DNA of 64,000 nucleotides, taken from assembly GCA_947650285.1 (NCBI GenBank), contig CANTFL010001475.1, positions 124,001-188,000 on the forward strand, written 5' to 3'. Made by a program: the position numbers and the translations under genes. The stretch is from Hyaloperonospora brassicae. Lineage: Eukaryota > Oomycota > Peronosporomycetes > Peronosporales > Peronosporaceae. The notes below the pieces were generated by a model, which worked only from the letters and a program-made list of their open reading frames with translations, ran no database searches and was not told where the DNA came from. The first letter of the stretch is position 1. Each line of letters opens with the position of its first letter. Below, piece after piece: positions 1 through 64,000 of this stretch.

Positions 1-700
1 CCTCTTGCGGCATAACAATCCACTCCCAGAGCATACCGCTCGGAGTGCAGACCGCTTTCAGCGGAATATCGCTCTCTCGCATGAGCGGCTGGAAATAACC
101 ATCGACTAAGTCGAGCGCACTGTACATTGTACATCCCACCATATTGTTCTGAAGAACATCCTTCCTCGGAATTGGTGTCTGAGCCGGGATGTTGGCCGCA
201 TTAAGCTTATTGTAAGCATGAACAATGCGCCACTTCCCATTGGGCATTTTCACACAGAAGATCGGTGTGGAATGGAGAGATTTACTCTCATGTACCATTC
301 CTGCCACGTACTTTGCACGAAAGAAGTCGTCCATGACGTCACACTCTTCCTTTAGTAAAGGCCACAACCGTGTTTCACAGTATGTAGTTCCAGGAACCAA
401 GTCAATTTCATGACGTACACCTCTATCGGGAGGCAAGACGGACGGTGGGTTGTGACACACCACGTCCTGAAATTCTTATACCAAAGGATAGAACGGATCA
501 AGGGGATAATTTTGGATCGAAGATTCACTACGCGCATCCAGTGCCACCCTTGTGTTCTCAAGGACGGACTCGTCCAATAGCGAGGATGAGTTCAACTCAA
601 TATCCGGCCGAATGACCACGAACTCGGATAATTTTTCTGCCTGTAAGGCTTGGCTACCTTCGCCGTCAGACATTTCGTCTAGGTAAAAGAGAGTATCCAA
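1..700 (-). pseudogene. Reverse transcriptase N-terminal part of G0 (cut by window)
   Basis: The acidic lead-in (476-700) ends in a stop, and from about 463 to the window edge an uninterrupted frame encodes the RT fingers and palm. Diagnostic pieces are LPPDRGVRHEIDLVPGT, then FCVKMPNGKWRIVHAYN, then YSALDLVDGYF, where the first catalytic Asp lies, then TPSGMLWEWIVMPQ. This order is typical of Ty3/gypsy RT. The FDD box lies beyond the window edge. The shared stop before the RT core is the reason for calling it a pseudogene. Confidence 0.85.
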
Positions 701-744
701 GGACGGAAGAGTCTCAAGACTAATATTGCCATCAATATGGCCAG

Positions 745-1341
745 TTAACCCGTTGACAAGTGTTTATAGTGTTTTTTTCTATTATCACTTCGTGACTTCT
801 TAGACGTTGGGCGCTTAACAGTTGCCACCCTACACTGTGATTGTATCCTCAAAGAAACGTTACGCCTCCTAGAGGCCGGAACAGTAGGTTCCCCGTGGTT
901 GCTATTTATCTTAGCACGATCTATACGAGAGCTCATGTCTTGAACGACATCTGGTGAAGTGTTACGTAACTCAAACACTTCACCCAGCGGATTTACACGT
1001 GCCACTTCAAGTACAGCATCCGAGCCTAGCCCTGAACACTCTGGCTTCTCGCCATCAATGTCATAACCGACATTCAGTGAAGTACCATCTCGGCCGCCCT
1101 CACTCGGTGGAATTTCACGGCTCACCCCACTCACATCAGAGGAATTACATTCTTGATGTCTCGGCCCTAGGCCAACCATGCCTGCAGCATGCAGTGACTC
1201 AGTATCACAACGAGTATCACGCAACGGAGTATAACTACATTCACATACGGTGAAAGAGCTTCGCTCAATATTGGTGTCACCGACATTGGAGTTAAAAAAC
1301 TCTGACATACCAATGTCAAGCACATTGACATCTTCCGTCAA
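745..1341 (-). pseudogene. Protease-RT linker region of G0
   Basis: An open frame of 198 codons between protease and RT, conserved in the same place in A (32242-32895) and B (46706-47377). It has no domain I recognise. The C-terminal 40 residues are strongly basic (KRPTSKKSRSDNRKKHYKH), which would suit RNA or DNA binding. It is followed by a short acidic stretch (476-700) that leads into RT. Its function is unknown; I read it as part of the polyprotein. Confidence 0.6.
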
Positions 1342-1451
1342 TGGCTCGCGCCAATAGCGCTTTTATTGCCTAGAAAAGGTGGGTTCATGACTCTTAAAGC
1401 TTTGCTAGAAACATTGCGCGTGGCGCCTAAGGTCTTAGACCTTTAATGAAT

Positions 1452-1877
1452 TCATGGCTCATATCGTTCAAGCCAAGCCATACCTAGTATGAAATCGTAT
1501 CTCGAATCCAAATCGAGGACAAGACAGCGTTCAATGCTGTCAAAGTCCAAAAACTTCACACCTAAGTTCAACGGAACTTTAGGCACCGTGACGCGACTAC
1601 CAGTCGCTAAACGAACGGTGATCGAATAAACCTCATGCGCTTGGAGAGCTTCAGCATATCGCTGACTTTCCTCAATGGAACGACGTCGAGCATAATTGAA
1701 TGATGCTCCGGAGTTGATTAGGATCGACCAATGCTTCTCAAAGCATTTAGCTTTTGCCTCGGCGACTAACAAGCCAGGCTTGTATCCACGCTCTGTGCTG
1801 GCGGGAACAGAGCTCGGTGGGGCTAAGCCCTGTTTCACTCTATCTCGTAGAGAAGCAACATAACCCAGTTCTACCAC
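1452..1877 (-). pseudogene. Retropepsin-like protease of G0, active-site Asp to Asn
   Basis: This 141-codon frame corresponds to the aspartic protease that processes Gag-Pol. The flap and strand pattern of a retropepsin is recognisable: ILINSGASFNYARR around residue 55 and YDFILGMAWL near the C-terminus, where the family has the hydrophobic-hydrophobic-Gly motif. The catalytic D-[ST]-G-A reads N-S-G-A (Asn codon at 1713-1715). Retropepsins need this Asp, so the enzyme should be inactive. Elements A and B carry the same change. The frame has no ATG and would be translated only as part of Gag-Pol. Confidence 0.85.
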
Positions 1878-1981
1878 AGTAGGGCGCCCCGCACCTACTG
1901 GGTGTCGACATTTCCCCGTGCCATACCAGGTTTCTCTTTGGGGCTTGGGTTTCGACCCATAGAAGTCGGTCTTTGCTTACG

Positions 1982-2851
1982 CTAAGGAGAGGTAGGACGC
2001 AAGTGTTTAGTGCTTCCGCACAAGTAACAGCGCCTCACTTCCTGTAGTTGATCTTCAACATGAAGCTCGGCTTTGCCTTCATCTTCAGCATTGCTGAGAT
2101 CCATCGGTTCTGGCTTACAGTAAGCCGAGGTGCTCGCAGAGGTTGCCCTCGCAAAGCTTGGGTTGTACCGATTTCGACCAAGTCTGGCCGACTTGAATAT
2201 GTGCTCAGCATTTTGAGCGACGCTCACAGCCTCCTCAAAAGAGGAGTGATGGAACCGAAACACCTCGGTCCTGGCAACGCCATTACGAAGACCTATCATT
2301 AAGACAGTCACACAGACTGTCTCAGGGAGTGGGTCAGACTGCATAGCAGCCATCAGAGCTCTCAACTCTTGGACATATTCCGTTAACTCATTCTTACCCT
2401 GACGGGTAGACAAGAAGCGTGAGATCACACGATAAGTCTGGTTAGGCCGCGAGAAAACTCGCAATAGGTCTAGCTTGAGCGAATCCCGAGTGGGAAACGC
2501 CAAGTCGACCGACGTGCCGCACGTCAAAGCCCATTTTCTAGCTTTTCTATCGAGCTTAAAGATAGCCAGCGAGACTCGCTGGTGCTCAAGTGAGATAAGG
2601 CCAGAGCTCATGGCCATCTCAATCTCACGGATCCAGAGGGTCAAGTTTTCCTCCTCCTTCCCGGAGTAATGTTTAATGTCCACCCGAAGGGGACGAGGCT
2701 TAGCCTCTTCTGGTGGCATCGCCACGTAGCGTGTCGGCATAGCCGACGCTACCTGGTTTAGAACCTGCCCTAACATGGCCGTTTCATGCTGCATGAAGGT
2801 CTCGACTCGTGCATTGAGCACATCGGGACCTTGGGCAGCTAGAAACTCCAC
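1982..2851 (-). pseudogene. gag: Gag of element G0 (broken zinc knuckle)
   Basis: This 289-codon open frame encodes the structural Gag protein, which would package element RNA in cytoplasmic particles. The Ty3-type capsid block (YSGKEEEN, then LWIREIEMAM, then FKLDRKARKWAL) lies at about residues 60-110. A CCHC-like knuckle near the C-terminus reads C275-x2-C278-x4-H283-x4-S288: the last Cys is Ser, and a stop follows at once. No ATG opens this frame. The true start may be an ATG about 80 bp upstream (M-E-K-S-T), separated by a frameshift and stop that other copies share. This is the best-preserved gag in the window, but probably not functional. Confidence 0.85.
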
Positions 2852-2986
2852 ATAATTAGGCCTACGGCCGCGGTCAGCTCATCAAGCGCGGCCTTTAAGC
2901 CTCAGAGATGGGTGTGGATTTCTCCATCCAAACAGAGGATCAGCCGTAACGATTCAGGCGTAGATTGACTATCAAGTGCTACCAAG

Positions 2987-3518
2987 TGTAGCGGAGCTAC
3001 ACATCTCCTTAATTCAGAGGAAGAAATAACGATCAATGAGCAACTTAAGGTTAAGAAAATTCGACTCAAACAGTCAACAGCTCAGAGAGCTAAGGTTTGG
3101 TTCAAAGAACCTGAATCAAAGAGTCAACAAGCTCAGAGAGCTTACGGTTCCTGTTCCAGGGGGACCAAACGATTCAAACAATCCAACGTACAGAGTGCAC
3201 AAGGAGTAGCTGCCTTAACAAGGCGTTGCTACCTCCTTAACGATCACAAGACGCCTCGAAGAGGCACGTGTCTATCGGATCAAAATGGGAACTGAACTTT
3301 ATTTCTTCTTTTAACCTAAAACAATATCTTAGAACAACGTGATCAACCTACTCGCTAATGGTCTGAATATACCTCTCAAAAGATCTCGTAATCTATGGTT
3401 GACCGACATCAGTCTTCAACAATCGATACTGTGTTCTAATATCAATTTAAAGGGGATCCCATCCCTGGTGTGAACCACACCTATTGTCGACTACCAGTCG
3501 ACGTGTAAACCCGTTACA
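2987..3518 (-). repeat. 5' LTR of element G0
   Basis: This 532-bp LTR starts on the minus strand with TGTAACGGG and ends with CGCTACA at 2987, so it has TG...CA termini. Both termini fold as perfect 6-bp-stem, 3-nt-loop hairpins. It is almost identical to the 5' LTR of element B and clearly different from the B 3' LTR. The DNA just inside (about 2967-2986) reads CTTGGTAGCACTTGATAG on the minus strand and is the likely primer-binding site. Confidence 0.9.
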
Positions 3519-3863
3519 ATTTTGGAGTCCAGTATGTCCTGTGCGGTGACATATATGAATCGTGGATGCTCACACGGCTCGGAGGTGTGAAATTTTAATT
3601 TTTTCGTGGCGACATTCGAATCGGTGTCATGTCCCGAGCAACTCAAGCTTGTTACGCACATCGCAACCTCCGGCACGGAAATCTTCCTCCACCATTTTTG
3701 GCACTTCCAACGCGTTCTCTGCTTCACCTGCTACTCGCCTCATCACTCGAGTTCCAAGTGCGGCGGACGAAAAGGCGCTTTTTACGTTCAGCATCACCGC
3801 GACTCACCGGTGTGCCAATTGCTACAGCTCACGTCAGTGGGTTGACTCTTACCTACTTGGACG

Positions 3864-6159
3864 TTGCCGGTTGCATGCAGCATGCATCGAGACTGGCGAA
3901 AGCTTTGGTGGCGACCACGGCGAGGGCAAAAGCAAATGACGACCACGGCGAGGGCAAAAGGGGATGGCGACAAGGCTCTCCTGATGAGTAAGGTGTCGCA
4001 GGCACCTCCTCGTGCTGATCACTCGGGCAATACCACCACTTCTCCAGTAGAGGTAGGCCAGTCCACTCGTGGCGGCGCTACTCGCGTCAATGGAATGTCG
4101 ACAACCGAGTGGTTGACCCTGGCGCGAACAAGAAAAAGCGGATTGTACTTCCTCCGGTGGCGCCGTCCAGTCCAGCGGTGGGACCTCCAGTGACACCAAC
4201 CACGCATTCGCATCCCACCACGATTGATGATTCACGAAATTCGCCTCTCCAGAAGTCGACGACTACTTCACAAATAATTTCTGCGACCACGGTCCCAGAA
4301 AACAATACCCCACCTAAGCTGGCTAAGGCCACGGGTCGTCCCAAGGACGTTTCGAAAATTGTCCAATCGGCGCCAACGCCATCTGCCCCCATCAAGGCGA
4401 TTGCTCAGCGCACGAGGGCGATTCGGGAACAGGATCAATAACTGCGTAAAGATCATGAGGTTGCTGTCGCAGTTCCAACTCCTACCCCGAAGGAAGGCTC
4501 GTCTCTTCTTCCGAAGGCAGTAAAGTAGACGGCGCTTTAGTCGGATTATTAACACGTAGCGGCCAAAAGGATAGAGGCCGAGGACATTACTTGCGCAGCT
4601 GCAGAGAAGCAGCGCGTGGCTGACACCAAAAAGGCCTGCTACTTTGAGACTTATTATCAGTCACTCGAACCAGTTATTGCTTCTGACACCCAGGGTGATG
4701 ATATACCTGACTCACTCGACGACGAAGGTAAATAATTGCGGTGATCCGAGTACGAATACCGTTCCGCGGGCGCGGTGGCGAGCCGAGCAAACATGGATGC
4801 AAAGACCGCAGCGAAAACACTTAAAACTCTGACCAGCCGGTTGGCAAAAATTACACCGAAATAGAAGCTCTTGACCTAAATCAAGGTTCCAAGAGAGATT
4901 TCACCACCCCACGAATTGCCCGCTGCACTGATGAAAAGATGCAGAGAGAGGAGACGGTCCATAATCCAGCGTTTGCTGGTATCTTACATTCTCCGCAACC
5001 GGGTATCACAGGTGGGCCTTCAGAACCACCACCTCGCACGGTGCGGTCCGCGGCACATTTGCATTCACCCGGACCTTCGGACCTTCTACTGACGTTCCCC
5101 ATGGATTCGGACGGGCAAAAGTCACAGGATCTCGATGTTTCGATGGCGGAGAGCACGGTTGCGTACGGTGCCACCATGTGCCTACATGATCTGGATGAAG
5201 GAGCTTTAACTCCGCCTCCCTGAGCCGCTAGTGTTCCTATTCCATCGAACCTGGTTAAAACGATCGAGCAATAGCTCAAGGATTCGTCTGGAGTACTCGA
5301 CGACCCTGAAACGGGTGCTTCTGGCTCGCCGACACGTCCAGTCGCTGGCATGGGCGATCTATGTTCGGCGGTATCGGTCCGGTCCCCGATGACACACGTG
5401 TGCGCTCCCAATACTCACGACCAGACTTTACGTGCAATCTGAGTGCGCAACGTTCAAGACACTGTATCTGCTGCGGTGGCGGCCGTCGCTGAGCCGGAGA
5501 GTATGAAACAACTTTTAGCGAACACGGCTGCGATTCACAAATGGGTCATCCGGCACAAAGCTGTTGCCGATTTCCGGCTACCGTGACAGTTAGACCAAAG
5601 GGACAAGGGGCATGGGAAACCACGTGTGCCTTGGAATTGGCGAGACACGTCTCTGGTCTACCGTATCCAATTTATTCTCTCACCTCGATGCCGGGTGACA
5701 CCATCCGTTCCTCTGGACATGCCATCAATAGTGAATCTCAACTGGCTGTGGTCCGGCTTCACCCCACACACGCCGATGTGAAACCACGTGATCTGTGCAC
5801 GGGTTGGGCCGCCACGGCGGATAAGAAACCGGTCAAATTCGATGGAGAACGACGGACAATATCTCATGGTGGCGACGATTTAGCAAATTACATCCTAAAT
5901 TGCTGTGCGCGATTGTCGTCGAACCACTTGGTGACTTGTGTCATTTGGTAGTCACAATGTGCTATTAGTTTTACTACCAAAGCTTGCACCCATCGAGATT
6001 AAGACGGACGAGGTAATGCTACAAACGAAGGCTGTGCTATACCACCTCTCTAAAGGGGTGCGCGCGGAGGTCGTTGGCATTCTCTGCAAACCTGCCAACT
6101 GGCAACCGGCTCTTGACCTTATATTTCGCGATGGTCAGATGCTGGAACCGCAATGCTGA
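3864..6159 (+). pseudogene. LINE ORF1-like region, fragmented
   Basis: Several short plus-strand frames follow each other with stops and frameshifts between them (3864-4193, 4109-4441, 4939-5223, 5541-5951, 5938-6159). The pieces are rich in Ser, Pro and Thr; the last (KGVRAEVVGILCKPANWQPALD) has the helical, mixed-charge look of LINE ORF1 C-termini. Position directly before an endonuclease is the main argument. I cannot identify a zinc knuckle or a coiled coil with certainty. It could be another unknown coding region. Confidence 0.4.
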
Positions 6160-6229
6160 GGGCGTCTCGGATGAGCTAAAGGGTGATCCGCCTCGTTGCG
6201 CGCCCCAACGTCGTCGTAGACGTCTGGTG

Positions 6230-6928
6230 AAGGAGTCCCGTCATCCGCGCATCAACAGCGTCGGTATTTATTCGCAGAATGTCGCGGGATTGCCCAAGCA
6301 TCAGGAACACTGCTCATCTTGGTTTATTCACTTCCGACATAGCGAATCTAGGGGCACCGTCGATTTGATTCTTCTACAGGAAACTTGCGTCACTATTGGT
6401 GAGTCCATGACGATATAAAAGCTTTAAAATTCCTCATGGGGCTTTGCACACAAGCGCGGACGCTCGTTGTGGACATAGTCAGAGTACTCTAGAGGGGAAG
6501 TGGCAATTGTATTGAACTTCTACTCTTCGTTCACGAATATGGTCCCGTGGTCTGAGGCGCATTAGACTTCGCACTGGATGGCTGTTCAGCTCACGCTCCT
6601 GGGATATACAATTTTTGTTGTCTACGTGTATGCACCAAGTGTCAAGTCTGAGCGGGAGGCGTTGTTCGAGAGCCTTCTACTTCCTCAACAGGCATACGAC
6701 GGACCCAGGTTTGTTGGTGGGGACTTCAACTGTACGTCAAAGCCACGACTGGACCGTTCCTTTTATATCTCCACACGGACGACACTATTCATTGGCGTTG
6801 CGACGGCTTCTCGGTCGAGCGCAGTTCAGTGCTGTTCTTGATGGTGACATGGATATAGCCGAAGAGGCATAAAATTAAGCGGCAATTCACACGGCGGCTC
6901 ACACTTATTTCAAGACTACCCGAGGTTT
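6230..6928 (+). pseudogene. LINE ORF2 endonuclease domain, broken
   Basis: Three motifs of the endonuclease/exonuclease/phosphatase fold appear in order but in different frames: IYSQNVAGL near 6270 (family SxNVxGL), VDLILLQETC near 6365 (catalytic Glu in LQE), then VYVYAPSVKSE near 6635 and FVGGDFNCT near 6712 (catalytic Asp and Asn in GDFN). Near 6900 the frame AAHTYFKTTRG fits the end of this domain. The enzyme would nick target DNA to start reverse transcription. A TAA near 6416 and a frameshift break it, and the RT part is missing. Confidence 0.75.
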
Positions 6929-7140
6929 CTTGACAGAACCCTCGGGTACGTGTCACAGCATGATCATCGATCAGTTCACACGCCCACCCATCTACCAGTA
7001 AAGAACGCTGATAGGTTAGTAGGTGGACCCTGCACACGTTGTTAATAGTCAACGACGTAGGTGCAATCCAGCCGCTGGAAAATCGTGGTAAATTAACATT
7101 ATTTCTCATACGCGGGGTTTCCACGCCATTTCATAAAGTA

Positions 7141-7539
7141 TTAAGCGTTACGAATACGTCGCTTTAGAAGTCTCTCCGTACGGAACAGGTGATTTCCTTG
7201 CTTATCAAGCAAGGCGGCGGCATCTCGTGTCGATCCTGCGTCAAGCGATTGACGACTTGACTCACAAGGTGCAACGACTTTGCGAGCGTGTGGAACGCTT
7301 GGAATCGGTGAAGAATCGTCTACGAACCATAAACCAGGGTCTACCTCGCGTAGGGGGCAGCTGTATGGCCTGATGCGGATGCAGCAATGCGTGGCAATGG
7401 CTTCATCGTCGGCGCAAGCGTTCGCAAGGTTTACAAGCGAAGGAAGGATCCCAATGCGTAATGCTAAGCAACGCAAAACATGGGGTCGGTGTGAATTTGC
7501 TTGGAAGGTTACGCGTACATGGAAAGCCTTATTGTTCAA
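7141..7539 (-). pseudogene. Chromodomain-region remnant of R1
   Basis: Frame of 132 codons without an ATG. Its end (ALLDKQGNHLFRTERLLKRR) lines up with the segment just before the chromodomain in A (LLDEQGNRQFHVERLLKRH). The start resembles the post-integrase HPVFYVGLLKL segment. The chromodomain core itself is lost downstream. The opposite strand of the same DNA carries the coiled-coil remnant of the antisense frame. Confidence 0.55.
7182..7373 (+). pseudogene. Antisense-frame coiled-coil remnant in R1
   Basis: Reading on the strand opposite to R1, an open stretch encodes ILRQAIDDLTHKVQRLCERV and continues with heptad-like Leu/Val spacing (ERLESVKNRLRT) to a TGA at 7371-7373. Position and pattern match the C-terminal coiled coil of the antisense frame of B and C. 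The nucleotide sequence is greatly diverged from B, so the keeping of an open frame and heptads is notable. See also 51931-52107, where the same segment is intact. Confidence 0.55.
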
Positions 7540-7559
7540 GATCGTAAAGGATTAAATGA

Positions 7560-9800
7560 AGCGGGGACGCAGGATTGTTGTCAATACAGTGAACACCGCA
7601 TTTGTAGGTAGATGTTTAGCATTGAGAAATACTTGGTCTTCGACCTTGTAACGTTTGATACAAGATTTGATAGTAGTTGGTTCTTTTTCTTCATCTTGGC
7701 TTTCAGACATTGCATGACGCACATGTAGTAAGACATTGAATCGCGCTGCGAGAAACGTATAAAACTAGACCCAAAGAGTGATAAGAATGATAGGATCAGC
7801 TAGCCAATCGGCCATCTCTCCACCGCTAAGCTAAGAACCATGAAGTGGTATATTTAACTGAACGCGTGTCGGGGTCAGACCGCTCATACAGAACGTATTA
7901 AAGCTCGTAGAGGTATAACCAGCGATATACAACGCTAATACAACGATAGGGAGCATGGAGATCCAAGGACTAAGCCTACTTCACTAAATACTGAGTAACA
8001 TGCCAAAATCACGCGATTCATCTGCTCTATTTGACCATCGACATAGACATGATCCGCCGTAAACATGTCCAATCAGAACCCCAGCACCTTCAAGATTGAC
8101 TTTAAATCTGACGGGTGAACCGAGGATATCTATTCGCGATAATTGTCACTGATATACCGCGCTGACGAAACACGCTATCGACGAACGCCTCTGCTGTACC
8201 TCCGTCAATTATTGAGAAATGCATAGCCGATAAGTGATCTATTTTCTCAGACGGTTGACAAAAACCACAATACATGTGTTTCCATCCAAACCGTTTGCCA
8301 ATTGAAACGCAAAATCCATCTTACTTAGCTCCTTGAAACCTGTGGCTACTGGCAAAATTCGCAGGAAGCACAGCCGCATCAGCTGCGGATTTGACCCATT
8401 GACATCTTTCATGCGTACGCATACATATGCTCACCCATATTTAGCGTTTGACCAACCAATAAAGCTAGAGTTCCAAGCCATAGGTCTTCTCACAACCAAG
8501 ATGACCACTCGGTGTAGCATCATTGTCCGTATATAGACTTCGAAAATGTAATTACTCATCATCAGAAACGACGATACGAGGGATAATATCAACATCTGCA
8601 GTAGCACATCAGTTCTTTTTTACGGATGAAAGATTGATGTAGCCTCGCACGAAAACACATGACGACAATTGTATGTCTAAATCTATATCGTTCTCCCTCC
8701 CAAGAGCACGTAGACGAGTTGTACAATGGCCATCGAGTGCATAAGCCGCGCGAACTAAGACCGTGATGAACGACGACCAGTTTGTATCATGATCAAGCTC
8801 GTAGATGGCCTGCGAGGTAGCGACCCATCAAATATGTTTGCCTCTCTGACTCATACTTCACCTTCAATGCTGTATTCGGCAAAGAAAAACAACCAACGAG
8901 CCATTCTCCGAACGAGATGGGGAGTCTGAGTCGCAGTATGCAATGACGCATGTACGTATAAAATAGCTACAAGCCAAATCGATAAACTCTGAAGATGACT
9001 AGCGCATACTTTGCAAATCAATCGTTGTCATGAACTGGTTAGTTCTTGAAAGCAGCTTTTGGCGGGAAGATCCATGCTCGAAAACGCGCACATGGCCACC
9101 ATGAAGGCTTGGATCAGAGCACAGCCAATGACAAAGTTAGAATCACCAGAGGAGACATGGAATGGCTGCTCCGGTTCCGGCAGATCCCAAACAGAACTGG
9201 AGGAGGCTCACCTTTACTTCTAGCAAACATTGTCATGTATGTAATTTTAGCGCCTCTCCACTTCTTTTTTCAGAAAATATGTTAGGTGAGAAATAATGAC
9301 GGAGCCATTCATGCGTAATTCGCACTATACTTGTGGATGTGGTTGTCAAGATGAAGCCAATTACGTACGTTCATTTATTTCTTCGGAACCGGCCAGACAA
9401 AAATGACCTTGGCTATGAACTATATGCACCCACTCTTGCTGCCCAATCATTCACCGTAGTGAATGATTTTATTCACCAGGTAAGATGTACGTTGGTACAG
9501 CAGCACACTACTTATTGGTGCGCACGCACTCAATCACAAATCGTAAATGGTCAATATTGCTGTCCATATTTGTCCGACCGTTCTCTGCACTAATAAATAC
9601 GACGATGACATCTGATTACGTTTGCGAATAGCCTCGGAGAGGTCTGAAATATTGCGTCACGAGACGATTGAATGTAGCCGGGGAACCCAATGAAAATTGG
9701 TGCATCAAATGACACCCCAGAGTATACCACTAGCTGTGCTCACCGCTGTCATCGGAACATCACTCGCTCACATGAGCAAGTGGAAATAGCCATCAACTAA
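7560..9800 (-). other. Decayed pol region of R1 (integrase to RT), no intact gene
   Basis: This stretch has no supportable gene. Scattered matches to young-family pol occur: the AGAAACGTATAAAACT/TTGAATGTCTTAC area corresponds to the post-integrase segment, 8040-8300 to the integrase core, 8400-8540 to the HHCC finger, and 9000-9300 to RNase H. Stops and indels are frequent. The mirrored stretch in palindrome 1 right arm and 52600-54850 show the same. Confidence 0.55.
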
Positions 9801-12353
9801 GTCGAGTGCACTATAAAAGGTACTATCGACCATTTCGTTGCGAAGCACAATTTCTAGGAATAGAGGTCGGAGTCAGAATGACGGCAGCATTTTGATTCTT
9901 ATCAACATGAACAAGGTGGCACTTGCTATTCAAATTTCTGACATAGAAGGAAAGTGTATAACGGCGAGACCTACAATCACGCACATTATCTGCCTTGTAC
10001 CGCAACAATTCAAGTTAAATCGTCAATGACGTCACACTGCTCCTTTTGCAACTGCCACTACCGTATAACGCGGTATGTTGTTCCCGGAACTAGATCAACT
10101 CGATGGCGTACGTCTCTATCGGGAGGTATGAAGGACATTGGAATGTGCAAAAAGAGTCTCATGATCTCTTTATCACGTGATAATCCAGACCCAATAAGTT
10201 TTTTCAGGATTCTAAGATCCACTACTGGCACTTAATGCCAACTTCGTATCCTCAGGGAACGACTATTTCTATATCGAGGATATGCTTACCTCAATGTTAG
10301 GTCGAATGGCCACGAATGCGAATAAATCAGCGTCCTTTAAGCCTGACCAAACGCATCATTCTCTATTTTGTCAACCAATGTAATAGAATACAAAGATAAA
10401 TATCCCTAAGGCAACAATGTCAATCACCTTGCCATCACGCCATTGAAAAGACCATACAGTGTATTTCTGTCATAACACTGTCATGGAAAAGACTGTCTGC
10501 ACCTTGCATCGTCTATTTGACGACGCTGTCGGGTATTTCGCAATACCTTACATCTCACATCAGTCGAGAAAATTGGGCTCCCCAGGCATCCAGCAACGGA
10601 TTGCTTGCCGTATCGCTATCAGCAAAATCTTCGCTCTGAGCTCATATGGTTGATATCTTTGGATTCAATTATCTCTAAGAATCCAATGGTTAGCACGCTG
10701 AACAAATTGGGCAGAAGATCGCGTCCATATCGCCAAAGTGTTCAGACAAAGGGAATTATGACTCGCCAGAGACCCAATAGAGACAGTGCACGTTATACCT
10801 AAACAACCCACACCTCTTATCAATCCATGACTTATGTCGTTTCATCCATGCTATGCCTAGGATATTTCAAATATATCATGCCGAAGTCAAGGTCTCATCC
10901 ACATTCCACGACGCCAAGCTTTAAGAACTTCGTGACTTGTTTGTCAAACCGTTAGCACGTTACACGCGGTCTCGTTGCCAGTCAAACAGTGCCAGATTCG
11001 CTACTTTGCACTTCCAGCGACTCAGCATACTACTGACTCTGATCCAGGGATTAGCGTCGAGCATAGTCTTCTGCTGCTCCAGAATCTATTGAAACCGTAC
11101 AAGAATCATTGTAAACTTGCTAACAGTCGCTTTCATGACAAGCAAGCCTGGCTTGCGAACTAGGTTTACGTTATTGAGTACAAAGCTATGAGTGAATAAG
11201 ACTTTCTCACCTCCACCAACATAATATACAACATGACATAATATTTCTCGATAGGACGCTCCGCGCTTTCAAAGACATGTCGTTTCCCTCGCGCCGTACC
11301 ATAGTTCTAGTTTGAGGCAAGTACTAGACTCATAGAAGCCTGGCACTGTTTGCGGAACGGACAACTCGCAAGCAGGCATTAATGCTACCTTCATGTATAA
11401 CGTCGGTGAATGTCACGTTGTAGCTCAGCAGCTTGCAGATCAGCTTCATCTTTGCCTTAATGATTGCGATGGACCATAGGCTCAATGTCCAAGCCGCATG
11501 TGCACCGATTGTGATTGGAGAACATGTTCTACGTCCAATCCAATCAAGTCTAGATGACTTAAGGTTGAATTTAGCGTTCAGTGCTATTTGCACAGCCTCT
11601 ACAGAGGTGAAGGGTGAGCCCGAAAGTCATTCGTCCTGAAAACGCCAGTACCAAGACCTTCCATCAACACGGTCGCACTGACCACCTCGAAGCAAGGATC
11701 AATCTGCATAGCATCCATACGTGCTCTCAACACTTGTACATAGCCGTTAGCTTACTCTTGCCGTTAAAGGTAGATAAGAAGCGTACTCGCACGCGATGTG
11801 CCTGGTTGGTCGGCAATTATACGAGTAGAATCTACCGCTTCAGCGATTTCCGTGTGGGCAAAATGCAGCATCAACTGACGTGCCGCACGTTAGGAGTTAT
11901 TCTCTATCTTCCGTTGAGCGGAGATACAGCCATCGATACATGCTGATAATTTAAACAGAGCATGCTGGATTTCATAAAAACCTCTACCTCCCGAGTCCAG
12001 AGAGTAATATCCCCCCATCCTCCCGTAGTAAGTTTTGACGCTCAGCTTGGGTGGACAAGGCTTAGCTTCTTCGTCCAATACATAAACAAATCGTGTCAAC
12101 ATATTCCGACGCCATTTGGCCGTAGACCTATGCAAACAGGAAAGACTCATTTGGCGAATCTTCTTCCAGAAGTGTGTATAACACGTCCTAGCCTTGCGAT
12201 ACAAGAAAGTCAAACATACTCTGAACCCGAAGAATCGGTCAGCTTAGTAAGCGCGACCTTTTGGACCTCAGAGAGAAGGGGATAACTTGCTCCATCCTCG
12301 AAGAGGATTGGACTTAACAGAATCTGTAGTAAATATACTAAAGTGCTATCAAA

Positions 12354-12923
12354 CGTAGCGGAGCTACTACAGGTGCTTTCCAGAGGATGGCTTAAGCTCA
12401 GAGAGCCACTTATTTTCTTGAACTAGCAGTGAAATATTGAGGCACCATGTTCAGTGAATCAGGACTCAGAGAATTAACAAGCTCTGAGAAAGACGACTCC
12501 TGAATTAACTTGTTTTCTGGAACAACGACTCAACTAGTCTACGAGCTCAAGGAAATACAATCTTAGGACTAAGAGATCAAATTACATCACATTGCTCGTA
12601 CTCCTAGTTTAAGGGTCGTACGATTCGTAGAATCGAGTAGCAACTGGTGCCCAAGAGTACACGCCGTAATAACACTTCTAGACTCTTATGATTATAGGGC
12701 GCCTGGACAAGGCACGAGTGCTTATCGATCAAACTGCGAGCTGCTGTTTGTCTACTTTTGAGAATTGTGACAAAAGGTTATACGTGTACTTCAATATAAG
12801 TTTGTACTCCCTACCGGAGTAAAACCTGATACGTTTCTTTCAGGGTGGCCGACGCGCGTGAACCCCCAGCTAACGATTTCAGTACAGAACTTATTGATAA
12901 AGGTTGTACAACACAGCGTTACG
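12354..12923 (-). repeat. Degraded 5' LTR of relict R1
   Basis: On the minus strand it ends GTAGCTCCGCTACG, matching the LTR end of the young family, followed by a diverged primer-binding region (GATAGCACTT). Inside, hairpins such as CGATTC-TAC-GAATCG and the GACTCA/AGCTCTGAG type repeats resemble the young LTR. The far end near 12923 is approximate; the expected TGTAACG reads CGTAACG. Confidence 0.6.
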
Positions 12924-14157
12924 TACCTCTACCGTGGTTGCACCGCCAAAGTGTATCGCCGGTACAGATCCACTCGCAAGTATCAACTTGGCTTGCACAT
13001 GTTTGTTTTGTAGCTGTGTGCAAGTTGCGTTGACAATTTACAATTGCATTCTAGAAGGTTCATGTGGAAAAGGGGGTCCTGCAGTTTTAGGGCGTGTGCA
13101 ACCAGTAATGCTGATGTGTGTCCGTCGCTTGTCCCTTCATTATCCACTGCGTGCAATTACGTAAAGCAGCTGGGCCTTTCACAAAAGCAAAAATCACAGC
13201 CGCGCACCGCAGCCAAGCGTTTGCAGAGGTTATAAAGTGCTAAAAGCCAAAGGAAAGAACAGCATGATCAGTTCTAACAGCTAAGTCATGCCGTATCACT
13301 CAAGGGTTTGTGAAGGACTGAGTCCGTACGCCATCTGACTTATCTTCCTTCGACTTCAGCAGCAGCATGATCAGACCACAACCTGATGGAGTTCTACATG
13401 CGCTGAACGCACGCTGGTGCGACGCTCAAGCGGGTCATATCAGACCTTGCGCACCGAACATCTGCATACTTTGTGGCATTCGGACAGCACCGGAGTGTAC
13501 GTTGGATGCGTCGGACGAGCCCGAGGTCCATGCCGTATGCTTTTTTGCTTAGACAGTGAATGACGACACAGTCGTCGCATACTATATCGTCGTATGCAGT
13601 GAAACCTGGCGCGGTAGACACTTTTGTGCACGGCGACACCAGGATATGCGCTATTCCTCTATCCGCATCATACTGCGTTGACACGAGAGACGCTTTTGCT
13701 TTTCCGCATTCACAGGTAACCCACGCTTTGAAGTGTCGGAACGAGCTGCAAACAAGGTTTCATACGTATCGACTACACGAACGAAAAGATAGACAAGACC
13801 GTTTGCAAATGTGTTTGATTTCCCACTGGTTACCATCTGCGTTGAACGAAAAGTGTATGTGTGTGTACTTTTACAACAACATTCAAATGGCAAGCACGCC
13901 GCGCTCGTCAGATACGAGGCATCACTATACTGAGCGGTGACGAGGTGCGCGTCGATAGCATCAAGCAGTCCTAAGGCCCATTTGTGGTAAACGCCGACGC
14001 CAGACGGCACGCTGACACTCTCATCGTCTCTACCGCGTAAAGCATTTACGATCCCGAGAAACTGCAGCTACAGGTGTACACGGACGTGTACAAAGGTAGC
14101 CACGACGCCGACACCATTATAGCTGCTAGGTTCCACCGCCTCGTGTCGCCCGACACG
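12924..14157. other. SP-A downstream block
   Basis: Between the relict LTR and SP-A lies about 1.2 kb present in all three unit-a copies (right arm 16922-18155, third copy about 57990-59229). Part of it (about 13500-14010) is related to the DNA downstream of SP-B2 (38350-38900), so the two secreted-protein loci share more than the gene. Short frames on both strands exist, such as 13651-14010 minus (no ATG) and 13394-13684 minus, but none shows a domain, and I do not call a gene with confidence. Confidence 0.6.
13651..14010 (-). other. Conserved frame after SP-A, function unknown
   Basis: A 119-codon frame opening with GTG, 147 bp after the SP-A stop and on the same strand. It is nearly unchanged at 17069-17428 and 58723-59082, and a diverged relative occurs after SP-B (29205-29465: DTSERG beside DTSKRG here). 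It has Cys pairs (ECCCKS) but no recognisable domain. It may be SP-A 3' UTR that happens to be open, a lost C-terminal extension, or a short unknown gene. Evidence for translation is weak. Confidence 0.25.
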
Positions 14158-14517
14158 CTAATTGCGGTAGACGCTCGGCTGCTTGCCGTAGTTACCCCCG
14201 TCATAGTTGCGGCTATCCGTGTCGACATCTCGGGAGCGACGCTGCTTTTCGCCACCAGCTTTCTGGCGATAGACATCACCGTTGTGATCGCGGCTATCTT
14301 TGTCGTCATCTCCGTAGCCACGCTTCTTTCTACCATGAGAACGGTTGGCATAAGCGCCCCTGTTGCCGTCACGGCTGTTACCGTCACGATAATCATCTCT
14401 GTAGACTCTGCGCACGTGATGGGACGTCTGCACGGCTTCCGTCGACGCATCCACGGTATTGCTCACAAACGCCAAGGCAGCCACGCTCAGCGCGCCGATC
14501 ATGATACTGAGCTTCAT
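14158..14517 (-). CDS. SP-A copy 1: secreted Arg/Asp-rich disordered protein
   Basis: A 119-aa protein with an ATG start preceded by AAG and an Inr-type promoter 44 bp upstream. Residues 1-25 form a classic signal peptide: MKLS, a hydrophobic core (MIGALSVAALAFV) and a VDA-S cleavage site. The mature part has no Cys and is dominated by Arg, Asp, Gly, Asn and Lys, with tyrosine-containing units (RVYRDDYRDGN, KRGYGDDDKD). A basic GRKKR cluster could be a nuclear or RNA-binding signal. It looks intrinsically disordered. No RxLR or LxLFLAK motif is present. The SP-B proteins share the signal peptide and the RVYRDD motif. A role as a secreted effector or wall-associated protein is only inferred. 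The right-arm copy encodes the same protein. Confidence 0.75.
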   Translation of the reverse strand: MKLSIMIGALSVAALAFVSNTVDASTEAVQTSHHVRRVYRDDYRDGNSRDGNRGAYANRSHGRKKRGYGDDDKDSRDHNGDVYRQKAGGEKQRRSRDVDTDSRNYDGGNYGKQPSVYRN

Positions 14518-14560
14518 CTTGCTTGCGAAGGTGTTGTGCTTTGTGCTGTTGTCGTACGTC

Positions 14561-14578
14561 CGAAGTTGGGGAATGAAC
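14561..14578 (-). promoter_or_regulatory. Inr/FPR-like core promoter of SP-A copy 1
   Basis: On the minus strand the sequence reads GTTCATTCCCCAACTTCG, fitting the oomycete initiator consensus TCATTYYNCAWTTT closely. It lies 44-61 bp before the ATG, leaving a short A/C-rich leader (CAACAACAGCACAAAGC). The same block stands before SP-A copy 2 and both SP-B genes, together with a preceding CTCGGACC[C/G]AGCAAGTG element. Confidence 0.65.
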
Positions 14579-14691
14579 TCACTTGCTGGGTCCGAGAGCT
14601 ACAAGCGCACCCGATCTCGCTTCGTCGTCAAACTCTCTCTCGTGACGATTACGTCGTAAGAACCGTTAGAAGCTCAGTTCTGATTGCTCAT

Positions 14692-14706
14692 CCAACCAAG
14701 TAGAGG
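14692..14706. repeat. Target-site duplication, left copy (LINE insertion)
   Basis: CCAACCAAGTAGAGG occurs here and again at 15208-15222, flanking the LINE fragment. The partner arm has this 15-mer only once (16373-16387, reverse complement), which is the empty site. Confidence 0.8.
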
Positions 14707-15207
14707 AGGAGGAGTTTCATGATCATCTATTGACATATTTAATGTGGACAAGAGGTCTGAAAAATCCTGAGCCAGGATATGAGCGCCGGTCGCGGCAGCG
14801 GATCGTGGCTGACACCCGCGTAGGGCGGGTGTCCACGGGGCTCTTGAAGCAGAAGTTCAAGACAGGCATGAAGTCGGGCCCCTCGTACGGCCGTAGCCGC
14901 GGCTCGATGCTCGCGTATTGCAATTGCCCGTAGCTGGCGAACACCGCGTGTCCAGTACATTTGGACACTTGCGGATGGAGTAGTCACGGCTCCTCGAAAG
15001 ACCGCCGAGTTCCGCTCGGTCCACAAATGTTCTTGGCAGATGGAGCTTAATATGAACCAGATCCGTTCGAATTCTGTTGCTGCGGCGTCAGAGTCATCTT
15101 GAAAACGGCTTTGCAACCGCAAACTCAGCTGACGTGGAATGGGCGGGGCTTTGCGATTGGCGCAGTGCTGAAAGAAGGTGGAAAGAACTGCGTTCGTCGC
15201 ACCCCTT
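14707..15207 (-). mobile_element. 5'-truncated LINE insertion
   Basis: 501 bp flanked by 15-bp direct repeats and absent from the other palindrome arm. On the minus strand it encodes the C-terminal end of a LINE ORF2: a block around ICQEHLWTERNSAVFRG, typical of the region after the reverse transcriptase, ending with a stop near 14739 and a short tail. Truncation at the 5' side and a long target duplication are usual for target-primed reverse transcription. I do not see a long poly(A) tail. The open frame runs into flanking DNA up to 15362, but that part is not LINE. Confidence 0.75.
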
Positions 15208-15222
15208 CCAACCAAGTAGAGG
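15208..15222. repeat. Target-site duplication, right copy (LINE insertion)
   Basis: Second copy of the 15-mer CCAACCAAGTAGAGG; see 14692-14706. Confidence 0.8.
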
Positions 15223-15725
15223 CGAACGGTGTGTTTCGTACGAAAGAAAATGTCACCGGAATGATTGACTGCAACAGTAGTCGCAAATGCACAGCGCAAA
15301 AGGTGGTCATCGCATGTGTTTGGTGGGCATCGGCTGTCGGCTCGGATAGTTGCAACGGACAACAGATTACTACGAAAAAGTGGGATGCATATGGTGCGTC
15401 AAGCATTCTTATGCTGTTTTTGTGTCGATCTGACTGGTCGAGCTGAACCAGACACCGCGTCTTATCGGATGTGCAGCAGCAGATACGTACTTCTCAGAAA
15501 CGCATGTCCGTCATGCCCTGTTTTCCACGCGGTACTGCAGCTGTAGACGTCCTAGATAGACATTGCATGTGGAACTGACAGCTAAGCCGTCTTCCCGGAG
15601 CCACATGCGACTTCTACACGGGTGGTCAGCATGACGCCAAATAGCAGATGCACGGCGCCAGCCGAAGTACAGTCTTCTCTATGCGACTTGAATAACGGTC
15701 ACAATGCTGGTCGACAGATGATCGC
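15223..15725. other. Inner left arm of palindrome 1, no gene recognised
   Basis: DNA upstream of SP-A copy 1, paired with 15870-16372. The outer 320 bp are nearly identical to the partner; the inner 180 bp are clearly diverged, by eye about three matches in four. Frames on the plus strand (for example 15265-15546) have no recognisable domain. Confidence 0.6.
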
Positions 15726-15869
15726 GTGAGCCTATGCTCGGGTATTCCCTCAAGAATCACAAAACAGAAAACACACAAGGGAAGTAACCTAGGCGTTCAA
15801 AGTTCCACGGAACATGCCATCACATCTTTTTACCTCACCCAATCACGAAGGAAAATAAGATCAGGAGCT
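15726..15869. other. Central spacer of palindrome 1
   Basis: About 145 bp at the symmetry centre (15797) that do not pair with each other. A/T-rich stretches (CAAAACAGAAAACACAC) and no gene. I see no element or tRNA here. Confidence 0.6.
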
Positions 15870-16372
15870 CATGCGATGTGTCGACCAGCATCGTGACCGT
15901 TGCTGGGTCACATCATGCATTGCGCTCCGCCCGCGCCGTGCATCTGCTGTTGGACACTATGTTGACCACGCGTGCAGAAGTCGCATGTAGCTCCGGGAAG
16001 ACAGCTTAGGACGGTCGCAGTTCCACATGCACCGTCCAACTACGACGCCTACAGCTGCAGTACCGCGTGGAAAACAGGGCATGACGGACATGCGTTTCTG
16101 AGAAGTACGTATCTGCTGCTGCACATCCGATAAGACTCGGTGTCTGGTACAGCTCGACCAGTCAGATCGACACAAAAACAGCATAAGAATGCTTGACGCA
16201 CCATATGCATCCCACTTTTTCGTAGTAATCTGTTGTCCGTTGCAACTATCCGAGCCGACAGCCGATGCCCACCAAACACATGCGATGACCACCTTTTGCG
16301 CTGTGCATTTGCGACTACTGTTGCAGTCAATCATTCCGGTGACATTTTCTTTCGTACGAAACACACCGTTCG

Positions 16373-16387
16373 CCTCTACTTGGTTGG
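16373..16387. other. Empty target site of the LINE insertion
   Basis: Single copy of the 15-mer (CCTCTACTTGGTTGG on this strand) at the position matching the duplicated site in the left arm. It shows the arm as it was before the LINE inserted. Confidence 0.8.
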
Positions 16388-16500
16388 ATGAGCAATCAGA
16401 ACTGAGCTTCTAACGGTTCTTACGACGTAATCGTCAAGAGAGAGAGTATGACGACGAAGCGAGATCGGGTGCGCTTGTAGCTCTCGGACCCAGCAAGTGA

Positions 16501-16518
16501 GTTCATTCCCCAACTTCG
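16501..16518 (+). promoter_or_regulatory. Inr/FPR-like core promoter of SP-A copy 2
   Basis: GTTCATTCCCCAACTTCG, 43-60 bp before the ATG at 16562; same element as at SP-A copy 1 and the SP-B genes. Confidence 0.65.
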
Positions 16519-16561
16519 GACGTACGACAACAGCACAAAGCACAACACCTTCGCAAGCAAG

Positions 16562-16921
16562 ATGAAGCTCAGTATCATGATCGGCGCGCTGAGCGTGGCT
16601 GCCTTGGCGTTTGTGAGCAATACCGTGGATGCGTCGACGGAAGCCGTGCAGACGTCCCATCACGTGCGCAGAGTCTACAGAGATGATTATCGTGACGGTA
16701 ACAGCCGTGACGGCAACAGGGGCGCTTATGCCAACCGTTCTCATGGTAGAAAGAAGCGTGGCTACGGAGATGACGACAAAGATAGCCGCGATCACAACGG
16801 TGATGTCTATCGCCAGAAAGCTGGTGGCGAAAAGCAGCGTCGCTCCCGAGATGTCGACACGGATAGCCGCAACTATGACGGGGGTAACTACGGCAAGCAG
16901 CCGAGCGTCTACCGCAATTAG
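16562..16921 (+). CDS. SP-A copy 2: secreted Arg/Asp-rich disordered protein
   Basis: Encodes a 119-aa protein identical to SP-A copy 1, in the opposite orientation across the palindrome centre, so the two genes diverge from about 2 kb apart. The signal peptide covers residues 1-25 and the mature chain is Cys-free and rich in Arg, Asp and Gly. Identity of the proteins despite small differences in nearby DNA fits recent duplication or continuing gene conversion. The promoter block at 16501 is unchanged. Function unknown; see copy 1 for motifs. Confidence 0.75.
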   Translation: MKLSIMIGALSVAALAFVSNTVDASTEAVQTSHHVRRVYRDDYRDGNSRDGNRGAYANRSHGRKKRGYGDDDKDSRDHNGDVYRQKAGGEKQRRSRDVDTDSRNYDGGNYGKQPSVYRN

Positions 16922-18155
16922 CGTGTCGGGCGACACGAGGCGGTGGAACCTAGCGGCTATAATGGTGTCGGCGTCGTGGCTACCTTTGTACACGTCCGTG
17001 TACACCTGTAGCTGCAGTTTCTCGGGATCGTAAATGCTTTACGCGGTAGAGACGATGAGAGTGTCAGCGTGCCGTCTGGCGTCGGCGTTTACCACAAATG
17101 GGCCTTAGGACTGCTTGATGCTATCGACGCGCACCTCGTCACCGCTCAGTATAGTGATGCCTCGTATCTGACGAGCGCGGCGTGCTTGCCATTTGAATGT
17201 TGTTGTAAAAGTACACACACATACACTTTTCGTTCAACGCAGATGGTAACCAGTGGGAAATCAAACACATTTGCAAACGGTCTTGTCTATCTTTTCGTTT
17301 GTGTAGTCGATACGTATGAAACCTTGTTTGCAGCTCGTTCCGACACTTCAAAGCGTGGGTTACCTGTGAATGCGGAAAAGCAAAAGCGTCTCTCGTGTCA
17401 ACGCAGTATGATGCGGATAGAGGAATAGCGCATATCCTGGTGTCGCCGTGCACAAAAGTGTCTACCGCGCCAGGTTTCACTGCATACGACGATATAGTAT
17501 GCGACGACTGTGTCGTCATTCACTGTCTAAGCAAAAAAGCATACGGCATGGACCTCGGGCTCGTCCGACGCATCCAACGTACACTCCGGTGCTGTCCGAA
17601 TGCCACAAAGTATGCAGATGTTCGGTGCGCAAGGTCTGATATGACCCGCTTGAGCGTCGCACCAGCGTGCGTTCAGCGCATGTAGAACTCCATCAGGTTG
17701 TGGTCTGATCATGCTGCTGCTGAAGTCGAAGGAAGATAAGTCAGATGGCGTACGGACTCAGTCCTTCACAAACCCTTGAGTGATACGGCATGACTTAGCT
17801 GTTAGAACTGATCATGCTGTTCTTTCCTTTGGCTTTTAGCACTTTATAACCTCTGCAAACGCTTGGCTGCGGTGCGCGGCTGTGATTTTTGCTTTTGTGA
17901 AAGGCCCAGCTGCTTTACGTAATTGCACGCAGTGGATAATGAAGGGACAAGCGACGGACACACATCAGCATTACTGGTTGCACACGCCCTAAAACTGCAG
18001 GACCCCCTTTTCCACATGAACCTTCTAGAATGCAATTGTAAATTGTCAACGCAACTTGCACACAGCTACAAAACAAACATGTGCAAGCCAAGTTGATACT
18101 TGCGAGTGGATCTGTACCGGCGATACACTTTGGCGGTGCAACCACGGTAGAGGTA

Positions 18156-18725
18156 CGTAACGCTGTGTTGTACAACCTTTATCAATAAGTTCTGTACTGA
18201 AATCGTTAGCTGGGGGTTCACGCGCGTCGGCCACCCTGAAAGAAACGTATCAGGTTTTACTCCGGTAGGGAGTACAAACTTATATTGAAGTACACGTATA
18301 ACCTTTTGTCACAATTCTCAAAAGTAGACAAACAGCAGCTCGCAGTTTGATCGATAAGCACTCGTGCCTTGTCCAGGCGCCCTATAATCATAAGAGTCTA
18401 GAAGTGTTATTACGGCGTGTACTCTTGGGCACCAGTTGCTACTCGATTCTACGAATCGTACGACCCTTAAACTAGGAGTACGAGCAATGTGATGTAATTT
18501 GATCTCTTAGTCCTAAGATTGTATTTCCTTGAGCTCGTAGACTAGTTGAGTCGTTGTTCCAGAAAACAAGTTAATTCAGGAGTCGTCTTTCTCAGAGCTT
18601 GTTAATTCTCTGAGTCCTGATTCACTGAACATGGTGCCTCAATATTTCACTGCTAGTTCAAGAAAATAAGTGGCTCTCTGAGCATAAGCCATCCTCTGGA
18701 AAGCACCTGTAGTAGCTCCGCTACG
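18156..18725 (+). repeat. Degraded 5' LTR of relict R2
   Basis: Mirror image of the R1 LTR. The 3' end (GTAGCTCCGCTACG) is clear; the 5' end near 18156 is approximate. Confidence 0.6.
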
Positions 18726-18865
18726 TTTGATAGCACTTTGGTCTATTTACTACAGATTCTGTTAAGTCCAATCCTCTTCGAGGATGGAGCAAGTTATCCC
18801 CTTCTCTCTGAGGTCCAAAAGGTCGCGCTTACTAAGCTGACCGATTCTTCGGGTTCAGAGTATGT

Positions 18866-19189
18866 TTGACTTTCTTGTATCGCAAGGCTAGGACGTGTTA
18901 TACACACTTCTGGAAGAAGATTCGCCAAATGAGTCTTTCCTGTTTGCATAGGTCTACGGCCAAATGGCGTCGGAATATGTTGACACGATTTGTTTATGTA
19001 TTGGACGAAGAAGCTAAGCCTTGTCAACCCAAGCTGAGCGTCAAAACTTACTACGGGAGGATGGGGGGATATTACTCTCTGGACTCGGGAGGTAGAGGTT
19101 TTTATGAAATCCAGCATGCTCTGTTTAAATTATCAGCATGTATCGATGGCTGTATCTCCGCTCAACGGAAGATAGAGAATAACTCCTAA
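18866..19189 (+). pseudogene. gag: Gag remnant of R2
   Basis: A 107-codon frame containing TRFVYVLDEEAKPCQPKL, SVKTYYG and, further on, FYEIQHALFKLSACIDGC. These align in order with RYVAMPPEEAKPRPLRV, DIKHYSG and LAIFKLDRKA of the young Gag. The mirrored frame is at 11890-12213. It is a short central piece of Gag with indels, not a functional gene. Confidence 0.6.
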
Positions 19190-20884
19190 CGTGCGGCACG
19201 TCAGTTGATGCTGCATTTTGCCCACACGGAAATCGCTGAAGCGGTAGATTCTACTCGTATAATTGCCGACCAACCAGGCACATCGCGTGCGAGTACGCTT
19301 CTTATCTACCTTTAACGGCAAGAGTAAGCTAACGGCTATGTACAAGTGTTGAGAGCACGTATGGATGCTATGCAGATTGATCCTTGCTTCGAGGTGGTCA
19401 GTGCGACCGTGTTGATGGAAGGTCTTGGTACTGGCGTTTTCAGGACGAATGACTTTCGGGCTCACCCTTCACCTCTGTAGAGGCTGTGCAAATAGCACTG
19501 AACGCTAAATTCAACCTTAAGTCATCTAGACTTGATTGGATTGGACGTAGAACATGTTCTCCAATCACAATCGGTGCACATGCGGCTTGGACATTGAGCC
19601 TATGGTCCATCGCAATCATTAAGGCAAAGATGAAGCTGATCTGCAAGCTGCTGAGCTACAACGTGACATTCACCGACGTTATACATGAAGGTAGCATTAA
19701 TGCCTGCTTGCGAGTTGTCCGTTCCGCAAACAGTGCCAGGCTTCTATGAGTCTAGTACTTGCCTCAAACTAGAACTATGGTACGGCGCGAGGGAAACGAC
19801 ATGTCTTTGAAAGCGCGGAGCGTCCTATCGAGAAATATTATGTCATGTTGTATATTATGTTGGTGGAGGTGAGAAAGTCTTATTCACTCATAGCTTTGTA
19901 CTCAATAACGTAAACCTAGTTCGCAAGCCAGGCTTGCTTGTCATGAAAGCGACTGTTAGCAAGTTTACAATGATTCTTGTACGGTTTCAATAGATTCTGG
20001 AGCAGCAGAAGACTATGCTCGACGCTAATCCCTGGATCAGAGTCAGTAGTATGCTGAGTCGCTGGAAGTGCAAAGTAGCGAATCTGGCACTGTTTGACTG
20101 GCAACGAGACCGCGTGTAACGTGCTAACGGTTTGACAAACAAGTCACGAAGTTCTTAAAGCTTGGCGTCGTGGAATGTGGATGAGACCTTGACTTCGGCA
20201 TGATATATTTGAAATATCCTAGGCATAGCATGGATGAAACGACATAAGTCATGGATTGATAAGAGGTGTGGGTTGTTTAGGTATAACGTGCACTGTCTCT
20301 ATTGGGTCTCTGGCGAGTCATAATTCCCTTTGTCTGAACACTTTGGCGATATGGACGCGATCTTCTGCCCAATTTGTTCAGCGTGCTAACCATTGGATTC
20401 TTAGAGATAATTGAATCCAAAGATATCAACCATATGAGCTCAGAGCGAAGATTTTGCTGATAGCGATACGGCATGCAATCCGTTGCTGGATGCCTGGGGA
20501 GCCCAATTTTCTCGACTGATGTGAGATGTAAGGTATTGCGAAATACCCGACAGCGTCGTCAAATAGACGATGCAAGGTGCAGACAGTCTTTTCCATGACA
20601 GTGTTATGACAGAAATACACTGTATGGTCTTTTCAATGGCGTGATGGCAAGGTGATTGACATTGTTGCCTTAGGGATATTTATCTTTGTATTCTATTACA
20701 TTGGTTGACAAAATAGAGAATGATGCGTTTGGTCAGGCTTAAAGGACGCTGATTTATTCGCATTCGTGGCCATTCGACCTAACATTGAGGTAAGCATATC
20801 CTCGATATAGAAATAGTCGTTCCCTGAGGATACGAAGTTGGCATTAAGTGCCAGTAGTGGATCTTAGAATCCTGAAAAAACTTA

Positions 20885-21257
20885 TTGGGTATGGATTATC
20901 ACGTGATAAAGGGATCACGTGACTCTTGTTGGCACATCCCAATGTCCTTCATACCTCTCGATAGAGACGTGCGCCATCGAGTTGATCTAGTTCCGGGAAC
21001 AACATACTGCGTTATACGGCAGTGGCAGTTGCAAAAGGAGCAGTGTGACGTCATCGACGACTTAACTTGAATTTTTGCGTTACACGGCAGATAATGTGCA
21101 TGATTGTAGGTCTCGCCGTTATACACTTTCCTTCTATGTCAGAAATTTGAATAGCAAGTGCCACCTTGTTCATGTTGATAAGAATCAAAATGCTGCCGTC
21201 ATTCTGACTCCGACCTCTATTCCTAGAAATTGTGCTTCGCAACGAAATGGTCGATAG
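20885..21257 (+). pseudogene. RT remnant of R2
   Basis: Two adjoining frames. The first has PLDRDVRHRVDLVPGTTYCV and EQCDVIDD, matching the RT start of element A. The second has YVRNLNSKCHLVHV and TPTSIPRNCASQRN, matching FCVKKPNGKWRIVHAY and IPRKHVLQNN. The stretch corresponds to the RT fingers only. It is identical in parts to 54852-55224 but differs from the palindrome 1 partner at 9823-10235. Confidence 0.65.
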
Positions 21258-23539
21258 TACCTTTTATAGTGCGCTCGACTTAGTTGATGGCTATTTCCAC
21301 TTGCTCATGTGAGCGAGTGATGTTCCGATGACAGCGGTGAGCACTGCTAGTGGTATACTCTGGGGTGTCATTTGATGCACCAATTTTCATTGGGTTCCCC
21401 GGCTACATTCAATCGTCTCGTGACGCAATATTTCAGACCTCTCCGAGGCTATTCGCAAACGTAATCAGATGTCATCGTCGTATTTATTAGTGCAGAGAAC
21501 GGTCGGACAAATATGGACAGCAATATTGACCATTTACGATTTGTGATTGAGTGCGTGCGCACCAATAAGTAGTGTGCTGCTGTACCAACGTACATCTTAC
21601 CTGGTGAATAAAATCATTCACTACGGTGAATGATTGGGCAGCAAGAGTGGGTGCATATAGTTCATAGCCAAGGTCATTTTTGTCTGGCCGGTTCCGAAGA
21701 AATAAATGAACGTACGTAATTGGCTTCATCTTGACAACCACATCCACAAGTATAGTGCGAATTACGCATGAATGGCTCCGTCATTATTTCTCACCTAACA
21801 TATTTTCTGAAAAAAGAAGTGGAGAGGCGCTAAAATTACATACATGACAATGTTTGCTAGAAGTAAAGGTGAGCCTCCTCCAGTTCTGTTTGGGATCTGC
21901 CGGAACCAGAGCAGCCATTCCATGTCTCCTCTGGTGATTCTAACTTTGTCATTGGCTGTGCTCTGATCCAAGCCTTCATCGTGGCCATGTGCGCGTTTTC
22001 GAGCATGGATCTTCCCGCCAAAAGCTGCTTTCAAGAACTAACCAGTTCATGACAACGATTGATTTGCAAAGTATGCGCTAGTCATCTTCAGAGTTTATCG
22101 ATTTGGCTTGTAGCTATTTTATACGTACATGCGTCATTGCATACTGCGACTCAGACTCCCCATCTCGTTCGGAGAATGGCTCGTTGGTTGTTGTTCTTTG
22201 CCGAATACAGCATTGAAGGTGAAGTATGAGTCAGATAGGCAAACATATTTGATCGGTCGCTACCTCGCAGGCCATCTACGAGCTTGATCATGATACAAAC
22301 TGGTCGTCGTTCATCACGGTCTTAGTTCGTGCGGCTTATGCACTCGATGGCCATTGTACAACTCGTCTACGTGCTCTTGGGAGGGAGAACGTTGTAGATT
22401 TAGACATACAATTGTCGTCATGTGTTTTCGTGCGAGGCTACATCAATCTTTCATCCGTAAAAAAGAACTGATGTGCTACTGCAGATGTTAATATTATCCC
22501 TCGTATCGTCGTTTCTGATGATGAGTAATTACATTTTCGAAGTCTATATACGGACAATGATGCTACACCGAGTGGTCATCTTGGTTGTGAGAAGACCTAT
22601 GGCTTGGAACTCTAGCTTTATTGGTTGGTCAAACGCTAAATATGGGTGAGCATATGTATGCGTACGCATGAAAGATGTCAATGGGTCAAATCCGCAGCTG
22701 ATGCGGCTGTGCCCCCTGCAAATTTTGTCAGTAGCCACAGGTTTCAAGGAGCTAAGTAAGATGGATTTTGCGTTTCAATTGGCAAACGGTTTGGATGGAA
22801 ACACATGTATTGTGGTTTTTGTCAACCGTCTGAGAAAATAGATCACTTATCGGCTATGCATTTCTCAATAATTGACGGAGGTACAGCAGAGGCGTTCGTC
22901 GATAGCGTGTTTCGTCAGCGCGGTATATCAGTGACGATTATCGCGAATAGATATCCTCGGTTCACCCGTCAGATTTAAAGTCAATCTTGAAGGTTCTGGG
23001 GTTCTGATTGGACATGTTTACGGCGGATCATGTCTATATCGATGGTCAAATAGAGCAGATGAATCGCGTGATTTTGGCATGTTACTCAGTATTTAGTGAA
23101 GTAGGCTTAGTCCTTGGATCTCCATGCTCCCTATCGTTGTATTAGCGTTGTATATCGCTGGTTATACCTCTACGAGCTTTACTCCGTTCTGTATGAGCGG
23201 TCTGACCCCGACACGCGTTCAGTTAAATATACCACTTCATGGTTCTTAGCTTAGCGGTGGAGAGATGGCCGATTGGCTAGCTGATCCTATCATTCTTATC
23301 ACTCTTTGGGTCTAGTTTTATACGTTTCTCGCAGCGCGATTCAATGTCTTACTACATGTGCGTCATGCAATGTCTGAAAGCCAAGATGAAGAAAAAGAAC
23401 CAACTACTATCAAATCTTGTATCAAACGTTACAAGGTCGAAGACCAAGTATTTCTCAATGCTAAACATCTACCTACAAATGCGGTGTTCACTGTATTGAC
23501 AACAATCCTGCGTCCCCGCTTCATTTAATCCTTTACGAT

Positions 23540-23917
23540 CTTGAACAATAAGGCTTTCCATGTACGCGTAACCTTCCAAGCAAATTCACACCGACCCCAT
23601 GTTTTGCGTTGCTTAGCATTACGCATTGGGATCCTTCCTTCGCTTGTGAACCTTGCGAACGCTTGCGCCGACGATGACGTCCTTGCCACGTATTGCTGCA
23701 TCCGCATCAGGCCATACAGCTGCCCCCTACGCGAGGTAGACCCTGGTTCATGGTTCGTAGACGATTCTACACCAATTCCAAGCGTTCCACACGCTCGCGA
23801 AGTCGTCAATCGCTTGACGCAGGATCGACACGAGATGCCGCCGCCTTGCTTGATAAGCAAGGAAATCACCTGTTCCGTACGGAGAGACTTCTAAAGCGAC
23901 GTATTCGTAACGCTTAA
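23540..23917 (+). pseudogene. Chromodomain-region remnant of R2
   Basis: Same region as 7141-7539. The end LLDKQGNHLFRTERLLKRR is kept at 23850-23917. A 22-bp deletion between ACGACTT repeats breaks both this frame and the antisense coiled coil, which R1 and R3 keep open. Confidence 0.5.
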
Positions 23918-24640
23918 TACTTTATGAAATGGCGGGGAAACCCCGAGTATGAGAAATCGTGTTAATTTACCACGATTTTCCAGCGGCTGGATTGCATCTA
24001 CGTCGTTGACTTTTAACACCGTATGCAGGGTCCACCTACTAACCTATCAGCGTTCTTTACTGGTAGATGGGTGGGCGTGTGAACTGATCGATGGTCATGC
24101 CGTGACACGTACCCGAGGGTTCGGTCAAGGTACCACCACTTGTGTGTGGTATGTTGGTAGTTGATACCTCGTCTAGGACCAGCACAACGATTGCAATCGG
24201 CCTTCCGCTTTTCTCTCGGCATAACGGGTTTGCGTTCTGGACGAACTTCAGCTCTGTTGCAGCTATCTATAACATTCTAATCTTCTACAATTGACGTACG
24301 TGCTATACCAATTGGATGAGCTGCACTTAGTTGTCGCTGTCTGCTTTTCCCGGGTACAGGATGATAGTAATGGTCTCATTGAGTATACCAAGGTACTGTG
24401 TGACTGGTAATACGATCTAATAGGTATGGGAATACCAAAAGAATCCTTAGGATCAGATATAGATCTCCTAGAGCTCGACGTGCAGATATTTTGACATTCT
24501 TCGTTGCCTCTTGTTTACCTTTCCACTCCGTCAATGATTGGCGAGGGGCTTGTCAAATTGTGTCATCGATTCTGGAGAGCTGATCGATATGTCATTGAGT
24601 AGCCTCCACAATACAACGTCATCGAGTGTAAGCGATTCTA

Positions 24641-24930
24641 TTACATTTGCAAAGCCTCTTGTTGCTGCTGCTCACCGTGTCGGTTAATGAGCCTGTTTGG
24701 ATCAGGACATCGGGCATTACTCAGCTGTGCGATCGAATATTCAGCATCAAGTTGTGCGAACGGATTCAATGTGTGAGTGGGTTCATCTATATGGACTGGT
24801 GATATTGGCTTCAAAACACCCAGATCGATATCACTCTCGTATTTTACCAACTCGGCTTCAAAATATTTCTTGGAGGTCTTTCACCCGTCCCCTGATGGCT
24901 TCATTAAGCTTTGTATCGGATGGCAACCAT
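24641..24930 (-). pseudogene. Antisense-frame N-terminal remnant in R2
   Basis: On the strand opposite to R2, between chromodomain region and 3' LTR, an ATG at 24930 (context ATCATGG) lies where the young elements start their antisense frame (ACCATGG). After a frameshift an open stretch has KYESDIDLG, SPVHIDEPTHTLNPFA and GEQQQQEAL. These align in order with DYGSDTDDLG, SPVQEATTYTAPNPFA and LDEQQKLAI of element B. Protein-level similarity at this distance supports past coding. The mirrored copy is at 50862-51151. Confidence 0.6.
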
Positions 24931-25016
24931 GATACATCTATAATTCACTGCAAACAATCAAATAGTCTTCATTAGACGGGAGTAGATCCGTATCATCGAT
25001 AGTACGGTGAAAGGTG

Positions 25017-25534
25017 TGTAACGATGTTACACTTGGATGGTACAGACGCGGTGACTGGGTAGGTGTTCCCCGTCGTTACTGGCTATACCAATCAGCGCCG
25101 TAATAAGAACGTTTGGTGGACTGAGGCGTTTAAGCCATCAAAAGAGATATGTATCAGGGTTTTCACTTGACGATACCACACCATACATTAGGTTTTCGAT
25201 TGTAAAAGTATCGTCGTTTTATAGAATGAACAGATCTCATTTTACCTTTGGAACCGTTGATACATCCTACAGTGCCTTGTATAGACCAACTTGTTAGCAC
25301 TTTGTGCTGTAAATTCAATGAATCATTGCCCTATGCGCTTCTAAACTATCTGAGTCGAAACCTTTAGTCCTCTGAATTCAGGTATCTCAAATAGCCGTTG
25401 TTCTGTAGTCAGTTGACCTTTGGAATCGTTATTCGTAGAAAAATGCCCAATTTAGTCGACTTCTTGTCGGACCATTAAGTGGGGTCTTTGAGCTCAATTA
25501 TCTCTCCAGAAATGTGCAATACTAGCTCCGCTGC
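25017..25534 (+). repeat. Degraded 3' LTR of relict R2
   Basis: Begins TGTAACGATGTTACA, a perfect 6-bp stem with a 3-nt loop like the young LTR start (TGTAACGGGGTTACA), and ends CTCCGCTGCG. The middle keeps LTR-type pieces such as CTGAGTCG and GCACTTTGTGCTG. About 518 bp. Confidence 0.75.
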
Positions 25535-26287
25535 GCTTTCTTCGACAAGAAGCTGGTATATCACTTCTTCAGGATTCTTCTGCACTATTTTGTCGCCCAT
25601 TGTGCTGTATACGATGAGTTACCGCGTCCGGTACTGCGAGGTTTTACCGTTTTATCACCATCCAATCAAAATTCTGGTCCAGGAATAACAATGATAGTGT
25701 AAGACCAGTTGTACTGACAATCTCCCTGGGACAACTCATATCGTCTGCGAGTTCATGACAGCTTCACAATCACGACTGGGAAACAATTGTTTTGGCCACA
25801 TATCTGGCGGATGAGACAGTTGCATGTCTTTGATACCAGATCGGTTCAATCAGAATGTCATCTTGATGAATAATATCCACCAATGTGGACCTTGCTAAGT
25901 ATTTGAAAAACAAATATTGGCTTCCAAGGTAAAAGTCGGTACTGCTATACTCATTAATTGATATATCCCATTCGACAACCATTCGACCGACCATTCGACC
26001 AACCATTTGACCAACCAACTGCTGCTAGGCGCGCACGATGGGGGTGAGCTTGTCGCTATAATATGAGTTTCAGACAAACAGTCACAGAAGGTTAAAAGGG
26101 TCTACCGAGAGACTTGGCTACGTTAAAAACGGATCTACTTTTTCATTTTCTGCATGTGTTTCTTAGAACATTTAGCCATCCTCTGCTCGTTGAATGTACA
26201 GTGCAAATTGGAAGAGTCTGTCTACACTGTGCCAAAGTAGTTAAGTTATTCGAAGCAAGTACCAGCGGACGGTGCTTCGTTACCACC
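25535..26287. other. Unit b DNA after relict LTR, no gene recognised
   Basis: Identical or nearly identical to 49504-50257 inverted. A minus-strand frame (25770-26018) contains V-G-R-M repeats from a 12-bp tandem repeat, without a known domain. Nothing else is supportable. Confidence 0.5.
25968..26014. repeat. 12-bp tandem repeat
   Basis: Four units of CCATTCGACCAA type (11-12 bp each). The inverted copy is at 49778-49824. Confidence 0.8.
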
Positions 26288-26292
26288 TTCAT
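26288..26292. other. Empty target site of element B
   Basis: TTCAT (ATGAA on the other strand) occurs once here. At the mirrored place it is duplicated on both sides of element B, so this arm shows the site before insertion. Confidence 0.85.
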
Positions 26293-27060
26293 CGTATTGC
26301 CTATCACCCCGACAACGCATAGTTCACGAAGTTTGGTGGCAACACTACAATGGAGATCATCAGGCTTCAGCGAACAGGACCATTACTCGGGCTTCGACAA
26401 TATACCCACTGTCTGCAATCTGAAACGCAAAACGACCAAGAGATGATCTGTAATGGGGTTGATCTCGTTACGTGTCATTGGCGTGAATTGGGTCAATCGT
26501 AAGTATAATCTTACTTGATAAAATATACTAATATTGACCTCTGTAAGTAAATATTGATGAAGGAATGTAACTTTCAAGGAAACATTCAGTACTGCTCTAC
26601 TTTTTGATTGATGCAGGCCATGTTATAATCCAAGTAAGCCACCCATTGCAGCTACACGCGCGTAATGGGTGCTAAGCAAGGTTACATACCTGTAGTTTGT
26701 AGTTCAATAGAGTTTAAGTAAGACAGAGTAGGTTTTCTGGGAGAGACCTGAATCTACTTAACTCAGTTTTACTTTTCCCGCATTCGATGCAGGTCTTGCT
26801 CAGTCTGACACCCCTCCCTCTGCACGTACAGTGTCCGTGAGGCTATGGGAGCACACACCCCTGCACTTTCATATGTGCAAGTGGTTTACCATTCATCTGG
26901 TAAGAGTGCGCTCCATTACGCAAACGACCATTCGCAACTTCAATCAGTCCTACGTATTTCGCGCCATATGACCTCTGTCAGTCACGACTTCACCTGTTTG
27001 AGCTCATGTTGACTCGTTCGCCAAGGACCAATACTTGTAACACCTGCCCGACAATGACGA
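26293..27060. other. Unit b DNA, no gene recognised
   Basis: No supportable gene. A weak hint of a copia-like RT end (MEIIRLQRTGPLLGLRQYTH at 26350-26410) was not accepted. A 7-bp-stem inverted repeat (ACCCATT/AATGGGT) lies at about 26641-26670. Confidence 0.45.
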
Positions 27061-27090
27061 GGACAAGCACGGCATGAGAGCAAATTCAAC

Positions 27091-27384
27091 ATGGATGTGC
27101 GTGTCTTCGTACCGTTTGATTTTCAAGATCTGTCAATGACCTGTGAACGTTTCATCTTGTTCTATGCGAAAGTAGGACTGCGTGAATCCACTGAGATGAC
27201 CGTTCGTTCGTTCATCCAGAAAGGCAGCAGATGTATGGCTCTCCGATCTACGATAGCGGTCTGCAGGTCCAGCATAGCCCGCTATCGATCTCCGCGGTTA
27301 CCAACTTTCGATGCTATGAAAGCCGGAAGAGCTCTTCTGACAAGCATTTGCATGCCATGCATGTATCGCAACACACAAAACTAG
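27091..27384 (+). CDS. Hypothetical protein, 97 aa (unit b)
   Basis: ATG-started frame of 97 codons upstream of SP-B1, on the same strand; the copy at 40710-41003 encodes the same protein. It contains several Cys and Arg but no signal peptide or domain I recognise. Identity between arms says little, since the whole arm is nearly identical. It may be chance open DNA. Confidence 0.25.
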   Translation: MDVRVFVPFDFQDLSMTCERFILFYAKVGLRESTEMTVRSFIQKGSRCMALRSTIAVCRSSIARYRSPRLPTFDAMKAGRALLTSICMPCMYRNTQN

Positions 27385-28092
27385 AAAGTAAAACCTGACG
27401 GAAGCATTCCAAGTCTTTTCAGGTGCCAGTGGCCACCGGCATGCCAGCAACGACTGCTCATATCAGTGACTATATGGTGTCAGCATGTAGTGTTGCCTTG
27501 CTTCTAGCAGATACACGTTAGCAGCGCACAGCTTTTCATCTCCTTCAGTCACTTGTACCCAGACGAAGACAGCAGACACGTTCTGCAGAGCCAGAGCTGT
27601 ACTACGATTCATGCCAGACCGAAGAAGCGTAGCGTCTACCACTCCTTCTTTCGCAGTGTCCACCCTGCACTCAGATGTTGTCCTTCTCGTGAATATCACC
27701 GTCAGACACAAGATCAAAAGCCCAACGATCTATTTGCTATCATCGTAAACGAAATTTGCTCACGTAGCGTACGGTCTGGTGCACCATGCAGCTGTTGTCT
27801 GACAGCATGTTGACCGTCGTCCTTCCCGAAGTCTCGATTGGCTCCAGACGAAGACAGCCTGATCGGCACAAGTGCCAAATGCAATACTCTACTATGCTTG
27901 CAACGGCGTCGCCATGTGGTGCATGGAGCTTGCTGGATGCGCGTTCCAGCGGACCGGGCATCTGCTTCACCCGGCCTCGGTACCTGCTACAGCTCTGGTG
28001 AATATTTCAACAAAGGCATGAGGTCTTATCTACCCTACCCATCGGTGTCAATCTGTCAGCCGCCGCAACCACTCGGGCCAACAGCCGTGCAC

Positions 28093-28131
28093 TTCTCTCT
28101 CTCTGTCTCTACCTCTCTGTCTCTACCTAAC
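28093..28131 (+). repeat. CT-rich microsatellite upstream of SP-B1
   Basis: CTCTCTCTCTGTCTCTAC followed by further CTCTGTCTCTAC units, about 230 bp before the core promoter. The mirrored copy lies upstream of SP-B2 at about 39964-40002. Confidence 0.8.
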
Positions 28132-28359
28132 AGCATCCTTCCTTGCGAGCCATCGGAATGCCATCTATCTGTGCTCTCTCGCATCTGTGGCAGTTCTCCG
28201 CAACGATTGCGCTTCACTCGACCGCAACCTTCGTGTCTACCTGGAAGACCATCTGGAGGCTAGCTTTCAACGGACTCTACGCTCTATTTGCCACGATTGA
28301 GGTCTGTCTGAAAATGATGCGAGGTCGGTGCACTCGCGGCGCTCGGACCGAGCAAGTGT

Positions 28360-28377
28360 GTTCATTCCTCAACTCAC
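28360..28377 (+). promoter_or_regulatory. Inr/FPR-like core promoter of SP-B1
   Basis: GTTCATTCCTCAACTCAC, 60-77 bp before the ATG, preceded by GCTCGGACCGAGCAAGTG. Both parts match the SP-A promoters almost base for base, while DNA further upstream differs. Confidence 0.65.
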
Positions 28378-28437
28378 GACGAACGAAACAACTCACACCA
28401 ACACAACTACCCGCGTACATCTACGACCAGTATCACC

Positions 28438-29094
28438 ATGCAGCTCAGCAAGATGATCGGTGTGCTAAGCGTGGGTGCTTTAGCTGCTTTGGCACTCTCG
28501 AGCAACCCTGTGGATGCGTCGACGGCAGCCACACAGACCGGGCATCGGCACCACCACCGCAGCCGCAGAGACGACGACGACAGTTCTGACAACCGCAGGG
28601 GAAGCTACGGCAAAAGGCGCGTCTACAGAGACGACGACGATGACAGCAGTGACGGCGGGAGAAGGCCTTATGGCAACCAGCGTGGCAACAATGACTACCG
28701 TAACGACAACGGCGGCGACGGTCGCGATTATTACTCGGGCGGCAATGGCAACCAGCGCGCCAACGGAGGTGCGGCAGTGGGGCCGATCAACAATGGTGTT
28801 GGTGCCGGTGCTGGTGTGGCTCCCAACGCTGATCTCCCCGCCAACGGTGGAGCGGGTCAACCTGCCGCTACGTTACCCTATGCGGGCACACCTCCGAACA
28901 CCGGGACTGCGGTGAAAGGGGGAGCTGGGGTAAAAGCTAAGCCAGGCCACAACCCCGTCACTGGGAAGAGCACCGGCGTGGATTCGACTGGCAATGCCAA
29001 TGTCGGTGCAGGCGGAAACGCGTATGGCGCGGACGGTCCGCACCTGGCGGACGTGAAGCAGACGACCGTGCAGACCGGTGGCCTCCGCCACTAA
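28438..29094 (+). CDS. SP-B1: secreted Arg/Asp/Gly-rich disordered protein, 218 aa
   Basis: ATG in good context (ACCATGC) behind the Inr block. Residues 1-28 are a signal peptide (KMIGVLSVGALAALAL core, VDA-S site) clearly related to SP-A. The mature protein has no Cys. Residues about 40-80 hold two imperfect repeats of the form R-x-x-R-D4-5-S-S-D...R-R-x-Y-G. Then follow Gly/Asn-rich repeats, a Gly/Ala/Pro-rich middle with VGAGAGVAP, and a C-terminal part ending GGLRH. It is probably disordered. It might be an effector, a wall glycoprotein or a sporulation protein; nothing proves one of these. No RxLR-dEER pair is visible. Confidence 0.75.
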   Translation: MQLSKMIGVLSVGALAALALSSNPVDASTAATQTGHRHHHRSRRDDDDSSDNRRGSYGKRRVYRDDDDDSSDGGRRPYGNQRGNNDYRNDNGGDGRDYYSGGNGNQRANGGAAVGPINNGVGAGAGVAPNADLPANGGAGQPAATLPYAGTPPNTGTAVKGGAGVKAKPGHNPVTGKSTGVDSTGNANVGAGGNAYGADGPHLADVKQTTVQTGGLRH

Positions 29095-29099
29095 GCCAG

Positions 29100-29465
29100 G
29101 TAAACGCTCGCGATCCGTGTTCTGTACGCGACACGTGTTGGCTTTGTCAGTCGACCGGTGTGGCGAACTGACACTAGGACCGTTTGACGTAGCCGACGAG
29201 TATCTTGCCACTCACTACCCATCCCCAGTATGTATTGCTACTCATTGGGTCTGACAAGCACGGCGTGCATGCATTAGAATGTCGTTGTCGTAGCCGTACA
29301 TATAGTTGCCGTGCAGCGCAGGTAGTTTTCAGTGAATATACAAACGCAGCTGGTCAATTGCAAACAGTCTTCTCCAGCTTTTACTTTCTCTTGTCGCGGT
29401 CGATGGATAAAGAGTATGAAAAGCTCACGTCACTTGCAGCTTCTGCCGACACTTCGGAGCGTGGG
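29100..29465. other. SP-B1 downstream block up to palindrome 2 arm end
   Basis: Pairs with 38617-38987. A frame at 29205-29465 (SFYFLLSRSMDKEYEKL, SADTSERG) is a diverged relative of the SP-A downstream frame (DTYETL, SDTSKRG). The arm ends at 29465 after GAGCGTGGG, and the sequence beyond does not match the other arm. Confidence 0.6.
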
Positions 29466-29749
29466 TGCCTAAGTGGCGTTCTATGTTGTTGTTCAAATCG
29501 AGGTATGGTAAGGAACGATCAGCAGCGACCACCAATCCCTATCCAGATGAATCTAATTATCGGGCGTCACGACCGTCAGCAATCTACAATGCGACCGCCC
29601 GGACGGCATGCCGTCAGGCTTTGATTGGATGACCTGCCAAGCCCCGTCCGCGGGCGGCCTGCGAGCGGCAGGAGTTCTGTCCGACTTCGACGGAGAGTGC
29701 TGTCTCGAGCTAATTGTTGACATCGTGGTGGAGGTATTCATGCAGTGTT

Positions 29750-30120
29750 CGAGCAATGGTGCGGTCAGTCAGAGCGTGAACTTGTAGCAATTTCTTGGTA
29801 TCCATCGCAACGTTAGCAGCAAGGTCTACTATCGTGTTGTAATCCTCGGTAATGATAAGACCAGATTGCGACCGCGACGTCATCAGCAAGACCCCGCGCC
29901 TTTCGGTCAAGTGCGGCAAGGTGTGACTGGCGCGGCGAGCAGGACAGTCAAAGTTGAGTGATGACCATGGCACTACCTCCAATAGCACGCAGACGAGTAA
30001 AGCCGCTGTCCATCTCCTGCTGCAAACCGGGAAGGAGGCCGAAGAATGCAGCCCCGTTATCCGTCGTTGTTGACGACCCGAGAGACATGCTCACCATCCG
30101 GACGATCCGGCCAACATGTT
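29750..30120 (-). pseudogene. RNase H-type domain fragment, cut by element A
   Basis: On the minus strand, from the LTR edge inward, a frame has DNGAAFFGLLPGLQQ and AIGGSAMVITQ, matching the N-N-x-A-E...G-L and G-D-S-x-L-V-I blocks of type I RNase H. A shifted frame then has ITEDYNTIVDLAANVAMDTK, matching the C-terminal A-D-x-A-N-x-A-M-D block. It is likely the RNase H end of a retroelement polyprotein. It is frameshifted, several catalytic acids are changed, and its N-terminal part is missing where element A begins. Confidence 0.55.
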
Positions 30121-30652
30121 TGTAACGGGGTTACACGTCGACTGGTAGTCGAGAAAAGGTGTGGTTCACACCAGGGATGGGATCCCCTTTGAATTGATAT
30201 TCGAACACAGTATCGATTGTTGATGACTGATGTCGGTCAACCATAGATTACGAGATCTTTTAAGAGGTTTATTTAGAACATTAGCGAGTAGGTTGATCAC
30301 GTTGTTCTAAGATATTGTTTTAGGTTAAAAGAAGAAATAAAGTTCAGTTCCCATTTTGATCTGATAGACACGTGCCTCTCCGAGGCGTCTTGTGATCGTT
30401 AAGGAGGTAGCAACGCCTTGTTAAGGCAGCTACTCCTTGTGCACTCTGTACGTTGGATTGTTTGAATCGTTTGGCCCCCCTGGAACAAGTACCGTAAGAT
30501 CTATAAGTTTGTTGACTGTCTGAGTCGGGTTCTTTGAACCAAACCTTAGTTCTCTGAGCTGTTGACTCTTTAAGTCGGGTTCGTAGAACCAAAGTTGCTC
30601 GTTGAGCGTTAGAGTTTACTTCTGACTTAAGGAGCTGTGTAGCTCCGCTACA
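30121..30652 (+). repeat. 5' LTR of element A
   Basis: 532 bp, TGTAACGG...CGCTACA. Hairpins with 3-nt loops occur at 30121-30135, 30138-30152, 30158-30172, 30174-30186, 30374-30386, 30415-30427, 30528-30540, 30578-30590 and 30638-30652. AATAAA at 30336-30341 is a possible polyadenylation signal. Confidence 0.93.
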
Positions 30653-30672
30653 CTTGGTAGCACTTATAGTTA
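30653..30672 (+). other. Probable primer-binding site of element A
   Basis: CTTGGTAGCACTTATAGTT follows the LTR directly; TGG two bases in would pair with a tRNA CCA end. In G0 and B the same place reads CTTGGTAGCACTTGATAG. I cannot name the tRNA. Confidence 0.5.
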
Positions 30673-30787
30673 ATCTACACCTGAGTCGTTACGACTGATC
30701 CTCTGTGAGGATGGAGAAATCCACACTCCTCTTTGAGGCTTAAAAGTTAGCGCTTGATGAGCTGACCGTGGCCGTAGGCCTAATTAT

Positions 30788-31657
30788 GTGGAGTTTCTAG
30801 CTGCCCAAGGTCCCGATGTGCTCAATGCACGAGTCGAGACCTTCATGCAGCATGAAACGGCCATGTTAGGGCAGGTTCTAAACCAGGTATCGTCGGCTAT
30901 GCCGACACGCTACGTGGCGATGCCACCAGAAGAGGCTAAGCCTCGTCCCCTTCGGGTGGACATTAAACATTACTCCGGGAAGGAGGAGGAAAACTTGACC
31001 CTCTGGATCCGTGAGATTGAGATGGCCATGAGCTCTGGCCTTATCTCACTTGAGCACCAGCGAGTCTCGCTGGCTATCTTTAAGCTCGATAGAAAAGCTA
31101 GAAAATGGGCTTTGACGTGCGGCACGTCGGTCGACTTGGCGTTTCCCACTCGGGATTCGCTCAAGCTAGACCTATTGTGAGTTTTCTCGCGGCCTAACCA
31201 GACTTATCGTGTGATCTCACGCTTCTTGTCTACCCGTCAGGGTAAGAATGAGTTAACGGAATATGTCCAAGAGTTGAGAGCTCTGATGGCTGCTATGCAG
31301 TCTGACCCACTCCCTGAGACAGTCTGTGTGACTGTCTTAATGATAGGTCTTCGTAATGGCGTTGCCAGGACCGAGGTGTTTCGGTTCCATCACTCCTCTT
31401 TTGAGGAGGCTGTGAGCGTCGCTTAAAATGCTGAGCACATATTCAAGTCGGCCAGACTTGGTCGAAATGGGTACAACCCAAGCTTTGCGAGGGCAACCTC
31501 TGCGAGCACCTCGGCTTACTGTAAGCCGGAACCGATGGATCTCAGCAATGCTGAAGATGAAGGCGAAGACGAGCTTCATGTTGAAGATCAACTACAGGAA
31601 GTGAGGCGCTGTTACTTGTGCGGAAGCACTAAACACTTGCGTCCTACCTCTCCTTAG
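30788..31657 (+). pseudogene. gag: Gag of element A
   Basis: In frame with G0 gag over 290 codons but interrupted by TGA at 31178-31180 (CGA in G0) and TAA at 31424-31426 (CAA in G0). Both are C-to-T changes, and the first is shared with B. The capsid block (YSGKEEEN) and the knuckle with Cys, Cys and His but Ser for the last Cys are present. An upstream ATG at 30711 (M-E-K-S-T) lies in the leader hairpin and is separated by stops. Confidence 0.85.
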
Positions 31658-31761
31658 CGTAAGCAAAGACCGACTTCTATGGGTCGAAACCCAAGCCCCA
31701 AAGAGAAACCTGGTATGGCACGGGGAAATGTCGACACCCAGTAGGTGCGGGGCGCCCTACT

Positions 31762-32187
31762 GTGGTAGAACTGGGTTATGTTGCTTCTCTACGAGGTAGA
31801 GTGAAACAGGGCTTAGCCCCACCGAGCTCTGTTCCCGCCAGCACAGAGCGTGGATACAAGCCTGGCTTGTTAGTCGCCGAGGCAAAAGCTAAATGCTTTG
31901 AGAAGCATTGGTCGATCCTAATCAACTCCGGAGCATCATTCAATTATGCTCGACGTCGTTCCATTGAGGAAAGTCAGCGATATGCTGAAGCTCTCCAAGC
32001 GCATGAGGTTTATTCGATCACCGTTCGTTTAGCGACTGGTAGTCGCGTCACGGTGCCTAAAGTTCCGTTGAACTTAGGTGTGAAGTTTTTGGACTTTGAC
32101 AGCATTGAACGCTGTCTTGTCCTCGATTTGGATTCGAGATATGATTTCATACTAGATATGGCTTGGCTTGTACGATATGAGCCATGA
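31762..32187 (+). pseudogene. Retropepsin-like protease of element A, Asp to Asn
   Basis: Frame of 141 codons as in G0. The catalytic motif is N-S-G-A, with the Asn codon at 31924-31926. Near the C-terminus the usual ILG reads ILD (YDFILDMAW). Both changes argue against activity. Confidence 0.85.
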
Positions 32188-32241
32188 ATTCATTGGAGGT
32201 CTAAGACCTTAGGCGCCACGCGCAATGTTCCTAGCGAAGCT

Positions 32242-32895
32242 TTGGAGAGTCATGAACCCACCTTTGCTAGGCAGCAAAAGCGCTATTGGCGCGAGCCATT
32301 GACGGAAGATTTCAATGTGCTTGACATTGGTATGTCAGAGTTTTTCAACTCCAATGTCGGTGACATCAATATTGAGCGAAGCTCTTTCACCGTATGTGAA
32401 TGTAGTTATACTCCGTTGCGTGATACTCGTTGTGATACTGAGTCACTGCATGCTGCAGGCATGGTTGGCCTAGGGCCGAGACATCAAGAATGTAATTCCT
32501 CTGATGTGAGTGGGGTGAGACGTGAAATTCCACCGAGTGAGGGCGGCCGAGATGGTACTTCACTGAATGTCGGTTATGACATTGATGGCGAGAAGCCAGA
32601 GTGTTCAGGGCTAGGCTCGGATGCTGTACGTGAAGTGGCACGTGTAAATCCGCTGGGTGAAGTGTTCGAGTTACGTAACACTTCACCAGATGTCGTTCAA
32701 GACATGAGCTCTCGTATAGAGCGTGCTAAGATAAATAGCAACCACGGGGAACCTACTGTCCCGGCCTCTAGGAGGCGTAAGGTTTCTTTGAGGATACAAT
32801 CACAGTGTAGGGTGGCAACTGTTAAACGCCCAACGTCTAAGAAGTCACGAAGTGATAATAGAAAAAAACACTATAAACACTTGTCAACGGGTTAA
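32242..32895 (+). pseudogene. Protease-RT linker region of element A
   Basis: 217 open codons, same region as in G0 with a basic tail (KKSRSDNRKKHYKH). An 11-bp perfect inverted repeat with a 10-nt loop lies inside at 32656-32687. No known domain. Confidence 0.6.
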
Positions 32896-32939
32896 CTGGC
32901 CATATTGATGGCAATATTAGTCTTGAGACTCTTCCGTCC

Positions 32940-33925
32940 TTGGATACTCTCTTTGACCTAGGCGAAATGTCTGACGGCGAAGGTAGCCAAGCCTTACAGG
33001 CAGGAGAATTATCCGAGTTCGTGGTCATTCGGCCGGATATTGAGTTGAACTCATCCTCGCTATTGGACGAGTCCGTCCTTGAGAACACAAGGGTGGCACT
33101 GGATGCGCGTAGTGAATCTTCGATCCAAAATTATCCCCTTGATCCGTTCTATCCTTTGGTATAAGAATTTCAGGACGTGGTGTGTCACAACCCACCGTCC
33201 GTCTTGCCTCCCGATAGAGGTGTACGTCATGAAATTGACTTGGTTCCTGGAACTAAATACTGCGTAACACGGTTGTGGCCTTTACCAAAGGAAGAGTGTG
33301 ACGTCATGGACGACTTCTTTCGTGCAAAGAACGCGGCAGGAATGGTACATGAGAGCAAATCTCTCCATTCCACACCGACCTTCTGTGTGAAAAAGCCCAA
33401 TGGGAAGTGGCGCATTGTTCATGCTTACAATACGCTTAATGCGGCCAACATCCCGGCTCAGACAACGATTCCGAGGAAGCATGTTCTTCAGAACAATATG
33501 GTGGGATGTACAATGTACAGTGCGCTCGACTTAGTCGATGGTTATTACCAGCCGCTCATGCGAGAGAGCGATATTCCGCTGACAGCGGTCTGCACTCCGA
33601 GCGGTATGCTCTGGGAGTGGATTGTTATGCCGCAAGAGGTTATCACATGCCCCGGCTACATTCAATCGTCTTGTGACACAATTGTTCAGACCTCACCGAG
33701 GTTATTCACAGACGTAATTTGATGACATCTTTGTCCATAGTCGTGCTATGAACGGTCGGTCGGATGTGGACAATCACATTGACCATTTACGAGCGGTGCT
33801 TGAGTGCATGCGCACGAATAAGTTGTACGCCAACGCGTCTAAGTGCCTCTTTGATGCAGAAGGGATTCACTTTTTAGGTGCTTTATTGGTAAGCGAGGCG
33901 TTAGAGTGGATCCTGATAAGGTAAA
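32940..33925 (+). pseudogene. Reverse transcriptase of element A, frameshifted
   Basis: The acidic lead-in (32940-33164) ends in TAA. The RT frame 33177-33722 has LPPDRGVRHEIDL, FCVKKPNGKWRIVHAYN, MYSALDLVDGYYQ (first catalytic Asp) and GMLWEWIVMPQ. One base is lost or gained before the active-site box: FDDIFVHSR is encoded in another frame from 33717. B and C share this break. RT would copy element RNA into DNA. Confidence 0.88.
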
Positions 33926-34540
33926 AGCCATAGTTGATTGGCCGGTTCCAAAGAACCAAAAGGACTTACGCAAGTGGCTTGGCCTTGCCAATACTTACAC
34001 AAGTACAGTGCGAATTACGCAGACATGGCTCGGCCATTATCCAATCTCCTGAAAAGGATGTGGAATGGTGCTAGACGAGCACTGAGCATGATGCTTTTCA
34101 AGCAGTAAAGGAAAGCCTCCTTCGTGCGCCAATCTTGGCTTTGCATGATCCTGATCGGCCTTTCAGTGTCGTCTGACGCATCTGACTTTTCCACAGACAG
34201 CGCCCTGTTACAGACAGATTCTGATGGACGGGAACGCTTCATTGCGTTTGAGTCCCGACAGATGAAGGCTGCAGAAAAGAACTATCCTGTTCATGACAAA
34301 GAGCTACTTGCAATGAAGTATGCTCTCGTCAAATTCAGAGTTCATCTGCTTGTCTCGAAGCCGTTTGTGATCTATACAGATCATGCGTCACTACGCACTG
34401 CGAATCAGTCGCCTCACCTCTCTCATAGATAGGCTCGTTGGCTTTCCTTCTTTGCCAAGTACAACTTCGAGGTGAAGTATAATCCAAGCAAGCAGAATGC
34501 TTTGGCTGATGCGTTGTCACGCAGACCTGACTATAAGCTT
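33926..34540 (+). pseudogene. RNase H of element A
   Basis: Pieces of the RT-linked RNase H: SSDASDFSTDSALLQTDSDG (34165-34225) with the first Asp, NYPVHDKELLAMKYAL with the Glu, and IYTDHASLRT with an Asp. The frame stops at 34430-34432 and resumes with QNALADALSRR, the usual last Asp block. Frameshifts separate it from RT. Confidence 0.82.
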
Positions 34541-35350
34541 GCTCATGTTACGACTCTGTCATCATCGGTCACTGACCTAATCCGTACGGCATATGCCAAG
34601 GATGAACCCTGTGTAGCTCTGATACGTGCTCTAGGGAGCGAGGAATTTAAATACTCAGACATAGAATTGTCGGCACGATTACGTGCGAGGATACATCGAT
34701 ATTCCATCGATCAAGGCCTGTTGTGCTATAGAACGGATGTGGAGGATACCCCTCGCATCGTTGTCCCTCATGATGAGGAGATGAAGTATCGGATCCTCTA
34801 TGGGGCACATGATACTGCGTTGAGCGGCCACCTCGGTCGTGAAAAGACCAATAGCTCTATGAGCCAATGTTATTGGTGGCCCAAACTATACAAATGGGTG
34901 ATCACATATGTGCGTACGTGTGAAACGTGTTAACGGGTGAAATCCTCACCTCACGCGGCCGCGCCGCTGGCTAGTTTGCCTATACCCAAGGGGTGTTGGG
35001 AGTCAATCCGTATGGATTTCCTGTTCGGTTTACCGAAAGATGCTCATGGCAATACGGATATTGTGGTCTTTGTTGACCGTTTGAGCAAGATGGCTCATTT
35101 AGCGGCGGTGCCGGATACCATTGATGATGAGGGTACAGCTACGGTGTTTATCGACCGCGTGTTTCGACAACACGGTTTGCCGTTGGCAATTGTCTCTGAT
35201 AGAGATCCTCGCTTCACTGGGAAGTTTTGGAAATCCATCTTCAAGGTGCTCGGCACACGTTTGGACATGTCCACAGCGGATCATTCGCAGACTGATGGTC
35301 AAACCGAGCGAGTGAATCGCGTTATCGGTGACATCTTGCGCAGTGTTTGA
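34472..35350 (+). pseudogene. Integrase zinc finger and catalytic core of element A
   Basis: The HHCC finger is complete (AHDTALSGH at 34807, then CETC at 34920-34930). TAA at 34931-34933 (CAA in C) interrupts before the core. The core has MDFLFGLP (first Asp), SDRDPRF (second Asp) and DGQTERVN (Glu), the full DD-E set. TGA at 35348-35350 ends the frame and is shared by A, B and C. The enzyme would insert element DNA into chromosomes. Confidence 0.9.
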
Positions 35351-35377
35351 GATGAAACATCTAAGCGTTGGAGTTCG

Positions 35378-35842
35378 ATGCTCCCTGTCGTTGAGTTTGT
35401 GTTGAATAACGCTGTGCATGCTTCCACCAGCTACAAACCGTTTTATGTGCATGGTCTCACATACCCTCGCGTTCCGTTAACGCTACCACTGCGTGGTTCA
35501 GGGCTTGGTGGGAGAAGAGTTGCCGATCAGTTTTCTGATATCAGCCCTGCTACTGTTCAAAAACAGGTAAGCGAGTTTCTCGCAACGCGCTTGAATGTCT
35601 TACGACATGTGCGTGACGCACTAGCTGATAGCCAAGACAATCAGAATGAACAATATGATGCTAAAGGCAGAGTTTGTATTAGATGTTATGAGGTCGGAGA
35701 CCAAGTTCTACTCAATGCTAAAAACTTACCTACAAATGTAGTGTCTGCCGTCTGCAAGACAAAGTTGCGTCCGCGCTTCATTGGTCCATTCACGGTCGTC
35801 GCCAAGAAGGGACTTGCGTATACGCTCAACCTTCCGCGATAA
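35378..35842 (+). pseudogene. Integrase C-terminal region of element A
   Basis: 154 open codons after the core, ending RPRFIGPFTVVAKKGLAYTL, the GPF/Y module of chromodomain Ty3 elements. TAA at 35840-35842 cuts it from the chromodomain part, in A, B and C alike. Confidence 0.85.
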
Positions 35843-36290
35843 GTGCGCACACACCCTGTGTTCTACGTGGGCTTGCTTAAGCTGTATCGGGATCCGTCCC
35901 ACGTGAACTTGGAGGCGCTTGCGTCGCATACGTTGGCCTTGACATCGGTTGCTGAATCCGTATCAGAAGGTCAAGCTGAGCCTTTATCCGGGCTTGGCTC
36001 AACTCCAATGCCTGGACACGGGATTGCATCGCGTCAAGCGCACTCTGGGTCTTACCCAATGTCTCACGGAGACCACTCAGCTCGAGAAGCACCTTCTCAT
36101 GCTCCTCCTTCGGTATACCAACCAACTCTGACGCTTCTCGATGAACAAGGGAACCGCCAGTTCCATGTGGAGCGACTCCTGAAACGACATCGTCGTCACG
36201 TCCAATACCAGTATCTGGTGAAGTGGCGAGGGTACTAGGAGTCGGAGAGCTCGTGGGATTTTGAGATACCCCTTCGGCAGGATTGCTCAT
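35843..36290 (+). pseudogene. Chromodomain region of element A
   Basis: HPVFYVGLLKLYRDP, a long spacer, then the chromodomain RLLKRHRRHVQYQYLVKWRGY. TAG at 36236-36238 follows directly, and beyond it the frame continues ESESSWDFE, the normal chromodomain end. The aromatic residues expected to bind methyl-lysine are largely present. The TAG occurs in B and C at the same codon. On the other strand that triplet is read through by the antisense frame. Confidence 0.82.
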
Positions 36291-37161
36291 AAGACGTTGA
36301 TGTTTATGAACATCGTGGCAAGTGTCTTCGATCGACCGAGGACGCTTCTCACCAATAGTGGTGGGAGGCAGCGGTTTGCTCCGCGCCTTAGGGTCGAAAC
36401 CTGTGGCTACCGGCGTAGCCGCAGCGTAGCGCGTTCGATTGCGCAGTTGACCTCTGGCCTTGAGTTTGGCGTATTCGTACCGAACTTTCGTTCTAGACGA
36501 ACATCGTCCACATTGGCACTTGCCCTCAGCGATGACACACTGCTGAGATGCCGCGTGCGGTGTACCCAATGGCTGAACTGATTGTCCTCCTCTTCAGGCA
36601 ACTCGCCGGCAAACAACAAGATGGGTACGCCTTTAATCGGTCGAACTAAAATACCTCGATCCAAGCTTTCAAGGTGTGGCTTGTATTGACCTTGGGTGGT
36701 CAAGAAATGTTTGATACCTCTCCGGTAGGAACTGGCGCAAGGCGATGTCTTCTGGCGACGTAGCATCTAAGCCAATGGCCTTTGTTGCAAGGCTACGGCC
36801 TTCCGTTTGACTGAGACGTTGATCCACGTCAGCTGTTGAAATTACGTAACCACTCCGGTTTCGAATAGCCGTCTGGGTATGAGTGCGACGTAGAGTACGC
36901 TCCTCTCGCTGGAAACACAACTGTTGCTCATCAAGCGCGTTGGTGATGAGGCGTTCACCTGCCTTTGTTGCATGATGCTGCGCAATGGCTTCGCCACGCT
37001 CGGCAAATGGGTTTGGTGCAGTATGAAGCGTTGCCTCTTGTACTGGTGATTAGACACTGTCCTTTCTTACCGAGGACATCGGTATCGCTACCATAACCCA
37101 CCTCCACATTGATGCCGAGGTAGGACGAGAGAGTCGAGAACTCATTGGGTGGCGATACCAT
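35877..37161 (-). pseudogene. Antisense frame of element A, several frameshifts
   Basis: Reads against the element, from ATG at 37161 (ACCATGG) near the 3' LTR to TAA at 35877, overlapping the chromodomain. The frame changes near 37085, 36690 and 36495. Recognisable parts match B and C: NEFSTLSSYLGINVE, PILLFAGELPEEEDN, DVRLERKF, YAKLKARGQL, IGEKRPRS and a C-terminal coiled coil (KVLLELSGLRETLGKTQSAL). Its frameshifts lie at different places from the one in B and C, so an intact ancestor is likely. Function unknown. Confidence 0.7.
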
Positions 37162-37257
37162 GGTGTTTCGTGTTTTGCCAACCGTAAGGTTGAAGCGCAC
37201 ATACACCGTCCTCTTCAAGAAAAAACTTCGATTGACGTTTTGCGATAACGTCAGTCT

Positions 37258-37269
37258 GGTGGGGGAGGG
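37258..37269 (+). other. Polypurine tract of element A
   Basis: GGTGGGGGAGGG directly before the 3' LTR, the expected primer site for plus-strand synthesis. Confidence 0.8.
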
Positions 37270-37802
37270 TGTAATGGGGTTACACGTCGACTGGTAGTCG
37301 AGAATAGGTGTGGTGCTCACAAGGGATGAGGCTCCCTTTAAATTGATATTCGAACACAGTATCGATTGTTGAAGACTGGTGTCTGTCAACCATAGATTAC
37401 GAGATCTTTTGAGAGGTTTATTTAGAACATTAGCGAGTAGGTTGATCACGTTGTTCTAAGATATTGTTTTAGGTTAAAAGAAGAAATAAAGTTCAGTTCC
37501 CATTTTGATCTGATAGACACGTGCCTCTCCGAGGCGTCTTGTGATCGTTAAGGAGGTAGCAACGCCTTGTTAAGGCAGCTACTCCTTGTGCACTCTGTAC
37601 GTTGGATTGTTTGAATCGTTTGGCCCCCCCTGGAACAAGTACCGTAAGATCTATAAGTTTGTTGACTGTCTGAGTCGGGTTCTTTGAACCAAACCTTAGT
37701 TCTTTGAGCTGTTGACTCTTTAAGTCGGGTTCGTAGAACCAAAGTTGCTCGTTGAGCGTTAGAGTTTACTTCTGACTGAAGAAGCTGTGAAGCTCCGCTA
37801 TA
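37270..37802 (+). repeat. 3' LTR of element A
   Basis: 533 bp, TGTAATGG...CGCTATA; the terminal CA is TA. Only modestly different from the 5' LTR. The start hairpin keeps its stem apart from one changed pair (TGTAATGGGGTTACA). AATAAA at 37485-37490. Confidence 0.9.
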
Positions 37803-38616
37803 GGATACGATTAAGCTCGAGAGCGTTTATTAGCCGATGACCATGCACTATTCGTGGTTTGTCCAATTTTCGTTACCGCACATCTATTCGTCTAGTGAGC
37901 GACCATTCATACATGAATATGTTGTGTTCCAATAAGACGACTTGTAAGACCGCGTCAACGTGTACGAGTTCTTTTTCTCAACGTTTTCTGGCATCACTTG
38001 GCGAGTTTCATTACATATTGCCCTGATACAGACCGACGGAACCTCTTGTTATTGCAGCAACACCGTTGCAAGCTACGATGGTCTTCGTGAGCCAAACATT
38101 CAGCTGAACGTAATGGTGTCTTTTCTGTGCCACTGTCAAATGCAAACATCGTGCTGATCAAAGAACCCTGGCCTTTGTTTCCAGTACTTGCAAAGGACTG
38201 GGCTCGCATCATTCTCAGCTTGCCTACCACGCCTTTCGGCGACTTCATGACCGTTGTGCAGCATCTTGGAGCATATCCCACGCTGAACACCCCCCGAGAC
38301 GACGCTGAAGCAAGCCACATCAGAGAAGATACCTTTCACGTCGACCCATCTTGTGCGTTCACAAGCACTTAGACGTCGACACAGCGCCAGACGATAAGCT
38401 TGGTGCGTCGGACGCGCTCAAAGGTCAATAGCGGATGCCCTGTTGTTGGACATTGAGTTACGACACAACATTGTATTGATTATCATCGTGTGTAGCGACA
38501 CTATGCGTGCCATACACGTCCTTGTGCCTGCAGGCCACCAGCGATAGCGCGCGTGATCTCTGTGCCACAACGTGTTGACAGGTGTTGTTCTCTGCCATGG
38601 AATATCCCGTAGATAC
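37803..38616. other. Right spacer of palindrome 2; SP-B2 downstream DNA
   Basis: Unpaired DNA between element A and the right arm. From about 38350 it is related to the SP-A downstream block (GCGTCGGAC, GAATGACGACACA-type stretches), so it continues the SP-B2 locus. Two plus-strand frames that overlap in different phases (37960-38157 and 38127-38372) may be one frameshifted coding piece (IILSLPTTPFGDFMTVV), convergent to SP-B2. I recognise no domain. Confidence 0.45.
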
Positions 38617-38987
38617 CCCACGCTCTGAAGTGTCGGCAGAAGCTGCAAGTGACGTGAGCTTTTCATACTCTTCATCCATCGACCGCGCCAAGAGAAAGTA
38701 AAAGCTGGAGAAGACTGTTTGCAATTGACCAGCTGCGTTTGTATATTCACTGAAAACTACCTGCGCTGCACGGCAACTATATGTACGGCTACGACAACGA
38801 CATTCTAATGCATGCACGCCGTGCTTGTCAGACCCAATGAGTAGCAATACATACTGGGGATGGGTAGTGAGTGGCAAGATACTCGTCGGCTACGTCAAAC
38901 GGTCCTAGTGTCAGTTCGCCACACCGGTCGACTGACAAAGCCAACACGTGTCGCGTACAGAACACGGATCGCGAGCGTTTACCTGGC

Positions 38988-39656
38988 TTAGTGGCGGAGG
39001 CCACCGGTCTGCACGGTCGTCTGCTTCACGTCCGCCAGGTGCGGACCGTCCGCGCCATACGCGTTTCCGCCTGCACCGACATTGGCATTGCCAGTCGAAT
39101 CCACGCCGGTGCTCTTCCCAGTGACAGGGTTGTGGCCTGGCTTAGCTTTTACCCCAGCTCCCCCTTTCACCGCAGTCCCGGTGTTCGGAGGTGTGCCCGC
39201 ATAGGGTAACGTAGTGGCAGGTTGACCCGCTCCACCGTTGGCGGGGAGACCAGCATTGGGAGCCACGCCAGCACCGGCACCAACACCATTGTTGATCGGC
39301 CCCACTGCCGCACCTCCGTTGGCGCGCTGGTTGCCATTGCCGCCCGAGTAATAATCGCGACCGTCGCCGCCGTTGTCGTTACGGTAGTCATTGTTGCCAC
39401 GCTGGTTGCCACGCTGGTTGCCATAAGGCCTTCTTTCGCCGTCACTGCTGTCATCGTCGTCGTCTCTGTAGACGCGCCTTTTGCCGTAGCTTCCCCTGCG
39501 GTTGTCAGAGCTGTCGTCGTCGTCTCTGCGGCTGCGGTGGTGGTGCCGATGCCCGGTCTGTGTGGCTGCCGTCGACGCATCCACAGGGTTGCTCGAGAGT
39601 GCCAAAGCAGCTAAAGCACCCACGCTTAGCACACCGATCATCTTGCTGAGCTGCAT
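38988..39656 (-). CDS. SP-B2: secreted Arg/Asp/Gly-rich disordered protein, 222 aa
   Basis: Second SP-B copy in the other palindrome 2 arm, with the same signal peptide and ATG. It differs from SP-B1 by a few substitutions (for example Gly to Glu in the second Asp repeat, Asp to Gly, Ala to Thr) and by one extra Q-R-G-N unit, a 12-bp tandem duplication near 39400. In-frame repeat length change suits a disordered chain. Both copies are open from start to stop. Function unknown. Confidence 0.75.
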   Translation of the reverse strand: MQLSKMIGVLSVGALAALALSSNPVDASTAATQTGHRHHHRSRRDDDDSSDNRRGSYGKRRVYRDDDDDSSDGERRPYGNQRGNQRGNNDYRNDNGGDGRDYYSGGNGNQRANGGAAVGPINNGVGAGAGVAPNAGLPANGGAGQPATTLPYAGTPPNTGTAVKGGAGVKAKPGHNPVTGKSTGVDSTGNANVGAGGNAYGADGPHLADVKQTTVQTGGLRH

Positions 39657-39716
39657 GGTGATACTGGTCGTAGATGTACGCGGGTAGTTGTGTTGGTGTG
39701 AGTTGTTTCGTTCGTC

Positions 39717-39734
39717 GTGAGTTGAGGAATGAAC
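39717..39734 (-). promoter_or_regulatory. Inr/FPR-like core promoter of SP-B2
   Basis: Minus-strand GTTCATTCCTCAACTCAC, identical to the SP-B1 element, 61-78 bp before the ATG. Confidence 0.65.
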
Positions 39735-40709
39735 ACACTTGCTCGGTCCGAGCGCCGCGAGTGCACCGACCTCGCATCATTTTCAGACAGACCTCAATCG
39801 TGGCAAATAGAGCGTAGAGTCCGTTGAAAGCTAGCCTCCAGATGGTCTTCCAGGTAGACACGAAGGTTGCGGTCGAGTGAAGCGCAATCGTTGCGGAGAA
39901 CTGCCACAGATGCGAGAGAGCACAGATAGATGGCATTCCGATGGCTCGCAAGGAAGGATGCTGTTAGGTAGAGACAGAGAGGTAGAGACAGAGAGAGAGA
40001 AGTGCACGGCTGTTGGCCCGAGTGGTTGCGGCGGCTGACAGATTGACACCGATGGGTAGGGTAGATAAGACCTCATGCCTTTGTTGAAATATTCACCAGA
40101 GCTGTAGCAGGTACCGAGGCCGGGTGAAGCAGATGCCCGGTCCGCTGGAACGCGCATCCAGCAAGCTCCATGCACCACATGGCGACGCCGTTGCAAGCAT
40201 AGTAGAGTATTGCATTTGGCACTTGTGCCGATCAGGCTGTCTTCGTCTGGAGCCAATCGAGACTTCGGGAAGGACGACGGTCAACATGCTGTCAGACAAC
40301 AGCTGCATGGTGCACCAGACCGTACGCTACGTGAGCAAATTTCGTTTACGATGATAGCAAATAGATCGTTGGGCTTTTGATCTTGTGTCTGACGGTGATA
40401 TTCACGAGAAGGACAACATCTGAGTGCAGGGTGGACACTGCGAAAGAAGGAGTGGTAGACGCTACGCTTCTTCGGTCTGGCATGAATCGTAGTACAGCTC
40501 TGGCTCTGCAGAACGTGTCTGCTGTCTTCGTCTGGGTACAAGTGACTGAAGGAGATGAAAAGCTGTGCGCTGCTAACGTGTATCTGCTAGAAGCAAGGCA
40601 ACACTACATGCTGACACCATATAGTCACTGATATGAGCAGTCGTTGCTGGCATGCCGGTGGCCACTGGCACCTGAAAAGACTTGGAATGCTTCCGTCAGG
40701 TTTTACTTT

Positions 40710-41003
40710 CTAGTTTTGTGTGTTGCGATACATGCATGGCATGCAAATGCTTGTCAGAAGAGCTCTTCCGGCTTTCATAGCATCGAAAGTTGGTAACCGC
40801 GGAGATCGATAGCGGGCTATGCTGGACCTGCAGACCGCTATCGTAGATCGGAGAGCCATACATCTGCTGCCTTTCTGGATGAACGAACGAACGGTCATCT
40901 CAGTGGATTCACGCAGTCCTACTTTCGCATAGAACAAGATGAAACGTTCACAGGTCATTGACAGATCTTGAAAATCAAACGGTACGAAGACACGCACATC
41001 CAT
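40710..41003 (-). CDS. Hypothetical protein, 97 aa (unit b, copy 2)
   Basis: Mirror copy of 27091-27384 with the same predicted protein. No recognisable domain; may be chance. Confidence 0.25.
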   Translation of the reverse strand: MDVRVFVPFDFQDLSMTCERFILFYAKVGLRESTEMTVRSFIQKGSRCMALRSTIAVCRSSIARYRSPRLPTFDAMKAGRALLTSICMPCMYRNTQN

Positions 41004-41801
41004 GTTGAATTTGCTCTCATGCCGTGCTTGTCCTCGTCATTGTCGGGCAGGTGTTACAAGTATTGGTCCTTGGCGAACGAGTCAACATGAGCTCAAACAG
41101 GTGAAGTCGTGACTGACAGAGGTCATATGGCGCGAAATACGTAGGACTGATTGAAGTTGCGAATGGTCGTTTGCGTAATGGAGCGCACTCTTACCAGATG
41201 AATGGTAAACCACTTGCACATATGAAAGTGCAGGGGTGTGTGTTCCCATAGCCTCACGGACACTGTACGTGCAGAGGGAGGGGTGTCAGACTGAGCAAGA
41301 CCTGCATCGAATGCGGGAAAAGTAAAACTGAGTTAAGTAGATTCAGGTCTCTCCCAGAAAACCTACTCTGTCTTACTTAAACTCTATTGAACTACAAACT
41401 ACAGGTATGTAACCTTGCTTAGCACCCATTACGCGCGTGTAGCTGCAATTGGTGGCTTACTTGGATTACAACATGGCCTGCATCAATCAAAAAGTAGAGC
41501 AGTACTGAATGTTTCCTTGAAAGTTACATTCCTTCATCAATATTTACTTACAGAGGTCAATATTAGTATATTTTATCAAGTAAGATTATACTCACGATTG
41601 ACCCAATTCACGCCAATGACACGTAACGAGATCAACCCCATTACAGATCATCTCTTGGTCGTTTTGCGTTTCAAATTGCAGACAGTGGGTATATTGTCGA
41701 AGCCCGAGTAATGGTCCTGTTCGCTGAAGCCTGATGATCTCCATTGTAGTGTTGCCACCAAACTTCGTGAACTATGCGTTGTCGGGGTGATAGGCAACAC
41801 G

Positions 41802-41806
41802 ATGAA
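41802..41806. repeat. Target-site duplication, left (element B)
   Basis: ATGAA, repeated at 49499-49503; the empty site in the partner arm has it once (26288-26292). Confidence 0.85.
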
Positions 41807-42338
41807 TTTAGCGGAGCTACACAGCTCCTTAAGTCAGAATGAAGACTAAACGCTCAATAAGCAAATTTGGTTTAAAAATTAGACTCAAAGAGTCAACAGC
41901 TCAGAGAGCTAAGGTTTGGTTCAAAGAACCCGACTCAGACAGTCAACAAGCTCAGAGAGCTTACGGTCCCTGTTCCAGGGGGGGCCAAACGATTCAAACA
42001 ATCCAATGCACAGAGCGCACAAGGAGTAGCTGCCTTAACAAGGCTTTGCTACCTCCTTAACGATCACAAGACGCCTCGAAGAGGCACGTGTCTATCAGAT
42101 CAAAATGGGAACTGAACTTTATTTCTTCTTTGAACCTAAAACAATATCTTAGAACAACGTGATCAACCTACTCGCTAATGTTCTAAATAAACCTCTCAAA
42201 AGATCTCGTAATCTATGGTTGACAGACACCAGTCTTCAACAATCGATACTGTGTTCGAATATCAATTCAAAGGGGATCCCATCCCTGGTGTGAACCACAC
42301 CTATTGTCGACTACCAGTCGACGTGTAACCCCATTACA
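41807..42338 (-). repeat. 3' LTR of element B
   Basis: 532 bp. In the first 60 bp from 41815 (GTCAGAATGAAGACTAAACG and on) it differs at more than ten positions from the B 5' LTR, and it resembles the A LTRs more. A polypurine tract, seen as CCCTCCCCCACC, adjoins at 42339-42350. Confidence 0.92.
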
Positions 42339-42446
42339 CCCTCCCCCACCAGACTGACGTTATCGCGAAACGTCGATCGAATTCTTTCCTCGAAGAGGAC
42401 TGTGTGTGTGCGCTTCAACCTTACGGTTGGCAAAACACGAAACACC

Positions 42447-43749
42447 ATGGTATCGCCACCCAATGAGTTCTCGACTCTCTCGTCCTACCTCGGCATCAAT
42501 GTGGAGGCGGATTATGGCAGCGATACCGATGACCTCGGTGAAGAAAGGACAGTGTATAACTCACCAGTGCAAGAGGCAACGACTTATACTGCACCAAACC
42601 CATTTGCCAGGCGCGGCGAAGCCAACGCGCCATCGGCGCCGCATCAAACACACATCGTGGGTGATGTCATCATAACCAATCCTCTCGACGAGCAACAAAA
42701 GTTGGCTATACAACGAGAGGAGAGCGCTCAGCGCCGTATGCAGCTTGCTGCAACCCTTGAGGGTCGTCGTGGCTATCTTTTCACCCTACTCAATGTGGAA
42801 GAGCATATATGCGAAATGACAGGTCGTTCTTTGGCAACGTGGGCCATTGGCGCTGAGCCAACATCTTCTGATGAGGTGGCGAGTCGACAGGTTTTTTCTC
42901 GAGAGGTACCTCCAACCTCACTTGGCGACTCAAAGTCAATACAAGTTGCGACTTGACACGCAAGCACGGGGTGCACCGGTTCAGTCGATGAAGGATATAC
43001 CCATCCTCCTATTTGCAGGCGAATCTCAGGAGGAAGAAGACAACGCTTTTGTTTGCTGGGTGCATCGGAAACTACACCTCAGCAGCGTGTTAGCTCTCAG
43101 AGCAAGTGCCGATGTGGCAGATGTTCGTCTAGAACGAAAGTTTCGGTATGATTACGCCAAGCTTAAGGCCAGAGGCCAGTTGCGAACTCACACACGCTAT
43201 GCTCCAGCTGTGCCGGTTGATGTGGGTCTTGGTCAAGCGGTGCCCAACTACCCACCTGCCTCCACCACTATTGGTGAGAAGCGCTCTCGGTCGAGGGATG
43301 ACCCATGCCACGATGTTCAAAAACATCAACGTCTTATGAGCAATCCTGCCGAAGGGGTATCTCAAACTCCCACGAGCTCTCCGACTCCTAGTACCCTCGC
43401 CACTTCACCAGATACTGGTATTGACCCTGAAGACGATGTCGTTTCAGGAGTTGCTCCACATGGAACTGGAGGTTCCCTTGCTCAACGAGCGGCGTTGGAG
43501 GTGGTTGGTATACCGAAGGAGGAGCATGAGAAGGTGCTTCTCGAGCTGAGTGGTCTCCGTGAGACATTGGGTAAGACCCAGAGTGCGCTTGACGCGATGC
43601 AAGCCCGTGTACAGGCATTGGAGTTGAGCCAAGCCCGGATGAAGGCTCAGCTTGACCTTCTGATACGGATTCAGCAACCGATGTCAAGGCCAACGTATGC
43701 GACGCAAGCGCCTCCAAGTTCACGTGGGACGGATCCCGATACAGCTTAA
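42447..43749 (+). pseudogene. Antisense frame of element B with C-terminal coiled coil
   Basis: Runs against the element between 3' LTR and integrase and overlaps the chromodomain completely. ATG at 42447 in strong context (ACCATGG). The first frame runs to a stop at 42954 (SYLGINVEADYGSDTDDLG, TAPNPFARR, LDEQQKLAI). At a run of six T (42892-42897) the frame must change by +1 to continue in the second part to 43749 (PILLFAGESQEEEDN, DVRLERKFRYDYAKLKARG, IGEKRSRSRDD). Residues about 222-276 of the second part form a coiled coil (KVLLELSGLRETLGKTQSAL and on), followed by a Pro/Ser-rich tail. Product about 430 aa if joined. It is not similar to any family I can name. A weak Gag-like look (FAG...EEED...W) is noted only. 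Confidence 0.7.
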
Positions 43750-43783
43750 GCAAGCCCACGTAGAACACAGGGTGTGTGCGCAC
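43388..43783 (-). pseudogene. Chromodomain region of element B
   Basis: As in A: HPVFYVGLLKL, spacer, then QYQYLVKWRGY and TAG. Bounded upstream by the shared TAA at 43784-43786. Fully covered by the antisense frame, whose coiled coil lies opposite the spacer. Confidence 0.82.
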
Positions 43784-44689
43784 TTATCGCGGAAGGTTGA
43801 GCGTATACGCAAGTCCCTTCTTGGCGACGACCGTGAATGGACCAATGAAGCGCGGACGCAACTTTGTCTTGCAGACGGCAGACACTACATTTGTAGGTAA
43901 GTTTTTAGCATTGAGTAGAACTTGGTCTCCGACCTCATAACATCTAATACAAACTCTGCCTTTAGCATCATATTGTTCATTCTGATTGTCTTGGCTATCA
44001 GCTAGTGCGTCACGCACATGTCGTAAGACATTCAAGCGCGTTGCGAGAAACTCGCTTACCTGTTTTTGAACAGTAGCAGGGCTGATATCAGAAAACTGAT
44101 CGGCAACTCTTCTCCCACCAAGCCCTGAACCACGCAGTGGTAGCGTTAACGGAACGCGAGGGTATGTGAGACCATGCACATAAAACGGTTTGTAGCTGGT
44201 GGAAGCATGCACAGCGTTATTCAACACAAACTCAACGACAGGGAGCATCGAACTCCAACGCTTAGATGTTTCATCTCAAACACTGCGCAAGATGTCACCG
44301 ATAACGCGATTCACTCGCTCGGTTTGACCATCAGTCTGCGAATGATCCGCTGTGGACATGTCCAAACGTGTGCCGAGTACCTTGAAGATGGATTTCCAAA
44401 ACTTCCCAGTGAAGCGAGGATCTCTATCAGAGACAATTGCCAACGGCAAACCGTGTTGTCGAAACACGCGGTCGATAAACACCGTAGCTGTACCCTCATC
44501 ATCAATGGTATCCGGCACCGCCGCTAAATGAGCCATCTTGCTCAAACGGTCAACAAAGACCACAATATCCGTATTGCCATGAGCATCTTTCGGTAAACCG
44601 AACAGGAAATCCATACGGATTGACTCCCAACACCCCTTGGGTATAGGCAAACTAGCCAGCGGCGCGGACGCGTGAGGTGAGGATTTCAC
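43784..44689 (-). pseudogene. Integrase core and C-terminal region of element B
   Basis: Core 44276-44689 with MDFLFGLP, SDRDPRF and DGQTERVN; C-terminal part 43784-44248 with RPRFIGPF. The shared TGA lies at 44276-44278. Catalytic residues are all present. Confidence 0.88.
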
Positions 44690-44692
44690 CCG

Positions 44693-45502
44693 TTAACACG
44701 TTTCACACGTACGCACATATGTGATCACCCATTTGTATAGTTTGGGCCACCAATAACATTGGCTCACAGAGCTATTGGTCTTTTCACGACCGAGGTGGCC
44801 GCTCAACGCAGTATCATGTGCCCCATAGAGGATCCGATACTTCAACTCCTCATCATGAGGGACAACGATGCGAGGGGTATCCTCCACATCCGTTCTATAG
44901 CACAACAGGCCTTGATCGATGGAATATCTATGTAGCCTCGCACGTAATCGTGCCGACAATTCTATGTCTGAGTATTTAAATTTCTCGCTCCCTAGAGCAC
45001 GTATCAGAGCTACACAGGGTTCATCCTTGGCATATTCCGTACGGATTAGGTCAGTGACCGATGATGACAGAGTCATAACATGAGCAAGCTTATAGTCAGG
45101 CCTGAGTGACAACGCATCAGCCAAAGCATTCTGCTTGCTTGAATTATAATTCACCTCGAAGTTGTACTCGGCAAAGAAGGAAAACCAACGAGCCATTCTC
45201 TGAGATAGGTGAGGCGACTGGGTCGCAGTGCTTAGTTACGCATGATCTATATAGATCACAAACGGCTTCGAGCCAAGAAGATGAACTCTGAACTTGACGA
45301 GAGCATACTTCATTGCAAGTAGCTCTTTGTCATGAACAGGATAGTTCTTTTCTGCAGCCTTCATCTGTCGGGACTCAAACGCAATGAAGCGTTCCCGTCC
45401 ATCAGAATCTGTCTGTAACAGGGCGCTGTCTGTGGAAAAGTCAGATGCGTCAGACGACACTGAAAGGCCGATCAGGATCATGCAAAGCCAAGATTGGCGC
45501 AC
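44693..45502 (-). pseudogene. RNase H end and integrase zinc finger of element B
   Basis: 45236-45502 holds the RNase H piece (SDASDFSTDSALLQ, HDKELLAMKYAL). 44693-45196 holds QNALADALS and the HHCC finger (AHDTALSGH, CETC), ending at TAA 44693-44695, shared with A but CAA in C. Confidence 0.85.
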
Positions 45503-45699
45503 GAAGGAGGCTTTCCTTTACTGCTTGAAAATCATCATGCTCAGTGCTCGTCTAGCACCATTCCACATCCTTTTCAGGAGATTGGATAATGGCCGAGCCA
45601 TGTCTGCGTAATTCGCACTGTACTTGTGTAAGTATTGGCAAGGCCAAGCCACTTGCGTAAGTCCTTTTGGTTCTTTGGAACCGGCCAATCAACTATGGC

Positions 45700-46700
45700 T
45701 TTTACCTTATCAGGATCCACTCTAACGCCTCGCTTACCAATAAAGCACCTAAAAAGTGAATCCCTTCTGCATCAAAGAGGCACTTAGACGCGTTGGCGTA
45801 CAACTTATTCGTGCGCATGCACTCAAGCACCGCTCGTAAATGGTCAATGTGATTGTCCACATCCGACCGACCGTTCATAGCACGACTATGGACAAAGATG
45901 TCATCAAATTACTTCTGTGCATAACCTCGGTGAGGTCTGAACAATTGTGTCACAAGACGATTGATAGTATCCGGGGCATGTGATAACCTCTTGCGGCATA
46001 ACAATCCACTCCCAGAGCATACCGCTCGGAGTGCAGACCGCTGTCAGCTGAATATCGCTCTCTCGCATGAGCGGCTGGTAATAACCATCGACTAAGTCGA
46101 GCGCACTGTACATTGTACATCCCACCATATTGTTCTGAAGAACATGCTTCCTCGGAATCGTTGTCTGAGCCGGGATGTTGGCCGCATTAAGCGTATTGTA
46201 AGCATGAACAATGCGCCACTTCCCATTGGGCTTTTTCACACAGAAGGTCGGTGTGGAATGGAGAGATTTGCTCTCATGTACCATTCCTGCCACGTGCTTT
46301 GCACGAAAGAAGTCGTCCATGACGTCACACTCTTCCTTTGGTAAAGGCCACAACCGTGTTTCACAGTATTTAGTTCCAGGAACCAAGTCAATTTCATGAC
46401 GTACACCTCTATCGGGAGGCAAGACGGACGGTGGGTTGTGACACACCACGTCCTGAAATTCTTATACCAAAGGATAGAACGGATCAAGGGGATAATTTTG
46501 GATCGAAGATTCACTACGCGCATCCAGTGCCACCCTTGTGTTCTCAAGGACGGACTCGTCCAATAGCGAGGATGAGTTCAACTCAATATCCGGCCGAATG
46601 ACCACGAACTCGGATAATTCTCCTGCCTGTAAGGCTTGGCTACCTTCGCCGTCAGACATTTCGTCTAGGTCAAAGAGAGTATCCAAGGACGGAAGAGTCT
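45700..46700 (-). pseudogene. Reverse transcriptase of element B, frameshifted
   Basis: RT frame 45904-46449 as in A, preceded by the acidic lead-in (46462-46700). The frameshift before FDDIF near 45905 is the same as in A and C. Confidence 0.87.
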
Positions 46701-46705
46701 CAAGA

Positions 46706-47377
46706 CTAATATTGCCATAAATATGGCCAGTAACCCGTTGACAAGTGTTTATAGTGTTTTTTTCTATTATCACTTCGTGACTTCTTAGACGTTGGGCGTT
46801 TAACAGTTGCCACCCTACACTGTGATTGTATCCTCAAAGAAACCTTACGCCTCCTAGAGGCCGGGACAGTAGGTTCCCCGTGGTTGCTATTTATCTTAGC
46901 ACGCTCTATACGAGAGCTCATGACTTGAACGACATCTGGTGAAGTGTTACGTAACTCAAACACTTCACCCAGCGGATTTACACGTGCCACTTCACGTACA
47001 GCATCCGGGACTAGCCCTGAACACTCTGGCTTCTCGCCATCAATGTCATTACCGACATTCAGTGAAGTACCATCTCGGCCGCCCTCACTCGGTAGAATTT
47101 TACGTCTCACCCCACTCACATCAGAGGAATTACATTCTTGATGTCTCGGCCCTAGACCAACCATTCCTGCAGCATGCAGTGACTCATTATCACAACGAGT
47201 ATCACGCGACGGAGTACAATCCGCTTCACATAAGGTGAAAGACCTCCACTTGATACTCATGTCATTGTAGTTTATTAACTCTGACGTACCAATGTCGAGC
47301 ACATTGACATCTTTCGTCAATGGCTCGCGCCAACAGCTCTTTGGTTGCCTAGCGAAGATGGGTTCATGACTCGCCAA
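46706..47377 (-). pseudogene. Protease-RT linker region of element B
   Basis: 223 open codons, same region as in A and G0. The start (FARQPKSCWREPLTKDVNVL) and the block to about residue 60 differ more from A than the rest does, suggesting a recombined patch. Confidence 0.6.
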
Positions 47378-47431
47378 AGCTTTGCTAGGAACATTGCGCG
47401 TGGCGCCTAAGGTCTTAGACCTCCAATGAAT

Positions 47432-47857
47432 TCATGGCTCATATCGTTCAAGCCAAGCCATACCTAGGATGAAATCATATCTCGAATCCAAATCGAGGAC
47501 AAGACAGCGTTCAATGCTGTCAAAGTCCAAAAACTTCACACCTAAGTTCAACGGAACTTTAGGCACCGTGACGCGACTACCAGTCGCTAAACGAACGGTG
47601 ATCGAATAAACCTCATGCGCTTGGAGAGCTTCAGCATATCGCTAACTTTCCTCAATGGAACGACGTCGAGCATAATTGAATGATGCTCCGGAGTTGATTA
47701 GGATCGACCAATGCTTCTCAAAGCATTTAACTTTTGCCTCGGCGACTAACAAGTCAGGCTTGTATCCACGCTCTGTGCTGGCGGGAACAGAGCTCGGTGG
47801 GGCTAAGCCCTGTTTCACTCTACCTCGTAGAGAAGCAACATAACCCAGTTCTACCAC
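47432..47857 (-). pseudogene. Retropepsin-like protease of element B
   Basis: Same 141-codon frame, with N-S-G-A (Asn codon at 47693-47695) and an extra TAG at 47642-47644 shortly after the active site. Confidence 0.83.
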
Positions 47858-47961
47858 AGTAGGGCGCCCCGCACCTACTGGGTGTCGACATTTCCCCGTG
47901 CCATACCAGGTTTCTCTTTGGGGCTTGGGTTTCGACCCATAGAAGTCGGTCTTTGCTTACG

Positions 47962-48831
47962 CTAAGGAGAGGTAGGACGCAAGTGTTTAGTGCTTCCGCA
48001 CAAGTAACAGCGCCTCACTTCCTGTAGTTGATCTTCAACATGAAGCTCGTCTTCGCCTTCATCTTCAGCATTGCTGAGATCCATCGGTTCCGGCTTACAA
48101 TAAGCCGAGGTGCTCGCAGAGGTTGCCCTCGCAAAGCTTGGGTTGTACCCATTTCGACCAAGTCTGGCCGACTTGAATATGTGCTCAGCATTTTGAGCGA
48201 CGCTCACAGCCTCCTCAAAAGAGGAGTGATGGAACCGAAACACCTCGGTCCTGGCAACGCCATTACGAAGACCTATCATTAAGACAGTCACACAGACTGT
48301 CTCAGGGAGTGGGTCAGACTGCATAGCAGCCATCAGAGCTCTCAACTCTTGGACATATTCCGTTAACTCATTCTTACCCTGACGGGTAGACAAGAAGCGT
48401 GAGATCACACGATAAGTCTGGTTAGGCCGCGAGAAAACTCACAATAGGTCTAGCTTGAGCGAATCCCGAGTGGGAAACGCCAAGTCGACCGACGTGCCGC
48501 ACGTCAAAGCCCATTTTCTAGCTTTTCTATCGAGCTTAAAGATAGCCAGCGAGACTCGCTGGTGCTCAAGTGAGATAAGGCCAGAGCTCATGGCCATCTC
48601 AATCTCACGGATCCAGAGGGTCAAGTTTTCCTCCTCCTTCCCGGAGTAATGTTTAATGTCCACCCGAAGGGGACGAGGCTTAGCCTCTTCTGGTGGCATC
48701 GCCACGTAGCGTGTCGGCATAGCCGACGCTACCTGGTTTAGAACCTGCCCTAACATGGCCGTTTCATGCTGCATGAAGGTCTCGACTCGTGCATTGAGCA
48801 CATCGGGACCTTGGGCAGCTAGAAACTCCAC
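47962..48831 (-). pseudogene. gag: Gag of element B
   Basis: As G0 gag but with TGA at 48439-48441, shared with A. Zinc knuckle with the last Cys changed to Ser. Confidence 0.85.
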
Positions 48832-48966
48832 ATAATTAGGCCTACGGCCGCGGTCAGCTCATCAAGCGCGGCCTTTAAGCCTCAGAGATGGGTGTGGATT
48901 TCTCCATCCAAATAGAGGATCAGCCGTAACGACTCAGGCGTAGATTGACTATCAAGTGCTACCAAG

Positions 48967-49498
48967 TGTAGCGGAGCTACACAGCTCCTTAATTCAGAGG
49001 AAGAAATAACGATCAATGAGCAACTTAAGGTTAAGAAAATTCGACTCAAACAGTCAACAGCTCAGAGAGCTAAGGTTTGGTTCAAAGAACCTGAATCAAA
49101 GAGTCAACAAGCTCAGAGAGCTTACGGTCCCTGTTCCAGGGGGACCAAACGGTTCAAACAATCAAACGCACAGAGCGCACAAGGAGTAGCTGCCTTAACA
49201 AGGCGTTGCTACCTCCTTAACGATCACAAGACGCCTCGGAGAGGCACGTGTCTATCGGATCAAAATGGGAACTGAACTTTATTTCTTCTTTCAACCTAAA
49301 ACAATATCTTAGAACAACGTGATCAACCTACTCGCTAATGTTCTGAATAAACCTCTCAAAAGATCTCGTAATCAATGGTTGACATACATCAGTCTTCAAC
49401 AATTGATACTGTCTTCTAATATTAATTTAAAGGGGATCCCATCCATGGTGTGCACAACACCTATTGTCGACTACCAGTCGACGTGTAACCCCGTAAAA
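48967..49498 (-). repeat. 5' LTR of element B
   Basis: 532 bp, almost identical to the G0 LTR in its variable part (TTCAGAGGAAGAAATAACGA and on). The outer end reads CCGTAAAA on the plus strand instead of CCGTTACA. Confidence 0.92.
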
Positions 49499-49503
49499 AT
49501 GAA
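49499..49503. repeat. Target-site duplication, right (element B)
   Basis: ATGAA; continues directly into the arm sequence GGTGGTAACGAAGC found uninterrupted in the other arm. Confidence 0.85.
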
Positions 49504-50257
49504 GGTGGTAACGAAGCACCTTCCGCTGGTACTTGCTTCGAATAACTTTACTACTTTGGCACAGTGTAGACAGACTCTTCCAATTTGCACTGTACATTCA
49601 ACGAGCAGATGGATGGCTATATGTCCTGAGAAACTCATGCAGAAAATGAAAAAGTAGATCCGTTTTTAACGTAGCCAAGTCTCTCGGTAGACCCTTTTAA
49701 CCTTCTGTGACTGTTTGTCTGAAACTCATATTATAGCGACAATCTCACCCCCATCGTGCGCGCCTAGCAGCAGTTGGTTGGTCAAATGGTTGGTCGAATG
49801 GTTGGTCGAATGGTTGTCGAATGGGATATATCAATTAATGAGTATAGCAGAACCGACTCTTACCTTGGAAGCCAATATATTTTTTTCAAATACTTAGCAA
49901 GGTCCACATTGGTGGATATTATTCATCAAGATGACATTCTGATTGAACCGATCTGGTATCAAAGACATGCAACTGTCTCATCCGCCAGATATGTGGCCAA
50001 AACAATTGTTTCCCAGTCGTGATTGTGAAGCTGTCATGAACTCGCAGACGATATGAGTTGTCCCAGGGAGATTGTCAGTACAACTGGTCTTACACTATCA
50101 TTGTTATTCCTGGACCAGAATTTTGATTGGATGGTGATAAAACGGTAAAACCTCGCAGTACCGGACGCGGTAACTCATCGTATACAGCACAATGGGCGAC
50201 AAAATAGTGCAGAAGAATCCTGAAGAAGTGATATACCAGCTTCTTGTCGAAGAAAGC
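49504..50257. other. Unit b DNA after element B, no gene recognised
   Basis: Inverted copy of 25535-26287 with the same 12-bp repeat at 49778-49824. Nothing supportable. Confidence 0.5.
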
Positions 50258-50775
50258 GCAGCGGAGCTAGTATTGCACATTTCTGGAGAGATAATTGAGC
50301 TCAAAGACCCCACTTAATGGTCCGACAAGAAGTCGACTAAATTGGGCATTTTTCTACGAATAACGATTCCAAAGGTCAACTGACTACAGAACAACGGCTA
50401 TATGAGATACCTGAATTCAGAGGACTAAAGATTTAGACTCAGATAGTTTTGAAGCGCATAGGGCAATGATTCATTGAATTTACAGCACAAAGTGCTAACA
50501 AGTTGGTCTATACAAGGCACTGTAGGATGTATCAACGGTTCCAAAGGTAAAATGAGATCTGTTCATTCTATAAAACGACGATACTTTTACAATCGAAAAC
50601 CTAATGTATGGTGTGGTATCGTCAAGTGAAAACCCTGATACATATCTCTTTTGATGGCTTAAACGCCTCAGTCCACCAAACGTTCTTATTACGGCGCTGA
50701 TTGGTATAGCCAGTAACGACGGGGAACACCTACCCAGTCACCGCGTCTGTACCATCCAAGTGTAACATCGTTACA
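50258..50775 (-). repeat. Degraded 3' LTR of relict R3
   Basis: Minus-strand TGTAACGATGTTACAC at 50775; mirror of 25017-25534. Confidence 0.75.
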
Positions 50776-50861
50776 CACCTTTCACCGTACTATCGATGAT
50801 ACGGATCTACTCCCGTCTAATGAAGACTATTTGATTGTTTGCAGTGAATTATAGATGTATC

Positions 50862-51151
50862 ATGGTTGCCATCCGATACAAAGCTTAATGAAGCCATCAG
50901 GGGACGGGTGAAAGACCTCCAAGAAATATTTTGAAGCCGAGTTGGTAAAATACGAGAGTGATATCGATCTGGGTGTTTTGAAGCCAATATCACCAGTCCA
51001 TATAGATGAACCCACTCACACATTGAATCCGTTCGCACAACTTGATGCTGAATATTCGATCGCACAGCTGAGTAATGCCCGATGTCCTGATCCAAACAGG
51101 CTCATTAACCGACACGGTGAGCAGCAGCAACAAGAGGCTTTGCAAATGTAA
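50862..51151 (+). pseudogene. Antisense-frame N-terminal remnant in R3
   Basis: Mirror of 24641-24930: ATGG at 50862, then, after a frameshift, KYESDIDLG, SPVHIDEPTHTLNPFA and GEQQQQEAL, matching the young antisense frame in order and spacing. Confidence 0.6.
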
Positions 51152-51930
51152 TAGAATCGCTTACACTCGATGACGTTGTATTGTGAAGGCTACTCAATGA
51201 CATATCGATCAGCTCTCCAGAATCGATGACACAATTTGACAAGCCCCTCGCCAATCATTGACGGAGTGGAAAGGTAAACAAGAGGCAACGAAGAATGTCA
51301 AAATATCTGCACGTCGAGCTCTAGGAGATCTATATCTGATCCTAAGGATTCTTTTGGTATTCCCATACCTATTAGATCGTATTACCAGTCACACAGTACC
51401 TTGGTATACTCAATGAGACCATTACTATCATCCTGTACCCGGGAAAAGCAGACAGCGACAACTAAGTGCAGCTCATCCAATTGGTATAGCACGTACGTCA
51501 ATTGTAGAAGATTAGAATGTTATAGATAGCTGCAACAGAGCTGAAGTTCGTCCAGAACGCAAACCCGTTATGCCGAGAGAAAAGCGGAAGGCCGATTGCA
51601 ATCGTTGTGCTGGTCCTAGACGAGGTATCAACTACCAACATACCACACACAAGTGGTGGTACCTTGACCGAACCCTCGGGTACGTGTCACGGCATGACCA
51701 TCGATCAGTTCACACGCCCACCCATCTACCAGTAAAGAACGCTGATAGGTTAGTAGGTGGACCCTGCATACGGTGTTAAAAGTCAACGACGTAGATGCAA
51801 TCCAGCCGCTGGAAAATCGTGGTAAATTAACACGATTTCTCATACTCGGGGTTTCCCCGCCATTTCATAAAGTATTAAGCGTTACGAATACGTCGCTTTA
51901 GAAGTCTCTCCGTACGGAACAGGTGATTTC

Positions 51931-52107
51931 CTTGCTTATCAAGCAAGGCGGCGGCATCTCGTGTCGATCCTGCGTCAAGCGATTGACGACTTGACTCACG
52001 AGGTGCAACGACTTCGCGAGCGTGTGGAACGCTTGGAATCGGTGAAGAATCGTCTACGAACCATGAACCAGGGTCTACCTCGCGTAGGGGGCAGCTGTAT
52101 GGCCTGA
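51931..52107 (+). pseudogene. Antisense-frame coiled-coil remnant in R3
   Basis: An open stretch ending at TGA 52105-52107. It reads HLVSILRQAIDDLTHEVQRL followed by RERVERLESVKNRLRTMNQ, with a/d-type Leu, Ile and Val spacing over about six heptads. It occupies the same place as the coiled coil of elements B and C (HEKVLLELSGLRETLGKTQS and on) though few residues are identical. The opposite strand keeps the chromodomain-region remnant. Confidence 0.6.
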
Positions 52108-52287
52108 TGCGGATGCAGCAATACGTGGCAAGGACGTCATCGTCGGCGCAAGCGTTCGCAAGGTTTACAAGCGAAGGAAGAATCCCAATGCGTCTTGTTA
52201 ATCAACGCTAAACACGGGGTGGGTGTGAATTTGCTCGGAAGGTTACGCGTACATGGAAAGCCTTATTGATCAAGACCGCAAATGATT

Positions 52288-52582
52288 CAATGCGCAATTT
52301 CTATTGTTAATATTGGTTGCTGGGATACTTTCTCATGGGATCGAAAGTACATGCATGTTAGATTAGATTGATAGTGAAGTTAACTTGCTGATTGAATAAT
52401 TAGAATAAACAAAGGGAAGATCACCGGAGGGAATGAACTGACGGTTTGGATTGATAGTGATGTTACTTATTGACTTTACTATCGAAACGACTGGTTCGGG
52501 AAGGTCTATTGATTGATTAGTAGTACGGAACAAATTATTCGGCTTGAAATGGGGTTGGTGAATATCCTTTACTGTTGAAAAG
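52288..52582. mobile_element. 295-bp insertion in R3, unclassified
   Basis: Absent from R1 and R2 at this place and flanked by AATGATT on both sides (52281-52287 and 52583-52589), as expected of a target duplication. A/T-rich, with GATTGATAGTGA repeats, no coding and no terminal inverted repeats that I can see. Confidence 0.5.
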
Positions 52583-55500
52583 AATGATTATGAACGTCAG
52601 GCTTGTTGTCAATAAAGCGGACAATGAATTTGAAGGTAGGTCTTTAGTATTGAGAAATACTTGGTCTTCGACCTCGTAGCGTTCTATTTAAGATTTGATA
52701 GTAGTTGGTTCTTTTTCTTCATCTTGGCTTTCAGACATTGCATGACGCACATGTAGTAAGACATTGAATCGCGCTGCGAGAAACGTATAAAACTAGACCC
52801 AAAGAGTGATAAGAATGATAGGATCAGCTAGCCAATCGGCCATCTCTCCACCGCTAAGCTAAGAACCATGAAGTGGTATATTTAACTGAACGCGTGTCGG
52901 GGTCAGACCGCTCATACAGAACGTATTAAAGCTCGTAGAGGTATAACCAGCGATATACAACGCTAATATAACTATAGGGAGCATGGAGCTCGAAGTAATA
53001 GGCCTATCACATCAAATACTGAGTAGCATGCCAAAATCACGCGGTTCATCTGCTCGGTTTGACCATCGATATATACATGATCCGCTGTAAACATGTCCAA
53101 TCAGAACCGCAGAAAATTTAAGATTGACTTTAAAATTGACGGGTGAACCAAGGATATTTATTCGCGATAATTGTCACTGATATACCGCGTTGATGAAACA
53201 AGCTATCGACGAACGCCTTTGCTGTACCTCCGTCAATTATTGAGAAATGCATAGCCGATAAGTGATCTATTTTTCTCAGACGGTTGACAAAAACCACAAT
53301 ACATGTGTTGCCATCTGAACCGTTTGCCAGATGAAACGAAAATCCATCATACTTGGCTCCTTAAAACCTGTGGAAACTGACAAAATTTGCAAGGAGCACA
53401 GCCGCGTCAGCTGCGGATTTGACCCATTGACATCATTCATGCGTACGCATACATATGCTCACCCATATTTAGCGTTTGACCAACCAATAAAGCTAGAGTT
53501 CCAAGCCATAGGTCTTCTCACGACCAAGATGACCACTCGGTGTAGCATCATTGTCCGTATATAGACTTCGACAAGGTACTTATTCATCATAAGAAACGAC
53601 GATACGAGGGATAATGTCAACATCTGCAGTAGCACATCAGTTCATTTTTACGGATGAAAGATCGATGTAGCCTCGCACGAAAACTCATGACGACAATTGT
53701 ATGTCTAAATCTACAACGTTCTCCCTCCCAAGAGCACGTAGACGAGTTGTACAATGGCCATCGAGTGCATAAGCCGCACGAACTAAGACCGTGATGAACG
53801 ACGACCAGTTCGTATCATGAGCAATCTCGTAGGTTGCCTGCGAGGTAGCGACTGGTCAAATATGTTTGCCTCTCCGACTCATACTTCACCTTAAATGCTG
53901 TATTCGGCAAAGAACAACAACCAACGAACCATTCTCCGAACGAGATGGGGAATCTGATCCGCAGTATGCAATGACGCATGTACGTATGCATAGCTACAAG
54001 CCAAATCGATAAACTCTGAAGATGACTAGCGCATACTTTACAAATCAATCGTTGTCATGAACTGGTTAGTTCTTGAAATCAGCTTTTGGCGGGCAGATCC
54101 ATGCTCGAAAACGCGCACATAGCCACCATGACGGCTTGGATCAGAGCACAGCCAATGACAAAGTTAGAATCACCAGAGGAGACACGGAATGGATGCTCTG
54201 GTTCCGACAGATCCCAAACAGAACTGAAGGATGCTCACCTTTACTTCTTGAAAACATTGTCTTGTATGTATGCCAGCGCCTATCTACTTGTTTTTCCCCA
54301 GAAGATTGGATAGATAATGGATAATGAACGAGCCATCCATGCGTAATTCGCACTATACTTGTGGAAATGGCTGCCAAGATCGTTCCACTTGCGTACGTTT
54401 ATTTATTTCTTCGGAACGGGCCAGACAAAAATGACCTTAACCTTATAAGTATATGCGCTCACTCTTGCTGCCCGATCATTCATCATAGAGAATGATTTTA
54501 TTCACCAGGTAAGATGTACTTTGGTGCATCAGCACACTACTTATTAGTGCGCACGCACTAAAGCACAAATCGTAAATGGTCAATATGGCTATCCATATTT
54601 GTCCGACAGTTCTCGGCACTAATAAATACAACGATGACATCGGATTACGTTTGCGAATAGCCTCGGCGAGGTCTGAAACATTTCGTCACGAGACGATTGA
54701 ATGTAGCTGGTTCATTCAATAACAATTGGTGCATCAAATGACACCCCAGCGTATACCACTAGAAGTGCTCACCGCTGTCAGCGGAACGTCACTCGCTCAC
54801 ATGAGCAAGTGGAAATAGCCATCGACTTAGTCGAGTGCACTATAAAAGGTACTATCGACCATTTCGTTGCGAAGCACAATTTCTAGGAATAGAGGTCGGA
54901 GTCAGAATAACGGCAGCATTTTGATTCTTATAAACATGAACAAGGTGGCACTTGCTATTCAGATTTCTGACGTAGAAGGAAAGTGTATAATGGCGAGACC
55001 TACAATCATGCACATTATCTGCCGTGTAACGCAAAAATTCAAGTTAAGTCGTCGATGACGTCACACTGCTCCTTTTGCAACTGCCACTGCCGTATAACGC
55101 AGTATGTTGTTCCCGGAACCAGATCAACTCGATGGCGCACGTCTCTATCGAGAGGTATGAAGGACATTGGGATGTGCCAACAAGAGTCACGTGATCCCTT
55201 TATCACGTGATAATCCATACCCAATAAGTTTTTTCAGGATTCTAAGATCCACTACTGGCACTTAATGCCAACTTCGTATCCTCAGGGAACGACTATTTCT
55301 ATATCGAGGATATGCTTACCTCAATGTTAGGTCGAATGGCCACGAATGCGAATAAATCAGCGTCCTTTAAGCCTGACCAAACGCATCATTCTCTATTTTG
55401 TCAACCAATGTAATAGAATACAAAGATAAATATCCCTAAGGCAACAATGTCAATCACCTTGCCATCACGCCATTGAAAAGACCATACAGTGTATTTCTGT

Positions 55501-57355
55501 CATAACGCTGTCATGGAAAAGACTGTCTGCACCTTGCATCGTCTATTTGACGACGCTGTCGGATCTTTCGCAATACCTTACATCTCACATCAGTCGAGAA
55601 AATTGGGCTCCCCAGGCATCCAGCAACGGATTGCTTGCCGTATCGCTATCAGCAAAATCTTCGCTCTGAGCTCATATGGTTGATATCTTTGGATTCAATT
55701 ATCTCTAAGAATCCAATGGTTAGCACGCTGAACAAATTGGGCAGAAGATCGCGTCCGTATCGCCGTAGTGTTCAAACAAAGGGAATTATGACTCGCCTAA
55801 GACCCAAAAGAGACAGCGCACGTTATACCTAAACGACCTACACCTCTTATCATCCCATGACTTATGTCGTTTCATCCATGCCATGCCTAGTATATTTCAA
55901 ATATATCATGCCGAAGTTAAGGTCTCATCCACATTCCACGATGCCAAGCTTTAAGAACTTCGTGATTTGTTTTATCAATCCGTTGGAACGGTGACTCGCG
56001 CTCTTGTTGCCAGTCAAACGGTGCCAGTTTAGCTACTTTGCGCTTCCAGCGACTCAGCATACTGCTGACTCTGATCCAGGGATTAGCGTCGAGCATAGTC
56101 TTCTGCTGCTCCATAATCTATTGAAACCGTCCAAGAATCATTGTAAACTTGCTAACAGTAGCTTTCACGACAAGCAAGCCTGGCTTGCGAACGAGGTTTG
56201 CGTTATAGAGCACAAAGCTATGAGGGAATGAGCCCTTCTCATCTCCACCAACATAATGTATAAAAGGACATAATATTTCTCGATAGGACGCTTCGCGCTT
56301 TCAAAGACTTGTCGTTTCCCTCGCGCCGTACCATAGTTCTAGTTTGAGGCAAGTAATAGACTCATAGAAGCCTGGCACTGTTTGCGGAACGGACAACTCG
56401 CAAGCAGGTAATAATGCAACCTTCATGTATAGCGTCGGCGAATGTCACGCTGTAGCTAAGCAACTTGCAGATAGGTTTCAGCTTTGCCTTCATGATTGCG
56501 ATGGACCATAGGCTCAATGTCCAAGCCGCATGTGCACCGATTGTGATTGGAGAACATGTTCTGCATCCAATCCATTCAGTCTAGACGACTTAAGGTTGAA
56601 TTTAGCGCTCAGTGCTATTTGCACAGCCTCTACAGAGGTGGAGGGTGAGCCGAAAAGACTTCGTCCTGAAGACGCCAGTACCAAGACCTTCCATGAGCAC
56701 GGTTGCATTGATCACCTCGAAACAAGGATCAATCTGCATAGAAGCAATACGTGCTCTCAACTCTTGTACATAGCCGTTAGCTTACTCTCACCCTGAACGG
56801 TGGATAAGAAGCGTACTCGCACGCGATAGGCATAATTGGTCGGCAAGAATGCGCGTAGAATCTACCGCTTCAGCGATTACCGCGTGGGCAAAATGCAGCA
56901 TCAACTGACTTGCCGCACGTTAGGAGTTATTCTCTATCTTCCGTCGAGTGGAGATACAGCCATCGACACATGCTGATAATTTAAACAGAGCATGCTAGAT
57001 TTCATGGAAATTTGTGCCTACCGAGTCCAGAGAGTAATATGTTCCATCCTTCCGTGGTATATTTTGACGCTTAGTTTGCTCAATACATAAAAAACGTGTT
57101 AGCATATGCGACGCCATTTGGCCTTAGTCCTATCCAAATAGAGAAGGCTCATTTGTCGAATCACCTTCAAGAAGTGTGTATAACACGTCCGGGTCTTGCG
57201 ATACAAGAAAGTCGAACATACTCTGGACCCGAAGAATCGGTCAGCTTAGTAAGCGCGACCTTTTGGACCTCAGAGAGAAGAGGATAACTTGCTCCATACT
57301 CGAAGAGGATTGGACTTAACAGAATCTGTAGTAAATAGACCAAAGTGCTATCAAA

Positions 57356-57990
57356 CGTAGCGGAGCTACCACAGGTGCTTTCCAGAGGATGGCTTAAGCT
57401 CAGAGAGCCACTTATTTTCTTGAACTAGCAGTAAAATATTGAGGCACCGTGTTTAATGAATTATGACTCAGAGAGTCAACAAGCTCTGAGAACGACGACA
57501 CAGAGAGTCAACCATTCTATGGAACAATGACTTATTGAGTCAACGCGTTCTGTAAATTACGACTTATAGTGTCCATTTATTTTGAAAACAAAGCATTAAC
57601 CAGTCAACGAGTTCTAAGAAATTAATTGTATGTATAGGACTAAGAGAGTCAATCATTCCACAGAGCTTGTAGTCCAAGTTTAAGGGTCGTACGATTCGTA
57701 GAATCGAGTAGCAACTGGTGCCCAAGCTTACACGCCGTAATAACACTTCTAGAATCTTATGATTATAGGGCGCCTGGAAAAGGCACGAGTGCTTATAGAT
57801 CAAACTGCGAGCTGCTGTTTGTCTACTTTTGAGAATTGTGACAAAAGGTTTACGTGTACTTCAACATAAGTTTGTAATCACTACCGGAGTAGAACCTGAT
57901 ACGTATCTTTCAGATTGGCCGACGCGTGTAGACCCCTAGCTAACGTATTCAGTTCAGCACCCATTGATAAAGGTTGTACAACACAGGGTC
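57356..57990 (-). repeat. Degraded 5' LTR of relict R3
   Basis: Counterpart of 12354-12923. Many ACTCAGAGAGTCAAC-type short palindromes (57468-57640). The far end is approximate. Confidence 0.55.
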
Positions 57991-58270
57991 ACTTACCTCT
58001 ACCATGGTTGCACCGCCAGAGTGTATTGCCGGTACAGATCCACTCGCAATTATCAACTTGGCGTGCGCATGTTTGTTTTGTAGCTGTGTGCAAGTTGCGT
58101 TGACAATTTACAATTGCATTCTAGAAGGTTCATGTGGAAAAGGGGGTCCTGCAGTTTATAGGGCGTGTGCAACCAGTAATGCTGGTGTGTGTCCGTCGCT
58201 TGTCCCTTCATTATTCACTGCGTGCAATTACGTAAAGCAGCTGGGCCTTTCACAAAAGCAAAAATCATAG
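57974..58270 (+). pseudogene. Cys-rich hypothetical frame, open only in the third copy
   Basis: 98 codons without ATG, with a Cys-rich segment (LACACLFCSC), then NCILEGSCGKGGPAV and CNYVKQLGLSQKQKS. Copies at 12904-13200 and 17900-18170 have one base fewer in the run after CCTGCAGTTT and change frame there. The composition could fit a small secreted or membrane protein, but no start or domain is visible. Confidence 0.3.
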
Positions 58271-59229
58271 CTGCGCACTGTAGCCAAGCGTTTTGAGAGG
58301 TCGAATTGTGCTAAAAGCCAAAGGAACAGAACAGCATGATCAGTTCTAACAGCTAAGTCATGCCGTATCACTCAAGGGTTTATGAAGGACTGAGTCCGTA
58401 CGCCATCTGACGTATCTTCCTTCGACTTCAGCAGCATCATGATCAGACCACAACCTGATGGAGTTCTACATGCGCTGAACGCACGCTGGTGCGACGCTCA
58501 AGCGGGTCATATCAGACCTTGCGCACCGAACATCTGCATACTTTGTGGCATTCGGACAGCACCGGAGTGTACGTTGGATGCGTCGGACGAGCCCGAGGTC
58601 CATGCCGTATGCTTTTTTGCTTAGACAGTGAATGACGACACAGTCGTCGCATACTATATCGTCGTACACAGTGAAACCTGGCGCGGTAGACACTTTTGTG
58701 CACGGCGACACCAGGATATGCGCTATTCCTCTATCCGCATCATACTGCGTTGACACGAGAGACGCTTTTGCTTTTCCGCATTCACAGGTAACCCACGCTT
58801 CGAAGTGTCGGAACGAGCTGCAAACAAGGTTTCATACGTATCGACTTCACGAACGAAAAGATAGACAAGACCGTTTGCAAATGTGTTTGATTTCCCACTG
58901 GTTACCATCTGCGCTGAACGAAAAGTGTATGTGTGTGTACTTTTACAACAACATTCAAATGGAAAGCACGCCGTGCTCGTCAGATACGAAACATCGCTGT
59001 AATGAGCGGTGACGAGGTGCGCGTCGATAGCATCAAGCAGTCCTAAGGCCCATTTGTGGTAAACGCCGACGCCAGACGGCACGCTGACACTCTCACCGTC
59101 TCTACCGCATAAAGCATTTAAGATCCCGAGAAACTGCAGCTACAGACGTACACGGACGTGTACAAAGGTAGCTACGACGCCGACACCATTATAGCCGCTA
59201 GGTTCCACCGCCTCGTGTCGCCCGACACG

Positions 59230-59511
59230 CTAATTGCGGTAGACGCTCGGCTGCTTGCCGTAGTTACCCCCGTCATAGTTTCGGCTATCCGTGTCGACAT
59301 CCCGGAAGCGACGCTGCTTTTCGCCACCAGCTTTCTGGCGATAGACATCACCGTTGTGATCGAGGCTATCTTTGTCGTCATCTCCGTAGCCACGCTTCTT
59401 TGAACCATGAGAACGGTTGGCACAAGCGCCCCTGTTGCCGTCACGGCTGTTACCGCCACGATCAGCATCTCTGTACACTCTGCGCACGCGCTTGGACGTG
59501 TGCTCGGCTTC
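59230..59511 (-). pseudogene. SP-A copy 3, signal peptide part cut off by element C
   Basis: Encodes the mature part of SP-A down to the normal stop, with several substitutions (for example the GRKKR cluster reads GSKKR). The sequence matches the other copies up to the Glu codon just after the signal-peptide cleavage site, where the LTR of element C begins at 59512. Promoter, ATG and signal peptide are missing from this side and, if kept, lie beyond the window. Not expected to give a secreted protein. Confidence 0.8.
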
Positions 59512-59992
59512 TGTAGCGAAGCTACACAGCTAATTAAGCCAGAGGAAGTCTTAAAGTACAATGAGCAACTTTTTTTCCAACAAACCCGACTCAAAGAGTC
59601 AACAGCTCGGAGAGCTTACGGTCCCTGTTCCAGGGGGACCAAACGATTCAAACAATCAAACGCACAGAGCGCACAAGGAGTAGCTGCCTTAACAAGGCGT
59701 TGCTACCTCCTTAACGATCACAAGACGCCTCGGAGAGGCACGTGTCTATCGGATCAAAATGGGAACTGAACTTTATTTCTTCTTTGAACCTAAAACAATA
59801 TCTTAGAACAACGTGATCAACCTACTCGCTAATGTCCGAAATAAACTTCTCAATTGATCTCGTAATCTATGGTTGACAGACATCAGTCTTCAACAATCGA
59901 TACTGTGTTCTAATATCAATTTAAAGGGGATCCCATCCCTGGTGTGAACCACACCTATTGTCGACTACCAGTCGACGTGTAACCCCATTACA
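59512..59992 (-). repeat. 3' LTR of element C with 51-bp deletion
   Basis: 481 bp. Compared with the B LTR, DNA between two AGCTC[A/G]GAGAGCT hairpins is lost, leaving one hairpin. The termini are normal (TGTAGCG...ATTACA on this strand). Confidence 0.88.
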
Positions 59993-60055
59993 CCCTCCCC
60001 CACCAGACTGACGTTATCGCAAAACGTCAATCGAATTTTTTCCTCGAAGAGGACT

Positions 60056-61403
60056 GTGTGTGTGCGCTTCAACCTTACGGTTGGCAAAACACGAAACACC
60101 ATAGTGTCGCCACCCCATGAGTTCTCGACTCTCTCGTCCTACCTCGGCATCAATGTGGAGGCGGATTATGGCATCGATACCGATGACCTCGGTGAAGAAA
60201 GGACAGTGTATAACTCACCAGTGCAAGAGGCAACGACTTATACTGCACCAAACCCATTTGCCAGGCGCGGCGAAGCCAACGCGCCATCGGCGCCGCATCA
60301 AACACACATCGTGGGTGATGTCATCATAACCAATCCTCTCGACGAGCAACAAAAGTTGGCTATACAACGAGAGGAGAGCGCTCAGCGCCGTATGCAGCTT
60401 GCTGCAACCCTTGAGGGTCGTCGTGGCTATCTTTTCACCCTACTCAATGTGGAAGAGCATATATGCGAAATGACAGGTCGTTCTTTGGCAACGTGGGCCA
60501 TTGGCGCTGAGCCAACATCTTCTGATGAGGTGGCGAGTCGACAGGTTTTTTCTCGAGAGGTACCTCCAACCTCACTTGGCGACTCAAAGTCAATACAAGT
60601 TGCGACTTGACACGCAAGCACGGGGTGCACCGGTTCAGTCGATGAAGGATATACCCATCCTCCTATTTGCAGGCGAATCTCAGGAGGAAGAAGACAACGC
60701 TTTTGTTTGCTGGGTGCATCGGAAACTACACCTCAGCAGCGTGTTAGCTCTCAGAGCAAGTGCCGATGTGGCAGATGTTCGTCTAGAACGAAAGTTTCGG
60801 TATGATTACGCCAAGCTTAAGGCCAGAGGCCAGTTGCGAACTCACACACGCTATGCTCCAGCTGTGCCGGTTGATGTGGGTCTTGGTCAAGCGGTGCCCA
60901 ACTACCCACCTGCCTCCACCACTATTGGTGAGAAGCGCTCTCGGTCGAGGGATGACCCATGCCACGATGTTCAAAAACATCAACGTCTTATGAGCAATCC
61001 TGCCGAAGGGGTATCTCAAACTCCCACGAGCTCTCCGACTCCTAGTACCCTCGCCACTTCACCAGATACTGGTATTGACCCTGAAGACGTTGTCGTTTCA
61101 GGAGTCGCTCCACATGGAACTGGAGGTTCCCTTGCTCAACGAGCGGCGTCGGACGTGGTCGGTATACCGAAGGAGGAGCATGAGAAGGTGCTTCTCGAGC
61201 TGAGTGGTCTCCGTGAGACATTGGGTAAGACCCAGAGTGCGCTTGACGCGATGCAAGCCCGTGTACAGGCATTGGAGTTGAGCCAAGCCCGGATGAAGGC
61301 TCAGCTTGACCTTCTGATACGGATTCAGCAACCGATGTCAAGGCCAACGTATGCGACGCAAGCGCCTCCAAGTTCACGTGGGACGGATCCCGATACAGCT
61401 TAA
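60056..61403 (+). pseudogene. Antisense frame of element C, start codon lost
   Basis: Nearly identical to the B frame, including the +1 frame change at the T run (60545-60551). The initiator ATG of B is ATA here (60101-60103). The second part is open to 61403 and keeps the coiled coil. Differences from B include Asp to Val and a Leu-Glu to Ser-Asp change in the 61090-61155 region. Confidence 0.7.
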
Positions 61404-61437
61404 GCAAGCCCACGTAGAACACAGGGTGTGTGCGCAC
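61042..61437 (-). pseudogene. Chromodomain region of element C
   Basis: Same segment as in A and B, ending QYQYLVKWRGY before TAG at 61042-61044. Confidence 0.82.
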
Positions 61438-62382
61438 TTATCGCGGAAGGTTGAGCGTATACGCAAGTCCCTTCTTGGCGACGACCGTGAATGGACCAAT
61501 GAAGCGCGGACGCAACTTTGTCTTGCAGACGGCAGACACTACATTTGTAGGTAAGTTTTTAGCATTGAGTAGAACTTGGTCTCCGACCTCATAACATCTA
61601 ATACAAACTCTGCCTTTAGCATCATATTGTTCATTCTGATTGTCTTGGCTATCAGCTAGTGCGTCACGCACATGTCGTAAGACATTCAAGCGCGTTGCGA
61701 GAAACTCGCTTACCTGTTTTTGAACAGTAGCAGGGCTGATATCAGAAAACTGATCGGCAACTCTTCTCCCACCAAGCCCTGAACCACGCAGTGGTAGCGT
61801 TATTGGAACGCGAGGGTATATGAGACCATGCACATAAAACGGTGTGTAGCTGGTGGAAGCATGCACAGCGTTATTCAACACAAACTCAACGACAGGGAGC
61901 ATCGAACTCCAACGCTTAGATGTTTCATCTCAAACACTGCGCAAGATGTCACCGATGATGTGACTCACTCGCTCGGTTTGACCATCAGTCTGCGGATGAT
62001 CCGCTGTGGACATGTCCAAACGTGTGCCGAGCACCTTGAAGATGGATTTCCAAAACTTCCCAGTGAAGCGAGGATCTCTATCAGAGACAATTGCCAACGG
62101 CAAACCGTGTTGTCGAAACACGCGGTCGATAAACACCGTAGCTGTACCCTCATCATCAATGGTATCCGGCACCGCCGCTAAATGAGCCATCTTTCTCAAA
62201 CGGTCAACAAAGACCACAATACCCGTATTGCCATGAGCATCTTTCGGTAAACCGAACAGGAAATCCATACGGATTGACTCCCAACACCCCTTGGGTATAG
62301 GCAAACTAGCCAGCGGCGCGGCCGCGTGAGGTGAGGATTTCACCCGTTGGCACGTTTCACACGTACGCACATATGTGATCAC
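61438..62382 (-). pseudogene. Integrase core and C-terminal region of element C
   Basis: 61930-62382 is open across the finger-core join (YVRTCETCQRVKSSP) and has MDFLFGLP, SDRDPRF and DGQTERVS. 61438-61902 has the GPF module. The shared stops at 61930-61932 and 61438-61440 remain. Confidence 0.88.
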
Positions 62383-62400
62383 CCATTTGTATAGTTTGGG

Positions 62401-63156
62401 CTACCAATAACATTGGATTACAGAGCTATTGGTCTTTTCACGACCGAGGTGGCCGCTCAACGCAGTATCATGTGCCCCATAGAGGATCCGATACTTCAAC
62501 TCCTCATCATGATGGACAACGATGCGAGGGGTATCCTCCACATCCGTTCTATAGCACAACAGGCCTTGATCGATGGAATATCGATGTAGCCTCGCACGTA
62601 ATCGTGCCGACAATTCTATGTCTGAGTATTTAAATTCCTCGCTCCCTAGAGCACGTATCAGAGCTACACAGGGTTCATCCTTGGCATATTCCGTACGGAT
62701 TAGGTCAGTGACCGATGATGACAGAGTCGTAACATGAGCAAGCTTATAGTCAGGTCTGCGTGACAACGCATCAGCCAAAGCATTCTGCTTGCTTGAATTA
62801 TAATTCACCTCGAAGTTTTACTTGGCAAAGAAGGAAAGCCAACGATCCATTCTATGAGAAAGGTGAGGCGACTGGGTCGCAGTGCGTAGTGACGCATGAT
62901 ATGTATAGATCACAAACGGCTTCGAGCCAAGAAGATGAACTCTGAACTTGACGAGGGCATACTTCATTGCAAGTAGCTCTTTGTCATGAACAGGATAGTT
63001 CTTTTCTGCAGCCTTCATCTGTCGGGACTCAAACGCAATGACTCGCTCCCGTCCATCAGAATCTGTCTGTAACAGGGCGCTGCCTATGGCAAAGTCAGAT
63101 GCGTCAGACGACACTGAAAGATCGATCAGGATCAGGCAAAGCCAAGATTGGCGCAT
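62401..63156 (-). pseudogene. RNase H and integrase finger start of element C
   Basis: 62818-63156 has SSDASDFAIGSALLQ, a better RNase H motif than A or B, and HDKELLAMKYAL. 62401-62808 has QNALADALSRR and AHDTALSGH. A stop near 62818 separates them. Confidence 0.85.
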
Positions 63157-63349
63157 GAAGGAGGCTTTCCTTTACTGCTTGAAAATCATCATGCTCAGTG
63201 CTCGTCTAGCACCATTCCACATCCTTTTCAGGAGATTTGATAATGGCCGAGCCATGTCTGCGTAATTCGCACTGTACTTGTGTAAGTATTGGCAAGGCCA
63301 AGCCACTTGCGTAAGTCCTTTTGGTTCTTTGGAACCGGCCAATCAACTA

Positions 63350-64000
63350 TGGCTTTTACCTTATCAGGATCCACTCTAACGCCTCGCTTACCAATAAAGC
63401 ACCTAAAAAGTGAATCCCTTCTGCATCAAAGAGGCACTTAGACGCGTTGGCGTACAACTTATTCGTGCGCATGCACTCAAGCACCGCTCGTAAATGGTCA
63501 ATGTGATCGTCCACATCCGACCGACCGTTCATAGCACGACTATGGACAAAGATGTCATCAAATTACGTCTGTGCATAACCTCGGTGAGGTCTGAACAATT
63601 GTGTCACAAGACGATTGATAGTATCCGGGGCATGTGATAACCTCTTGCGGCATAACAATCCACTCCCAGAGCATACCGCTCGGAGTGCAGACCGCTGTCA
63701 GCTGAATATCGCTCTCTCGCATGAGCGGCTGGTAATAACCATCGACTAAGTCGAGCGCACTGTACATTGTACATCCCACCATATTGTTCTGAAGAACATG
63801 CTTCCTCGGAATCGTTGTCTGAGCCGGGATGTTGGCCGCATTAAGCGTATTGTAAGCATGAACAATGCGCCACTTCCCATTGGGCTTTTTCACACAGAAG
63901 GTCGGTGTGGAATGGAGAGATTTGCTCTCATGTACCATTCCTGCCACGTGCTTTGCACGAAAGAAGTCGTCCATGACGTCACACTCTTCCTTTGGTAAAG
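63350..64000 (-). pseudogene. Reverse transcriptase of element C (cut by window)
   Basis: Frame 63558-64000 has FCVKKPNGKWRIVHAY and MYSALDLVDGYYQ; FDDIF is in another frame below 63558, the same break as in A and B. Confidence 0.87.

Follow-up and report, generated by a model that had tools for sequence, protein, structure and literature searches.

The question raised by this locus is whether a long reading frame opposite the gag-pol genes of a Ty3/gypsy retrotransposon, here called ORF-X, is a gene or a by-product of the strand that it faces. The window (the whole 64-kb stretch of Hyaloperonospora brassicae DNA analyzed) contains three related LTR elements, A, B and C, each with pol on one strand and ORF-X on the other, starting near the 3′ LTR and ending within pol. 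The initial annotation had described a frame from an ATG beside the 3′ LTR to a stop inside pol, and the case for it proved stronger than was claimed. In copy B the ATG lies at 42447, ∼95 bp from the polypurine tract adjoining the 3′ LTR, and the stop codon ends at 43749. The features concerned are as follows.

42447..43749, + strand: ORF-X copy B, with a single frame break near codon 150
60101..61403, + strand: ORF-X copy C, 99% identical to B, with the same break and a changed ATG
35877..37161, − strand: ORF-X copy A, with several breaks, unlike that of B; its ends are close in sequence to B and C and its middle is divergent
41809..42338, − strand: 3′ LTR of element B, aligned to 42332 with the final 6 bases assigned by eye
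42339..42352, − strand: purine-rich tract adjoining the 3′ LTR of element B, assigned by eye
48969..49492, − strand: 5′ LTR of element B, from LTR alignment

The LTRs of element B (41809-42338 and 48969-49492) are 92.4% identical over 526 columns and those of element A (30121-30650 and 37270-37800) are 96.6% identical over 532 columns. Element C extends past the end of the window. ORF-X was intact in none of the three copies (0/3), and in copy B it is split into ORFs 42402-42956 and 42847-43749. Copies B and C are 17.65 kb apart; their common frame break and 99% identity point to a common broken ancestor. Copy A was broken elsewhere, in agreement with the breaks annotated initially. Copy A is also a mosaic, with both ends at ∼87% DNA identity to the type of L004, an open copy, and a middle that could be matched at the protein level only, which suggests possible recombination between subfamilies. 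That all three window copies are broken would suit a reading of the antisense frame as a chance shadow, cast by pol and an unconstrained 3′ region.

The position of the frame relative to pol was defined from reading frames and Pfam matches.

43268..45247, − strand: pol end of element B (integrase, SH3, linker, chromodomain), broken, from the frame and Pfam
43268..43749, both strands: ORF-X/pol overlap, ∼482 bp
43313..43465, − strand: chromodomain, placed via pol residues 595-645

The Pfam chromodomain is situated inside the overlap, so the initial statement that the frame covers the whole chromodomain stands, with the length of the overlap corrected from 390 bp to ∼482 bp (43268-43749). The overlap comprises the last ∼160 pol codons here and ∼228 residues in a pair of proteins from Phytophthora cactorum. 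The near end of the L004 element contains H2C2, SH3_Tf2-1 and Chromo, with an rve match below the cut-off, and at the far end gag in sense orientation (Ty3_capsid, Retrotrans_gag), RVT_1 and a single RNase H are spread over several distinct frames. By domain content, the order of RT, RNase H, integrase and then chromodomain is that of a chromovirus-type Ty3/gypsy element. Chronos, a Ty3/gypsy element of oomycetes (Peronosporales), is likewise described as having a chromodomain at the end of pol, together with a second RNase H of archaeal type (PMC5348765). The present element was not assigned to Chronos, as this second RNase H was not found in the L071 pieces or in P0103, a 1128-aa pol relative, which gave only RT_RNaseH and RT_RNaseH_2. 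The main text of the paper on Chronos uses none of the words antisense, opposite and overlapping (PMC5348765).

Further copies were sought in 100.6 Mb of genome sequence on 898 contigs. A DNA search matched 40 of 40 scored candidates (the 40 best of 734). With the open L004 frame as protein query, 97 places were scored, the best of 1622 candidates, and 32 of these had no in-frame stop in the matched stretch by hand count, a fraction that applies to the best-scoring places and is not a genome-wide rate. A relative at 51% identity, used as a second query, gave 95 scored places, the best of 1358 candidates. Across both protein searches the ORF-X family occupies more than 100 places in this one genome. 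Copies open across 433 codons are present outside the window, which supports the earlier proposal of an antisense protein gene. A second ORF-X subfamily was observed with many open frames of ∼437 residues (for example C12:45355-46647 and C855:197929-199221).

The open frame was then compared with chance expectation using L004, a copy picked for being open, in both tests. Resampling of synonymous pol codons in the same phase gave an expectation of 3.9 antisense stops in the overlap versus 0 observed (P = 0.008), while the remainder of the L004 pol piece had 24 antisense stops versus 24.9 expected. The 273 open codons outside pol had a P value of ∼3e-5 from base composition alone. Among 52 copies, 34 of 41 indel runs were not multiples of three, and most sampled copies are therefore decaying. 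Such frame-breaking indels are a further point for a chance shadow; the 32 open copies among the 97 scored count against it.

Relatives were identified in other species. Searching with the open L004 protein (∼8000 candidates scored) gave at least 99 related proteins, with Peronospora matthiolae, P. destructor, P. effusa, Hyaloperonospora arabidopsidis, H. brassicae and Phytophthora ramorum, cactorum, idaei and citrophthora as named hosts. When ten distant members were aligned and used as the query (again ∼8000 candidates scored), the search gave at least 40 proteins and added Phytophthora infestans, sojae, fragariaefolia, palmivora, rubi and megakarya. ORF-X relatives are known in this way from Peronospora, Hyaloperonospora and ten named Phytophthora species. 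No match of either protein search carried a precomputed Pfam domain. The ORF-X at L004:1501-2799 is 98% identical to the Peronospora destructor protein P0002. Residues invariant outside pol in 16 aligned proteins include Y23, N78, D81, W204, R209, L228, R230 and K238. Conservation of the pol-free residues 1-273 across genera contradicts the chance-shadow reading.

Whether the overlap itself is common to these species was assessed from protein sequences as joint encodability, meaning how far a single DNA could specify an antisense protein on one strand and a pol protein on the other; every offset and each phase was tried. For the true L004 pair 158/158 residues were jointly encodable and the next-best placement gave 107/317; a reversed-pol control reached 135/433 at best. 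The best 45 of 252 cross pairs all peaked in the phase of the window (45/45), as did the best 30 of 100 further pairs. Individual pairs gave 154/155 (P0010/P0103), 156/158 (both P0055/P0106 and P0001/P0100), 130/140 (P0046/P0109 of P. effusa) and 215/228 residues against a background of 17-20% (P0095/P0119 of Phytophthora cactorum). Scores were lower where a pol of the same species was lacking (Phytophthora infestans 144/212, P. sojae 116/197, P. ramorum 112/199). In P0119 the chromodomain, residues 622-670, is inside the overlap, which reaches the C terminus at 695. As joint encodability falls in one phase and the chromodomain of P0119 lies within the overlap, the overlap is taken to be common to Phytophthora and the downy mildews. 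P0107, a pol entered under the name Albugo candida, shares 65% identity with the pol end of L004, above the Phytophthora ones among the matches listed, and is jointly encodable with the ORF-X relative P0037 at 111/158 residues; contamination or horizontal transfer are possible origins.

Within the window, the family profile also located remnants of an ORF-X relative opposite a pol family that is more distant.

50912..52208, + strand: remnants of an ORF-X relative opposite the distant-family chromodomain (51740-51946)
23528..24880, − strand: second copy of these remnants
7137..7552, + strand: third copy, overlap part only

The distant pol family has 39-54% amino acid identity to the L004 pol (pieces of at least 58 residues). 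The remnant matches were individually weak (best E 3.5e-7, most 1e-4 to 0.6) and in the correct order, and the strand opposite the remnants gave no profile match below E 1. Since the three loci belong to a single family and two lie in the arms of an inverted duplication, they count as one observation. This large inverted duplication spans 6924-24134 of the window, with arms that are 100% complementary at 10148-14706/16373-20931, 99% at 7274-10151/20929-23806 and 96% at 6924-7258/23800-24134. It is either a real palindrome or an assembly artefact.

Selection was analyzed from substitutions counted by codon position in 53 distinct copies. Outside pol, antisense positions 1/2/3 had 90/97/86 singletons and 106/95/89 changes at sites common to 2-4 copies. 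Both distributions are even, as expected of decaying copies, and even singletons would also suit a chance shadow. Sites common to at least 5 copies were distributed 35/25/61 (p 7e-4), a third-position bias outside pol that counts against a chance shadow. The median dN/dS outside pol was 0.46 in 127 pairs (18 copies being stop-free there), and the 12 pairs with the highest dS had values of 0.33-0.43. Codon-position bias and dN/dS were among the checks named in the initial annotation, and both favored its antisense gene; an even spread over antisense positions, which would have spoken against it, was seen outside pol for singletons and for sites common to 2-4 copies but not for the more widely shared ones. 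Nonsynonymous changes outside pol were too few in 6/6 pairs by a permutation test; the tested pairs and copies are non-independent, and the permutation pairs have copies in common. Identity between copy A and L004 over codons 62-210 was 0.51/0.67/0.37 by position, partly through a broken stretch of A. ORF-X outside pol is under purifying selection. A chance shadow is thereby left as a very improbable reading, and ORF-X is, on sequence grounds, very probably a coding gene.

Inside the overlap the pattern was less uniform. Shared sites fell 17/13/18 on the antisense positions and did not differ from singletons of the same region (p 0.18). The pol-only region served as a yardstick, with 9/5/36 at sense positions (p 8e-9); for sense positions 2:3 the overlap had 18:13 versus 5:36 in pol-only sequence (p 8e-5). 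It is conceivable, if rather unlikely, that codons 1-273 alone are selected, the stretch facing the chromodomain being a tail that stays open passively, through the amino acids of pol. Such a tail would fit the permutation test, in which the nonsynonymous deficit in the overlap was significant in just 1/6 pairs, the better conservation of the chromodomain region in sense (0.60-0.96) than in antisense (0.51-0.85; L004 with seven others), and the disorder predicted for residues 249-352. It does not fit the lack of antisense stops in the overlap, the shift at sense positions 2 and 3, the confident prediction of a coiled-coil helix within the overlap or the region of coil and linker, where both frames are conserved about equally (eight antisense/sense pairs). 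Selection on the antisense frame within the overlap as well is the likelier reading.

The protein was modelled with AlphaFold2 from 53 sequences (mean pLDDT 64.5, pTM 0.37). A helical domain at residues 74-248 and a long helix at 357-409 were predicted with confidence; nearly all of 1-73, and 249-352, had pLDDT < 50. The helical domain modelled alone had a pLDDT of 82. Predicted features map to copy B as follows.

42666..43191, + strand: predicted helical domain, residues 74-248 (AlphaFold2)
43279..43335, + strand: NLS-like motif, residues 278-296 (sequence pattern)
43516..43674, + strand: predicted coiled-coil helix, residues 357-409, opposite the pol linker (AlphaFold2)

Net charge is −11 for residues 1-73, +8 for the helical domain and −3 for the disordered stretch that follows. 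Of the layout annotated initially, the acidic N terminus and the predicted C-terminal coiled coil were retained, and the middle is not simply basic. The best register of the long helix has 72% hydrophobic a/d positions. The NLS-like motif is present in 11 of 14 proteins checked, by a pattern picked after sight of the sequences. The low-confidence stretch 249-352 covers the strand opposite the chromodomain, and the coil helix faces the low-complexity linker that joins SH3 to the chromodomain in pol. One strand would thus be structured where the other is flexible, and a division of labour between the strands may be inferred from the models. No Pfam family was matched by L004 at E 1, no gag family was found in the family search of the 53 members, and no significant fold match of any kind was obtained.

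Antisense genes on the 3′ side are known from retroviruses, as HBZ of HTLV and ASP of HIV-1. HBZ has an acidic tail, a basic motif and a C-terminal coil, a layout that ORF-X recalls; the likeness is one of layout only. An HBZ-type bZIP factor was rejected, as neither L004 nor any of the 53 members matched bZIP. Passages in the literature place HBZ in the nucleus; in ORF-X there is an NLS-like motif. Among plant Ty3/gypsy elements, Grande gene23, RIRE2 and Retand ORF4/TRP28 are described as antisense ORFs between pol and the 3′ LTR, the Grande antisense protein is reported to be nuclear and the Retand lineage is described as non-chromovirus (PMC7264820, PMC11963269). Like these ORFs as described, ORF-X is antisense to gag-pol, on the 3′ side and kept in many copies. 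Unlike them, it shares ∼480 bp with pol, in a phase that is conserved, and its element, unlike Retand, has a chromodomain. No relation to Retand TRP28 was detected, as PF04195 was not matched by L004 at E 1 or by the 53 members at E 0.1, where neither it nor bZIP was among the 12 families listed. The brtn gene of the fungal element Boty/BcGypsy1 is described as an antisense additional gene (PMC7264820, PMC8365987). It resembles ORF-X, compared by description only, in being such a gene, carried by a Ty3/gypsy element whose host is a filamentous plant pathogen. The initial annotation had named Tat-type plant Ty3 elements as carriers of antisense ORFs; brtn extends their range beyond these (PMC7264820, PMC8365987).

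The simplest account is an accessory protein akin in kind to those of the plant antisense ORFs but belonging to a separate family and encoded by a gene that overlaps pol over a long stretch. ORF-X probably codes for protein and is an accessory gene in a Ty3/gypsy lineage of Peronosporaceae whose elements bear a chromodomain. An antisense transcript would begin in or near the 3′ LTR, run against gag-pol and be translated into the ORF-X protein, which would enter the nucleus via the basic motif and multimerise via the coiled coil. Contacts of the helical domain and the acidic tail could then regulate transcription, integration or silencing of the element. A nuclear regulatory role is put forward tentatively, because of the motif, the coil and the analogy with known antisense proteins.

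The product might instead be a structural or assembly partner of Gag or integrase in the particle. The helical domain and coiled coil would suit assembly, and the gene is kept together with gag-pol. The NLS-like motif speaks against this role, as does the absence of a profile relation between ORF-X and the gag of its own element (hhalign probability 0.1%), although a profile does not address binding, which is still compatible. A particle role is considered unlikely. It is less likely still that the antisense RNA, rather than a protein, is what matters, by pairing with gag-pol RNA and feeding small-RNA control. Control of this kind is proposed for antisense ORFs in general in a review (PMC7264820), and small RNAs of P. 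infestans are described as mapping along Gypsy elements in both orientations (PMC3522703). An RNA role alone leaves the conserved amino acids and the third-position bias unexplained; both roles could coexist. A Gag-interacting protein and a controlling RNA were, like a regulatory protein, among the roles proposed in the initial annotation.

The fullest form of the protein-coding reading is more doubtful than the regulatory role itself. ORF-X would be an overprinted antisense gene, held in one fixed phase over the chromodomain in Phytophthora and downy mildews, and would encode a nuclear multimeric regulator of unmatched fold, independent of HBZ and TRP28. Targeting and regulation would be tied to the same bases, with ordered parts facing disordered ones.

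To our knowledge, long antisense gene overlaps under selection have rarely been demonstrated. Here the same overlap is found in several species and at more than 100 places of one genome, with open and dead copies side by side, so that selection on both strands can be measured. Proteins annotated in oomycetes as unnamed, hypothetical or uncharacterized would gain an identity as products of ORF-X, and the hosts of LTR elements with an antisense accessory gene would include oomycetes besides plants and fungi.
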